From Aquipseudomonas alcaligenes MRY13-0052 (lineage in GTDB: Bacteria > Pseudomonadota > Gammaproteobacteria > Pseudomonadales > Pseudomonadaceae): 46,626 bases of DNA. The notes below the pieces were generated by a model that was not told the origin of the DNA, did no database searches, and saw only the letters and a list, made by a program, of their open reading frames with translations. Within the stretch, counting starts at the first letter, position 1. Each line of letters opens with the position of its first letter. The translations under genes were made by a program, and so were the position numbers. Location of the stretch: the NCBI GenBank assembly GCA_000474255.1, contig BATO01000049.1, positions 1 to 46,626 on the forward strand, read 5' to 3'. Shown piece by piece: positions 1 through 46,626 of the stretch.

Positions 1-2
1 CG

Positions 3-1235
3 CGTGCTGGCCGTGCCGCAGGCGGCGAATCCCTGCAGCAGCCGCGCTTCGCCGCCGATGGTCGTTTGCTGTGCCTGAGCGACCGCCACGCCGGCTGGCA
101 ACCCTGGGAGGAATCCACCCGGGGCTGGCGTCCGGTGGCGGGGTGTGCCGAGGCCGACCACGCCGCCGCGCCCTGGCAACTGGGCGCCTGCACCTGGTTG
201 CCGCTGGAGGCGGGTGGGTTGCTGTCGAGCCGCTTCGAGCAGGGCTTCGGCGTGCTGGCGGAGCAGGGCGGGGCGGGGGAGCGACGCCTGGCCGACGCTT
301 TCAGCCGCTTCCGCGCCCTGGCAGCCGACGAGGCCCATTTCTATGCCATCGCCACGGCGCCGGACCGGCTGCCGGCGGTGATCGCCATCGACCGCGTGGA
401 CGGTCGCGTCGAGATACTGGCCGGCGGCGAGCAACCGTTGGGCGAGGCGCAGCTGTCACGCCCCGAGCCCCTGGGCTTCGACAGCGGCCAGGGCGAGCGC
501 GCCCATGGATTCTTCTACCCGCCACGCCATGCCGAGGTGCGCGGCCCGGCCGACGAGCGCCCGCCATTGCTGGTGTTCATGCACGGTGGGCCGACATCCG
601 CCTGCTACCCGCAGTTCGACCCGCGCATCCAGTTCTGGACCCAGCGCGGCTTCGCCGTGCTCGACCTCAACTACCGGGGCAGCAGCGGCTACGGCCGCGC
701 CTACCGCCAGCGCCTGCGCGGCGAGTGGGGGCGCATCGAGGTGGAAGACGCCTGCGCGGCGGTCGCCCACCTGGCCGCCGATGGGCGCATCGACGGCGCA
801 CGGGCTTTTATCCGCGGCGGCAGCGCCGGCGGCTACAGCGCCCTGCTGGCCCTGGCCGACAGCCGCGCCTTCCGTGGCGGCGCCAGCCTCTACGGGGTCA
901 GCGACCCGCTGGCCCTGCGCCGGGTCACCCACAAGTTCGAGGCCGACTACCTCGACTGGCTGATCGGCGATCCCGACCTCGACGCCGAACGCTACCGCCA
1001 GCGCACCCCGCTGCAGCGCCTGGATGACGTCGAGGCGCCGCTGATCTTCTTCCAGGGCGGCCGCGACGCCGTGGTCGTCCCCGCGCAAACCTGTTCCATG
1101 GTCGACGCCCTGCGCCAGCGGGGCCGCGAGGTGGAGGTGCACCTCTACCCCGACGAAGGCCACGGCTTCCGCCAGGCGGCCAACCTCGCCCACGCACTGG
1201 AGGCGGAGTACGGGTTCTATCGGCGGCTGCTCTGA
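3..1235 (+). CDS. S9-family prolyl oligopeptidase-like serine peptidase, C-terminal part
   Basis: This alpha/beta-hydrolase serine peptidase would cleave dipeptides or acyl-aminoacids from peptides. The reading frame is open to the left edge, so the gene starts outside the window and most of its beta-propeller domain is missing. The visible part has the end of a propeller-like segment, then the catalytic domain with the HGGP oxyanion motif (about nt 582-593), the nucleophile elbow GGSAGG (about nt 817-834), an acid residue in GGRDAV and the catalytic His in DEGHGF near the C-terminus. Order and spacing fit the dipeptidyl aminopeptidase/acylaminoacyl peptidase group. No signal peptide can be judged because the N-terminus is absent. 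The triad is complete; the exact substrate is unknown. Confidence 0.9.
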   Translation, partial: RAGRAAGGESLQQPRFAADGRLLCLSDRHAGWQPWEESTRGWRPVAGCAEADHAAAPWQLGACTWLPLEAGGLLSSRFEQGFGVLAEQGGAGERRLADAFSRFRALAADEAHFYAIATAPDRLPAVIAIDRVDGRVEILAGGEQPLGEAQLSRPEPLGFDSGQGERAHGFFYPPRHAEVRGPADERPPLLVFMHGGPTSACYPQFDPRIQFWTQRGFAVLDLNYRGSSGYGRAYRQRLRGEWGRIEVEDACAAVAHLAADGRIDGARAFIRGGSAGGYSALLALADSRAFRGGASLYGVSDPLALRRVTHKFEADYLDWLIGDPDLDAERYRQRTPLQRLDDVEAPLIFFQGGRDAVVVPAQTCSMVDALRQRGREVEVHLYPDEGHGFRQAANLAHALEAEYGFYRRLL

Positions 1236-1376
1236 TCGCATGGCGATGGGGTGGGAGGTTCACAAGCACTGAAACGGGCGACTCGCAATCGGCTGGCACC
1301 CATTGGTCGGATTGAAAACGTCCCTGATTCCAGTAGTCTGCTTCCCATTCCATAACAAGAACGATCAGGCGGATTC

Positions 1377-2540
1377 ATGCGCCACGACATCAGCCAACTG
1401 CGTAAATTCGTGTCTCCCGAAATCATCTTCGGCGCCGGTTGCCGGCATAACGTCGGCAACTACGCGAGCACCTTCGGTGCGCGCAAGGTGCTGGTGGTGT
1501 CCGACCCCGGCGTGCTGGCCGCCGGTTGGGTCGCCGATGTGGAGGCCAGCCTGCAGGCCCAGGGCATCGACTACTGCCTGTTCACCCAGGTCTCGCCCAA
1601 CCCGCGTGTGGAAGAGGTGCGCCTGGGGGCGGATTTCTACCGCAGCGAGGGCTGCAACGTGATAGTCGCGGTGGGCGGCGGCAGCCCGATGGATTGCGCC
1701 AAGGGCATCGGCATCGTGGTCGCCCACAACCGCTGCATCCTCGAGTTCGAGGGGGTGGACACCATCCGCGTGCCGAGCCCGCCGCTGATCCTCATCCCCA
1801 CCACCGCCGGCACCTCGGCGGACGTGTCGCAGTTCGTGATCATCTCCAACCAGGCCGAGCGCATGAAGTTCTCCATCGTCAGCAAGGCGGTGGTGCCGGA
1901 CGTGTCGCTGATCGACCCGGAAACCACCCTGAGCATGGACCCCTTCCTCTCCGCCTGTACCGGCATCGACGCGCTGGTGCACGCCATCGAGGCGTTCGTG
2001 TCCACCGGCAGCGGGCCGCTCACCGACACCCACGCGCTGGAGGCCATGCGCCTGATCAACGGCAACCTGGTGCAGATGATCGCCACGCCAAACGACATCG
2101 CCCTGCGCGAGAAGATCATGCTCGGCAGCATGCAGGCGGGGCTGGCCTTCTCCAACGCCATTCTCGGGGCGGTGCACGCCATGTCCCACAGCCTCGGCGG
2201 CTTCCTCGACCTGCCCCACGGCATGTGCAACGCGGCGCTGGTGGAGCATGTGGTGGCCTTCAACTACAGCGCCGCGCCGGAGCGCTTCCGCATGGTGGCC
2301 GAGACCCTGGGCATCGACCCGCGCGGGCTCAACCACAACCAGATCCGCCAGCGCCTGGTGGAGCACCTGATCGCCTTCAAGCAGTCGGTGGGCTTCCACG
2401 AGACGCTGAAGCTGCACGGCGTTTCCACCTCCGACATCCCCTTCCTGTCGCGCCATGCGATGGAGGACCCCTGCATCCTCACCAACCCGCGCGAGTCGAG
2501 CCAGCGGGATGTCGAGGTGGTGTATGCCGAGGCCCTCTGA
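1377..2540 (+). CDS. ercA: Iron-containing alcohol dehydrogenase ErcA
   Basis: This 387-residue protein is a group III metal-dependent alcohol dehydrogenase. It has the NAD-binding GGGSPMDCAK motif (about residues 100-109), the DALVHAIEAF metal-site stretch, and His residues in HAMSHSLGG and LPHGMCNA that complete the iron site. The next gene is a PAS-histidine kinase whose start overlaps its end. That pairing matches ercA-ercS of Pseudomonas aeruginosa, where the two affect expression of the exa ethanol-oxidation genes. From that precedent the role is probably regulatory (aldehyde/alcohol sensing) rather than bulk catabolism; this is inference. The ATG at 1377 is preceded by a purine-rich CAGGCGG at normal distance. 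Confidence 0.88.
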   Translation: MRHDISQLRKFVSPEIIFGAGCRHNVGNYASTFGARKVLVVSDPGVLAAGWVADVEASLQAQGIDYCLFTQVSPNPRVEEVRLGADFYRSEGCNVIVAVGGGSPMDCAKGIGIVVAHNRCILEFEGVDTIRVPSPPLILIPTTAGTSADVSQFVIISNQAERMKFSIVSKAVVPDVSLIDPETTLSMDPFLSACTGIDALVHAIEAFVSTGSGPLTDTHALEAMRLINGNLVQMIATPNDIALREKIMLGSMQAGLAFSNAILGAVHAMSHSLGGFLDLPHGMCNAALVEHVVAFNYSAAPERFRMVAETLGIDPRGLNHNQIRQRLVEHLIAFKQSVGFHETLKLHGVSTSDIPFLSRHAMEDPCILTNPRESSQRDVEVVYAEAL

Positions 2541-4203
2541 GGAGCAGCGCCAGGCGCTGCTCGGGCTGGGCAGCCACTCGGCGCGCAAGAGCCATTACCC
2601 CGAGCTGCTGAGCCGCCTGGAGGAGCTGGAGACCGAGCGCAACCGCTACAAGTGGCTGTTCGAGCACGCGGTGCACGGCATCTTCCAGGCCAGCCTGCAG
2701 GAGGGCCTGCGCGCGGCCAACCCGGCGCTGGCGCGGATGCTCGGCTACGACTCGCCGGAGCAACTGCTGTGGTCGCTGACCGACCTGGCCAGCCACCTGT
2801 TCGTTGGCGGCGAGGCGGAGCTGGTGCACATCCGTGCCGAGCTGCAGCGCCAGCAGGGGCTGTTCGGCTACGAGACGCGCCTACGTCGCCAGGATGGCAG
2901 CCATGTGGACGTGCTGATGAACCTGCTGCTGAAGCCGGACGAGGAGGGGTTGTTCGAAGGCTTCGTCGCCGACATCACCGAACGCATCCTCGCCCAGCAG
3001 CGCCTGCAGACCCTGAACGACGAACTGGAGCAGCGGGTGGCGGCGCGCACCCTTGAGCTGCAGACCCTCAATGGCCAGCTGCGCGAGGCGCGGGACGCCG
3101 CCGAGGCCGCCAACCAGAGCAAGGACAAGTACCTGGCCGCCGCCAGCCACGACCTGCTGCAGCCGCTGAACGCCGCGCGGCTGCTGGTCTCGACCCTGCG
3201 CGAGCGCAGCCTGCCGGGTGCCGAGCAGCTGCTGGTGGAGCGCACCCACCTGGCCCTGGAAGGCGCCGAGGACCTGCTCACCGACCTGCTGGAAATCTCC
3301 AAGCTGGACCAGAGCGCGATCCGCCCGGACATCGACGCCTATCGCCTGGACGAGTTGCTGGCCCCGCTGGCCTCGGAGTTCCAGAGCGTTGCCCAGTCCG
3401 CCGGGTTGCAGCTGCGCGCGCGCATTCCCAAGGGGCTGGCGGTGAGCACCGATATCCGCCTGCTGACGCGCATCCTGCGCAACTTCCTCAGCAATGCCTG
3501 CCGATACACCGAGCGCGGCCGCGTGCTGCTGGGCTGCCGGCGCCGGGGCGACCGGGTGCGGCTGGAGGTGTGGGACAGCGGCCGGGGCATTCCGGCGGAC
3601 CAGTTGCAGGCGATTTTCCTCGAGTTCAACCAGCTGGACCGTGGCCGCGCCGCCGAGCGCAAGGGCGTGGGCCTGGGGCTGGCCATCGTCGACCGTATCG
3701 CCGGTATCCTCGGCTGTCCCATCGGCGTGCGTTCGCAGCCGGGGCGCGGATCGGTGTTTTCCATCGAGGTGCCGCTGGCGGAGGTGCTGCCGGCGCGCCG
3801 CGAGGATGCCCCCGTGCGCCCGCAGACCGGCGACCCGCTGCCGGGCCGGCGCCTGCTGGTGCTGGACAACGAGGCGAGCATCCTCCACAGCATGGCCGCG
3901 CTGCTGGGCCAGTGGGGGTGCGAGGTGGTGACCGCGCCCGACCTGGAGAGCGCCCTGGGCAACCTGGGGGGTGTCGCGCCGGAGGCGATCCTCGCCGACT
4001 ACCACCTCGACCACGGCGTGACCGGCTGCGAGGTGGTGCAGGCATTGCGCGGGCAGTTCGGCCGGGCCATTCCGGCGGTGATGATCACCGCCGACCGCAG
4101 TGACGAGTGCCGGCGCAACCTGCAGGCCCTTGGCGCGCCGCTGCTGAACAAGCCGGTGAAGCCGGGCAAGCTGCGGGCGGTGTTGAGCCAGTTGCTGCTC
4201 TGA
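2524..4203 (+). CDS. ercS: Hybrid sensor histidine kinase ErcS (PAS-HisKA-HATPase-REC)
   Basis: The likely start is the ATG at 2524, which overlaps the end of ercA by 17 nt; the 559-residue product follows. Domains in order: PAS (about residues 30-150), coiled coil (150-205), HisKA with phospho-acceptor His in ASHDLLQPLN (about residue 210), HATPase with NACRY, DSGRGIP and GVGLGLAIV boxes, and a C-terminal receiver with Asp in ADYHLD (about residue 491) and the Lys of NKPVKP. No transmembrane segment is seen, so it is a cytoplasmic sensor. Overlap with ercA implies translational coupling. P. aeruginosa ErcS belongs to the cascade controlling the PQQ-ethanol dehydrogenase system; that assignment rests on synteny and domain order. 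Confidence 0.85.
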   Translation: MPRPSEEQRQALLGLGSHSARKSHYPELLSRLEELETERNRYKWLFEHAVHGIFQASLQEGLRAANPALARMLGYDSPEQLLWSLTDLASHLFVGGEAELVHIRAELQRQQGLFGYETRLRRQDGSHVDVLMNLLLKPDEEGLFEGFVADITERILAQQRLQTLNDELEQRVAARTLELQTLNGQLREARDAAEAANQSKDKYLAAASHDLLQPLNAARLLVSTLRERSLPGAEQLLVERTHLALEGAEDLLTDLLEISKLDQSAIRPDIDAYRLDELLAPLASEFQSVAQSAGLQLRARIPKGLAVSTDIRLLTRILRNFLSNACRYTERGRVLLGCRRRGDRVRLEVWDSGRGIPADQLQAIFLEFNQLDRGRAAERKGVGLGLAIVDRIAGILGCPIGVRSQPGRGSVFSIEVPLAEVLPARREDAPVRPQTGDPLPGRRLLVLDNEASILHSMAALLGQWGCEVVTAPDLESALGNLGGVAPEAILADYHLDHGVTGCEVVQALRGQFGRAIPAVMITADRSDECRRNLQALGAPLLNKPVKPGKLRAVLSQLLL

Positions 4204-4218
4204 CCCCGAGTGGGGTCA
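4201..4218. terminator. Perfect hairpin shared by two convergent stop codons
   Basis: The arms TGACCCC (4201-4207) and GGGGTCA (4212-4218) form a 7-bp stem with a 4-nt loop. The first arm begins with the ercS stop TGA. The second ends with the complement of the stop of the facing gene, so both reading frames end inside one palindrome. There is no T-run, so termination efficiency is uncertain. Confidence 0.5.
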
Positions 4219-5010
4219 GTTGCCGTGCGGGGTGGCGGCCAATACCTGCTTGAGCTGGGCCTGGTAGTCGGCCGATTCGCGCTGGCGGGCGACCTCGTCC
4301 CAGATGGCGTGGGCGAGGCTGGGGTTCATGTCCATCAGGCGGTTGGACAGCATCAGGTAGTAGTCCTTCTGCTCCAGCGGCACGGGGCGTTTCTCGATGC
4401 CTTCGCCGAGGTCCGGGTGGCTGGCCAGGAGCTGGTCGGCGCGCAGGGTCTGCATGGCGGCGGCTTCGAAGCGGCGGCCGTGGAGCATGCGCAGCAGGGC
4501 CAGTGGGTCGCGGCTGGTTTCTTCCACGTCCAGGCCGTGGGCCTTGAGGAAGTCGATGATGGAGAAACCGCTGAGGGACGCGACCCGGCCCTGGATGCCC
4601 GTGAAGGTGTTGCCGTCCCAGTCGGCCTGGCTGCCGCGCAGGCGGTACAGCGAGTAGGAGGCGCTGTGCAGGCGCTTGTCGGTATCCAGCGAACCATCAG
4701 CGCGGTACGGGTAGTGGCCCATGACCTGGCGCTCGGCCTTGAAGGAGGAGGCGAAGGCGCCGTCGTACTGGCCCCGGGCGAGGCCGTCGAGGCAGCGCTT
4801 CCAGGGCATCGGCTGGCGTTCGATGGTCAGTTTCAGGGCGCTCTGCACGCGGTCGAACAGCGCCTGGTTGAGGCCTTTGTCGTCGAGCATCACCCAGGGC
4901 CAGGAGTCCTGGTCTTCGTAGCAGAACACCAGCTTCGCGGGTTCGGCTGCCTGGGCCTGAAGGGCGAGGAAGCAGGCGAGGATTGAGGTGATGGGCTTGA
5001 TCGGTGACAT
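4216..5010 (-). CDS. Periplasmic solute-binding protein, family 3-like
   Basis: The 264-residue protein begins with a signal peptide (Lys at position 5, a hydrophobic stretch, cleavage near AQA-AEP, about residue 22). It continues with a family 3 solute-binding fold: a CYEDQDSWPW start, then two lobes typical of amino-acid or small-ligand receptors. It stands alone, with no permease or ATPase beside it, so it could serve an unlinked ABC transporter or act as a stand-alone receptor. It converges with ercS and ends in the shared hairpin. The ligand is not predictable. The ATG at 5010 is followed directly by the signal sequence, which supports this start. Confidence 0.75.
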   Translation of the reverse strand: MSPIKPITSILACFLALQAQAAEPAKLVFCYEDQDSWPWVMLDDKGLNQALFDRVQSALKLTIERQPMPWKRCLDGLARGQYDGAFASSFKAERQVMGHYPYRADGSLDTDKRLHSASYSLYRLRGSQADWDGNTFTGIQGRVASLSGFSIIDFLKAHGLDVEETSRDPLALLRMLHGRRFEAAAMQTLRADQLLASHPDLGEGIEKRPVPLEQKDYYLMLSNRLMDMNPSLAHAIWDEVARQRESADYQAQLKQVLAATPHGN

Positions 5011-5184
5011 GGTGGCTCTTTCCGGGCAGGCGCCAGGGAAGTGTAGTCAGGCCGCCGTGGCCGTCCGCTGGCGGGCGCATTTCTAGCATGATGGCAAAGC
5101 GCCGTCTCTGCTCCTCGGGTGAACTTGAGAACCCGGTCAGGATCGGGGCGGGGGAGGCGGATGAACGGGGGGCTGGGCGAGTAC

Positions 5185-5209
5185 AAAAATGGCCGCAAGG
5201 GGCGGCCAT
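5185..5209 (-). terminator. Intrinsic-terminator-like hairpin pointing left
   Basis: On the minus strand the arms ATGGCCGC and GCGGCCAT (8 bp, 5-nt loop) are followed by a run of T residues (TTTTG). It lies in the 470-bp gap between the solute-binding gene and modA, upstream of both. No convincing minus-strand gene precedes it, so what it would terminate is unknown. Confidence 0.45.
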
Positions 5210-5369
5210 GAGGTTTCCGCGGCAGGGGAGGCGGAGGCGATAGCGGCGCGGGGAGGGCGGGGCGGCGCCGGACTTTTCCGTCGTGGCCATGTGAGCCGCG
5301 TGCGGCTTCAGATGGGGGCTGGTCCCTCAGCCGCAGCCAGTGTCGCCGGCCCGTGTTGCAGGCCTGTGA

Positions 5370-6233
<864 letters not shown>

Positions 6234-6254
6234 GTTGAATGAGGGAGCGGTGCG

Positions 6255-6935
6255 ATGCCACTGAGTGGTGACGACTGGGCGGCGATCTGGCTGACCCTGG
6301 AGCTGGCGACCCTGACCACGGCCCTGTTGCTGCTGGTGGGAACGCCCATTGCCTGGTGGCTGGCGCGCACCGATTCCTGGCTGAAAGGTCCCGTGGGGGC
6401 GGTGGTGGCATTGCCGTTGGTGCTGCCGCCCACGGTGATCGGCTTCTACCTGCTGGTGAGCATGGGCCCCCACGGTTTCATCGGCCAGTTCACCCAGTCC
6501 ATTGGGCTGGGTACCTTGCCCTTCACCTTCGCCGGCCTGGTGGTGGGGTCGGTCTTCTATTCGCTGCCCTTCGTGGTGCAGCCCCTGCAGAACGCCTTCG
6601 AGGCCATGGGCCCGCGCCCGCTGGAAGTGGCGGCCACCCTGCGCGCCAGCCCCTGGGACAGCTTCGTCACCGTGGTGCTGCCACTGGCCCGACCGGGCTT
6701 CGTTACCGCCTCCATCCTCGGCTTCGCCCATACGGTGGGGGAGTTCGGCGTGGTGCTGATGATCGGCGGCAACATCCCGGAGAAGACCCGGGTGGTGTCG
6801 GTGCAGATCTTCGATCACGTCGAGGCCATGGAGTACGCCCAGGCCCACTGGCTGGCCGGTGGCATGGTGGTGTTCTCCTTCCTCATACTGCTGGCCCTGT
6901 ATTCCAGCCGGCGCATGCGGCCGGGCTGGACATGA
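6255..6935 (+). CDS. modB: Molybdate ABC transporter permease ModB
   Basis: This 226-residue inner-membrane permease has about five hydrophobic segments. The ABC-coupling EAA-type loop reads [14 protein letters not shown] (about residues 120-135), followed by [10 protein letters not shown], which is characteristic of ModB/CysTW permeases. It carries molybdate from ModA across the inner membrane, energised by ModC. The ATG at 6255 follows a GAGGGAG ribosome-binding site. modC starts 19 nt after its stop. Confidence 0.93.
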
Positions 6936-6954
6936 CCCCAAGGACCCTCGCGGC

Positions 6955-8043
6955 ATGAGTCACGACATACGTGCGCGCCTCTACCTGGCCTGGCCCGGCT
7001 TCGAGCTGGACGTGGACCTCGCCCTGCCCGGGCGCGGCGTCACCGCGCTGTTCGGCCATTCCGGCTCCGGCAAGACCAGCCTGCTGCGCTGCATCGCCGG
7101 GCTCGAGCGCAACGCCCGCGGGCGCCTGGAGATCAACGGCGAGACCTGGCAGGACAGCGAGCGCGGGCTCTTCGTGCCCACCCACAAGCGCGCCCTGGGC
7201 TACGTGTTCCAGGAGGCGAGCCTGTTCGAGCACCTGTCGGTGCGGCGCAACCTGGCCTACGGCGAGAAGCGCATCCCCGTCGCCGAGCGACGGGTGAAGC
7301 TGGAGCAGGCCGTGGAGTTGCTGGGCATCGGCCATTTGCTGGAGCGCATGCCGGCGCGCCTGTCCGGTGGCGAGCGGCAGCGCGTGGGCATGGCCCGGGC
7401 GCTGCTGACCAGCCCGCGCCTGCTGCTGATGGACGAGCCTCTGGCGGCGCTGGATGGCAAGCGCAAGGCGGAGATCCTGCCGTACCTGGAGCGCCTGCAT
7501 GACGAACTGGATATCCCGGTGCTTTATGTCAGCCACTCGCCGGACGAGGTGGCGCGGCTGGCCGACCACCTGGTGCTGATGGATGAGGGCCGGGTGCTGG
7601 CCAGCGGACCCCTGGGCGAAACCCTGGCGCGGCTGGACCTGCCCACCGCGCTGGACGATGACGCCGGCGTGGTGGTGGAGGGGCGGGTGATCGGCCATGA
7701 TCCGGAGTACGACCTGCTCAGCCTCGGCCTGCCGGACAGCGGCCTGAGCATGCGCGTGGCCCATGCGCCGGCGGAGCACGGCCGGCGCGTGCGCTTCAAG
7801 GTGCGCGCCCGGGATGTGAGCCTGAGCCTGCAGCGCCAGGCGGACAGCAGCATCCTCAACCTGCTGCCGGCGACGGTGCGCGAGGCGATTCCCGCGGACA
7901 ACGCCGCCCATGTGCTGGTGCGCCTGGATGTGGACGGCACGGCGATGCTGGCTCGCATCACCCGCTATTCCCGTGACCAGCTCGGCCTGCACCCGGGCCA
8001 GCAGCTGTGGGCGCAGATCAAGTCGGTGGCGCTGCTGGCCTGA
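6955..8043 (+). CDS. modC: Molybdate ABC transporter ATP-binding protein ModC
   Basis: ATPase of the molybdate importer, 362 residues from the ATG at 6955, chosen because it directly precedes the first conserved strand. Walker A is GHSGSGKTS (about residue 34), the signature is [15 protein letters not shown], and Walker B is [12 protein letters not shown] with the switch His in YVSHS. The C-terminal 65 residues are a Mop/TOBE domain that binds oxyanion and can down-regulate transport. Its length is typical for full ModC with a TOBE extension. It is the last gene of modABC. Confidence 0.93.
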
Positions 8044-8094
8044 GGTGCTTCGCAGGGGGAGGGCGGTGTTCCGAGAGCCCGGCGGAACCTCGCG

Positions 8095-8129
8095 GATGTT
8101 GGGTTTCGCTTCGCTCTACCCATCCTACA
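8095..8129. repeat. Pseudomonas intergenic repeat (TTTCGCTTCGCTCTACCCATCC type)
   Basis: A short stretch between modC and mdaB reads GGGTTTCGCTTCGCTCTACC and continues into CATCCTAC. I recognise this as a dispersed intergenic sequence common in Pseudomonas chromosomes. It lies in the gap between convergent genes, a usual place for it. Copy number cannot be judged here. Confidence 0.45.
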
Positions 8130-8151
8130 AGTTGCGTTTCGACCTACCGCA

Positions 8152-8742
8152 TCAGGCGCTGGCGCCGAATACCTTGGCCAGGTGGGCTTCGTAGCGGGCG
8201 ATGTCGCCTGCGATATCCGGGCGCTTCATCACGTCGACGGCGAGGAAGGTGGGCAGGGCGGTCATGCCGAGGAACTGGTTGGCCTTGTGGAAGGGGAAGT
8301 AGACCGCGTCCACACCCTTGGCCTCGAAGAAGTCGCTGGGGTCGTCGAAGGCTTGCTGCGGGGCGTTCCAGGTGGCGGAGATCATGTACTGCTTGCCGTG
8401 CAGCAGGCCGCCGCTGCCGTACTTCTGCGAGGCGTCGGAGCGGGTGCGGCCATCGTTGGCGTAGAGGCTGCCGTGGCCGGCGGTGAAGACGTCGTCGATG
8501 TACTTCTTCACGGTCCAGGGTGCGCCCATCCACCAGCCGGGCATCTGCCAGACGATGACGTCGGCCCAGAGGAATTTCTGCACTTCTTCGGCGGTGTCGT
8601 AGCCGCCGTCGATGAAGGTCTCTCTCACGTCGAAGCCCGAGCGGTCGAGGAAGGCCAGGGCGGCTTCGTGCAGGGTGCGGTTGTAGCGGCCGTCGGAGTG
8701 GGCGAACTGCTTGCCGCCGTTGAGCAGGAGGGTCTTTTTCAT
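8152..8742 (-). CDS. mdaB: MdaB-like NAD(P)H quinone reductase (flavodoxin fold)
   Basis: The 196-residue protein fits the MdaB (modulator of drug activity B) flavoprotein family, which reduces quinones by two electrons. Features are an N-terminal flavodoxin strand KKTLLLNGGKQFAHSDGRYN, an FMN/FAD-loop region VIVWQMPGWWMGAPWTVKKY (about residues 62-81), and the GSGGLLHGK and ISATWNAP segments. It is divergent from the small [17 protein letters not shown] gene at 8904. In E. coli mdaB adjoins ygiN, a quinol monooxygenase, so the two may form a quinone redox pair. The start at 8742 gives the usual family N-terminus. Confidence 0.85.
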   Translation of the reverse strand: MKKTLLLNGGKQFAHSDGRYNRTLHEAALAFLDRSGFDVRETFIDGGYDTAEEVQKFLWADVIVWQMPGWWMGAPWTVKKYIDDVFTAGHGSLYANDGRTRSDASQKYGSGGLLHGKQYMISATWNAPQQAFDDPSDFFEAKGVDAVYFPFHKANQFLGMTALPTFLAVDVMKRPDIAGDIARYEAHLAKVFGASA

Positions 8743-8903
8743 GGCTGGTGGCCTCGTGAGGTTCTCGATGGCCGGCAGACTACCCAGTGAACCGGCCCGG
8801 AAAAACCGCCTTCCAGACAAATCGCCTTTGCGTGAAAAGCACGAATGAATGTGAAACTGTTGCGATAGGCTGCGGCGCCTTTCAGTCAGCGGAGCCCCAT
8901 GCG

Positions 8904-9224
8904 ATGAGCGATACCTGTGCCTTCATCCTCCATGCCCAGCTGCGCCCGGAGCGCGCCGACGCGTTCGAGGCGCTGTTCCGCGCCTATGTCGAGCCGAGCC
9001 GCGCGGAGGCGGGCTGCATCGAATACCACATGCTGCGCGACGCCCGGGACCCGACGCTGTTCATCTTCTTCGAGGTGTGGCGTTCGCGGGCGGACCTGGA
9101 GCGCCATTCGGCCCTGCCGCACATGCAGGCCTTCCACGAGCGGCGCATGGAATTCCTGGTGCGGGATTTCGAGATCCGTGAGATCGAGATGCTCAGCGCG
9201 GCGGCGATGGTGAAGGCGGAGTGA
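8904..9224 (+). CDS. ABM-domain monooxygenase, YgiN-like
   Basis: This 106-residue single-domain dimeric alpha/beta-barrel protein belongs to the antibiotic-biosynthesis-monooxygenase superfamily. Visible motifs are AGCIEYHMLRD, FIFFEVWRSRADLERH and LPHMQAFHER, with conserved His residues facing the pocket. In this family no cofactor is needed; YgiN oxidises menadiol to menadione. Divergence from mdaB supports a role in quinone cycling or detoxification, but the real substrate is not shown. An upstream in-frame extension exists, but the ATG at 8904 gives the standard N-terminus. Confidence 0.8.
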   Translation: MSDTCAFILHAQLRPERADAFEALFRAYVEPSRAEAGCIEYHMLRDARDPTLFIFFEVWRSRADLERHSALPHMQAFHERRMEFLVRDFEIREIEMLSAAAMVKAE

Positions 9225-9256
9225 GCCGCGTCGCTCATCGGGTGTTCCGGGTATCC

Positions 9257-9286
9257 CCTGGGCTGAAGCCCAGGCTACAGCCCAGG
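9257..9286. terminator. Repeat hairpin between convergent genes
   Basis: CCTGGGCT (9257-9264) and AGCCCAGG (9267-9274) form an 8-bp stem with a 2-nt loop. A second copy of AGCCCAGG follows at 9279-9286. It is a Pseudomonas-type repeat placed between the ygiN-like gene and the AraC gene that faces it, and may end both transcripts. Confidence 0.45.
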
Positions 9287-9300
9287 CTCCGCCTTACTGG

Positions 9301-10299
9301 TCAGGCTTCCTGGGCGCGGTAGGCGCCGGGGGTGAGGCCGGTCCATTTCTTGAACGCGCGGTGGAAGGCCGAGGGCTCGGAGAAGCCAAGCTGTTCGGCG
9401 ATGTCCTGGATGGCCAGTTCGTCGCGGCCCAGGTGGTAGATGGCCAGGTCGCGGCGCAGGTGGTCCTTCAGTTCCTGGAAGCTGGTGCCTTCCTCGCGCA
9501 GGTGGCGGCGCAGGGTCTGCGGGCTGATGTGCAGGTGCTGGGCGACCTTTTCCAGGTCCGGCCAGTCGCGGCAGTCGCGGCCCAGCAGGCGGCGGATCTG
9601 GCTGTTCAGGCTGTCGCCGCCGTCGGGGCGGGCCAGCAGGTCGGCCGGCGAGTGTTCGAGGAAGTGCTTGAGGGTGCGCTCGTCCTGCAGCAGCGGCATG
9701 GCCAGGTAGCGCGCCTGGAACAGCAGGCTGGTGCAGGGCGCGTCGAAGCGGCGGGTGGTGGGGAACAGCAGCTCGTATTCGCCCACGTGCTCGGGCTCGG
9801 CGTAGGCGAAGGTGGCTTCCTCCAGGCGGATGCGCTGGCCGATCAGCCAGCTGCCGAGGCGGTGCCAGATCACCAGCAGGCTTTCCACCAGGAAGTGGTC
9901 CGGGTCCCAGAGCGTGGCGTCGTCCACCGTCAGGCGCACCGATTCGCCCTCGCGCTCCAGCAGGATGCGCGGCGCCTCGGGGAACAGGCCGTAGAACATC
10001 GCGCCTCGCCCCAGGGCTTTCTCCAGGCTGCGGCAGTGGATGATGGCGTGGCACATCATGGCGAAGGTGCCGCGCTTGCTGCGCTGGCGGCCGAAGCCCA
10101 TGTACTCGTCGTCCAGTGCCTCCCACAACAACTGCATCAAGCGGCTGAACTGCTCGGGGGCGATGCGTGCTCGTGGCTCGTCCAGCAGCGCGGCCTGGAT
10201 GCCGGCGTTGCGCAGGATGGCGGTGCAGTCCACGCCCTGGCGTGCGGGGCCGCGCAAGGCGGCTCGGACGAAGTGGCTGGCGATGGTGCGCTCGCGCAT
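9301..10299 (-). CDS. AraC-family regulator with arabinose-binding-like N-terminal domain
   Basis: A 332-residue transcription factor from the ATG at 10299. The N-terminal two thirds resemble the OruR/ArgR-like ligand-binding domain (RGPARQGVDCTAILRNAGI, then PEQFSRLMQLLWE). The last 100 residues hold the double helix-turn-helix: VAQHLHISPQTLRRHLREEG, then IAEQLGFSEPSAFHRAFKKW and the closing TGLTPGAYR. It is divergent from dctA across 322 bp and could regulate it, but dctA carries a sigma-54 promoter normally served by DctD. Target and ligand are unknown. Confidence 0.88.
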   Translation of the reverse strand: MRERTIASHFVRAALRGPARQGVDCTAILRNAGIQAALLDEPRARIAPEQFSRLMQLLWEALDDEYMGFGRQRSKRGTFAMMCHAIIHCRSLEKALGRGAMFYGLFPEAPRILLEREGESVRLTVDDATLWDPDHFLVESLLVIWHRLGSWLIGQRIRLEEATFAYAEPEHVGEYELLFPTTRRFDAPCTSLLFQARYLAMPLLQDERTLKHFLEHSPADLLARPDGGDSLNSQIRRLLGRDCRDWPDLEKVAQHLHISPQTLRRHLREEGTSFQELKDHLRRDLAIYHLGRDELAIQDIAEQLGFSEPSAFHRAFKKWTGLTPGAYRAQEA

Positions 10300-10479
10300 G
10301 GGCGGCTTCCTGGCTCGGGGTGACCGATGGTAGGTCGTGGCAGAAGCAGGCGACAAGGGGCGGATGTGGCGGGAATCCCCCTGCTTCGCTGGCGGGAATC
10401 CGCCCGAGGGATTGTCCTACAGCGCCCGGCCATTTTCTGTAGGCCACGGCGCACTAGGCATTGCGCCGGCAAGACGGGT

Positions 10480-10494
10480 TGGCACAGCCCTTGC
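10480..10494 (+). promoter_or_regulatory. Sigma-54 promoter of dctA (TGGCAC-N5-TTGC)
   Basis: TGGCAC at 10480-10485, five bases, then TTGC at 10491-10494 gives the exact GG-N10-GC spacing of an RpoN -24/-12 promoter, about 130 nt before the dctA start. Short inverted repeats at 10391-10404 (GGCGG/CCGCC) and 10448-10467 (GGCGCA/TGCGCC) lie upstream; the first is at a plausible distance for an enhancer-binding protein such as DctD. The rest of the 322-bp gap shows no gene. Confidence 0.82.
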
Positions 10495-10621
10495 GATAGG
10501 AGCTGCGCCATCCATTGGTTTGGATCGCAGAACAACAAAGTCTCCCAGCAAGGGAGGTGATTGAGACCGGTGGTGCGCCCCTGTACGGAATCAGGCCCCG
10601 CACCACCCGAGAGGATCTGCC

Positions 10622-11914
10622 ATGACCCGTCAACCCCTCTACAAAAGCCTTTATTTCCAGGTTCTGGTGGCCATCGCCATCGGCATCCTGATCGGCCATT
10701 TCTTCCCGCAGACCGGCGTTGCCCTGAAGCCCCTGGGCGACAGCTTCGTCAAGCTGATCAAAATGGCCATCGCGCCGATCATCTTCTGCACCGTGGTGAC
10801 CGGCATCGCCGGCATGCAAAGCATGAAGGCCGTCGGCAAGACCGGCGGCTACGCGCTGCTGTATTTCGAGATCGTTTCCACCCTGGCCCTGGTGATCGGC
10901 CTGATCGTGGTGAACGTATTCCAGCCCGGCGCCGGCATGCATGTCGACCCGACCACCCTGGATATCAAGGGCATCGCGGCCTACGCCGCTGCCGGTGAGA
11001 AGCAGTCCACCATCGACTTCCTGATGAACGTCATCCCCGGGACCGTGGTCGGCGCCTTCGCCAACGGCGACATCCTCCAGGTGCTGTTCTTCTCCGTGCT
11101 GTTCGGTTATGCGCTGCACCGCATGGGCGACTATGGCCGCCCGGTGTTCGAGTTCATCGAGCGCATCTCCCAGGTGATGTTCAACATCATCAACGTGATC
11201 ATGAAGGTCGCGCCCATCGGTGCCTTCGGTGCCATGGCCTTCACCATCGGCCAGTACGGCGTGGGTTCGCTGGTGCAGCTCGGCCAGCTGATGCTTTGCT
11301 TCTACATCACCTGCCTGCTGTTCGTGCTGGTGGTCCTGGGCAGCATCGCCCGCGCCCACGGCTTCAGCATCCTCAAGTTCATCAAGTACATCCGCGAAGA
11401 ACTGCTGATCGTGCTGGGCACCTCGTCCTCCGAGTCGGCCCTGCCGCGCATGATCGCCAAGATGGAAAAACTCGGTGCCAACAAGTCGGTCGTCGGCCTG
11501 GTGATCCCCACCGGTTACTCCTTCAACCTCGACGGCACCTCCATCTACCTGACCATGGCCGCGGTGTTCATCGCCCAGGCCACCGACACGCCGATGGACA
11601 TCACCCACCAGATCACCCTGCTGCTGGTGCTGCTGATCGCTTCCAAGGGCGCCGCCGGCGTCACCGGTAGCGGCTTCATCGTCCTCGCCGCCACCATCTC
11701 CGCCGTTGGCCACCTGCCGGTTGCGGGCCTGGCGCTGATCCTCGGCATCGACCGCTTCATGTCCGAAGCCCGCGCCCTGACCAACCTGGTGGGCAACGGC
11801 GTGGCGACCCTCGTCGTCGCCAAGTGGTGCAAGCAGCTGGACACCGACACGCTGGACCGCGAACTGGCCGGCAATGGCAATGCCGCGCCGCAGGCAGAAG
11901 CCCAGCGCGTCTGA
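10622..11914 (+). CDS. dctA: C4-dicarboxylate transport protein DctA
   Basis: This 430-residue inner-membrane symporter of the DAACS family takes up succinate, fumarate and malate with cations. Motifs include [19 protein letters not shown], the serine-rich reentrant loop [12 protein letters not shown], the [17 protein letters not shown] motif and the final [19 protein letters not shown]. Length and all signatures are complete. An AGAGGA site precedes the ATG. The sigma-54 promoter upstream implies RpoN/DctB-DctD control; dctBD are not in the window. Two hairpins follow the stop. Confidence 0.95.
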
Positions 11915-11933
11915 ACCGCGTAATTCTCTCCTC

Positions 11934-11984
11934 CCTCCCCACGGGGAGGAGATTTTCCAGGCCCGTCTCGTGACGGGCTTTTTT
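11934..11984 (+). terminator. Tandem terminators after dctA
   Basis: A first stem, CCTCCCC/GGGGAGG (11934-11940 with 11943-11949), is followed by a second, GCCCGT/ACGGGC (11961-11966 with 11973-11978), and a run of six T residues (11979-11984). The second is a canonical Rho-independent terminator for dctA. Confidence 0.8.
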
Positions 11985-12146
11985 ATGGGCGCAGGAAAGT
12001 GGGACGTAGCGCGCCGATCCCCTGGCCTGGCGTGCGCGGGAGCCTATGAGCACATGGGTCAATCGACCCTGAGCGCTTGTGTCATTGAGCGCTTGGGCGG
12101 GCGCCGCCTACCCTGCGGAACGATTTTTTCCAGGGAGACCCTTCGC

Positions 12147-13286
12147 ATGCAGCGCATCCATTTCGAAACCGAACACAACATGTTCCGCGACTCGTTCCGT
12201 GCCTTCCTGCAGAAGGAAGTGGTGCCGCACCAGGAAGCCTGGGAAGAGGCGGGCGTGGTGGATCGTGCGGTGTGGCGCAAGGCTGGCGAGATGGGCTTCC
12301 TGCTGCCCTGGGCGGACGAGGAGTACGGCGGCGCCGGGCTGAAGGACTTCCGCTACGAGCAGATCATGTGCGAGGAGCTGGCCCACATCAACGAACCGGG
12401 CTTCATGATCCCGCTGCACTCGGCGCTGTGCGGCCCCTACATCGCCGAGTACGGCAACGCCGAGCAGAAGGCGCGCTTCCTGCCGGGGATCATCAGCGGC
12501 GAGATCATCCTCGCGGTGGCCATGACCGAGCCCTCGGCCGGTTCCGACCTGGCCGGCATGCGCACCACCGCAGTGGACAAGGGCGACCATTACGAGCTGA
12601 ACGGCTCCAAGGTGTTCATCTCCAACGGCCTGCTGGCCGACCTGGTGATAGTCGCGGCCAAGACCGACCCGGCCAACAAGCACGCCATGGGCCTGTTCCT
12701 GGTGGAGCGCGACATGATCGGCTTCGAGCGCGGGCGCAACCTGAAGAAGTTGGGCATGAAGAGCCAGGACACCGCCGAGCTGTTCTTCAACAACGTCAAG
12801 GTGCCCAAGGAGAACCTGCTGGGCGATGCCAAGGGCGGCTTCTTCTACCTGATGAACATGCTCGCCCAGGAACGCCTGACCAACGCCTGCGGCGCAGTGG
12901 CCGGTGCCGAGGCGGCGCTGCAGACCACCATCGACTACGTGAAGGAGCGCAAGGCCTTCGACCGGCCCGTCTCGCACTTCCAGAACACCCGCTTCAAGCT
13001 GGCCGAGATGCGCACCCAGATAGACGTCGCCCAGGTCTTCACCGACCGCTGCGTGATGGACCACAACCAGCGCAAGCTGACCCCTGAGGTGGCCGCCGAG
13101 GCCAAGCTGTTCACCACCGAGCTGCTGTGCAAGGTGGTGGACGAAGGCGTGCAGCTGCACGGCGGCTGGGGCTACATGTGGGAGTACCCGATCTGCAAGA
13201 TGTACGCGAACGCGCGCATCCAGCGCATCTTCGCCGGCACCTCGGAGATCATGAAGGAGATCATCAGCCGCGGCATGAAGCTCTGA
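12147..13286 (+). CDS. Acyl-CoA dehydrogenase
   Basis: The 379-residue FAD enzyme oxidises an acyl-CoA to the 2-enoyl-CoA. Visible signatures are the first ACAD motif AMTEPSAGSDLAGMRTTA, the GSKVFISNG strand and the C-terminal QLHGGWGYMWEYP motif. The usual C-terminal glutamate site reads FAGTSEIMK without the Glu. A Glu occurs instead in AQERL (about residue 242), the position used by long-chain and isovaleryl-type enzymes, so it is probably catalytically intact and of that type. It opens a four-gene cluster; the amidohydrolase gene starts 67 nt later. The ATG at 12147 follows a GGGAGA site; the open frame extends further upstream but without support. Confidence 0.9.
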   Translation: MQRIHFETEHNMFRDSFRAFLQKEVVPHQEAWEEAGVVDRAVWRKAGEMGFLLPWADEEYGGAGLKDFRYEQIMCEELAHINEPGFMIPLHSALCGPYIAEYGNAEQKARFLPGIISGEIILAVAMTEPSAGSDLAGMRTTAVDKGDHYELNGSKVFISNGLLADLVIVAAKTDPANKHAMGLFLVERDMIGFERGRNLKKLGMKSQDTAELFFNNVKVPKENLLGDAKGGFFYLMNMLAQERLTNACGAVAGAEAALQTTIDYVKERKAFDRPVSHFQNTRFKLAEMRTQIDVAQVFTDRCVMDHNQRKLTPEVAAEAKLFTTELLCKVVDEGVQLHGGWGYMWEYPICKMYANARIQRIFAGTSEIMKEIISRGMKL

Positions 13287-13353
13287 ACCCGCGCCCGGCG
13301 CTCCGGGCCGGGCTAGCGTTCAGCCACTGTGTAGACGCCAGGAGGCCATCGCC

Positions 13354-14184
13354 ATGAATGCACCATTGGGCGCCATCGACGCCTGGGCCCAACCCGCCAA
13401 CGGCCGCGCCCGCGAGCTGTTGCCGGAGGTGGTCCGGCTGTTCGAGAAATCCGGTTCCGCGCACTTGCTCGACCAACCGCTGACACCCGAGCAGACGGTG
13501 GCGGAGATGGACCGCGCGGGCGTGGACAAACTCATGCTCGCCGCCTGGTGCCGGCCGGAGCGCTGGGTGTTCGACAACGACCTGGTGGCCGAGTACACCC
13601 GCGCCTTCCCCGACCGCTTCGTCGGGGTCGCCACCGTCGACCTGGGCAAGCCCCTGGCGGCGGTGCGCGAGCTGGAGCGGGCGGTGCTGGAGCTGGGCTG
13701 CAAGGCGTTGCGCGTGGTGCCCTGGCTGTGGAAGCTGCCGCCCAACCACCGGCTCTACTACCCGCTCTACGTGAAGTGCATCGAGCTGGATATTCCCTTC
13801 TGCACCCAGGTGGGCCACACCGGCCCGCTGATGCCCTCGGAGACCGGCCGCCCGGTGCCCTACCTGGACGAGGTGGCGCTGGACTTCCCCGAGCTGCGCA
13901 TCGTCGCCGGGCACATCGGCCATCCCTGGACCGAGGAAATGATCGGCCTGGCCTGGAAGCACGACAACATCTACATCGACACCTCCGCCTACCTGCCACG
14001 CTACTACCCTCAGGCGCTGCTGCAGTTCATGCGCAGCTACGGCCAGGACAAGGTGCTGTTCGGCAGCAACTTCCCGCAGCTGTCCCTGGAGCGCTGCATG
14101 ACCCAGGTGAAGGAGCTGGCGCTGCCGGCGGAGATCGAGGCGAAGTTCCTCCAGGGCAACGCCCGCCAGGTGTTCCGGCTGTGA
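13354..14184 (+). CDS. Amidohydrolase-2 family protein (metal-dependent hydrolase/decarboxylase-like)
   Basis: The 276-residue TIM-barrel protein belongs to the amidohydrolase-2 group, which includes ACMSD-type decarboxylases. Segments seen are MDRAGVDKLMLAAW, GVATVDLGKPL, the FCTQVGHTGP His, the VAGHIGHPW motif and the late LFGSNFPQL strand, where an Asp is more usual in metal-dependent members. The N-terminal HxH metal motif is not obvious, so hydrolysis cannot be assumed. Its place between acyl-CoA genes suggests action on an organic acid intermediate. Substrate unknown. Confidence 0.72.
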   Translation: MNAPLGAIDAWAQPANGRARELLPEVVRLFEKSGSAHLLDQPLTPEQTVAEMDRAGVDKLMLAAWCRPERWVFDNDLVAEYTRAFPDRFVGVATVDLGKPLAAVRELERAVLELGCKALRVVPWLWKLPPNHRLYYPLYVKCIELDIPFCTQVGHTGPLMPSETGRPVPYLDEVALDFPELRIVAGHIGHPWTEEMIGLAWKHDNIYIDTSAYLPRYYPQALLQFMRSYGQDKVLFGSNFPQLSLERCMTQVKELALPAEIEAKFLQGNARQVFRL

Positions 14185-14283
14185 GGCTATCCGGCGAGCC
14201 GCCGTGCCCGGGAGGAGGGCGGATAGGCGGCGAATAACGTGACAAGCTCCGACCATTACAAGAACAACAAGGAGGGTTCAGCA

Positions 14284-15921
14284 ATGACCGATCAACTGCC
14301 GTTGCAGCGGCTCGCCCATTGGGTGGGCACCACGCCGGACCGCGTCTGGCTCAGCCAGCCGGTGGAGCGCCAGTGGCATGACCTGACCTGGCGCCAGGCC
14401 GACGACCAGGCACGGCGCCTGGCCCGTGCGCTGCAGGCGCTGGGCTGCGCGCCGGGCGACCGGGTGGCGATCCTGGCGAAGAACTGCGCCGAGTGGATCA
14501 TCAGCGACCTGGCGATGATGCTCGCCGGGCTGGTCAGCGTGCCGCTCTACCCGCTGCAATCCGCCGAGAGCATCGACTACGTGCTGCGCCACTCGGCGTG
14601 CAAGGTGATCATCCTCGGCAAGCTGGACGAGGCGGAGAGGTTCGCGGCCGGCATCCCCGCCGAGGTCATCCGCGTCGCCATGCCGTACCCGACCCTGAGC
14701 GCGCCGCACCAGTGGCACGCGCTGCTCGCTGCCCATGAGCCGCTGCGCGATGGGCATGTGCAGCGCCCCAATGACCTGCTCAGCATCCTCTACACCTCCG
14801 GCACCACGGGCCAACCCAAGGGCGTGATGCAGCGGGCCGAGGCCTTCGCCTTCGCCTCCAGCCGCTCGGTGGCGGAGATGGGGCTCAACGAGCGCGAGCA
14901 GTTCTTCTCCTACCTGCCGCTGTCCCACGCGGCGGAGCGTTTCCTGGTGGAAACCAACAGCCTGTATTGCGGGGGCGCCATCGCCTTCGTCGAATCCCTG
15001 GAGACCTTCGCCGCCGACCTCAAGCGGGTGCGGCCGACGGTGTTCTTCTCCGTGCCGCGGTTGTGGACGCGCTTCCAGCAGGGCGTGCTGGAGAAGCTGC
15101 CCCAGGCCAAGCTGGACCGCCTGCTGCGCATCCCGCTGCTGGGTGCGCTGGTGGCGCGCAAGGTGCGCCAGGGGCTGGGGCTGGACCGTGCGCGGGTGCT
15201 GGTCAGCGGTGCGGCGCCGATCCCGGTGGCGCTGCTGGAGTGGTACCAGCGCATCGGCCTGACCATCTGCGAGGGTTACGGCATGACCGAGAACTTCGCC
15301 TACGGCAACTTCAACCGCCCGGGCCAGGTGCGCTTCGGCAGCGTCGGCCGGGTGATGCCGGACAACGAGGTGCGCATCGCCGAGAACGGCGAGATCCTCT
15401 ACCGCAGCCGCGCGCTGATGGCCGGCTACTACCTGGAGCCGGAGAAGACCGCCGATACGCTGCAGGTGGGCTGGTTGCACACCGGCGACAAGGGCGAGAT
15501 CGACGCCGACGGCTACCTGCGCATCACCGGGCGGGTGAAGGACATCTTCAAGACCAGCAAGGGCAAGTACGTGGCGCCGGCCCCCATCGAGGGCGAGATC
15601 GCCAAGAACCTCTGGGTGGAGCAGGTGTGCCTGATGGGCAACGGCCTGGACCAGCCGCTGGCGCTGATCGAGCTTAGCCCGGCGGCCCGGGCGCAGACGC
15701 GTGGGCAAATCGAGGCCGAGCTGGCGGCCAGCCTGCAGGCCCTCAACGAGCGCCTCCTGGCCCATGAGCGCATCAGCCATTTCGTGCTGGTGCGCGAGCC
15801 CTGGACGGTGGATAACGGCTGCATGACGCCGACCATGAAGATCCGCCGCAACGTGCTGGAACAACGCTTCGCCGCAGTGGCCGCGTGCCTGGACAGGCAC
15901 CAGCCGCTGCATTGGGAATGA
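14284..15921 (+). CDS. AMP-dependent acyl-CoA synthetase (long-chain type)
   Basis: The 545-residue adenylate-forming ligase activates a carboxylic acid to its CoA thioester at the expense of ATP. The P-loop YTSGTTGQPKGVMQ lies near residue 170, the adenine/acyl motif is GYGMTENFAYG, and the hinge region reads HTGDKGEIDADGYLRITGR followed by KDIFKTSKGKYVAP. These are hallmarks of the long-chain fatty-acyl-CoA synthetase branch. The start at 14284 has AAGGAGG upstream (14269-14275); an upstream GTG is less likely. It lies in line with the dehydrogenase and CoA-transferase genes, which fits catabolism of a carboxylic acid. Confidence 0.88.
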   Translation: MTDQLPLQRLAHWVGTTPDRVWLSQPVERQWHDLTWRQADDQARRLARALQALGCAPGDRVAILAKNCAEWIISDLAMMLAGLVSVPLYPLQSAESIDYVLRHSACKVIILGKLDEAERFAAGIPAEVIRVAMPYPTLSAPHQWHALLAAHEPLRDGHVQRPNDLLSILYTSGTTGQPKGVMQRAEAFAFASSRSVAEMGLNEREQFFSYLPLSHAAERFLVETNSLYCGGAIAFVESLETFAADLKRVRPTVFFSVPRLWTRFQQGVLEKLPQAKLDRLLRIPLLGALVARKVRQGLGLDRARVLVSGAAPIPVALLEWYQRIGLTICEGYGMTENFAYGNFNRPGQVRFGSVGRVMPDNEVRIAENGEILYRSRALMAGYYLEPEKTADTLQVGWLHTGDKGEIDADGYLRITGRVKDIFKTSKGKYVAPAPIEGEIAKNLWVEQVCLMGNGLDQPLALIELSPAARAQTRGQIEAELAASLQALNERLLAHERISHFVLVREPWTVDNGCMTPTMKIRRNVLEQRFAAVAACLDRHQPLHWE

Positions 15922-15943
15922 ACCGAACCGCTATGGAGTCGCC

Positions 15944-17125
15944 ATGACAGGCCCGCTCGCTTCGCTGAAGATCCTTGATTTCTCCACCCTGCTGCCGGGG
16001 CCCTTCGCCTCGCTGCTGCTGGCCGACATGGGCGCCGAGGTGCTGCGCGTCGAATCCCCCAGCCGCATGGACCTGGTGCGCGTGTTGCCGCCCCATGACG
16101 GTGGCACCTCCACCAGCCACGCCTACCTGAACCGCAACAAGCGCAGCATCGCCCTCGATCTCAAGCGCCCCGAGGCGGTGGGGGTGGTGCGCCAACTGGT
16201 GGCCGAGTACGACATCGTGCTGGAGCAGTTCCGCCCCGGGGTGATGGACAAGCTGGGCGTGGGCTACGAGGCGCTGAAGGCGATCAACCCCAGGCTGATC
16301 TACGTCTCCATCACCGGCTACGGCCAGAGCGGCCCCTTCCGTGACCGTGCCGGCCACGACATCAACTACCTGGCCGTGGCCGGCATCGCCAGCTACACCG
16401 GGCGCCAGGAAAGCGGCCCGCTGCCCCTGGGCGTGCAACTGGCGGATATTGCCGGCGGCTCGCTGCACGGGGTGATGGGCCTGCTGGCGGCGGTGATCCA
16501 GCGCCAGGTGACGGGGGAGGGGCAGCACGTGGACGTGAGCATGACCGACTGCGCCTTCAGCCTGCACGGCATGGCCGGTGCGGGCTATCTCGGTGCCGGC
16601 GTGGAGCCGGACATGGAGAACCAGGCGCTGAACGGCGGCAGCTTCTATGACTACTACCGCACCCGTGACGGCCGCTGGTTCTCGGTGGGCAGCCTGGAAC
16701 CGCAGTTCATGCAGCAGTTCTGCGCCGCCATCGGCCGGCCGGACCTGGCCGCACGCGGGCTATCGCCCAAGCCGGAGGACCAGCGCGAGCTCAAGCGCGC
16801 CATCGAGATCGAGTTCGAGAAGCGCGACTTCGCCGAATGGAGCGAGGTGTTCGCCGCCCTGGATGCCTGCGTCGAGCCGATGCTGCCGCTCGCCGAAGCG
16901 GTGCGGCACCCGCAGATCGAGGCGCGCGGCCTGGTCACCGAAGTGCCCCGCGACGGGCTGCCGGCGCAACGGCAGATCGCCTGCCCGATCAAGTTCTCCA
17001 ATGGCCTGCCCGCACCGCGCCATGTCGGCGCAGCCGTAGGTGCCCACACCGCCGAGGTGCTGGCCGAGCTGGGCTACACCGCCGAGCAGATCGCCTCGCT
17101 GAAAGCTGGCAAGGTGACGGGGTAG
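15944..17125 (+). CDS. CaiB/BaiF-type class III CoA-transferase
   Basis: The 393-residue family III CoA-transferase moves CoA between acids through an aspartyl-CoA intermediate. The N-terminus has LKILDFSTLLPGPFASLLL and ADMGAEVLRVE, then LNRNKRSIALDLK, and the likely catalytic Asp168 in GVQLADIAGGS. Length and motif order are complete. It follows the ligase by 22 nt. Having both a ligase and a transferase gives two routes to activate the same acid, or the transferase may serve a downstream intermediate. Confidence 0.9.
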   Translation: MTGPLASLKILDFSTLLPGPFASLLLADMGAEVLRVESPSRMDLVRVLPPHDGGTSTSHAYLNRNKRSIALDLKRPEAVGVVRQLVAEYDIVLEQFRPGVMDKLGVGYEALKAINPRLIYVSITGYGQSGPFRDRAGHDINYLAVAGIASYTGRQESGPLPLGVQLADIAGGSLHGVMGLLAAVIQRQVTGEGQHVDVSMTDCAFSLHGMAGAGYLGAGVEPDMENQALNGGSFYDYYRTRDGRWFSVGSLEPQFMQQFCAAIGRPDLAARGLSPKPEDQRELKRAIEIEFEKRDFAEWSEVFAALDACVEPMLPLAEAVRHPQIEARGLVTEVPRDGLPAQRQIACPIKFSNGLPAPRHVGAAVGAHTAEVLAELGYTAEQIASLKAGKVTG

Positions 17126-17187
17126 GCGTGCGTTCGGCGGATGTGGATAGACAGGCGTGGGGTTGGCGTAGGGTGGGCTTCAGCTTC

Positions 17188-17201
17188 GCGAATGAATTCG
17201 C
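17188..17201. repeat. REP-like palindrome
   Basis: GCGAAT-GA-ATTCGC followed by TCCCAC matches the core of a Pseudomonas repetitive extragenic palindrome. It lies in the gap between the CoA-transferase gene and the sprT gene that faces it. Confidence 0.6.
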
Positions 17202-17214
17202 TCCCACACTCGTT

Positions 17215-17258
17215 GCTTCAAGCTTCAAGCTTCAAGCTTCAAGCTTCAAGCTTCAAGC
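17215..17258. repeat. Tandem heptanucleotide repeat, six copies of GCTTCAA
   Basis: Six perfect head-to-tail copies of the 7-bp unit GCTTCAA run from 17215 to 17256, with a partial seventh. Each junction makes an AAGCTT palindrome. It is intergenic, just downstream of the REP-like sequence. Perfect short repeats of this sort can change in number by slippage. Confidence 0.9.
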
Positions 17259-17302
17259 GAAGCCGCACATCGACGGGTTACACCCGCCCTGCGGGCTTTG
17301 GA

Positions 17303-17797
17303 TTATTCCTGCCGCTGTTCCCCGCTGAACACCAGGGTCACCTTGCAGCGTCGGCAGTAGTAACGACGCCCGCGCGCCACCAGGGCGTGGCGCTGGGAGG
17401 AGAAGGGGTAGTCGCCGTCCGGGCAGGCGCAGCGGTACAGGTAGCGGGTGACCTTGCGGCGCTTGACGTCGTAGCTGTGGCAGCGGTTGGGCGGCAGCTC
17501 GTAGACGCCCCGCATGATCAGCTGCCATTCCTCGCCATGGGGCTGGATACGGTGGCCGAACAGTTGGTGGGCGACCAGGTGCGCCACTTCGTGGGCAACG
17601 GTCTGCTTGAGGAAATCGTCCTGGTTCTCGCGATACAGCTGGGGGTTGAAGCGCAGCTTGTTCTCATCCAGGTGAGCGACACCGGCCTTCTGGCCCCGCA
17701 GCTTGAAGCTCACTTCGGGGCGGGTGAACCGGCGTTGGAAAAAAGCTTCCGCCTGCTGGTAGCAGGCTTCGACGCGGGCGTGTAGCAGCTCGGGCAT
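17303..17797 (-). CDS. sprT: SprT-like zinc metalloprotein
   Basis: The 164-residue protein has the zinc-metallopeptidase motif HEVAH (residues 69-73) inside the SprT domain. C-terminal Cys pairs in CACPDG and CRRCK form the zinc ribbon typical of bacterial SprT. Its length equals that of the family. The eukaryotic relatives act on DNA-protein crosslinks; the bacterial function is poorly defined. The ATG at 17797 was chosen because it begins the conserved N-terminal helix. A 7-bp hairpin (17803-17818) lies just upstream of the start. Confidence 0.9.
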   Translation of the reverse strand: MPELLHARVEACYQQAEAFFQRRFTRPEVSFKLRGQKAGVAHLDENKLRFNPQLYRENQDDFLKQTVAHEVAHLVAHQLFGHRIQPHGEEWQLIMRGVYELPPNRCHSYDVKRRKVTRYLYRCACPDGDYPFSSQRHALVARGRRYYCRRCKVTLVFSGEQRQE

Positions 17798-18008
17798 AAA
17801 GGGGGCTCTCCAGAGCCCGCAATTATGCCGCAAAGCCGCCACCGGCCGAATCGTTCTCCTGCCGAGCGGTCGTGGTGCGCCGTTCTAGACGTATTCCGGC
17901 ATCAGGTAGAGGTGCCCGTGCAGGATCACCGAGACCAGCACGTTGACCATGCCCCGCAAGGCCACGCGCCCGATTGCCGAGTTTTGGTCGAGCGGGAGGG
18001 CAAACGAA

Positions 18009-18030
18009 GAGGCCGCCCATGGGCGGCCTC
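18009..18030 (-). terminator. Ten-bp palindromic hairpin after the Yip1-like gene
   Basis: GAGGCCGCCC (18009-18018) and GGGCGGCCTC (18021-18030) form a very stable stem about 20 nt past the stop of the minus-strand Yip1-like gene. The following T-tract is poor, but position and strength suggest a terminator. The rest of the 17,798-18,049 gap shows no convincing gene. Confidence 0.6.
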
Positions 18031-18049
18031 CGTGCTACGGGTGAAGGGG

Positions 18050-18649
18050 TCAGCGGATGTAGACCGGGCCTACGCCCATGCCCCAGAAGATGACGGAGGC
18101 GGCGATCATCGCCACCAGCACCACCAGGCCCACGGCCAGCACCGAGCTGGAGAACAGGAAGCCCTCGTCGGATGGAATGTTCATGAAGGTCGGTATGCCC
18201 ACGTAGAGCAGGTAGACCGTGTAGCAGATGGCGGCGGTGCCGATCATCATGCCCAGCCACAGGTGCGGGTAGAGCGCCGCGAGCCCGCCGATGAACAGCG
18301 GCGTGGCGCAGTACGCGGCGAACACGACGCATTCGGTGAAACTTGGCGAGGCGTCGTAGGTGCGCGCCATCCAGTGGATGAAGGCGCCCATGACGGCGAC
18401 ACCGGCGAGCATGGCGAAGTAGGAGAGGATGGTCATCTGCATCGCGCTGGACTGCGTGAGCATGACCGGATCGCCCTTGCCGATGGCCCAGCCGACCTGG
18501 GTGGTTCCTATATAGGCAGAGACAACGGGTATGGCTGCGAGTACCAGGATATGGGTGAGGTACATGTGGCTGATGCTTTCTTCCTCGCCACGGATTTCCT
18601 GCCATTCCTGATCGGGATGGGTGAAGAGCCCCCAAACGTGGTGGATCAT
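18050..18649 (-). CDS. Yip1-family integral membrane protein
   Basis: The 199-residue protein starts MIHHVWGLFTHPDQEWQEI, the usual opening of bacterial Yip1-domain proteins. Five hydrophobic segments follow, so it should sit in the inner membrane. A strong AGGAGGTG site precedes the ATG at 18649. No catalytic motif is visible and the function of bacterial members is not established. It is transcribed alone, leftward, with a hairpin after its stop. Confidence 0.78.
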   Translation of the reverse strand: MIHHVWGLFTHPDQEWQEIRGEEESISHMYLTHILVLAAIPVVSAYIGTTQVGWAIGKGDPVMLTQSSAMQMTILSYFAMLAGVAVMGAFIHWMARTYDASPSFTECVVFAAYCATPLFIGGLAALYPHLWLGMMIGTAAICYTVYLLYVGIPTFMNIPSDEGFLFSSSVLAVGLVVLVAMIAASVIFWGMGVGPVYIR

Positions 18650-18814
18650 TCTGAACACCTCCTCATTATTATGAGGTCGCCCCCCAGCAAAGCGCCTGGG
18701 ACGCATAGCCAGCGCCGCCCGGTGCCCGGCCGACGCATGCGACCTTGTGTCGCAGTATAGGTACAGGCTGGAGTCCGCGTCTGCCGTGGCTTTAGAGCAA
18801 ATCAGACTTAGTGC

Positions 18815-19411
18815 TCAGCTGTAATAGCGCTGAAGTATTTCCATCGCCTTGTTGATCGACTGGATGCGCTCGGTGCTGCCGCCGCGATCGGGGTGATGCT
18901 GGCTCACCAGTTGGCGGTAGCGATGCTTGATCACCCCGAGGTTGAGCGCTTCCTCGCTGTTCACCAGTTCGAACAGCTCAAGGGCGGCGAGCTTCTCGTC
19001 CCCGCCCTGCATGCGCGTCCAGAAGCTCGAGAGCAGTTTCTCGACATCCCGCTCGGTGGTGTCGCGCAGGTGACGGGTGTCCAGGTAGTAGGTGCGCAGC
19101 GGGTCGTGTTCGGTGAGGGCGTCACTGCCCGCTGCGTAAGGCAGCAGCTGGATGCTCAGCGGGCTGATGGCGAGAAAGGCGGTTCCTTCGGCCCAGAGCC
19201 GGTCGCGTAATAGATAGAGGGCGTTGAACAGCAGGAAGTGGGTGCGGAACAGTACCAGGCGATCACCGAGGCCCAGGTTGGGGATGTGAGTGGAGTGGCC
19301 GGCCTTCAGGCGCTGGATCAGGTCGAATTCGCCGATGCCGTCCGGTTGCTGGCGGAGCAGCACCAGGAGCTGGTCGGCGAGGTCGAGGGAGGGGTCTAGT
19401 TCGTCGTTCAT
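18815..19411 (-). CDS. DnaJ-related protein with C-terminal J domain
   Basis: The 198-residue protein has an N-terminal DnaJ-related domain (LLVLLRQQPDGIGEFDLIQR, then FRTHFLLFNALYLLRD) and a C-terminal J domain with the diagnostic HPD tripeptide in SQHHPDRGG. The J domain should stimulate an Hsp70 ATPase; no zinc finger or substrate-binding domain is present. Its start at 19411 is about 100 nt from the divergent ttcA start, so the two share a promoter region. Confidence 0.88.
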   Translation of the reverse strand: MNDELDPSLDLADQLLVLLRQQPDGIGEFDLIQRLKAGHSTHIPNLGLGDRLVLFRTHFLLFNALYLLRDRLWAEGTAFLAISPLSIQLLPYAAGSDALTEHDPLRTYYLDTRHLRDTTERDVEKLLSSFWTRMQGGDEKLAALELFELVNSEEALNLGVIKHRYRQLVSQHHPDRGGSTERIQSINKAMEILQRYYS

Positions 19412-19511
19412 CGGGCGCAGGCTAGCACAGCGAAACAGAGGGCTGGGGCGGCGCGCGCTTTGTGCGTAAAATAGCCAGCTTTTCGCACCCCTCCCCGGAT
19501 TCCAGAGCACC

Positions 19512-19646
19512 ATGGGCACCCTTTCGGTCAACCAGAACAAACTGCAGAAACGCATCCGTCGCCTCGCTGGCGAAGCCATCGCCGACTTCAACATGATCGA
19601 GGAGGGCGACAAGGTCATGGTCTGCCTGTCCGGCGGCAAGTTATAA
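19512..19646 (+). pseudogene. ttcA: 5' fragment of ttcA, cut by the island
   Basis: The first 43 codons match the N-terminus of TtcA, the tRNA 2-thiocytidine synthetase: [20 protein letters not shown], continuing to VMVCLSGGK. At 19,640 the sequence should go on with DS of the PP-loop SGGKDS, but switches to AT-rich DNA that adds Leu and a stop. The ATP-pyrophosphatase loop is therefore broken, and the cysteine motifs and the rest of the enzyme are missing from this copy. The 3' part is nowhere in the window. Loss of s2C32 tRNA modification is expected unless another copy exists. Confidence 0.9.
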
Positions 19647-19728
19647 CCAAAAAAATATTTGTAAAGCCTATAAACCTGTAGACATTGCCTGTAAGCCCCG
19701 CCTTCCGTCGCTTTTTCTTTCCTCTCGT

Positions 19729-19756
19729 TTGACAGAACTCATTTGTGGGCTAGTTT
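19729..19756 (+). promoter_or_regulatory. Possible sigma-70 promoter of the recombinase operon
   Basis: TTGACA at 19729-19734, then 16 bp, then TAGTTT at 19751-19756, ends 40 nt before the first recombinase ATG. The -35 is perfect and the -10 weak. It lies inside the island, so the recombinases need no host promoter. Confidence 0.4.
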
Positions 19757-19795
19757 GTAACTAAATCGGTTATTGGACTAGCTTTTTTGTCAATC

Positions 19796-21042
19796 ATGAA
19801 AGTCAAACGATACCAATTCAATTCGTTGCCCTTCGTGTCGATAGTGGACGAAGCGGATTGCCCTATTGATCCGTATGTTTCCTGCTATCTCAATGGCGCT
19901 TTATCTGCTAAATCGGCCAATACGAGATTTAGGTACGCAAATGAACTGCTGTTCGTGCTGCAGTACTTTTCGGAAAAAAATATTGACCTACCCGAACGAG
20001 TTGCATCGGGCATTTTTATATCCCAGATGGAGTACATGCAGTTCTATGACAGATGCTGCTTAAGTAAGGGTTCTGGTGATGAAGGTATAAATATAAGATT
20101 TCTAGATATAAATGATAAACATTTAAGGAACATCATTGTTGCCAATCAGAAAGGGATGACAAAGGTCGCTAGCGAAACCTTGCAAGGTCGCATCAGACGA
20201 CTTCGACAATTTCTTTTATGGCTGTTCGATGAGTTTCACGAAGTGCAAGATGCTGACGAAAAAACAAAAATAAATTTAATGGGCTTATTTCAAAAATTAG
20301 GTTAGATGAAGATGCCCTTGGCAAGAATGGAGAGCAACATGTCGGCGATCCTGAGGAATCGGTGATCCCGGATGACGTTTTCGTAAAGTTTTTAGAGATG
20401 GTGATGCCGTCATCTCCTAATAATCCCTTTAAAGCATCTAGGGTGAGGAATTACTTGATCGTCAATTTGCTAGTCCTAAGCGGCATCAGAAGAGGTGCGC
20501 TGGCAAAATTGAAGATTTCTGACTGTCTATTTCATGGCACTAACGATCAGCTAGCTATTTATCGATCTGCAAATGATCCAACAGATCCGCGCTCTGAAAA
20601 ACCCAATCAAAAGACAAAAGCACACTTCGCCTCGGTTGATCCAGGTTTTTTGGAGAAGGTTAAGTTCTATATTGACAACGTTCGTATTGTCTTTCCTCGT
20701 GCGCAATTCCATGACTTCGTGTTTGTCAGCGAAAATGACTCTAAAGGCACTGCGGGTCAGCCTCTTTCTTTAAAGGCAATAAATGCAATATTTCAAAAGC
20801 TCTCTAGATCGCTGGGCTTTCATGTCCATCCTCATTTGTTGCGCCACAAATGGAATGAAATTTTTGATAAGAAAGGGGAGTCGCTTGGGGTCAATCCGGC
20901 TTTGCTTGAGGATGCTAGAAAATATGCCATGGGCTGGTCGCAAAATACGACTCAGAACAGACGATATAATGAAAAGAGAATTGCGCTGAAGACGAGAGAG
21001 ATATCAATGGCGCATCAAAAAAGAGTGGATCAGCAAAAATGA
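19796..21042 (+). pseudogene. Tyrosine recombinase 1 of the integration module, frameshifted
   Basis: Two adjacent frames together encode one tyrosine recombinase of about 415 residues. The N-terminal part (19796-20305) has the core-binding domain. The C-terminal part is open from about 20257 in the -1 frame and carries the catalytic Arg in SGIRRGALAKL, the HLLRHKW box and the final Tyr in QNRRYNEK. Adding one G to the G-run at 20281-20283 joins the frames as NLMGLISKIRLDEDALGKN, a smooth sequence, so a single-base deletion (or sequencing error) is likely. The last four bases ATGA overlap the next gene. Without frame correction no active enzyme is made. Confidence 0.8.
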
Positions 21043-22691
21043 CTCGCGAGAAGAGGCGGGAAGTTTTTAAGTCTCTGACTAATGAAGGCTCATGGATTAC
21101 GGCCAAATCTGGCCTGATGGTAAATACCTCAGACGATGTATGGATATTACTGCCGAATAATGGAAAAGGAAAACGGTTGTGCGTTGACTGGGTTCATTCG
21201 TCTAACATGCCAGATGATGATAAAAAATTAATTCTGAGTGTATTTGTGGACTACGTGCGAACCAAGGCTGCGAGTACGGCGTCAGGTATCGTTTGCAATG
21301 TAAAGCCATTTATGTTGAATGGCATTCCGTCGTTAGCCAGAGTTAAATCTATATGGAGTGGGCTGCAGACAAACAATAAGAAGGGGCTCAATCAGTTCTT
21401 TGGGACGCTCTCTAGGCAAGGTAATACACGGTATGAAGAATATCACAAGTTTACGCGGACACATTTGGACAAGGGTAAAGACAATACTCTTGATCCTTCC
21501 ATTGGGGCACTAAGCGATATTGAGTTTGACTCGTTAGCCAGGCAGATCAATGAAAATATACAAGAGTTCGACTGGGGCGCCAGTCGGGATCTTTTGTTTT
21601 TTCAGTCGCCGAGGCTATATGCGCGGCTCAGAAATATAGTCACTAACAAGTTGTTGCTCTCCATCGTAAGGCGGCCAATTCAAATTGCGCTATTGAAATG
21701 GTCTGATTTGATCCCCTCGGGTGCGAGTTTTCGCGACGCGGGAATTCTTCCTGTGGACGAAATCGGCACGGTAGGGGGGCAAACATTGCAGCTTAGAGTG
21801 TTCATAGTTAAGTCTAAGGGCGCACAATTCTCAAGGGAGCGGCCCGAGCGCTATCCTATACATCTTTCCGAATATATCTCAAGGGTTCTTATAGACTATA
21901 AACGGGTGGTATTGGAAGGGCTCAGACTAGTGATGGACTCAGCAGAGATTCAAGTGGATCAATCTGAACTCTTGAGCCTCATGAATGATATGCCTATGTT
22001 TCCAGCGGTTGATTTTTTTGAAGTGCGATTTGACTCTTTAGATTTGTTCAAAAGCATGTTTACGCCAAAGTCTACTGCCTACCACATATCGGAGACTGCA
22101 GTTGCACAGGCCATGAGATGGGTTCCGGTTGCCTCTGATCGAACTGTCGAATGTATGGCTACTTCCAACAGAATTCGTCACACCGTATTAACTCGCGGTG
22201 CTCAAAATGGTCTGCCCGCCGTTCAATTGGCCAAGATGACAGGTGTCACCGTGCCGGCTGCAAGGCATTACATAGATTTGGATTATGTATCTAGGAGAGA
22301 GATTGACACAAAGTATATCGGAAATGAGTTTCTAAAGAAGGCTTTTAGCCATACCTTAACTGTCGTTCCGGAAGGCGATGAGGTCATTGTCGACAATAAG
22401 TTCAACCCTGTTGGTGGGGCACTCAACAAGCATTCCTGCGCGACCTGTTCAACTGTTTTAGGGAGACCATTGGGGTGTTATGGGTGCCCAAACTTTCGTC
22501 CGATGCTAGAAGCTGATCACAGGTCGGTATTGGCTGATGCAGAGGGCAAGCTTGCTGCAAACCGCAACTCCCTAGTTAGTCCTCTTTACGCTCGCAGTAT
22601 TGAAAAATTGGAGAGACAGATTGTTTGGGTGAGGCAAACAATAATGGTTTGCGATGAAGAACTCGCAAGGCGGCGCACAATCGATGCTTAA
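21039..22691 (+). CDS. Tyrosine recombinase 2 of the integration module
   Basis: A 550-residue site-specific recombinase, start overlapping the previous stop (ATGA). The catalytic Arg lies in SIVRRPIQIALLKW (about residue 211), box II in SNRIRHTVLTRG (about 377), where the usual first His is Asn, and the Tyr in ARHYIDLDY (about 410). A C-terminal CATC...CYGC cluster (about residues 467-483) looks like a zinc finger that could bind DNA. It is longer than a simple phage integrase and closer to TnpB of Tn554 in size. AT-rich compared with the chromosome. Confidence 0.82.
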   Translation: MTREKRREVFKSLTNEGSWITAKSGLMVNTSDDVWILLPNNGKGKRLCVDWVHSSNMPDDDKKLILSVFVDYVRTKAASTASGIVCNVKPFMLNGIPSLARVKSIWSGLQTNNKKGLNQFFGTLSRQGNTRYEEYHKFTRTHLDKGKDNTLDPSIGALSDIEFDSLARQINENIQEFDWGASRDLLFFQSPRLYARLRNIVTNKLLLSIVRRPIQIALLKWSDLIPSGASFRDAGILPVDEIGTVGGQTLQLRVFIVKSKGAQFSRERPERYPIHLSEYISRVLIDYKRVVLEGLRLVMDSAEIQVDQSELLSLMNDMPMFPAVDFFEVRFDSLDLFKSMFTPKSTAYHISETAVAQAMRWVPVASDRTVECMATSNRIRHTVLTRGAQNGLPAVQLAKMTGVTVPAARHYIDLDYVSRREIDTKYIGNEFLKKAFSHTLTVVPEGDEVIVDNKFNPVGGALNKHSCATCSTVLGRPLGCYGCPNFRPMLEADHRSVLADAEGKLAANRNSLVSPLYARSIEKLERQIVWVRQTIMVCDEELARRRTIDA

Positions 22692-24981
22692 CAAATACCT
22701 TGGCCGATTGGAACGGCTCATCAGCGAATATCGCGAAGCCAAGCTAGCGCAATTTGAAGGGCATGGCGGCAAGAAAGCGGAGTTTGATGATTTGGTCTGG
22801 TATCATATTGATCCCAATACTGGCCGCCGAACCCGATTCTTGTGCGGTGTACATGGCCGCAAGGGCAAAGGAAACGCCGGCAACCACCCCATAGACGCCC
22901 TTCCTTACCCCTATGACCACCTGATAAAAATATGGATCATAGAAACAACTAATACACCACTTTCCGCCAAAGAAAAACAAGCTCGGACGTCGGTAGCTAG
23001 GAAGATGTTGTCACTCATAGATGGTGATCTCTATGAGCAATCAGAGTCCACAATCACCGGCCTTAATTTGGGGGCGCGTTCAGCTGACCGCTTGCGGCCG
23101 TTTCTCGCGTTCTGCGCTGAAAAGGGGGTGATGCGAAAGGTCAACCTGAAGGGCAGCGACAACAGAGACAGGACGGGACATGCCGCGTTTGACAATACGC
23201 TGGAGAAACTTCCAGATACCCAAACAGTACTTGCGCTAGCCGACATCTTCTCTAGTGTGTTTGAGTATGTGGATGAACATGGCTCGCTGAGCCCTGGTAA
23301 AGAGATAAAAATCCATGATGCCTTAGTGGTGACTTCTGCACTACTGTCGCTGGCATCGCCCAATCGAATTTCTGCGGAAATACCAGTTCTGCCTAAACAA
23401 AAACTGCATTGTTACTCTGAAAGTAATGGAGAGCCAGTTTATTATCTCGACTGGATTGGAAGTAAAGGCTACGGGAACCACAAAAATCACGTACTTGCGG
23501 TGCTCGCTGAGCCGATAAAGAAAGCCCTAAACTTCTTCTACAAGGCATGCGAGCCTGCAAGAATTCTCTGTCGATTCTACGAGAGTCCGGGCAAAAGCTT
23601 GAAAGCGTTGCTCAGTGGGTTCGAAATGGAACCAGAGCTAGAGAGAAATTTAAATTTAACCAAACGGCCTAATCTTTTCACATTGGGGTATGCTTTAGGG
23701 TTTTATGGGGTTAATGATTGCGTTCCGGTCCTTAAGGAAGGAGCTGATCTGACTTCCATCCATCAAAGTCAAAGAGGTCGTTTTTTCGAAAAAAAACCGA
23801 TTTACTCGTTGCAGCCTCAAGATCAGTTGTCCGTGTCGCAAACGAGAAGTGCAGCTTTAGCAGGATTACCCCACTTGTTCGGGTACGCCAATATGCCAAA
23901 AGTTTTTTCCGATAAGTCTGTCGTTTCGGTTGAAGAAGTGCAGGAGTGGTGGATTGCTTTCTATAGGACATCAATTTTGCCGGAATTTCCGCTCTCATTT
24001 TCAACCGGAGAATCAAGTATCAAACTTAAGGATGCCATGTTCTGCTTCTTGGGGAGTTGGCTTTATGGTGCGCCCGAGAGTGTCGGAAGTGGTGGGAAGG
24101 TTTTTCAAAAGACAAACTATGCGGTGGTGCCATTAGCGTCGCTAGGCGCCTCGGTTCTTACTCGACTGGTCGGCCAGGGGCGCTACACGACATCGATTTT
24201 TCAGGATTACGGATTTTCGTCAGAATTAATTCTTCGACCGCATAGTCTGCGGCACTTATCTAACACCCTTGCTGATTTAAGTAGCATTCCAGTTGAAATT
24301 ATCACTGCTTGGTCTGGCAGAAAGAATCCCGAGCAAACCCATACTTATATTCATACGACTCACGACGAGAAAGCCAGTCGTGTGAGTGCGATATTGAATC
24401 CGCCAGATATCGACAGGCGGGATATTCGAGTCGTTTCCCAAGATCAACTTACACAAACCACCAACCTGCCGGCATCTGTCACCTCCACCGGTCTTTGTAC
24501 TCAAAATCTTAATGTAACGCCTTGCAATTATTTGAACGATTTCGTCTCGCAGTGCTTCATGTGTCCGGATACTTGTCACATAGCAGGCGATGTGAAGACA
24601 ATCGAGTTTTTTGAGAAAGATTTATCGTTTCAAACTTTGAGATTAGAATCGGTAGCGTGTGATCCACGCTTACCAAGCTCCCAGGCAATGAGGCAGTGGT
24701 ATCTAATTCACTCGCGAAATACCCATATTCTATCCATGCTGAATGATTTGATGAAAAGTAAGGCTGTCGGAACGATGATTTGTTACTCAGATAAAAATTC
24801 TGAGTTCAGTTTGACCGATCTAAATACCAAGATCATTACAAAGGTCGCGTGTGCCCTACCGGATTTTGAGGCTCGCCTGAAGGGTATTATTGAAGATAAG
24901 ACTGCCAGAACAGCATCTGATGCTAATCCCGAGTTGCGCTCTCTTTTATCCTCTTTCGGTCTGTCTGAAGGCGAGGTGTGA
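22654..24981 (+). CDS. Tyrosine recombinase 3 of the integration module
   Basis: A 775-residue protein overlapping recombinase 2 by 38 nt; an alternative ATG at 22684 would leave an 8-nt overlap. Catalytic Arg in SPNRISAEIPVL (about residue 237), the box RPHSLRHLSNTLAD (about 530) and the Tyr in HTYIHTT (about 564) place it among tyrosine recombinases. A 200-residue tail holds a Cys/His cluster (CNYLNDFVSQCFMCPDTCH), perhaps metal-binding. Very large for the family. Together the three recombinases probably act as one complex at the ttcA site; this is inference. Confidence 0.8.
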   Translation: MKNSQGGAQSMLNKYLGRLERLISEYREAKLAQFEGHGGKKAEFDDLVWYHIDPNTGRRTRFLCGVHGRKGKGNAGNHPIDALPYPYDHLIKIWIIETTNTPLSAKEKQARTSVARKMLSLIDGDLYEQSESTITGLNLGARSADRLRPFLAFCAEKGVMRKVNLKGSDNRDRTGHAAFDNTLEKLPDTQTVLALADIFSSVFEYVDEHGSLSPGKEIKIHDALVVTSALLSLASPNRISAEIPVLPKQKLHCYSESNGEPVYYLDWIGSKGYGNHKNHVLAVLAEPIKKALNFFYKACEPARILCRFYESPGKSLKALLSGFEMEPELERNLNLTKRPNLFTLGYALGFYGVNDCVPVLKEGADLTSIHQSQRGRFFEKKPIYSLQPQDQLSVSQTRSAALAGLPHLFGYANMPKVFSDKSVVSVEEVQEWWIAFYRTSILPEFPLSFSTGESSIKLKDAMFCFLGSWLYGAPESVGSGGKVFQKTNYAVVPLASLGASVLTRLVGQGRYTTSIFQDYGFSSELILRPHSLRHLSNTLADLSSIPVEIITAWSGRKNPEQTHTYIHTTHDEKASRVSAILNPPDIDRRDIRVVSQDQLTQTTNLPASVTSTGLCTQNLNVTPCNYLNDFVSQCFMCPDTCHIAGDVKTIEFFEKDLSFQTLRLESVACDPRLPSSQAMRQWYLIHSRNTHILSMLNDLMKSKAVGTMICYSDKNSEFSLTDLNTKIITKVACALPDFEARLKGIIEDKTARTASDANPELRSLLSSFGLSEGEV

Positions 24982-24982
24982 T

Positions 24983-25393
24983 GTGGTAGTCCCAAAAATA
25001 TCAGCTCAGCAGCAGCGTAAGATAGAGATAATGTTGGCTAAGTGGGTAGGTAAGCTGACGTGGGATGCTCTGGTGACTAAGGTTGAACTTGAGCTTGGCA
25101 TAAAAACGACTAGGCAAACCCTCTGCACTTATGTGGGTATCAACACATCTTATAAGAACAAAAAAGCTCAACTTCGGGGGGCAACGCCTTCCCTGCTCAC
25201 AAAGATAACTGCTTCTGAAGTAAAGCTTGTGGAGCAAATAGAGCACTTGAAGGCTGAGGTTGCGGTTCTCAAAAGAAATAATGCAGAGCAACTGCGTATG
25301 ATTGAGAGGATGCTTTTGAACGCCAATGCCATCCCCAACCTGGATCTTTATGCCTTGGTCAAGAAAAGACCTGAAGAGATACAAAATGGCTAA
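24983..25393 (+). CDS. Small coiled-coil accessory protein of the integration module (TnpC-like)
   Basis: A 136-residue protein; the GTG at 24983 almost abuts the recombinase 3 stop and is the best start, since the frame upstream only shadows that gene. An N-terminal helix-turn-helix-like segment (TWDALVTKVELELGIKTTRQ) is followed by a heptad-rich helix (about residues 75-110, VEQIEHLKAEVAVLKRNNAE). In size, position and coiled coil it recalls TnpC of Tn554, an accessory factor of that transposon. No enzymatic motif is present. Confidence 0.65.
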   Translation: MVVPKISAQQQRKIEIMLAKWVGKLTWDALVTKVELELGIKTTRQTLCTYVGINTSYKNKKAQLRGATPSLLTKITASEVKLVEQIEHLKAEVAVLKRNNAEQLRMIERMLLNANAIPNLDLYALVKKRPEEIQNG

Positions 25394-25457
25394 TCATTCG
25401 CACACCTCCTCGACTATGCCGTATTGGGCACACGCTCGGTGTGCAACCCAAGGGGGT

Positions 25458-25489
25458 ATCCGGGCGAGGAGACTGGCTTTCGCCCGGAT
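25458..25489. terminator. Hairpin between convergent recombinase and nuclease operons
   Basis: ATCCGGGCGA (25458-25467) and TCGCCCGGAT (25480-25489) make a 10-bp stem between the TnpC-like gene and the GIY-YIG gene facing it; TTTGATC follows on the plus strand. A smaller stem (GCACAC/GTGTGC, 25428-25444) precedes it. Probably bidirectional termination. Confidence 0.6.
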
Positions 25490-25514
25490 TTGATCATCAC
25501 GCTTTAGCTGCGCC

Positions 25515-26705
25515 TTAACTGACCAGGCGAGCCGTTTTCGGGTCATACGCTACACCGGTAATCGATCCATCCCGAATACGCTCAACTGCTTCATCAATCA
25601 CATGCAGTGGTACTAGGAACCATTCCCTCGGCTTGACCGGATTGCCGAAGCGGTCTTCGATGGTCAAGTTCAACTGCGCTGCGCCGAACAGGCGGTGGAA
25701 GATGTTCTCCAGCCTGGTGCGATTCAGGTTGTGCAGCTTGTAAGTAGCGACCACTTCCACATCTGCCAATAGGTAGGTGGCATCTTTGTTCGCCCCAGCT
25801 ATACGGGTTTCCACCTTGCCACCGGTCACGCCAATCTTGTGGATCAGCTCGCGGTGTTTGGCTACGAATGGGTGGCTGGACTGGCTGCGCAGCACATAGA
25901 TAGTGCCAGTCTCGATGTCGTCCGGCTCGGTTATGTCGCTGAACAGTGGGCCGGAATCTACCTTGATGAGCCGAGATCCGGCACGCCCGTCACTGTCTTT
26001 GTAGAGCGCCCGCTGCAAGGATCGTAATAGCAGATCGCTTTCCGTCTCATTGGAGTAGATGACGCGCAAGCGCCCATTCATCTCCGCATTTGGCGTCTTG
26101 TAAGTGTCGCCCACCTCGGCGACATAGGCAATGAGTCCGCTCAAAATGAAGAAGTCCCCGGCCTCGATGCTCGCGTTCTTGCCAAAGGGCTTGGTTATCC
26201 ACAATTTCTGCTTGAGGCCCGCTTCCACCTCATCAAACAGCGGCTTGAACTTCTCGAAGTCTTTACATGGGTTTCGAGCGGCAATTTCTTCTGCCGCCCT
26301 GATTGCCGCGCTGGAGCGCACATGTCGCAACACTGTGATGTCGTCCTGGTCGACGGACTCACTGCCGATGCCCAGCTCGGCGAGCAAGGCGTCCTCATCC
26401 AGGTCATCCACATTTACTGCGGCGTCCGCACTGCCTGACAGTAGGCCGTGACTATCCAGGCCGGCCAGTAGGGTTTGTGCCTCCGGCAGCTTGCGCAGCT
26501 GATCCAGGCGTACGGCATACAAGCGCTCGAAGATGTCGCGGTCTTCGCCATGCAGTGGGGCGCGGCCGTGGGTCTGATAGAAGCGCTGAATGTCCTCGAA
26601 ACCAGCGATGATGCGTTCTTCGCGAGGAGTTCGAGTGGCTGTCTTGAGCGTGGGGACTTCTACCCCCAACGCATCCAGAAGGTCGTCATCGTTCATATCA
26701 GCCAT
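25515..26705 (-). CDS. GIY-YIG nuclease-family protein of an RM-like operon
   Basis: The 396-residue protein ends in a GIY-YIG domain of the MUG113/T5orf172 type. It shows TIYVLRS (268-273), KIGVT in place of YIG (290-294), the catalytic Arg301 in ETRIAGA and the metal-binding Glu333 in RLENIFHRLF, so the active site looks complete. The N-terminal 200 residues are acidic and helical with no known fold. Last gene of a minus-strand operon; its ATG overlaps the helicase stop by 8 nt. Likely the DNA-cutting subunit that works with the methyltransferase and helicase; this role is inferred. Confidence 0.8.
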   Translation of the reverse strand: MADMNDDDLLDALGVEVPTLKTATRTPREERIIAGFEDIQRFYQTHGRAPLHGEDRDIFERLYAVRLDQLRKLPEAQTLLAGLDSHGLLSGSADAAVNVDDLDEDALLAELGIGSESVDQDDITVLRHVRSSAAIRAAEEIAARNPCKDFEKFKPLFDEVEAGLKQKLWITKPFGKNASIEAGDFFILSGLIAYVAEVGDTYKTPNAEMNGRLRVIYSNETESDLLLRSLQRALYKDSDGRAGSRLIKVDSGPLFSDITEPDDIETGTIYVLRSQSSHPFVAKHRELIHKIGVTGGKVETRIAGANKDATYLLADVEVVATYKLHNLNRTRLENIFHRLFGAAQLNLTIEDRFGNPVKPREWFLVPLHVIDEAVERIRDGSITGVAYDPKTARLVS

Positions 26706-28809
26706 TGGCGGATTCCCCCTGTGCCGCTTTGGCCTGGGCGCGGTAGCGTGCCAACGCAGCTACACCTTCGGCCATGCGCTTTTCCCAGGCATCAGCAGAA
26801 TTGATGTCAGGCAGGCGGCCACGCTCATTCTTGAACTGCAGAGCACGTTTTGCCAGTTCTCGTGCTTCGTCTTCGGGAATGCTCACCTTCTTGGCCGCAA
26901 TGCTGGCCTGCACCTGGCGCAGGGACTTTTCATCCATCGCCTTCGCCAGTACCGCATAGGCGGCATCGAAGGGGTTGATGCGGTCGATCAGGTCAATGTC
27001 CAGCTCGCGCACGTTTACGAACTTGCGCACGCCATCCAGCAGTGCGTTGCTGCCTTGCACGTTATCGCTACCGTTTGCATCTGCCTGCGCCAAAGCCAGT
27101 TTGGCCTGTTGGGTAATGTTCATGGCCGCGATGGCGTGTTGGCGGATGGCTTCCTGGTCGACGTCGCTCAAGTCGGGATAACGCTCGCGCACGATCTTGC
27201 CCATGCGCAGCTGGGTCAGCTCCTCAGGCAAGGTATTTTCCTTATCGAATAGACCGCGCTCCAGCACGGTTTTGTCCTGCAGGAAGCTGGTTACTACTTC
27301 GTTCAAATCTTCCTTGCAGATGCGCGTGGCTTCTGTGCTTTGCGGTGTGGTCAGGCCATTGATCTCGACATGGAACTGGCCCGTGGTCTCATTCACACCC
27401 AGATTGGTGCCACCCGTTTGATACCCCTCCGGCCCGTAAGTGAAGCCTTCTTTCGGCCCGGTATCTTTCGGGGTGAACTCATAGCGCGGGGCGAGCACCT
27501 GTTCCATCAGCAGGCTGGCGGAAATGGCCTTGAGCATATCGTTTACCGCCTCGGCTACAGCTGCTTGATCAGCCATTGGCTCGGCGATCAGGTTGGTGAA
27601 GCGCGAGCGTTCCTTGCCCTCAGCATCGCGCGTGGCGCGGCCAATGATCTGCACGATTTCGGTCAGGCTCGAGCGGTAGCCGATGGTCAGGGCATGCTCA
27701 CACCAGATCCAGTCAAAGCCTTCCTTCGCCATGCCCAAGGCGATGATTACATCCACGTTGTCGCGGTTGTTCTTCTGAGCCGGGTCTTTCAGTGCGCCTA
27801 GCACTTTGGAGCGTTTTCCTGGGTCGCTGTCATCCACAAGGTCGGCCACTTTCAGCGTGCGGCCGTCCTTGGCTTTGATCAGGTGGAAGCCGGTCACCGA
27901 GTCGACACCCTGCCAATCGCCCAGCGAGCTCATGATCTCATTGACCTCACGCTCCTTGTCTTTAAGGCTTTCGCGAGCAGCTGGATGTGGGATGTGGACG
28001 ATGGTTTTCAGCGCCGGGTCCAGCACCTTAGCGACCGCATCCACGTATCTCCCGGTGTAGAAGAAGTAGCCAATATCCAGTGACTTGAGCCAGCGATAGC
28101 CGTTGAGCTGCTCGTAGTAGGTGTATGTCACCGTCTCGAACTTATTCTCGTCCGACGGGGCCAGCACGGCCTCGCTGTCGCCACGGAAGTACGAGCCGGT
28201 CATGGCCACCAGATGCACCTTGTCGCGGCTGATGAACGCGCTCAGTTGGCTACCCAGTTTGTTGTCCGGGTTGGCGGAAACGTGGTGGAACTCGTCGATG
28301 GCAATTAGGCGGTTGTCGAAGGTGTCAATGCCCAACTCTTCCACGGCAAAACGAAAGGTGGCATGGGTGCAGACCAGCACCTTGTCGCTGCTGGTCAGGA
28401 AGGCACGCACGGCATCCACCTTGGACTTGGCCACACGCGGTTCATCAATACCTGGTGCATTACACAGGTTCCACTGTGGGGCTACTTGCCAGTCCCAGTA
28501 AAAGCCGTGTTGGCTCAGCGGCTCATCTGCAAAGCTGCCGCCAATGGAGCGCTCCGGCACTACGACGATGGCCTGTTGCAGTCCCTGGTTATGGAGCTTG
28601 TCTAAGGCGATGAACATCAGGGCGCGGGACTTGCCAGATGCGGGCGGCGACTTGATCAGCAAGTACTGTTCACCGCGCTTGGCATAAGCGCGCTCCTGCA
28701 TGGTACGCATGCCTAGCTGATTGGCCTTGCTGGATGCCCCTGTGTGCGCGGTAGCAATGGATACCGACGGCACTGTGTAGCTGTTGGTCGGGTTGGTAGT
28801 GTTAGTCAC
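26698..28809 (-). CDS. DEAD/DEAH-type superfamily 2 helicase of the RM-like operon
   Basis: An SF2 helicase or translocase of about 703 residues. Motif I is SPPASGKSRALM, motif II DEFHHV, motif III-like MTGSYF, motif V GMAKEGFDW and motif VI QIIGRATRD. The C-terminal 250 residues are helical and of unknown fold. The GTG at 28809 is preferred as start, because it overlaps the stop of the micro-ORF (GTGACTAA) and follows a GGAGC site. An open frame with TTG/ATG codons extends about 19 codons upstream but shadows the micro-ORF. It should move on DNA between target recognition and cleavage, as in type I or III systems; this is inference. Confidence 0.85.
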   Translation of the reverse strand: MTNTTNPTNSYTVPSVSIATAHTGASSKANQLGMRTMQERAYAKRGEQYLLIKSPPASGKSRALMFIALDKLHNQGLQQAIVVVPERSIGGSFADEPLSQHGFYWDWQVAPQWNLCNAPGIDEPRVAKSKVDAVRAFLTSSDKVLVCTHATFRFAVEELGIDTFDNRLIAIDEFHHVSANPDNKLGSQLSAFISRDKVHLVAMTGSYFRGDSEAVLAPSDENKFETVTYTYYEQLNGYRWLKSLDIGYFFYTGRYVDAVAKVLDPALKTIVHIPHPAARESLKDKEREVNEIMSSLGDWQGVDSVTGFHLIKAKDGRTLKVADLVDDSDPGKRSKVLGALKDPAQKNNRDNVDVIIALGMAKEGFDWIWCEHALTIGYRSSLTEIVQIIGRATRDAEGKERSRFTNLIAEPMADQAAVAEAVNDMLKAISASLLMEQVLAPRYEFTPKDTGPKEGFTYGPEGYQTGGTNLGVNETTGQFHVEINGLTTPQSTEATRICKEDLNEVVTSFLQDKTVLERGLFDKENTLPEELTQLRMGKIVRERYPDLSDVDQEAIRQHAIAAMNITQQAKLALAQADANGSDNVQGSNALLDGVRKFVNVRELDIDLIDRINPFDAAYAVLAKAMDEKSLRQVQASIAAKKVSIPEDEARELAKRALQFKNERGRLPDINSADAWEKRMAEGVAALARYRAQAKAAQGESANG

Positions 28810-28930
28810 TGTGATTCTTGCTCCATGAGAGTGCCATCGCCTGAGCATTGTGGATGCGGCCTTCAAGATCAGCTAACCAATCGCCGCAGCTTTCAGGGGA
28901 GGTGGTCAGGCTAGCAGGGATATCGCTCAT
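28802..28930 (-). CDS. Micro-ORF (42 aa) between methyltransferase and helicase, YhcG/DUF1016-like N-terminus
   Basis: This 42-codon frame starts in an ATGA overlap with the methyltransferase stop and ends in a GTGACTAA overlap with the helicase start, so it is fully embedded in a translationally coupled operon. The stretch CGDWLADLEGRIHNAQAMAL resembles the first helix of DUF1016/YhcG nucleases, which then normally continues much further; here the frame stops. It is either a truncated remnant kept for translational coupling or a functional microprotein. No catalytic residues remain. Confidence 0.55.
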   Translation of the reverse strand: MSDIPASLTTSPESCGDWLADLEGRIHNAQAMALSWSKNHSD

Positions 28931-31707
28931 ACCTTTTTCCCTCGTGGCTTTTTCGATGCGGCCCCCAATGTACCCGCTGTCATCTTGGTGTAGAGATCAA
29001 ACAGCTTTTCCAGTCGCTCGGTATCGTTTTTGAAGCGACGACCGATGTAGATACGCTCCAGCACTTCATCGTTGCGCTCGTGGGCGTGGCGCAGGTTGTC
29101 CGGCATGGCTTCTGGATCGTACAAGTCGGCAATGGTCGCGGGAAAATGGGCTTCGCGAGCCAGCAGGATGTCCTCGGCGCAGCGGGTCAGATCGGCCTTG
29201 TTCTGTTCGGTGAGCAGTGGTATGGGGAAGGTATTCCAGCCGAGCAAGTTTGAGTAACGAATGTCCGTCTTCAGCTTTCCACATACTGTAGAAATCCACA
29301 CATGATGAATTTTACTGCTGATAATTGCGAATTCATAACTGTGCCCGCCGACGATTTGCATGTGCGGAGCAATAACGAGAGCATCACTACCTAACAGCCC
29401 CGATGTAACATATTCCCTTCGCTCAGATAAAACCTGAGGTATAAATATCTTACATGCCGCCGCATGCCTTCTTTCGGCAAAATACATTGGAACTGCGCTT
29501 AGCTTTCGAGTTGCTTCTCGATTGCTTGCTGCGCGATATTTGCGCACGCGATCAAATACGCCCGAAAACTCTTCTTCCTGAGCACTTGATAATGTGGTTG
29601 TCTCATCGATATATATATTCCTTCGCACAATCCCCCTGATGAATTCAGCTCCTCCTACGGCGACTTTGAAAATACTCTTATTTTCCGGATTGGCACTGAT
29701 GCTGGCTCTGTATCTGTCATCGGAGAATGTGAATTCACCGTTGTCGTTAGACATGCTCCCATAACTCATTGCAGATACCTGCGACAATGGAGTCTGTCGC
29801 TTTGAGACAACAATGTCGGGCATTGGAACAAGATATGGGCCGATGTTCTCAACTCTGCGCCTAGACTCATCACCATATATGTATCGCTCAGGTCGAGCCC
29901 CGTCACGAGCACAGCCAACGATACTGCATGTTACACCTGCATTATTAGATGCATTGTTCGACCACATGAAGCTTGGATGACACCAGTAAATTTTCAGACT
30001 ATAGCGAGAGATTGTATGGAGGACTATTTCAGCCTGCTCTCCTTGGAATAAGCTGGAGGTTGTCACAAACGAGAAGGCGAATCTCTCAACTTTAGAAGCA
30101 TACTGCGCCGCCTTTAAGAGCCAGCAGCCAACGTAGTCTAGGTTTCCGGAATTTATGCCTTCGCTTTTAAATAGTGCCGCTATGTCGTCTTTTTGGTCTT
30201 TTGTTTGGTACTTTGTCCCAACATATGGCGGGTTCCCGCAAATATATGTTTCTCCACCTTCGTTCGCGAATTCGATCTCCGCCTGATTAAGTGGAGTACT
30301 GAACAAGTCATCTGCGAGTAATTTCACAGCTGTGCCTGTAGGAGGACAGATGTTCAGCCAGTCCAGCCATAGCGCATTACCGCAGATGATCCAATTTTGC
30401 GCATCCAGCGGTAGAAATTCCGCCAACGCATCCTGCTGGCCTCGATAGAGCACGTCGCACTGAAACTCGGCAATGATCAGCGCCAGGCGGGCAATCTCTG
30501 CCGGAAAGTCGCGGAGTTCGATACCGCGGAAGTTAGTCAGCGGTATTTCGGATTTGTTGTGGGCTTCGCCCCGGCGACGATTGATTTCCGCCTCGATCTC
30601 ACGCATCTGCTTGTAGGCAATGACTAGAAAGTTGCCGGAGCCGCAGGCTGGGTCAAATACGCGGATGCGTGCCATACGCTTGCGCAGATTGAGCAGCTTG
30701 GCTTTGTTGTCACCGCATGCATCCAGTTGCTCCCGAAGGTCATCCAGAAACAGCGGATTCAGCACCTTGAGGATATTGGGCACGCTGGTGTAGTGCATGC
30801 CCAGTGCGCCGCGCTCTTCATCATCGGCTACGGCCTGGATCATGCTGCCGAAGATGTCTGGGTTGATTTTTTTCCAGTTGAGCTTGCCAGCGTGCAGCAG
30901 GTAAGTGCGCGCCATGCGCGTGAAGCGTGGCACTTCGGTACTACCGGAGAACAAACCGCCATTCACATAAGGGAAGGTGTTGGCCCAGCTGGGCAGGCGT
31001 GGCTGAGCAGTGGCGCGCTCGGCCAGCTTGATGTTCATGGCGCGGAAGATTTCCGACAGCAACTGGTGGGTGTTTGAACCGTCGCGCTCGCTAAACTGCT
31101 CAACTGTCTTGGTAAACAGACCATCGCCACGGAAGATATCGGTATCTTCGGCAAAGAAGCAGAAAATCAGCCGCGCCATAAAGTGATTCATGTCATGGCG
31201 GCGTTCGGCCTTGGCCCAGTCCGGGTTCTCGTTTAGCAGCTCGACGTACAGCTTGTTCAGGCGGCTGGTGGCGCGCACGTCGATGGGGTTGTCCTTGATC
31301 TCCTTGATGGTGGAGATGCCGGCGAGCGGCAGCAGGAACCCGAAATGGTTGGGAAAGTCCGGGTAGTCGCAGGCGATGGTTTCACCTGTGATCAGCTCTT
31401 CGGCCTCCAGCGTTTGTCCGTCGGTGGCTAGTATGAACTTGGCTTTGGCTTTTGTAGTGGCCGGGCTGGCACGCAGCGCCTTGAGCGTTTCGCCCACGCC
31501 GCCAAGCTCGCAAGTGGCGATATGGATGTTACTGCGCAGTAGTACGCCGCCGGGTACGTCCGAGGCGTTGTTGTTGCCGGCGCGCAGGCGCTTGAGCGCG
31601 GTTTCCTTGTTGCCGAACGCGGCCAGGAAGGTGAACGGGAACTCCGCCGCGTCAAAGGGCTCAAGGGCCAGGTTCGATATGGCGGACTCAATTTCTACTG
31701 CATTCAT
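28927..31707 (-). CDS. MmeI-like class I N6-adenine DNA methyltransferase
   Basis: A 926-residue protein, first gene of the operon. The N-terminal region carries AEFPFTFLAAFGNKETALKR and the HDMNHFMARLIFCFFAEDTD block of the MmeI-like family. SAM motif I is VFDPACGSGNFL (about residue 353) and catalytic motif IV ICGNPPYVG (about residue 492), the NPPY type that methylates adenine N6. A target-recognition domain (about residues 600-830) and a C-terminal helical region follow. No PD-(D/E)XK nuclease motif is seen at the N-terminus, unlike fused type IIL enzymes, so cleavage may come from the GIY-YIG protein. The central part is AT-richer than both ends. Confidence 0.87.
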   Translation of the reverse strand: MNAVEIESAISNLALEPFDAAEFPFTFLAAFGNKETALKRLRAGNNNASDVPGGVLLRSNIHIATCELGGVGETLKALRASPATTKAKAKFILATDGQTLEAEELITGETIACDYPDFPNHFGFLLPLAGISTIKEIKDNPIDVRATSRLNKLYVELLNENPDWAKAERRHDMNHFMARLIFCFFAEDTDIFRGDGLFTKTVEQFSERDGSNTHQLLSEIFRAMNIKLAERATAQPRLPSWANTFPYVNGGLFSGSTEVPRFTRMARTYLLHAGKLNWKKINPDIFGSMIQAVADDEERGALGMHYTSVPNILKVLNPLFLDDLREQLDACGDNKAKLLNLRKRMARIRVFDPACGSGNFLVIAYKQMREIEAEINRRRGEAHNKSEIPLTNFRGIELRDFPAEIARLALIIAEFQCDVLYRGQQDALAEFLPLDAQNWIICGNALWLDWLNICPPTGTAVKLLADDLFSTPLNQAEIEFANEGGETYICGNPPYVGTKYQTKDQKDDIAALFKSEGINSGNLDYVGCWLLKAAQYASKVERFAFSFVTTSSLFQGEQAEIVLHTISRYSLKIYWCHPSFMWSNNASNNAGVTCSIVGCARDGARPERYIYGDESRRRVENIGPYLVPMPDIVVSKRQTPLSQVSAMSYGSMSNDNGEFTFSDDRYRASISANPENKSIFKVAVGGAEFIRGIVRRNIYIDETTTLSSAQEEEFSGVFDRVRKYRAASNREATRKLSAVPMYFAERRHAAACKIFIPQVLSERREYVTSGLLGSDALVIAPHMQIVGGHSYEFAIISSKIHHVWISTVCGKLKTDIRYSNLLGWNTFPIPLLTEQNKADLTRCAEDILLAREAHFPATIADLYDPEAMPDNLRHAHERNDEVLERIYIGRRFKNDTERLEKLFDLYTKMTAGTLGAASKKPRGKKV

Positions 31708-32078
31708 GGTTTACCACTGTCCAGATCGCTGATGCGCGAAGGCGGCGATTTTAGCCGCTAGGATTTTGGGTAATGGCTACATCCCCCGGCCGGCACATGC
31801 TGCTCTGTCGGCTTGGCGTTAGCATCAGCAACTCCGCTCTGCTCAGCAGTATTGACGTATGCCTAATGCCATTGACAGCGACAGCCGGGTGTCCTGAACC
31901 AGTAACGGGGAAATCAACCACTACACGATGCCGGGGATGATAAAGGAAGGCGCTTCTGTAATGCGAAAAAGCCGCAGACCTCCAAGTATTGTCTGCAGTA
32001 GCAGGGGGCATCCGAGAGCGAAATTAGGCCGGGATCTGGTCAGGCCTTCTTGGACACCGCTCTCGATCAGATGCGGAG
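31708..32078. other. Intergenic stretch between methyltransferase and XRE gene
   Basis: About 370 bp without a convincing gene. It should contain the promoter of the leftward methyltransferase operon. An 86-codon minus-strand frame (31751-32011) has no recognisable features and no good ribosome-binding site. No clear repeat or operator was seen. Confidence 0.5.
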
Positions 32079-32300
32079 CTACAGCTCTGACAACTGAGGC
32101 ATAAGGCAGGATGGATCGCAGGCGAGCTCGCTTGCGATCCGATACAGCTTCTCGACGGTGATGTTTACTTCACCACGCTCGATACGCCCCATATAGCTAC
32201 GGTCGATACTGCAGGCCAGCGCTAACGCATCCTGAGAAATCCCACAGGCCTTTCTCTGCGTCCGGATGCGTTCCCCTAACGCTTTCGCCAACTTCTCCAT
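32079..32300 (-). CDS. XRE-family helix-turn-helix regulator, C-protein-like
   Basis: A 73-residue single-domain regulator: RIRTQRKACGISQDALALAC, then DRSYMGRIERGEVNITVEKL, the complete XRE helix-turn-helix. Its size is that of restriction-modification controller (C) proteins. It lies between the RM-like operon and the divergent coiled-coil/helicase pair, so it may control either; 104 bp separate it from the latter. It has no ligand domain. The target is inferred from position only. Confidence 0.82.
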   Translation of the reverse strand: MEKLAKALGERIRTQRKACGISQDALALACSIDRSYMGRIERGEVNITVEKLYRIASELACDPSCLMPQLSEL

Positions 32301-32404
32301 GACCGTCTCAATTCCACTTGAGGCGGCACTATCGTGTGTTTGCGGACGCAGGGGCCACGGATTATAATCCGCATTTCTGCTGCGTTAACTCTTCTGGTGC
32401 CTCA

Positions 32405-32992
32405 ATGAAATCGGCCTCGTTTATCTTCGACAGGCGTCTGTATGAGCTGCTTCAGGAGGAAGGGTGTGCAAGGTTCACGACGCGTGAACTGCGTGACGCC
32501 TATGCTGCTCGCCTGAAGGGCACACAGTTCCGTATCGCCGATGTGCGCCACTACGTGTATGAACAGATCCGCAGAATGCTGCGCATGGGCTGGGTTGTGC
32601 TCGATGAAGAGCGCCGTTCGCGGGGACAGGTCTACCACCTGCTGCCGATTCCGGCACATCTGCAACTGGAGCTGATCGACAACGGGTTCGAGAACAGCCA
32701 TAAGACCGCTTGTGAGTCAGAGCAGGAGCCGTCAGCGTTCAATAATGCGGCGGCACCGCAACCATCAGCCGATGTGGATCAGCACCTGGAAGCGCTCCTC
32801 AAGGAAATCAGGCTGGACTTCCTGGCATCGATGGGCGAGGCGGAGCGATACAAGCTGCTCCTCGATGATATGCCGCATCTCCGGGATAAGGTCGAAGGCG
32901 AGTACCTGGAAGCTAGAGACCGAAGCTCGCGCCTGCTGGGCCATCTTCGCGCCATCGAGAAGACACTCAAGACGCTTGCCTCCGCACGATGA
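32405..32992 (+). CDS. Winged-helix-like and coiled-coil protein, partner of helicase
   Basis: A 195-residue protein of no family I can name. The N-terminal 85 residues (FDRRLYELLQEEGCARFTTR, then VRHYVYEQIRRMLRMGWVVL) look like a winged-helix DNA-binding domain. A low-complexity linker follows, and the last 80 residues form acidic/basic heptads typical of a coiled coil (LEALLKEIRLDFLASMGEAE). Its stop overlaps the start of the helicase gene (ATGA), so the two are made together. It may recognise DNA and recruit the helicase; this is inference. The ATG at 32405 is preferred over an upstream alternative. Confidence 0.65.
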   Translation: MKSASFIFDRRLYELLQEEGCARFTTRELRDAYAARLKGTQFRIADVRHYVYEQIRRMLRMGWVVLDEERRSRGQVYHLLPIPAHLQLELIDNGFENSHKTACESEQEPSAFNNAAAPQPSADVDQHLEALLKEIRLDFLASMGEAERYKLLLDDMPHLRDKVEGEYLEARDRSSRLLGHLRAIEKTLKTLASAR

Positions 32993-34389
32993 CCACACTG
33001 CTTCGAGACTGGCAACGCCGCTGCATCGACACGGCACTAGAGCACTTCACTACCACGCCGCACTTCTTCTGCCAGGCAACGCCGGGCGCCGGCAAGACGC
33101 GCATGGCGGCAGAGCTGGCCAACAGACTGCTTGAGCAGGACAGAATCGATCTGGTGCTCTGCTTCGCTCCGTCCTGTCAGGTTGTCGAGGGCTTTCGCTC
33201 GTCCTTTGCTGCGGTGCTCGGCAGACGCTTGGATGGCCAACTCGGCGCAGTTGGTGCAGCGTTCACCTATCAAGCCATGGAATACCGAGATGAGGCGTTC
33301 TGGCGACTCCTCGATGACTACCGTGTATTCGCGGTTTTTGACGAGATCCACCACTGCGCCGGCCATGATGTACTCCTGAGCAACGCCTGGGGCCAACAGA
33401 TTCTTCAGCGGGTACAGGACAGGGCCACCTTCACCCTGGCCCTATCCGGCACCCCATGGCGTTCGGACGACCGGGCCATTGCTCTGGCCCGCTACTCGAC
33501 GCCCGAGGGGTACCTGATCTGCGACTACCGCTACGGATTGAAAGAGGCCATTGCTGATGGTGTGTGCCGCTCCCCTCGCATTGTCCTCCTCGACAACCAG
33601 AAGGTGAAACTTACCGAGGAGCTGGACACTGAGAGCACTGTCAGGATGTTTCCCAGCATTGCCAAACTATTGGGGGAGTCCCCTGTCACCTACGAAGAGC
33701 TGTTGCGTCATGACGAGGTGATTGATCAGTTACTCGGTCTCGGGTGCAGCAAGCTGGATGAGCTTCGCCTGATCAAGCCTGATGCGGCAGGCTTGGTGGT
33801 TGCCACCGACATCGAGCACGCCCAGCAAATTGCTTTGGCCCTGGAAACCCTGGGTGAAGGTTGCCGCATCGTCACCAACAAAACCCCGGCTGCGCAGCAG
33901 GTTATCAATGCGTTCAGACACAGCGCCTGCCGTTGGATTATCGCAGTTGGAATGATCAGCGAAGGCACGGACATTCCTCGACTCCAGGTGTGCTGCTACC
34001 TCAGTCGCATCCGCACTGAGCTGCATTACCGACAAGTGCTTGGGCGAGTGCTTCGGCGCACAGGCGAGCCCGATAATCAGGCGTGGCTATTCATGTTAGC
34101 GGAGCCGACACTGCAGTGCTTGGCAGAGAGAATTGCAGATGATCTACCGGATGACCTGGCAGTGCTGAACGAGGTAGAGATGCCAGCCTCCACTTCAGGT
34201 TCAATATCTGGCTGGATTGGGGCTGCTGGCAATATCGATGTCCTGGATGACAGTAATGGAAGTGGCATTGCGCAGGTAATTGGGGCAGGTGCTACATGCA
34301 CCTTATCCCTGGGGGGCTCTGCCGCTGAGCCAAACCATCTGGTCAGCTTTTCCAAGCACTACCGGCAACAGTTGCTGGCTTGCTTTTGA
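32989..34389 (+). CDS. Superfamily 2 helicase (ResIII/DEAD-like)
   Basis: A 466-residue helicase with every core motif: Q-like LRDWQRRCI, motif I ATPGAGKTRM, II DEIHHC, III LSGTPWR, V GMISEGTDIP and VI YRQVLGRVLRR. It is close to the restriction-helicase (ResIII) group. The two RecA domains fill the chain and only about 70 residues follow motif VI, with no nuclease domain. The start overlaps the partner stop by 4 nt. The nearby XRE gene and RM-like operon suggest defence, but no effector is visible. Confidence 0.85.
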   Translation: MTTLLRDWQRRCIDTALEHFTTTPHFFCQATPGAGKTRMAAELANRLLEQDRIDLVLCFAPSCQVVEGFRSSFAAVLGRRLDGQLGAVGAAFTYQAMEYRDEAFWRLLDDYRVFAVFDEIHHCAGHDVLLSNAWGQQILQRVQDRATFTLALSGTPWRSDDRAIALARYSTPEGYLICDYRYGLKEAIADGVCRSPRIVLLDNQKVKLTEELDTESTVRMFPSIAKLLGESPVTYEELLRHDEVIDQLLGLGCSKLDELRLIKPDAAGLVVATDIEHAQQIALALETLGEGCRIVTNKTPAAQQVINAFRHSACRWIIAVGMISEGTDIPRLQVCCYLSRIRTELHYRQVLGRVLRRTGEPDNQAWLFMLAEPTLQCLAERIADDLPDDLAVLNEVEMPASTSGSISGWIGAAGNIDVLDDSNGSGIAQVIGAGATCTLSLGGSAAEPNHLVSFSKHYRQQLLACF

Positions 34390-34455
34390 TGCTTGTATGG
34401 AGGCCAGAATTCAAGCGTCGGCAGACGTGGTTGACTGAATCAGGAGATAGCCGCA

Positions 34456-34719
34456 TTGACCCTTCCTCACGAAAGAACCCGCAGCGTCATCAAGACCGAA
34501 GCGTTCCTGCGAGAGCTCGCCCGTAACACTGAGCTGCCTCAGGATATCCGCAGCTATGCGAAAAGCCTGCTCAGGCACTACCCGTCGGCCGACCAGATCC
34601 TCTCGTTGGGGCGCCTTGAAGAGTGCCTGGTGAGCGATGCATCAGATGATGAATATCGACGGCGGGTGATCGCTTTTCATCAGCCGCTGTTCAGCTCGTC
34701 ATTGGACTTCACTCGATAG
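34456..34719 (+). CDS. Small BPSL0761-family-like protein
   Basis: An 87-residue protein starting at TTG 34456, supported by an AGGAG site 9 nt upstream. The sequence (PHERTRSVIKTEAFLRELAR, then SYAKSLLRHYPSADQILSL) matches what I remember of the BPSL0761 family of short uncharacterised proteins on mobile elements. No function is known. The next gene begins 2 nt after its stop, so the two are co-transcribed. Confidence 0.65.
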   Translation: MTLPHERTRSVIKTEAFLRELARNTELPQDIRSYAKSLLRHYPSADQILSLGRLEECLVSDASDDEYRRRVIAFHQPLFSSSLDFTR

Positions 34720-34721
34720 AA

Positions 34722-35369
34722 ATGAGAGCCGCAATGTCCAGCACTGATTTTGCTCTGTCGGTATCCACCCGCATTGCGCAACGGGTCAAGCGCTTACCCA
34801 AAGGGCAACCCTTCTGCATCAGCCGCTTTGCGGAGCTTGGAGCGCGTGGCGCCATATCCAAGGCAGTAGCTCGGCTGGTCAGCCAAGGCGAACTTGAACG
34901 GGTGCATCGAGGAATTTACATGCGCCCGAAATCCAGTCGATACGTTGCACGGGTCCGCCCCAATGTATGGGAAGTAGTGAGCTTGATCGCTAGGCAGAAC
35001 CGCCATGTTCTTCAGATTCATGGCGCTCATGCGGTCAGGTTGTTTGGACTGAGCACCCAGGTGCCGCTCATTCCGATCTATTACACCAGCGGACCCAGCC
35101 GCTCGTTTTTTATAGGTAAGGGTGAGGTCCGGTTGGTACATGCGGCACCAATGGTCATGCAGCGTGCCGGGACCGAGGTAGGGACGGCTATCAGCGCACT
35201 ATTTTATCTCGGTAAAGACGGCTCGACCCCGGAATGCATTGCCGCGATCAAGAAGGTGCTCAGGCCTGAAGACCTAACCACATTAATGGCCTGCAAAATG
35301 CCGAAATGGATGCGCATGGCGTTGGAGCAGTCAGCGCGCATACACACCGTCAACACGCTTGCTCCTTAA
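34722..35369 (+). CDS. DUF6088/AbiEi-like antitoxin-type regulator
   Basis: A protein of about 215 residues. The N-terminal winged-helix segment (FCISRFAELGARGAISKAVA, then LVSQGELERVHRGIYMRPKS) is typical of AbiEi-type and DUF6088 proteins. A second domain of the transcriptional-antitoxin type follows (IHGAHAVRLFGLSTQVPLIP, YYTSGPSRSF). An ATG at 34734 has a better GAGAG site and is an equally possible start. No AbiEii nucleotidyltransferase toxin follows, so it is an orphan or works with the small gene before it. Confidence 0.7.
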   Translation: MRAAMSSTDFALSVSTRIAQRVKRLPKGQPFCISRFAELGARGAISKAVARLVSQGELERVHRGIYMRPKSSRYVARVRPNVWEVVSLIARQNRHVLQIHGAHAVRLFGLSTQVPLIPIYYTSGPSRSFFIGKGEVRLVHAAPMVMQRAGTEVGTAISALFYLGKDGSTPECIAAIKKVLRPEDLTTLMACKMPKWMRMALEQSARIHTVNTLAP

Positions 35370-35432
35370 CGCTCTGTCAGGCAGATTTCCGTTGCTGGCC
35401 GAGTCCGACCAAGCGACATCGGCGGCATCCCT

Positions 35433-36587
35433 TCACCCCTTGACCAAACGAAGATGGGCACCTGATTTCCCACCAGAGTCGGATGGGTTAGCGCTCTGCC
35501 CCTTCAACACGTTCAACATCAATCCGAACGTCAATTCATTGATCTCCTCAGGACTGATTGCCAGTTCTCCCGCGACGCCAGCTTTCCCAACCCCATCTGC
35601 ACGTAACGCGGCGAAAATCTTCTCCAGGATCACTGACCGCTCATGAGCAATAGATTCCGGCTCTTCGGTGCGATAGCCCTCTTGAGCAATCTGAATACAC
35701 AGCGTTCGGTAAGCCCACTCCGTGGAAAGCCCCAGGCTATGAAGCCGGTAATTTAAGGCTGCCACAGAAACGGACCAGAGCTTCTTGTATTTGATGAGGC
35801 TTTTGATAGTGATCGAACGTGGAGCCATCGCTAGAACGCTTGCACGTGGCATTAGAAAAGCCGACGCAAAGGCATTCGCCTCACGCTCTAAATCAGGTCC
35901 TTGTGGGTGGGCATGCTGGTGCATAACCAAATGTCCTAATTCATGAGCTGCGTCAAAGCGGCAACGCTCGGCCGACTTAAAGGTATTCAAGAACATAAAG
36001 GGGCGGCCGCCACTCCACATCGAGAACGCGTCGACCTCCTTTGCATCAATTGCAAGTGAGTAGACACGAACGCCTTTCGACTCAAGAAGCGCAATCATGT
36101 TCTTAACCGGCTGCTCACCTAAACCCCAGTGTGCCCTCAGCATCTCCGCAGCGGCCTCTGGCGCTTGGGCACTGCGTGATAGTGCCAGCTTATCGAGCGC
36201 CTCAAAATTCGTCAGTGCAGCGCGTTCGGACCCCAGGTCCGGAAGATCTGGCTCTGGCAAATCGAAACGTTGCTCGATCCAGTCATTCAGCAGGAGCGCA
36301 ATTGCGCCTGCACCGAGAGCTGAATCCCTAAGGCCAGCAGTCATCTTTGAGAGCGACCGGAAACTGGCAACATCCGGCGTTGGCACCTCAGGATCATCAC
36401 CAAAGAAAAACGCTTCGGGGAACCGAAGCGTTTTAGCGATTTTTGCCAGGGTTCCAGGCTCAGGCTCCTGCGTGCCGCTCTCGTAGCCGGAGACCGATCG
36501 CTCCGTTACTCCTATATGAGTGGCAAGCTCACGCTTTTTCATACCTCGCCGGCGACGGGCGAGCGCAAATCGTTGTGGATTAAACAT
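35433..36587 (-). CDS. XRE regulator fused to ImmA/IrrE metallopeptidase domain
   Basis: A 384-residue protein with an N-terminal XRE helix-turn-helix (residues 5-60, ATHIGVTERSVSGYESGTQE) and a central DUF955 peptidase domain with zinc motif HELGH (215-219) and downstream Glu in EREANAFASAFLMP. Such proteins repress, and in ImmA-like cases cleave a repressor after DNA damage. Downstream partner of the gene at 36594, whose stop lies 6 nt before its start; the two form one unit. It may be an antitoxin, an induction switch, or a regulator of the island. Confidence 0.88.
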   Translation of the reverse strand: MFNPQRFALARRRRGMKKRELATHIGVTERSVSGYESGTQEPEPGTLAKIAKTLRFPEAFFFGDDPEVPTPDVASFRSLSKMTAGLRDSALGAGAIALLLNDWIEQRFDLPEPDLPDLGSERAALTNFEALDKLALSRSAQAPEAAAEMLRAHWGLGEQPVKNMIALLESKGVRVYSLAIDAKEVDAFSMWSGGRPFMFLNTFKSAERCRFDAAHELGHLVMHQHAHPQGPDLEREANAFASAFLMPRASVLAMAPRSITIKSLIKYKKLWSVSVAALNYRLHSLGLSTEWAYRTLCIQIAQEGYRTEEPESIAHERSVILEKIFAALRADGVGKAGVAGELAISPEEINELTFGLMLNVLKGQSANPSDSGGKSGAHLRLVKG

Positions 36588-36593
36588 GATCTA

Positions 36594-37244
36594 TCACGAG
36601 CTTTTACGGCGAATTTCGATGTCGATATCCGGACCGCCTGGGGAGGTAACCTCAAAGAAATCATCATCAAGAGCAAGGGTGCCAAGCATGATGCGTTCAG
36701 ACCAGAAATTGATCTTGCCGCCTTTACCCATTCCCGATGGACGTGAGAGCTCGATGCGGATTTCCTTCTTCACCGTGTCGGTGTGGTGGAGCAGGATCCA
36801 GGTCTCATGAGGGCCTGATTCAGGCAGCTCCTCCGGATCGGGCAGCAAGTCAGCAAACATGTCGAACTGGCAATTCCGCTCAACAGCATCAACTGTATTT
36901 TTACCCTTCCTGGATCGGCTGCTCGGCATCCCCAGCAGATTTCCAACATAGCTATCCCCCGATGCGACCGCAATCGCGAGATTGAGCGCCGAGTGAACGG
37001 TAAGCGGGTAGTTCGACTGTTCATGCGCGACCCACCCTAGTGGGCGCAGCTGATCGCGCACCGCTCCTACCAACCAGCCCCACATTTCAAGGCCGGGAAA
37101 AATGCTGGGATGGTTAGGAGTCAGGCGAACCCGCTGTAGGTGAGCTTGATTGATAGCCTCACGCAGTGGCTCGCGCTCCAGACTCAACTGTTCAAGACGG
37201 GCGGCGATTTCATCCTGATCACTGAATACCTGGCAAGCCTGCAT
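36594..37244 (-). CDS. Uncharacterised partner of the ImmA/IrrE gene
   Basis: A 216-residue protein that I do not recognise. It opens with a helical part (EIAARLEQLSLEREPLREAI), has a middle region rich in aromatic residues (FPGLEMWGWLVGAVRDQLRP), and an Asp/Glu-rich beta part (PHETWILLHHTDTVKKEIRI). No signal peptide or membrane helix. Upstream gene of the pair with the XRE-ImmA/IrrE protein; tight spacing suggests the two proteins meet, for example as toxin and regulator. That is inference only. Confidence 0.55.
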   Translation of the reverse strand: MQACQVFSDQDEIAARLEQLSLEREPLREAINQAHLQRVRLTPNHPSIFPGLEMWGWLVGAVRDQLRPLGWVAHEQSNYPLTVHSALNLAIAVASGDSYVGNLLGMPSSRSRKGKNTVDAVERNCQFDMFADLLPDPEELPESGPHETWILLHHTDTVKKEIRIELSRPSGMGKGGKINFWSERIMLGTLALDDDFFEVTSPGGPDIDIEIRRKSS

Positions 37245-37577
37245 CTGAGGACTCCTAACACAACGGTGACTTCCGGTTATTCTTCCTCAAATGAGGTTAA
37301 AAAACAAGAAGCACACGTCGCGGAGGGAGACCGAGAGGAAGTTGCAGCATGCGTGTTGCCGCCTGTGCATTTTCCACCCACATGCCGGAATTTCATTGAC
37401 CCAGTTTCGAGCACCAAGCGAGTTGTAGAATTTTGCTTTCAGACTGCTGGGTTAGGGCAGAATAGCGTCGGCACCTGGGTTAAAAATGCACTGGCGATAA
37501 CATTTGATGTTTGCGGCAGTACCGCCTCCCGTTCCGGATTGGCACAGTAATAGACTTGATTCAAATTCGGAGGAAGC
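37245..37577. other. Intergenic region between divergent genes
   Basis: About 330 bp between the minus-strand ImmA partner and the plus-strand small gene at 37578. It should hold both promoters. An A-rich stretch (GGTTAAAAAACAAGAAGC, near 37295) stands out. No gene-like frame with support was found. Confidence 0.4.
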
Positions 37578-37811
37578 ATGGGTATTTCGTATTACCTCGC
37601 ATGTTTGGAGACCCGGCAATATGTCTGGGTTGGCAGGCTTGACCCACAGGGGGAGGTGCCGGCGGTGGACGTCGAAGGCTCCATCGCCATGTTCGCGCTG
37701 GAGAATCGGAACAAACCGTTGATCGTCGTTAGTGAAAGCCATCCGATCCTCGAAGAGGGAATGGAGTGGTCGCCGCCGGCAACGCAAGAAACGTGCAGCG
37801 GACAACCATGA
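37578..37811 (+). CDS. Small hypothetical protein
   Basis: A 77-residue protein with a strong GGAGGAAG ribosome-binding site right before the ATG. It begins MGISYYLACLETRQYVWVGR, and looks like a small beta-rich cytoplasmic protein without Cys motifs. I do not recognise the family. It is followed by two other small genes in the same direction (37978, 38366) with gaps of 100-170 bp. Confidence 0.5.
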   Translation: MGISYYLACLETRQYVWVGRLDPQGEVPAVDVEGSIAMFALENRNKPLIVVSESHPILEEGMEWSPPATQETCSGQP

Positions 37812-37977
37812 TCAACCAACGCCAACCGCATCTGTTGAAGACCTGCCATATCCACCGCCGGCATGGCACACCAGGCCATGCTTGAGCTAACGCAGCGGGG
37901 CTGGAAAACTGGCAAAAGGCGCTCCGTTGCGCAGTGCCCTCGGTTACTCTTTTTAATACGAAGATGAGGCCTGCCCG

Positions 37978-38259
37978 GTGACAGAGAGCCATAAAGACAC
38001 CATTTGCGATGTATGCGCTACCAGTACGAGGGTGCCGGGGTACGGCGAGCAGTTCGGGACGCTTCAGGCGCTCTGGGGCTATGGCGCAGGGCATGATGGC
38101 GAACGCTATCGAGTCAATCTATGCGAAAGTTGCTTTTTCGCGGCGCTAGCGTTTTTGAAGCAGGAGCGCCGCACGCAGAATCTGTTCAGCGATGAGCAGC
38201 CCTGCGAGGAACGCCCATTCGGACTAGTCGACCGTGATGACTACTTTGGTGATTCGTAG
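37978..38259 (+). CDS. Small cysteine-motif hypothetical protein
   Basis: A 93-residue protein from GTG 37978. Two Cys pairs, CDVC (residues 10-13) and CESC (residues 49-52), could hold a zinc ion in a ribbon; between them lies a Gly/Tyr-rich loop (GYGEQFGTLQALWGYGAGHD). The C-terminus is acidic. No family recognised. It might bind nucleic acid or protein. Frame and composition look genuine, but there is no strong ribosome-binding site. Confidence 0.5.
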   Translation: MTESHKDTICDVCATSTRVPGYGEQFGTLQALWGYGAGHDGERYRVNLCESCFFAALAFLKQERRTQNLFSDEQPCEERPFGLVDRDDYFGDS

Positions 38260-38365
38260 CCATATTGCAGAGATGAGGTTATTAGCTCGCCAGCATCGAA
38301 CTCAGGCCATGTCAGCACGACTTCTCGCTACAATGGCGTCACCCGCAATCGTCTAGGGATCTCGC

Positions 38366-38638
38366 TTGACTGACACAATACTCACTGAAGTCGAGATGCG
38401 GCGCGCACTCGGTCTTGATCCCGCTCCATCAGAATCGAAGCAGCCAATTCCCAAACAGCACTCCACCTTCACACTCGTTGAATTGAGCGTGCGCAAGAAC
38501 GGTGGTTCGCCATTCCGCTTCGAGCACCGCTCCCGTTCCATCAGTACTCTCGCTGCCCAACTCGAGGCCGAGAAAGCAGCACGGGAGAAAGGGTATGAGG
38601 TCTGGGTCGTGTTGGATATCAGGCAGGTTTCATCATAG
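38366..38638 (+). CDS. Small hypothetical protein
   Basis: A 90-residue protein with an apparent TTG start at 38366 (no ATG or GTG would give the conserved-looking N-terminus DTILTEVEMRRALGL). The rest mixes a beta strand (STFTLVELSVRKNGGSPFRF) with a helix (ISTLAAQLEAEKAAREKGYE). Function unknown. It ends 100 nt before the left arm of the inverted repeat that surrounds the integrase. Confidence 0.45.
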   Translation: MTDTILTEVEMRRALGLDPAPSESKQPIPKQHSTFTLVELSVRKNGGSPFRFEHRSRSISTLAAQLEAEKAAREKGYEVWVVLDIRQVSS

Positions 38639-38737
38639 AGCCGCAACAGCCGTCATTCAGTCCACGCCTCGCTGATTGCTCTGGGGCAATGAACGCTTGA
38701 GTCAACTAGATCGAGTCAGTTCGCACTCGGGCAGCTC

Positions 38738-38753
38738 TTGGCCGGTTAGCGAC
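38738..38753 (+). repeat. Left arm of a 16-bp perfect inverted repeat around the integrase gene
   Basis: TTGGCCGGTTAGCGAC. The exact reverse complement is at 39453-39468. Together they enclose the integrase gene (38783-39403). This arm runs into the hairpin at 38748-38774. Confidence 0.85.
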
Positions 38754-38774
38754 GGCCTGACTTTGGCCGTCGCT
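38748..38774. terminator. Ten-bp hairpin after the integrase stop
   Basis: AGCGACGGCC (38748-38757) and GGCCGTCGCT (38765-38774) form a 10-bp stem with a 7-nt loop between the small gene at 38366 and the integrase that faces it. It overlaps the left inverted-repeat arm. There is no T-run. It could be a terminator or part of a recombination site. Confidence 0.5.
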
Positions 38775-38782
38775 ACACATGG

Positions 38783-39403
38783 TCACACTTCGGTCTGTTC
38801 CGCCATTTCCAAGGCGTCATCGACCTCAATTCCCAGATATCGAACGGTGCTCTCCAGCTTCGTATGGCCGAGCAGCAGTTGAACGGCCCGCAGGTTCTTC
38901 GTCCTGCGATAGATCAGTGATGCCTTCGTGCGTCTCATTGTGTGAGTGCCATACATGGCTGGGTCAAGGCCAATGGCTTTCACCCAGCCTTTGACGATAC
39001 GGGCGTACTGACGAGTGGATAGATGGTCTGAGTTATGCAGTCGACTCGGGAACAGGTAGTCCTCGCCGCGGAGCTGTACTTGATGTATCCAAGCCGCGAG
39101 CGCCGCCCGAGTTTGCTCAGTGATCTCGAACTGCACTGGCCGCTGTGTTTTCTGCTGCATCACTATTGCTCGTGATGACACCTGCTCACCATGGGCAACG
39201 TCCCGCACACGGAGCTTGGTTAAGTCGCAGGCTCGAAGCTTGCTGTCGATGGCCAGGTCGAAGAGAGCCAGATCCCGAGTTCTTTCTGCAATTTGAAGCC
39301 TTACTCGGATGGCCCAGATATCTCTCAGTCGGAGTGGGGTTTTCTGTCCGACCAGTTTTCCTTTGTTCCAGGGCTGGCGGCTGCAGGTAGCGATGATGTT
39401 CAT
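38783..39403 (-). CDS. Short tyrosine integrase
   Basis: A 206-residue tyrosine recombinase, shorter than phage integrases because the N-terminal DNA-binding domain is reduced. The catalytic Arg lies in DSKLRACDLTKLRV, box II in THTMRRTKASL and the nucleophile in LLGHTKLESTVRYLGIE (final Tyr about residue 193). All catalytic residues are present. Its Shine-Dalgarno is inside a hairpin, and a 16-bp inverted repeat encloses the gene. It lies beside ptxE, so it may have brought in or may rearrange the ptx segment. Confidence 0.85.
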   Translation of the reverse strand: MNIIATCSRQPWNKGKLVGQKTPLRLRDIWAIRVRLQIAERTRDLALFDLAIDSKLRACDLTKLRVRDVAHGEQVSSRAIVMQQKTQRPVQFEITEQTRAALAAWIHQVQLRGEDYLFPSRLHNSDHLSTRQYARIVKGWVKAIGLDPAMYGTHTMRRTKASLIYRRTKNLRAVQLLLGHTKLESTVRYLGIEVDDALEMAEQTEV

Positions 39404-39408
39404 AGCAA

Positions 39409-39429
39409 GTCCTCCACGTGTGGGAGGAC
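39409..39429 (-). promoter_or_regulatory. Hairpin covering the integrase ribosome-binding site
   Basis: On the minus strand GTCCTCC, a 7-nt loop, then GGAGGAC form a 7-bp stem. GGAGGA is the Shine-Dalgarno, 6-7 nt before the integrase ATG. Pairing would hide it and keep integrase translation low. Confidence 0.6.
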
Positions 39430-39456
39430 AAGAATGGCTAGCCTGAACGGTGGTCG

Positions 39457-43847
<4,391 letters not shown>

Positions 43848-44261
43848 TTGATCACCTTTCGCAATATTGCTGGCCGCACAATTGCGGTTCGCGATGCAAA
43901 GGGTAGAAATTCCTTGTTAACGCACTGCTTCTAAATGATGACATTTCGATGAATGCTTCGAATCTGCCGTAGCGGGGCGGCAAGCGAAGCCGTGGAAGAA
44001 CGGGCGCAACGTAGCGTCTTTCTTCACGCGGGATACAGGAGGCTTTGATTGATACTGCTGCGGATTCGCTACAGTAACGTTGGGCCAGAACGTAATGCCA
44101 TCCAAGCAAGAGAGCGCACACTAGCGGCCATAAGCGGACATTCTGAATCGGAGGCGGCGAAAATCGCATACCACTCCGCCCAGCAGGGCTAACTTCCCAG
44201 TTCCCAATTCAGCAACCTCTAGGTAATGTAGCAATCGAACAAATTTCGTGAGATCGTTACA
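43848..44261. other. Divergent control region between ptxA and chrB
   Basis: About 410 bp without a supported gene. It must hold the ptx promoter (leftward) and the chr promoter (rightward). Inverted repeats: CGCAAT/ATTGCG (43860-43865 with 43881-43886), close to ptxA. On the ptx side one TGTCAT (as in Pho boxes) occurs near 43939, but no second half-site, so Pho control is only possible. On the chr side AATGTA (44225-44230) and TACATT (44258-44263) face each other across the chrB start and might be an operator. A 105-codon minus-strand frame here shows no family features. Confidence 0.45.
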
Positions 44262-45206
44262 TTGATTAATTGGCTATGTCTCGTGATGGCACTGCCTACG
44301 GCAAATGCCGCCGAGCGAATGCGCGCTTGGCGCACGTTGAAAAGCGCTGGGGCTGCGGTGCTACGCGATGGGGTTTATCTCCTGCCAGATGGCTCGGCTA
44401 GTCGTGAGGTACTGGAGTCCGTCGAGCGTGACGTGCTGGATAGCGGTGGCTCGGCGTCGCTCCTGCCGGTCACTGATCCCCAGGGTGAGCGCTTCATACC
44501 TCTCTTTGATCGTGGCGACGACTACGCCAGGTTGCGCTCGGAGGTTGAGCCCCAACTGGCCCAGCTGACTCCTGAGAATGCACTGGCGACTGCTCGCCAG
44601 GCCCGCAAGTTGCGCAAGTCGTTCGCTCAGATCCAGTCGATCGACTTCTTTCCGGGCGAACCTTTGCAACAGACAGACGCGCTGCTGCGTGATCTCGAAG
44701 TGGCCATCAACCGGGCGCTTTCCAAGGATGAGCCCACCAGCCATGAGCAAGCCATCGAGCAGCTCGATCCGCGGGACTACGAAGGGCGAACCTGGGCGAC
44801 TCGCCAGCGCCCCTGGGTAGACCGCCTGGCCAGCGCCTGGCTGATCCGCCGCTTCATCGATCCAGGTGCCAGCATCCTCTGGCTTCCCTCTCCTGATGCA
44901 TGTCCTGCGGAAGCACTTGGGTTCGATTTTGATGGTGCCCGGTTCAGCCATGTCGGCAACAAGGTCACCTTCGAGACCCTTATGGCTAGCTTCGGGCTGG
45001 AGGCTCCAGGGCTGCAGCGCTTAGGGGCACTGGTTCATTACCTGGATGTGGGGGGCGCGCAACCCACAGAAGCGACAGGTGTAGAGCGCGTACTGGCTGG
45101 ACTGCGAGCCAGCATCGAGAACGACGATCAGTTATTGGCTGCGGCCTGCGCCATCTTCGATGGGTTGCTGGCTGCATTCAGCAAGGAAGGACAGAGTGAT
45201 GAGTGA
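44262..45206 (+). CDS. chrB: Chromate resistance regulator ChrB
   Basis: A 314-residue ChrB protein: INWLCLVMALPTANAAERMR at the N-terminus, LKSAGAAVLRDGVYLLP, and the C-terminal chromate-resistance domain (TWATRQRPWVDRLASAWLIR, then FIDPGASILWL and FDFDGARFSHVGNKVTFETL). In other bacteria ChrB senses chromate and regulates chrA. The frame must start at TTG 44262, because no ATG or GTG gives the conserved N-terminus. The stop overlaps the chrA start by 8 nt, so they are coupled. Confidence 0.9.
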   Translation: MINWLCLVMALPTANAAERMRAWRTLKSAGAAVLRDGVYLLPDGSASREVLESVERDVLDSGGSASLLPVTDPQGERFIPLFDRGDDYARLRSEVEPQLAQLTPENALATARQARKLRKSFAQIQSIDFFPGEPLQQTDALLRDLEVAINRALSKDEPTSHEQAIEQLDPRDYEGRTWATRQRPWVDRLASAWLIRRFIDPGASILWLPSPDACPAEALGFDFDGARFSHVGNKVTFETLMASFGLEAPGLQRLGALVHYLDVGGAQPTEATGVERVLAGLRASIENDDQLLAAACAIFDGLLAAFSKEGQSDE

Positions 45207-46560
45207 GACAGCTATGCAAGCGACTGAGCAAGACCAGGGCAGGGTAGAGAAAGTTGGCCTATTCGAGGCATTTCTGTTCTGGCTGAAACTCGGTTTCATC
45301 AGCTTCGGTGGCCCGGCTGGGCAGATCTCGATCATGCACCAGGAACTGGTGGAGAGGCGGCGCTGGATCTCGGAGCGCCGCTTTCTGCATGCATTGAACT
45401 ACTGCATGCTCCTGCCAGGCCCGGAGGCTCAGCAGTTGGCTACCTATATTGGCTGGCTCATGCATCGCACCTGGGGTGGGGTGATCGCCGGCGCACTGTT
45501 CGTGCTGCCCTCACTGTTCATCCTGATTGCCCTGTCCTGGGTCTACATCGCTTTCGGCGAAGTGCCTGTGGTGGCGGGATTGTTCTACGGCATCAAGCCC
45601 GCCGTCACCGCCATCGTTGTGCAGGCTGCCCACCGTATCGGTTCACGCGCGCTGAAGAACAACTGGCTTTGGGCTATCGCTGCAGCCTCCTTTGTGGCGA
45701 TCTTTGCGCTCAATATCCCTTTCCCCTTGATCGTTCTGGGGGCCGCTCTTATCGGCTATCTGGGCGGGCGGTATGCACCTGACAAGTTCAGCGTCGGTGG
45801 TGGGCATGGGGCATCCAAACAGTCCTATGGGCCGGCGTTGATCGACGACGACACGCCACCGCCGGCGCATGCGCGCTTCCGCTGGTCGCACCTAGCTCTG
45901 CTGGTTGGAGTAGGCGCCGTGCTGTGGGCCTTGCCTATGGGGCTGCTGACCGTCCTGTATGGTTGGGAGGGCACCCTGACCCAGATGGGGTGGTTCTTTA
46001 CCAAGGCCGCTCTACTCACCTTCGGCGGCGCTTATGCAGTACTGCCGTATGTCTATCAGGGCGCGGTAGGCCATTACGGCTGGCTGACACCCCCCCAGAT
46101 GATCGATGGCCTGGCATTGGGCGAGACCACCCCGGGGCCGCTGATCATGGTGGTGGCGTTCGTGGGGTTCGTTGGCGCCTATGTGCACCAGGTCTTCGGG
46201 CCAGAGCAGGCATTCCTTGCCGGTGCCGTGGCGGCCAGCCTCGTAACCTGGTTTACCTTCCTGCCCTCGTTCCTGTTCATCCTCGCCGGCGGGCCGCTGG
46301 TGGAGTCCACGCACAACGAGCTGAAGTTCACCGCTCCGTTGACCGGCATTACTGCCGCGGTGGTAGGCGTCATCCTCAACCTCGCGCTGTTCTTCGGTTA
46401 TCACGTGCTGTGGCCTGAGGGCTTTGCAGGCAGCTTCGACTGGCCCTCGGCGTTGATCGCTGTCGGTGCCGCGGTGGCGCTGTTCCGCTTCAAGCGTGGA
46501 GTCATCCAAGTGTTGGTGGGATGTGCTCTTGTGGGATTGGCTATCCACCTGCTGCGTTAG
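45199..46560 (+). CDS. chrA: Chromate efflux transporter ChrA
   Basis: A 453-residue CHR-family membrane protein with the usual two homologous halves. Each half begins with a characteristic segment: LGFISFGGPAGQISIMH (half 1) and KAALLTFGGAYAVLPYV (half 2); PGPEAQQLATYIGW and ETTPGPLIMVVAFVG are the matching second motifs. About ten membrane segments. It exports chromate by proton-linked antiport. ATG at 45199 lies inside the chrB end. Full length for long-chain ChrA. Confidence 0.95.
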   Translation: MSETAMQATEQDQGRVEKVGLFEAFLFWLKLGFISFGGPAGQISIMHQELVERRRWISERRFLHALNYCMLLPGPEAQQLATYIGWLMHRTWGGVIAGALFVLPSLFILIALSWVYIAFGEVPVVAGLFYGIKPAVTAIVVQAAHRIGSRALKNNWLWAIAAASFVAIFALNIPFPLIVLGAALIGYLGGRYAPDKFSVGGGHGASKQSYGPALIDDDTPPPAHARFRWSHLALLVGVGAVLWALPMGLLTVLYGWEGTLTQMGWFFTKAALLTFGGAYAVLPYVYQGAVGHYGWLTPPQMIDGLALGETTPGPLIMVVAFVGFVGAYVHQVFGPEQAFLAGAVAASLVTWFTFLPSFLFILAGGPLVESTHNELKFTAPLTGITAAVVGVILNLALFFGYHVLWPEGFAGSFDWPSALIAVGAAVALFRFKRGVIQVLVGCALVGLAIHLLR

Positions 46561-46569
46561 GGAGGGGTT

Positions 46570-46626
46570 ATGGAGCGCATATCGATTCGCGAGCTCGCTG
46601 AGTGGCAGGCTGCAGGTCGCAGCTTT
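46570..46626 (+). CDS. Start of a rhodanese-like gene of the chr operon (partial)
   Basis: Only 19 codons lie in the window, ATG 46570 after a GGAGGGG site and 9 nt past the chrA stop. MERISIRELAEWQAAGRSF resembles the beginning of rhodanese-domain proteins, which are found in some chr operons as chrE. The catalytic Cys lies outside the window, so the assignment is tentative. Confidence 0.45.
   Translation, partial: MERISIRELAEWQAAGRSF

Follow-up and report, generated by a model that had tools for sequence, protein, structure and literature searches.

We begin with the question raised by four tightly packed genes on the minus strand of a 46,626-nucleotide stretch of DNA from Aquipseudomonas alcaligenes MRY13-0052 (contig BATO01000049.1, the whole of which is called the window here): do they encode a restriction-modification (R-M) system whose activities lie on separate chains, and is such a system new? 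Read along that strand, the genes are a 926-aa MmeI/DnmA-type adenine-methyltransferase and target-recognition subunit (MTase, 28927..31707), a 42-codon micro-ORF between the MTase and helicase genes (28802..28930), a YeeB-like SF2 helicase/translocase subunit (26698..28809, 703 aa from a GTG that we infer to be its start) and a YeeC-like GIY-YIG nuclease subunit of the T5orf172 family (25515..26705, 396 aa). The ORF coordinates agree with an earlier note on order, strand and overlaps: 4 nt (28927-28930) are common to the MTase stop and the micro-ORF start, 8 nt (28802-28809) to the micro-ORF stop and the helicase GTG, and 8 nt (26698-26705) to the helicase stop and the nuclease ATG. Other helicase starts are a TTG at 28866 (in the ORF list) and an ATG 39 nt upstream of the GTG (in the record of an identical plasmid copy); we take the GTG at 28809 because it is the sole in-frame start in the relatives L010, L025, L026, L027 and L032. 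Overlaps of this kind may mean, as the note proposed, that the four products are made in a fixed ratio. Helicase and nuclease genes overlap by 8 nt in 91 of the 107 rows compared, a count that leans towards 8 as the script picks the start codon nearest the 8-nt position, and that includes five rows from the window or identical copies; the spacing ranges from -357 to +661 in the other 16, and two further rows have no nuclease.

The anatomy of the three large proteins follows from their domains and motifs. All five MmeI domains (MmeI_N, hel, Mtase, TRD and C) are found in the MTase above the Pfam cut-offs, the match to the PADLOC type IIG profile is almost full-length (871 bits), and the protein carries DPACGSGNF and GNPPY. 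Its alignment with the MmeI structure (PDB accession code: 5hr4) covers the MTase, helicase-spacer, target-recognition domain (TRD) and C-terminal parts, as two stretches between residues 89 and 912, with the MmeI residues before 108 falling outside. Within positions 1-120, the only residues invariant among 31 aligned family MTases are M1, F23, D96 and A102, and hence no D...ExK triad or PD-ExK motif is conserved in the N-terminal domain of these 31 sequences, a set that includes no nuclease-bearing MmeI. The MTase is thus MmeI-like and free of a nuclease motif of its own, as the note had it.

The same can be said of the motor and the active site that the note had described as complete. In the helicase, ResIII scores at its Pfam cut-off and DEAD and Helicase_C just below theirs, and a structure model of middling confidence (pLDDT 69.4) matches SF2 helicases including HsdR and RadD. 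GKS (59-61), DEFH (172-175) and TGS (204-206) are intact and invariant in 27 sequences, as are QIIGR, T and R of QIIGRATR (387-394). The nuclease matches T5orf172/MUG113 in Pfam, and its model (pLDDT 77.8) has a helical N-terminus, an SH3-like barrel (about 170-248) and a GIY-YIG domain (about 257-392). Y270, G292, R301 and E333 are invariant in 47 sequences, and the assignment of Arg301 and Glu333 to the active site is therefore right.

The next question is whether these genes belong together. Among the best 80 loci listed, which are near relatives of the helicase rather than a fair sample, an MTase lies upstream of the helicase in all 68 that leave 3.5 kb or more for it, a GIY-YIG gene follows downstream in 75 of the 76 that leave 0.7 kb or more (the miss being L069), and both are present in 65 of 66 loci with room; this association is more than chance. 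Helicase relatives are also found in 264 of 72,556 plasmid records, 152 of them matching over at least 80% of the helicase length. Not every copy can be active, because some plasmid copies of the operon are broken and the helicases of some relatives contain stop codons.

We turn to the known systems, taking the published accounts from excerpts of the papers cited. The OspHL35III type of Blow et al. 2016 (PMC4752239) is a triple of MTase, translocase and GIY-YIG nuclease. Like the window, it has an MmeI-like MTase/TRD chain without an N-terminal nuclease motif, a separate translocase and a separate GIY-YIG nuclease, and the excerpt gives no difference in gene content. The dnmA-yeeB-yeeC locus of Bacillus subtilis (PMC7261158, PMC9973331) has the same three families in identical order, compared here by description and not by alignment; its synteny is conserved, it lies on a horizontally acquired island, and DnmA, which has no REase motif, forms m6A in GACGAG. 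The window has the traits that these accounts describe: an MmeI-like MTase with a TRD and no N-terminal PD-ExK, a separate SF2 translocase downstream, and a GIY-YIG (T5orf172) gene in last place. The anatomy proposed in the note, with MTase/TRD, motor and nuclease on separate chains, is upheld; the novelty that it implied falls, because a system with the same three families has already been described as the OspHL35III type and as dnmA-yeeB-yeeC. By its sequence, then, this operon is a further copy of a known three-chain R-M type. The excerpts of five other papers (PMC10853773, PMC9519451, PMC10952713, PMC12629846, PMC4081073) hold no match to the triple.

The differences from other systems sharpen this placement. 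MmeI (type IIL) is not known to depend on a helicase or a GIY-YIG protein as a second chain. It carries a PD-ExK nuclease within its single polypeptide (PMC7261158), unlike the window, where the 31-sequence alignment gives the MTase no such motif. Type I and type ISP R-M systems (LlaGI and LlaBIII are examples of the latter) share the outline of site recognition, SF2 translocase and nuclease. In type I, however, the chains are HsdR, HsdM and a separate HsdS, whereas the window has the TRD as part of the MTase polypeptide and a GIY-YIG nuclease on a chain of its own. Type ISP has all its activities in a single chain, with a Mrr-family nuclease (PMC4666363), while here they are spread over several. 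There remain DISARM, which has DrmA, DrmB (DUF1998) and DrmC beside its MTase, and BREX, which has PglZ and BrxC/PglY with PglX. The MTase does resemble DrmMI (100 bits) and, more weakly, PglX profiles among the 25 of 45 matches listed, which would suit a BREX- or DISARM-like phage exclusion without cutting, the GIY-YIG protein being structural or DNA-binding. We regard this as very improbable: a scan against PADLOC of eight proteins (the three of the core plus five from neighbouring genes) gives no match to DrmA, DrmB or DrmC, nor to PglZ or BrxC/PglY, and the GIY-YIG catalytic residues are invariant. In these eight proteins the gene content is indeed unlike DISARM, BREX and the classic types, as the note stated.

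The MTase contains one segment whose history differs from that of its surroundings. It spans 29248..30210 on the minus strand (about residues 500-820, the end of the catalytic domain and the TRD), as located by sliding identity. In six operons whose helicases are 94-96% identical, MTase residues 500-835 are only 33-40% identical, against 91-94% before the exchanged segment and 83-96% after it. The reverse is seen between Polaromonas (L011) and Tumebacillus (L100), with 84.1% in the TRD segment and 73.5% in the core, and over 3,240 pairs the two identities are weakly linked (Pearson r 0.24). Judged by these comparisons, the recognition segment has been exchanged independently of the rest of the operon, and it would act as an exchangeable cassette for specificity on a framework that stays constant.

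The operon lies on a stretch that is 100.0% identical to plasmid pPA942-IMP45, the identity beginning at 19624. One end of this mobile stretch holds a recombinase module (19787..25393, plus strand), in which one ORF (20362-21042) has a Phage_integrase match and its neighbours, which have no Pfam match, are taken for recombinases solely from their appearance and gene order. RmrA/RmrT and an AbiEi-like gene are defence neighbours. Upstream of the MTase is a small XRE/HTH protein of 73 aa (32079..32300, minus strand; HTH_3), whose best solved match is C.AhdI (4.2e-10) and whose full-length copy is found only in loci identical to the window; it looks like the controller proteins of R-M systems and is possibly a regulator, outside the conserved core.

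What would such an operon do? Most likely it tags the DNA of its host cell and cuts untagged foreign DNA by means of three separate proteins. The MTase would recognise one site through its TRD and methylate an adenine, marking the host; at an unmethylated site on incoming DNA it would recruit the helicase into a complex, the helicase would translocate on ATP, and the GIY-YIG nuclease, together with the helicase, would nick or cut. Alternatively, the MTase could be an orphan serving gene regulation, with helicase and nuclease dead or regulatory, as proposed for dnmA in B. subtilis, where three phages and transformation were unaffected and the authors speak of an R-M relic (PMC7261158, PMC9973331). 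We consider this unlikely for the window, where the helicase and GIY-YIG motif residues are intact and invariant in aligned relatives, both partners keep their places at the 65 of 66 loci with room (best 80 listed), and the operon is part of a stretch that moved recently. Moreover, exchange of the TRD with the helicase and nuclease left in place suits a system that tells self from non-self. The window copy differs from the B. subtilis copy, reported as R-M inactive, in its passenger scar and its upstream HTH gene, and a Vibrio homologue (V. crassostreae) is said to protect against some phages (PMC9973331). We hold it highly probable that the operon encodes a three-subunit type IIG-like/type I-like R-M system of the OspHL35III (DnmA-YeeB-YeeC) type, with a TRD cassette and a slot that carries a scar.

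This scar is the micro-ORF, which the note had counted among the genes of the system. At the equivalent MTase-helicase junction, relatives have an intact DUF1016/YhcG homologue whose N-terminus matches the micro-ORF (63.6% over 33 aa for the gene of Polaromonas pH1NP1). The micro-ORF keeps about 30 N-terminal codons of that gene, followed by a tail that is very similar to the last part of the intact L025 gene and no longer in the reading frame of the original. Reading it as what a deletion left of a DUF1016/YhcG nuclease gene is preferable to counting it as a working part of the system; its remaining role would at most be to link the neighbouring genes for coupled translation. Could it instead be a functional small protein, or a dedicated translational coupler under selection? 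In favour of such a role, the ends of the four distinct scars read as DUF1016 remnants (that of L026 with less confidence) all lie no more than 8 nt from the start of the helicase. Simulated random deletions, however, end as near in 0.32-0.65 of cases, so four of four is a weak signal (about 0.01 to 0.18), and for the RhuM-like scar in L004 the distance is 21 nt. With a tail out of frame, scars that differ from one another and no ORF in the slot at 37 of 77 resolved loci (best 80 listed), a selected role is doubtful.

We return to the junction itself. The slot is occupied in 35 of the 77 resolved loci among the best 80 listed (three have no MTase on the contig and are left out), each counted once even where two or three ORFs are present, as in L061, L076, L084, L089 and L093. 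RTGA stands at the MTase stop in 31 of these 35, and a longest-ORF caller starts the passenger exactly there in 21. The passengers include DUF1016, RhuM and GmrSD-like genes, classed by the Pfam matches of a single representative from each blastp cluster, with L055, L066 (truncated) and L067 assigned to DUF1016 by tblastn; the class "other" (11) takes in L064 (minus-strand ORFs only) and L050, L087 and L101 (uncertain ORF calls). Close relatives carry different passengers in a FastTree tree of 95 of the 105 labelled loci, in which 30 of 90 inner branches are weak and "other" is one state; on this tree the DUF1016 label by itself shows no clustering beyond that of shuffled labels, 240 of 500 shuffles scoring as low. 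Compared across relatives, the MTase-helicase junction behaves as a slot where passenger genes enter and are lost. A similar embedding is that of the TgvAB defence genes in the VPI-2 type I operon (PMC11411939, which cites a Payne et al. 2024 preprint): unrelated defence genes, GmrSD-like in both cases, lie between R-M genes, although the host operon is of the OspHL35III type here and not type I or Hma. In the excerpts searched, we find no description of a passenger slot or TRD exchange in OspHL35III-type operons; earlier publication is possible.

A wider reading, which we offer tentatively and hold at slightly less than an even chance in all its parts together, is that operons of the OspHL35III type serve as a modular platform for defence, two parts of which can be exchanged independently. 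The TRD cassette would reset specificity, and the internal slot would take unrelated second-line nucleases and other effectors; a passenger, its translation governed by that of the modification gene, would be made only where the mark is made. Loss of the passenger would leave a short linking ORF, and the window may represent this post-passenger state. The three-chain R-M type is widespread, yet the excerpts of the literature searched hold almost no biochemistry of its helicase and nuclease. Natural pairs of operons whose main difference is the TRD segment are ready-made experiments on whether specificity lies in the TRD alone and whether helicase and nuclease are interchangeable, and close relatives with different passengers are a ready-made test of what the embedded DUF1016 and RhuM genes add. 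Finally, the scars of lost passengers may account in a simple way for micro-ORFs that seem puzzling in defence operons.

The operon lies on the minus strand and comprises a methyltransferase (MTase, 28927..31707), a micro-ORF (28802..28930), a helicase (26698..28809) and a GIY-YIG nuclease (25515..26705). The positions that an earlier note had assigned to these ORFs are borne out, with overlaps of 4, 8 and 8 nt when the helicase starts at GTG 28809; in the record of an identical plasmid copy, the start is instead an ATG lying 39 nt before this GTG. The note had called the MTase MmeI-like and free of a nuclease motif. The entire MmeI domain series is indeed found, with residues 89 to 912 alignable to MmeI (5hr4) in two stretches, and no acid/lysine triad is conserved in the N-terminal domain across 31 aligned family members. 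The full motor and full active site that it proposed for the other chains agree with helicase motifs invariant across 27 sequences, and with Y270, G292, R301 and E333 of the nuclease invariant across 47. The helicase model (pLDDT 69.4) matches SF2 helicases including EcoR124I HsdR, RadD and SauUSI. The nuclease matches T5orf172/MUG113, and its model (pLDDT 77.8, pTM 0.42) contains an SH3-like barrel at residues ~170-248 and a GIY-YIG part weakly matching Slx1.

Judged by gene content, this operon is a member of the OspHL35III / dnmA-yeeB-yeeC type. The OspHL35III type with the same gene triple is described in PMC4752239, including the legend of its S4 Fig. The dnmA-yeeB-yeeC genes of B. subtilis are the subject of PMC7261158 and PMC9973331, where passages on this system place a helicase family first and a T5orf172/GIY-YIG family second downstream of DnmA homologues, give GACGAG as the DnmA methylation target and attribute a type I-like reading to Morgan et al. 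2009. According to the same passages, restriction was not seen for the B. subtilis genes, and deletion of a V. crassostreae homologue increased the sensitivity to some phages.

Of 72,556 plasmid records, 264 contain relatives of the helicase, in 152 cases covering >=80% of the query. With the window's own genome counted, they are found in 8 of 95 genomes of its relatives and in 12 of 369 class-wide (E up to 1e-30); the matches in 3 of 50,697 phage records are all weak or partial. MTase, helicase and GIY-YIG genes are annotated in this order on plasmids from Klebsiella, Acetobacter, Rhodococcus, Aeromonas, Ligilactobacillus (the MmeI part divided over two CDS) and Staphylococcus. A Providencia copy has just a short piece of MmeI, adjoining IS5. 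Among the best 80 helicase relatives listed, which are near relatives and not a fair sample, the MTase is upstream in 68/68 loci with room, the nuclease downstream in 75/76 (the exception is L069), and both hold in 65/66. An operon of this type in Acinetobacter lwoffii (L121 6936-8142) has a shorter GIY-YIG gene with a distinct 95-codon ORF ahead of it, which looks like a nuclease made as two chains. In such an operon on the A. baumannii plasmid p2014TJAB1 (L122 2976-6780), ISAba1 is located where the surviving portion of the helicase begins, with blaOXA-23 nearby. The second T5orf172 protein of the window's own genome (G000:C176:25266-25544; L120 7147-8502, minus strand) matches PD-Lambda-1 in PADLOC at 484 bits.

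Save for a length difference of a few bases, the window at 19624-43600 is 100.0% identical to part of pPA942-IMP45, a plasmid of P. aeruginosa; on the right the match is bounded by the end of the query. The unit has therefore moved recently between replicons. A P. otitidis genome also carries an identical helicase. GC is about 0.67 on the left and drops to 0.43-0.58 across most of this stretch. Its recombinase region has plus-strand ORFs at 19787-20305 and 20362-21042, with a Phage_integrase match in the second only; these two ORFs may be parts of one recombinase, the first of the region, interrupted by a short gap. The stretch also carries a LysR/ptxD/phn cluster and, at 35433-37244 (minus strand), RmrA (543 bits) and RmrT (213 bits) homologues detected by PADLOC, a pair named RosmerTA in PMC11883136. 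A DUF6088/AbiEi-like protein (179 bits) is encoded at 34722-35369 (plus strand). Of two genes at 32318-34389 (plus strand, 4-nt overlap), one encodes a 224-aa protein of unknown kind and the other an SF2 helicase whose matches to RadD (below cut-off) and PbeA are weak; the pair may form an additional defence unit. The small HTH gene that lies upstream of the MTase is C.AhdI-like and shows no conservation together with the operon.

The micro-ORF can be compared with what occupies the MTase-helicase junction, or slot, in other loci. When its 42 residues are searched against plasmids (E up to 1), five records match: an identical copy, Polaromonas pH1NP1 (63.6% over 33 residues), two Aeromonas media plasmids (48.5%) and Pseudomonas luteola (at E 1). 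In the four non-identical records, what matches is the beginning of a "PDDEXK nuclease domain-containing" gene. In pH1NP1 this gene (DUF1016_N + YhcG_C) lies between MTase and helicase; in Aeromonas it lies inside a type I operon, between hsdM and hsdS; in P. luteola it is not within any R-M operon. Pseudomonas taeanensis (L025) has a helicase with 96% identity to that of the window and carries the intact DUF1016 gene at the micro-ORF's place; the DNA after micro-ORF codon 30 closely matches the end of that gene. The micro-ORF is best read as the scar of a lost passenger. L003 and L024 carry the same remnant, L010 and L032 have remnants with other junctions, L004 has one with a RhuM-like start, and that of L026, alike in the first residues and tail alone, is less sure. 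In Acidovorax p1-T1 the helicase begins at an MTase-overlapping ATG and its first residues resemble those of the DUF1016 gene. Four DUF1016-type scars end <=8 nt from the helicase start and the RhuM-like one 21 nt away; since random deletions end <=8 nt away in 0.32 to 0.65 of simulated cases, the scar ends do not demonstrate selection for coupling. In contrast to this variable junction, helicase and nuclease overlap by 8 nt in 91/107 measured rows, a count biased toward 8 by choosing the start codon nearest that position and including 5 rows that are the window or identical copies.

In the 77 loci resolved among the same best 80 relatives, 37 slots are empty, 4 scarred and 1 short; the other 35 are occupied, by DUF1016 (13), Schlafen-AlbA/HATPase (5), RhuM (3), GmrSD_N (3) or other proteins (11). 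The last include an AAA_15/OLD-like protein whose TOPRIM match is below cut-off, a Fic protein, a PDDEXK_4 protein, a PLD match below cut-off, and proteins without a match; PADLOC assigns representatives to PDC-S02 (DUF1016), PDC-S05 (RhuM) and PDC-S26 (PDDEXK_4). On the helicase tree (95 rows) slot state changes at least 33 times, against a shuffled mean of 43.8, and 0/200 shuffles are as low. The window's well-supported group of ten holds 6 scars, 3 DUF1016 and 1 RhuM. Nine slot copies of DUF1016, 76-97% identical among themselves, have 77-86% identity to a copy from the type I operon of Aeromonas, so passengers seem to be common to different operon types. TgvAB, described in PMC11411939, is a known case of genes lying inside a type I R-M operon.

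The MTase shows an exchange of another kind. Compared with the window, six same-chassis operons (L010, L023-L027) are 94-96% identical in the helicase, 90-95% in the nuclease and 91-94% in MTase residues 1-490, but only 33-40% in residues 500-835, and again 83-96% in residues 836-912; sliding identity drops around residues 480-500 and rises again at about residue 800. Core and target-recognition (TRD) identities correlate at 0.24 (3,240 pairs, 81 MTases), and pairs with a core of 90-95% (n=50) have a median TRD identity of 37.9% (range 30.8-87.7), L024 and L065 having a common TRD at 87.7%. In distant hosts the TRD can be closer than the core (84.1 vs 73.5% for L011/L100, from Polaromonas and Tumebacillus; 81.2 vs 74.6% for L056/L095).

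What the sequences show is gene content, motifs, synteny, TRD exchange, the slot and the scar; from these we infer how the activities would most likely be divided: the MTase would methylate one site as a self mark, the MTase-TRD would load the helicase at an unmarked site, the helicase would then translocate, and the GIY-YIG nuclease would cut together with it. The TRD exchange suits such a self/non-self system, in which one motor and nuclease would accept different TRDs.
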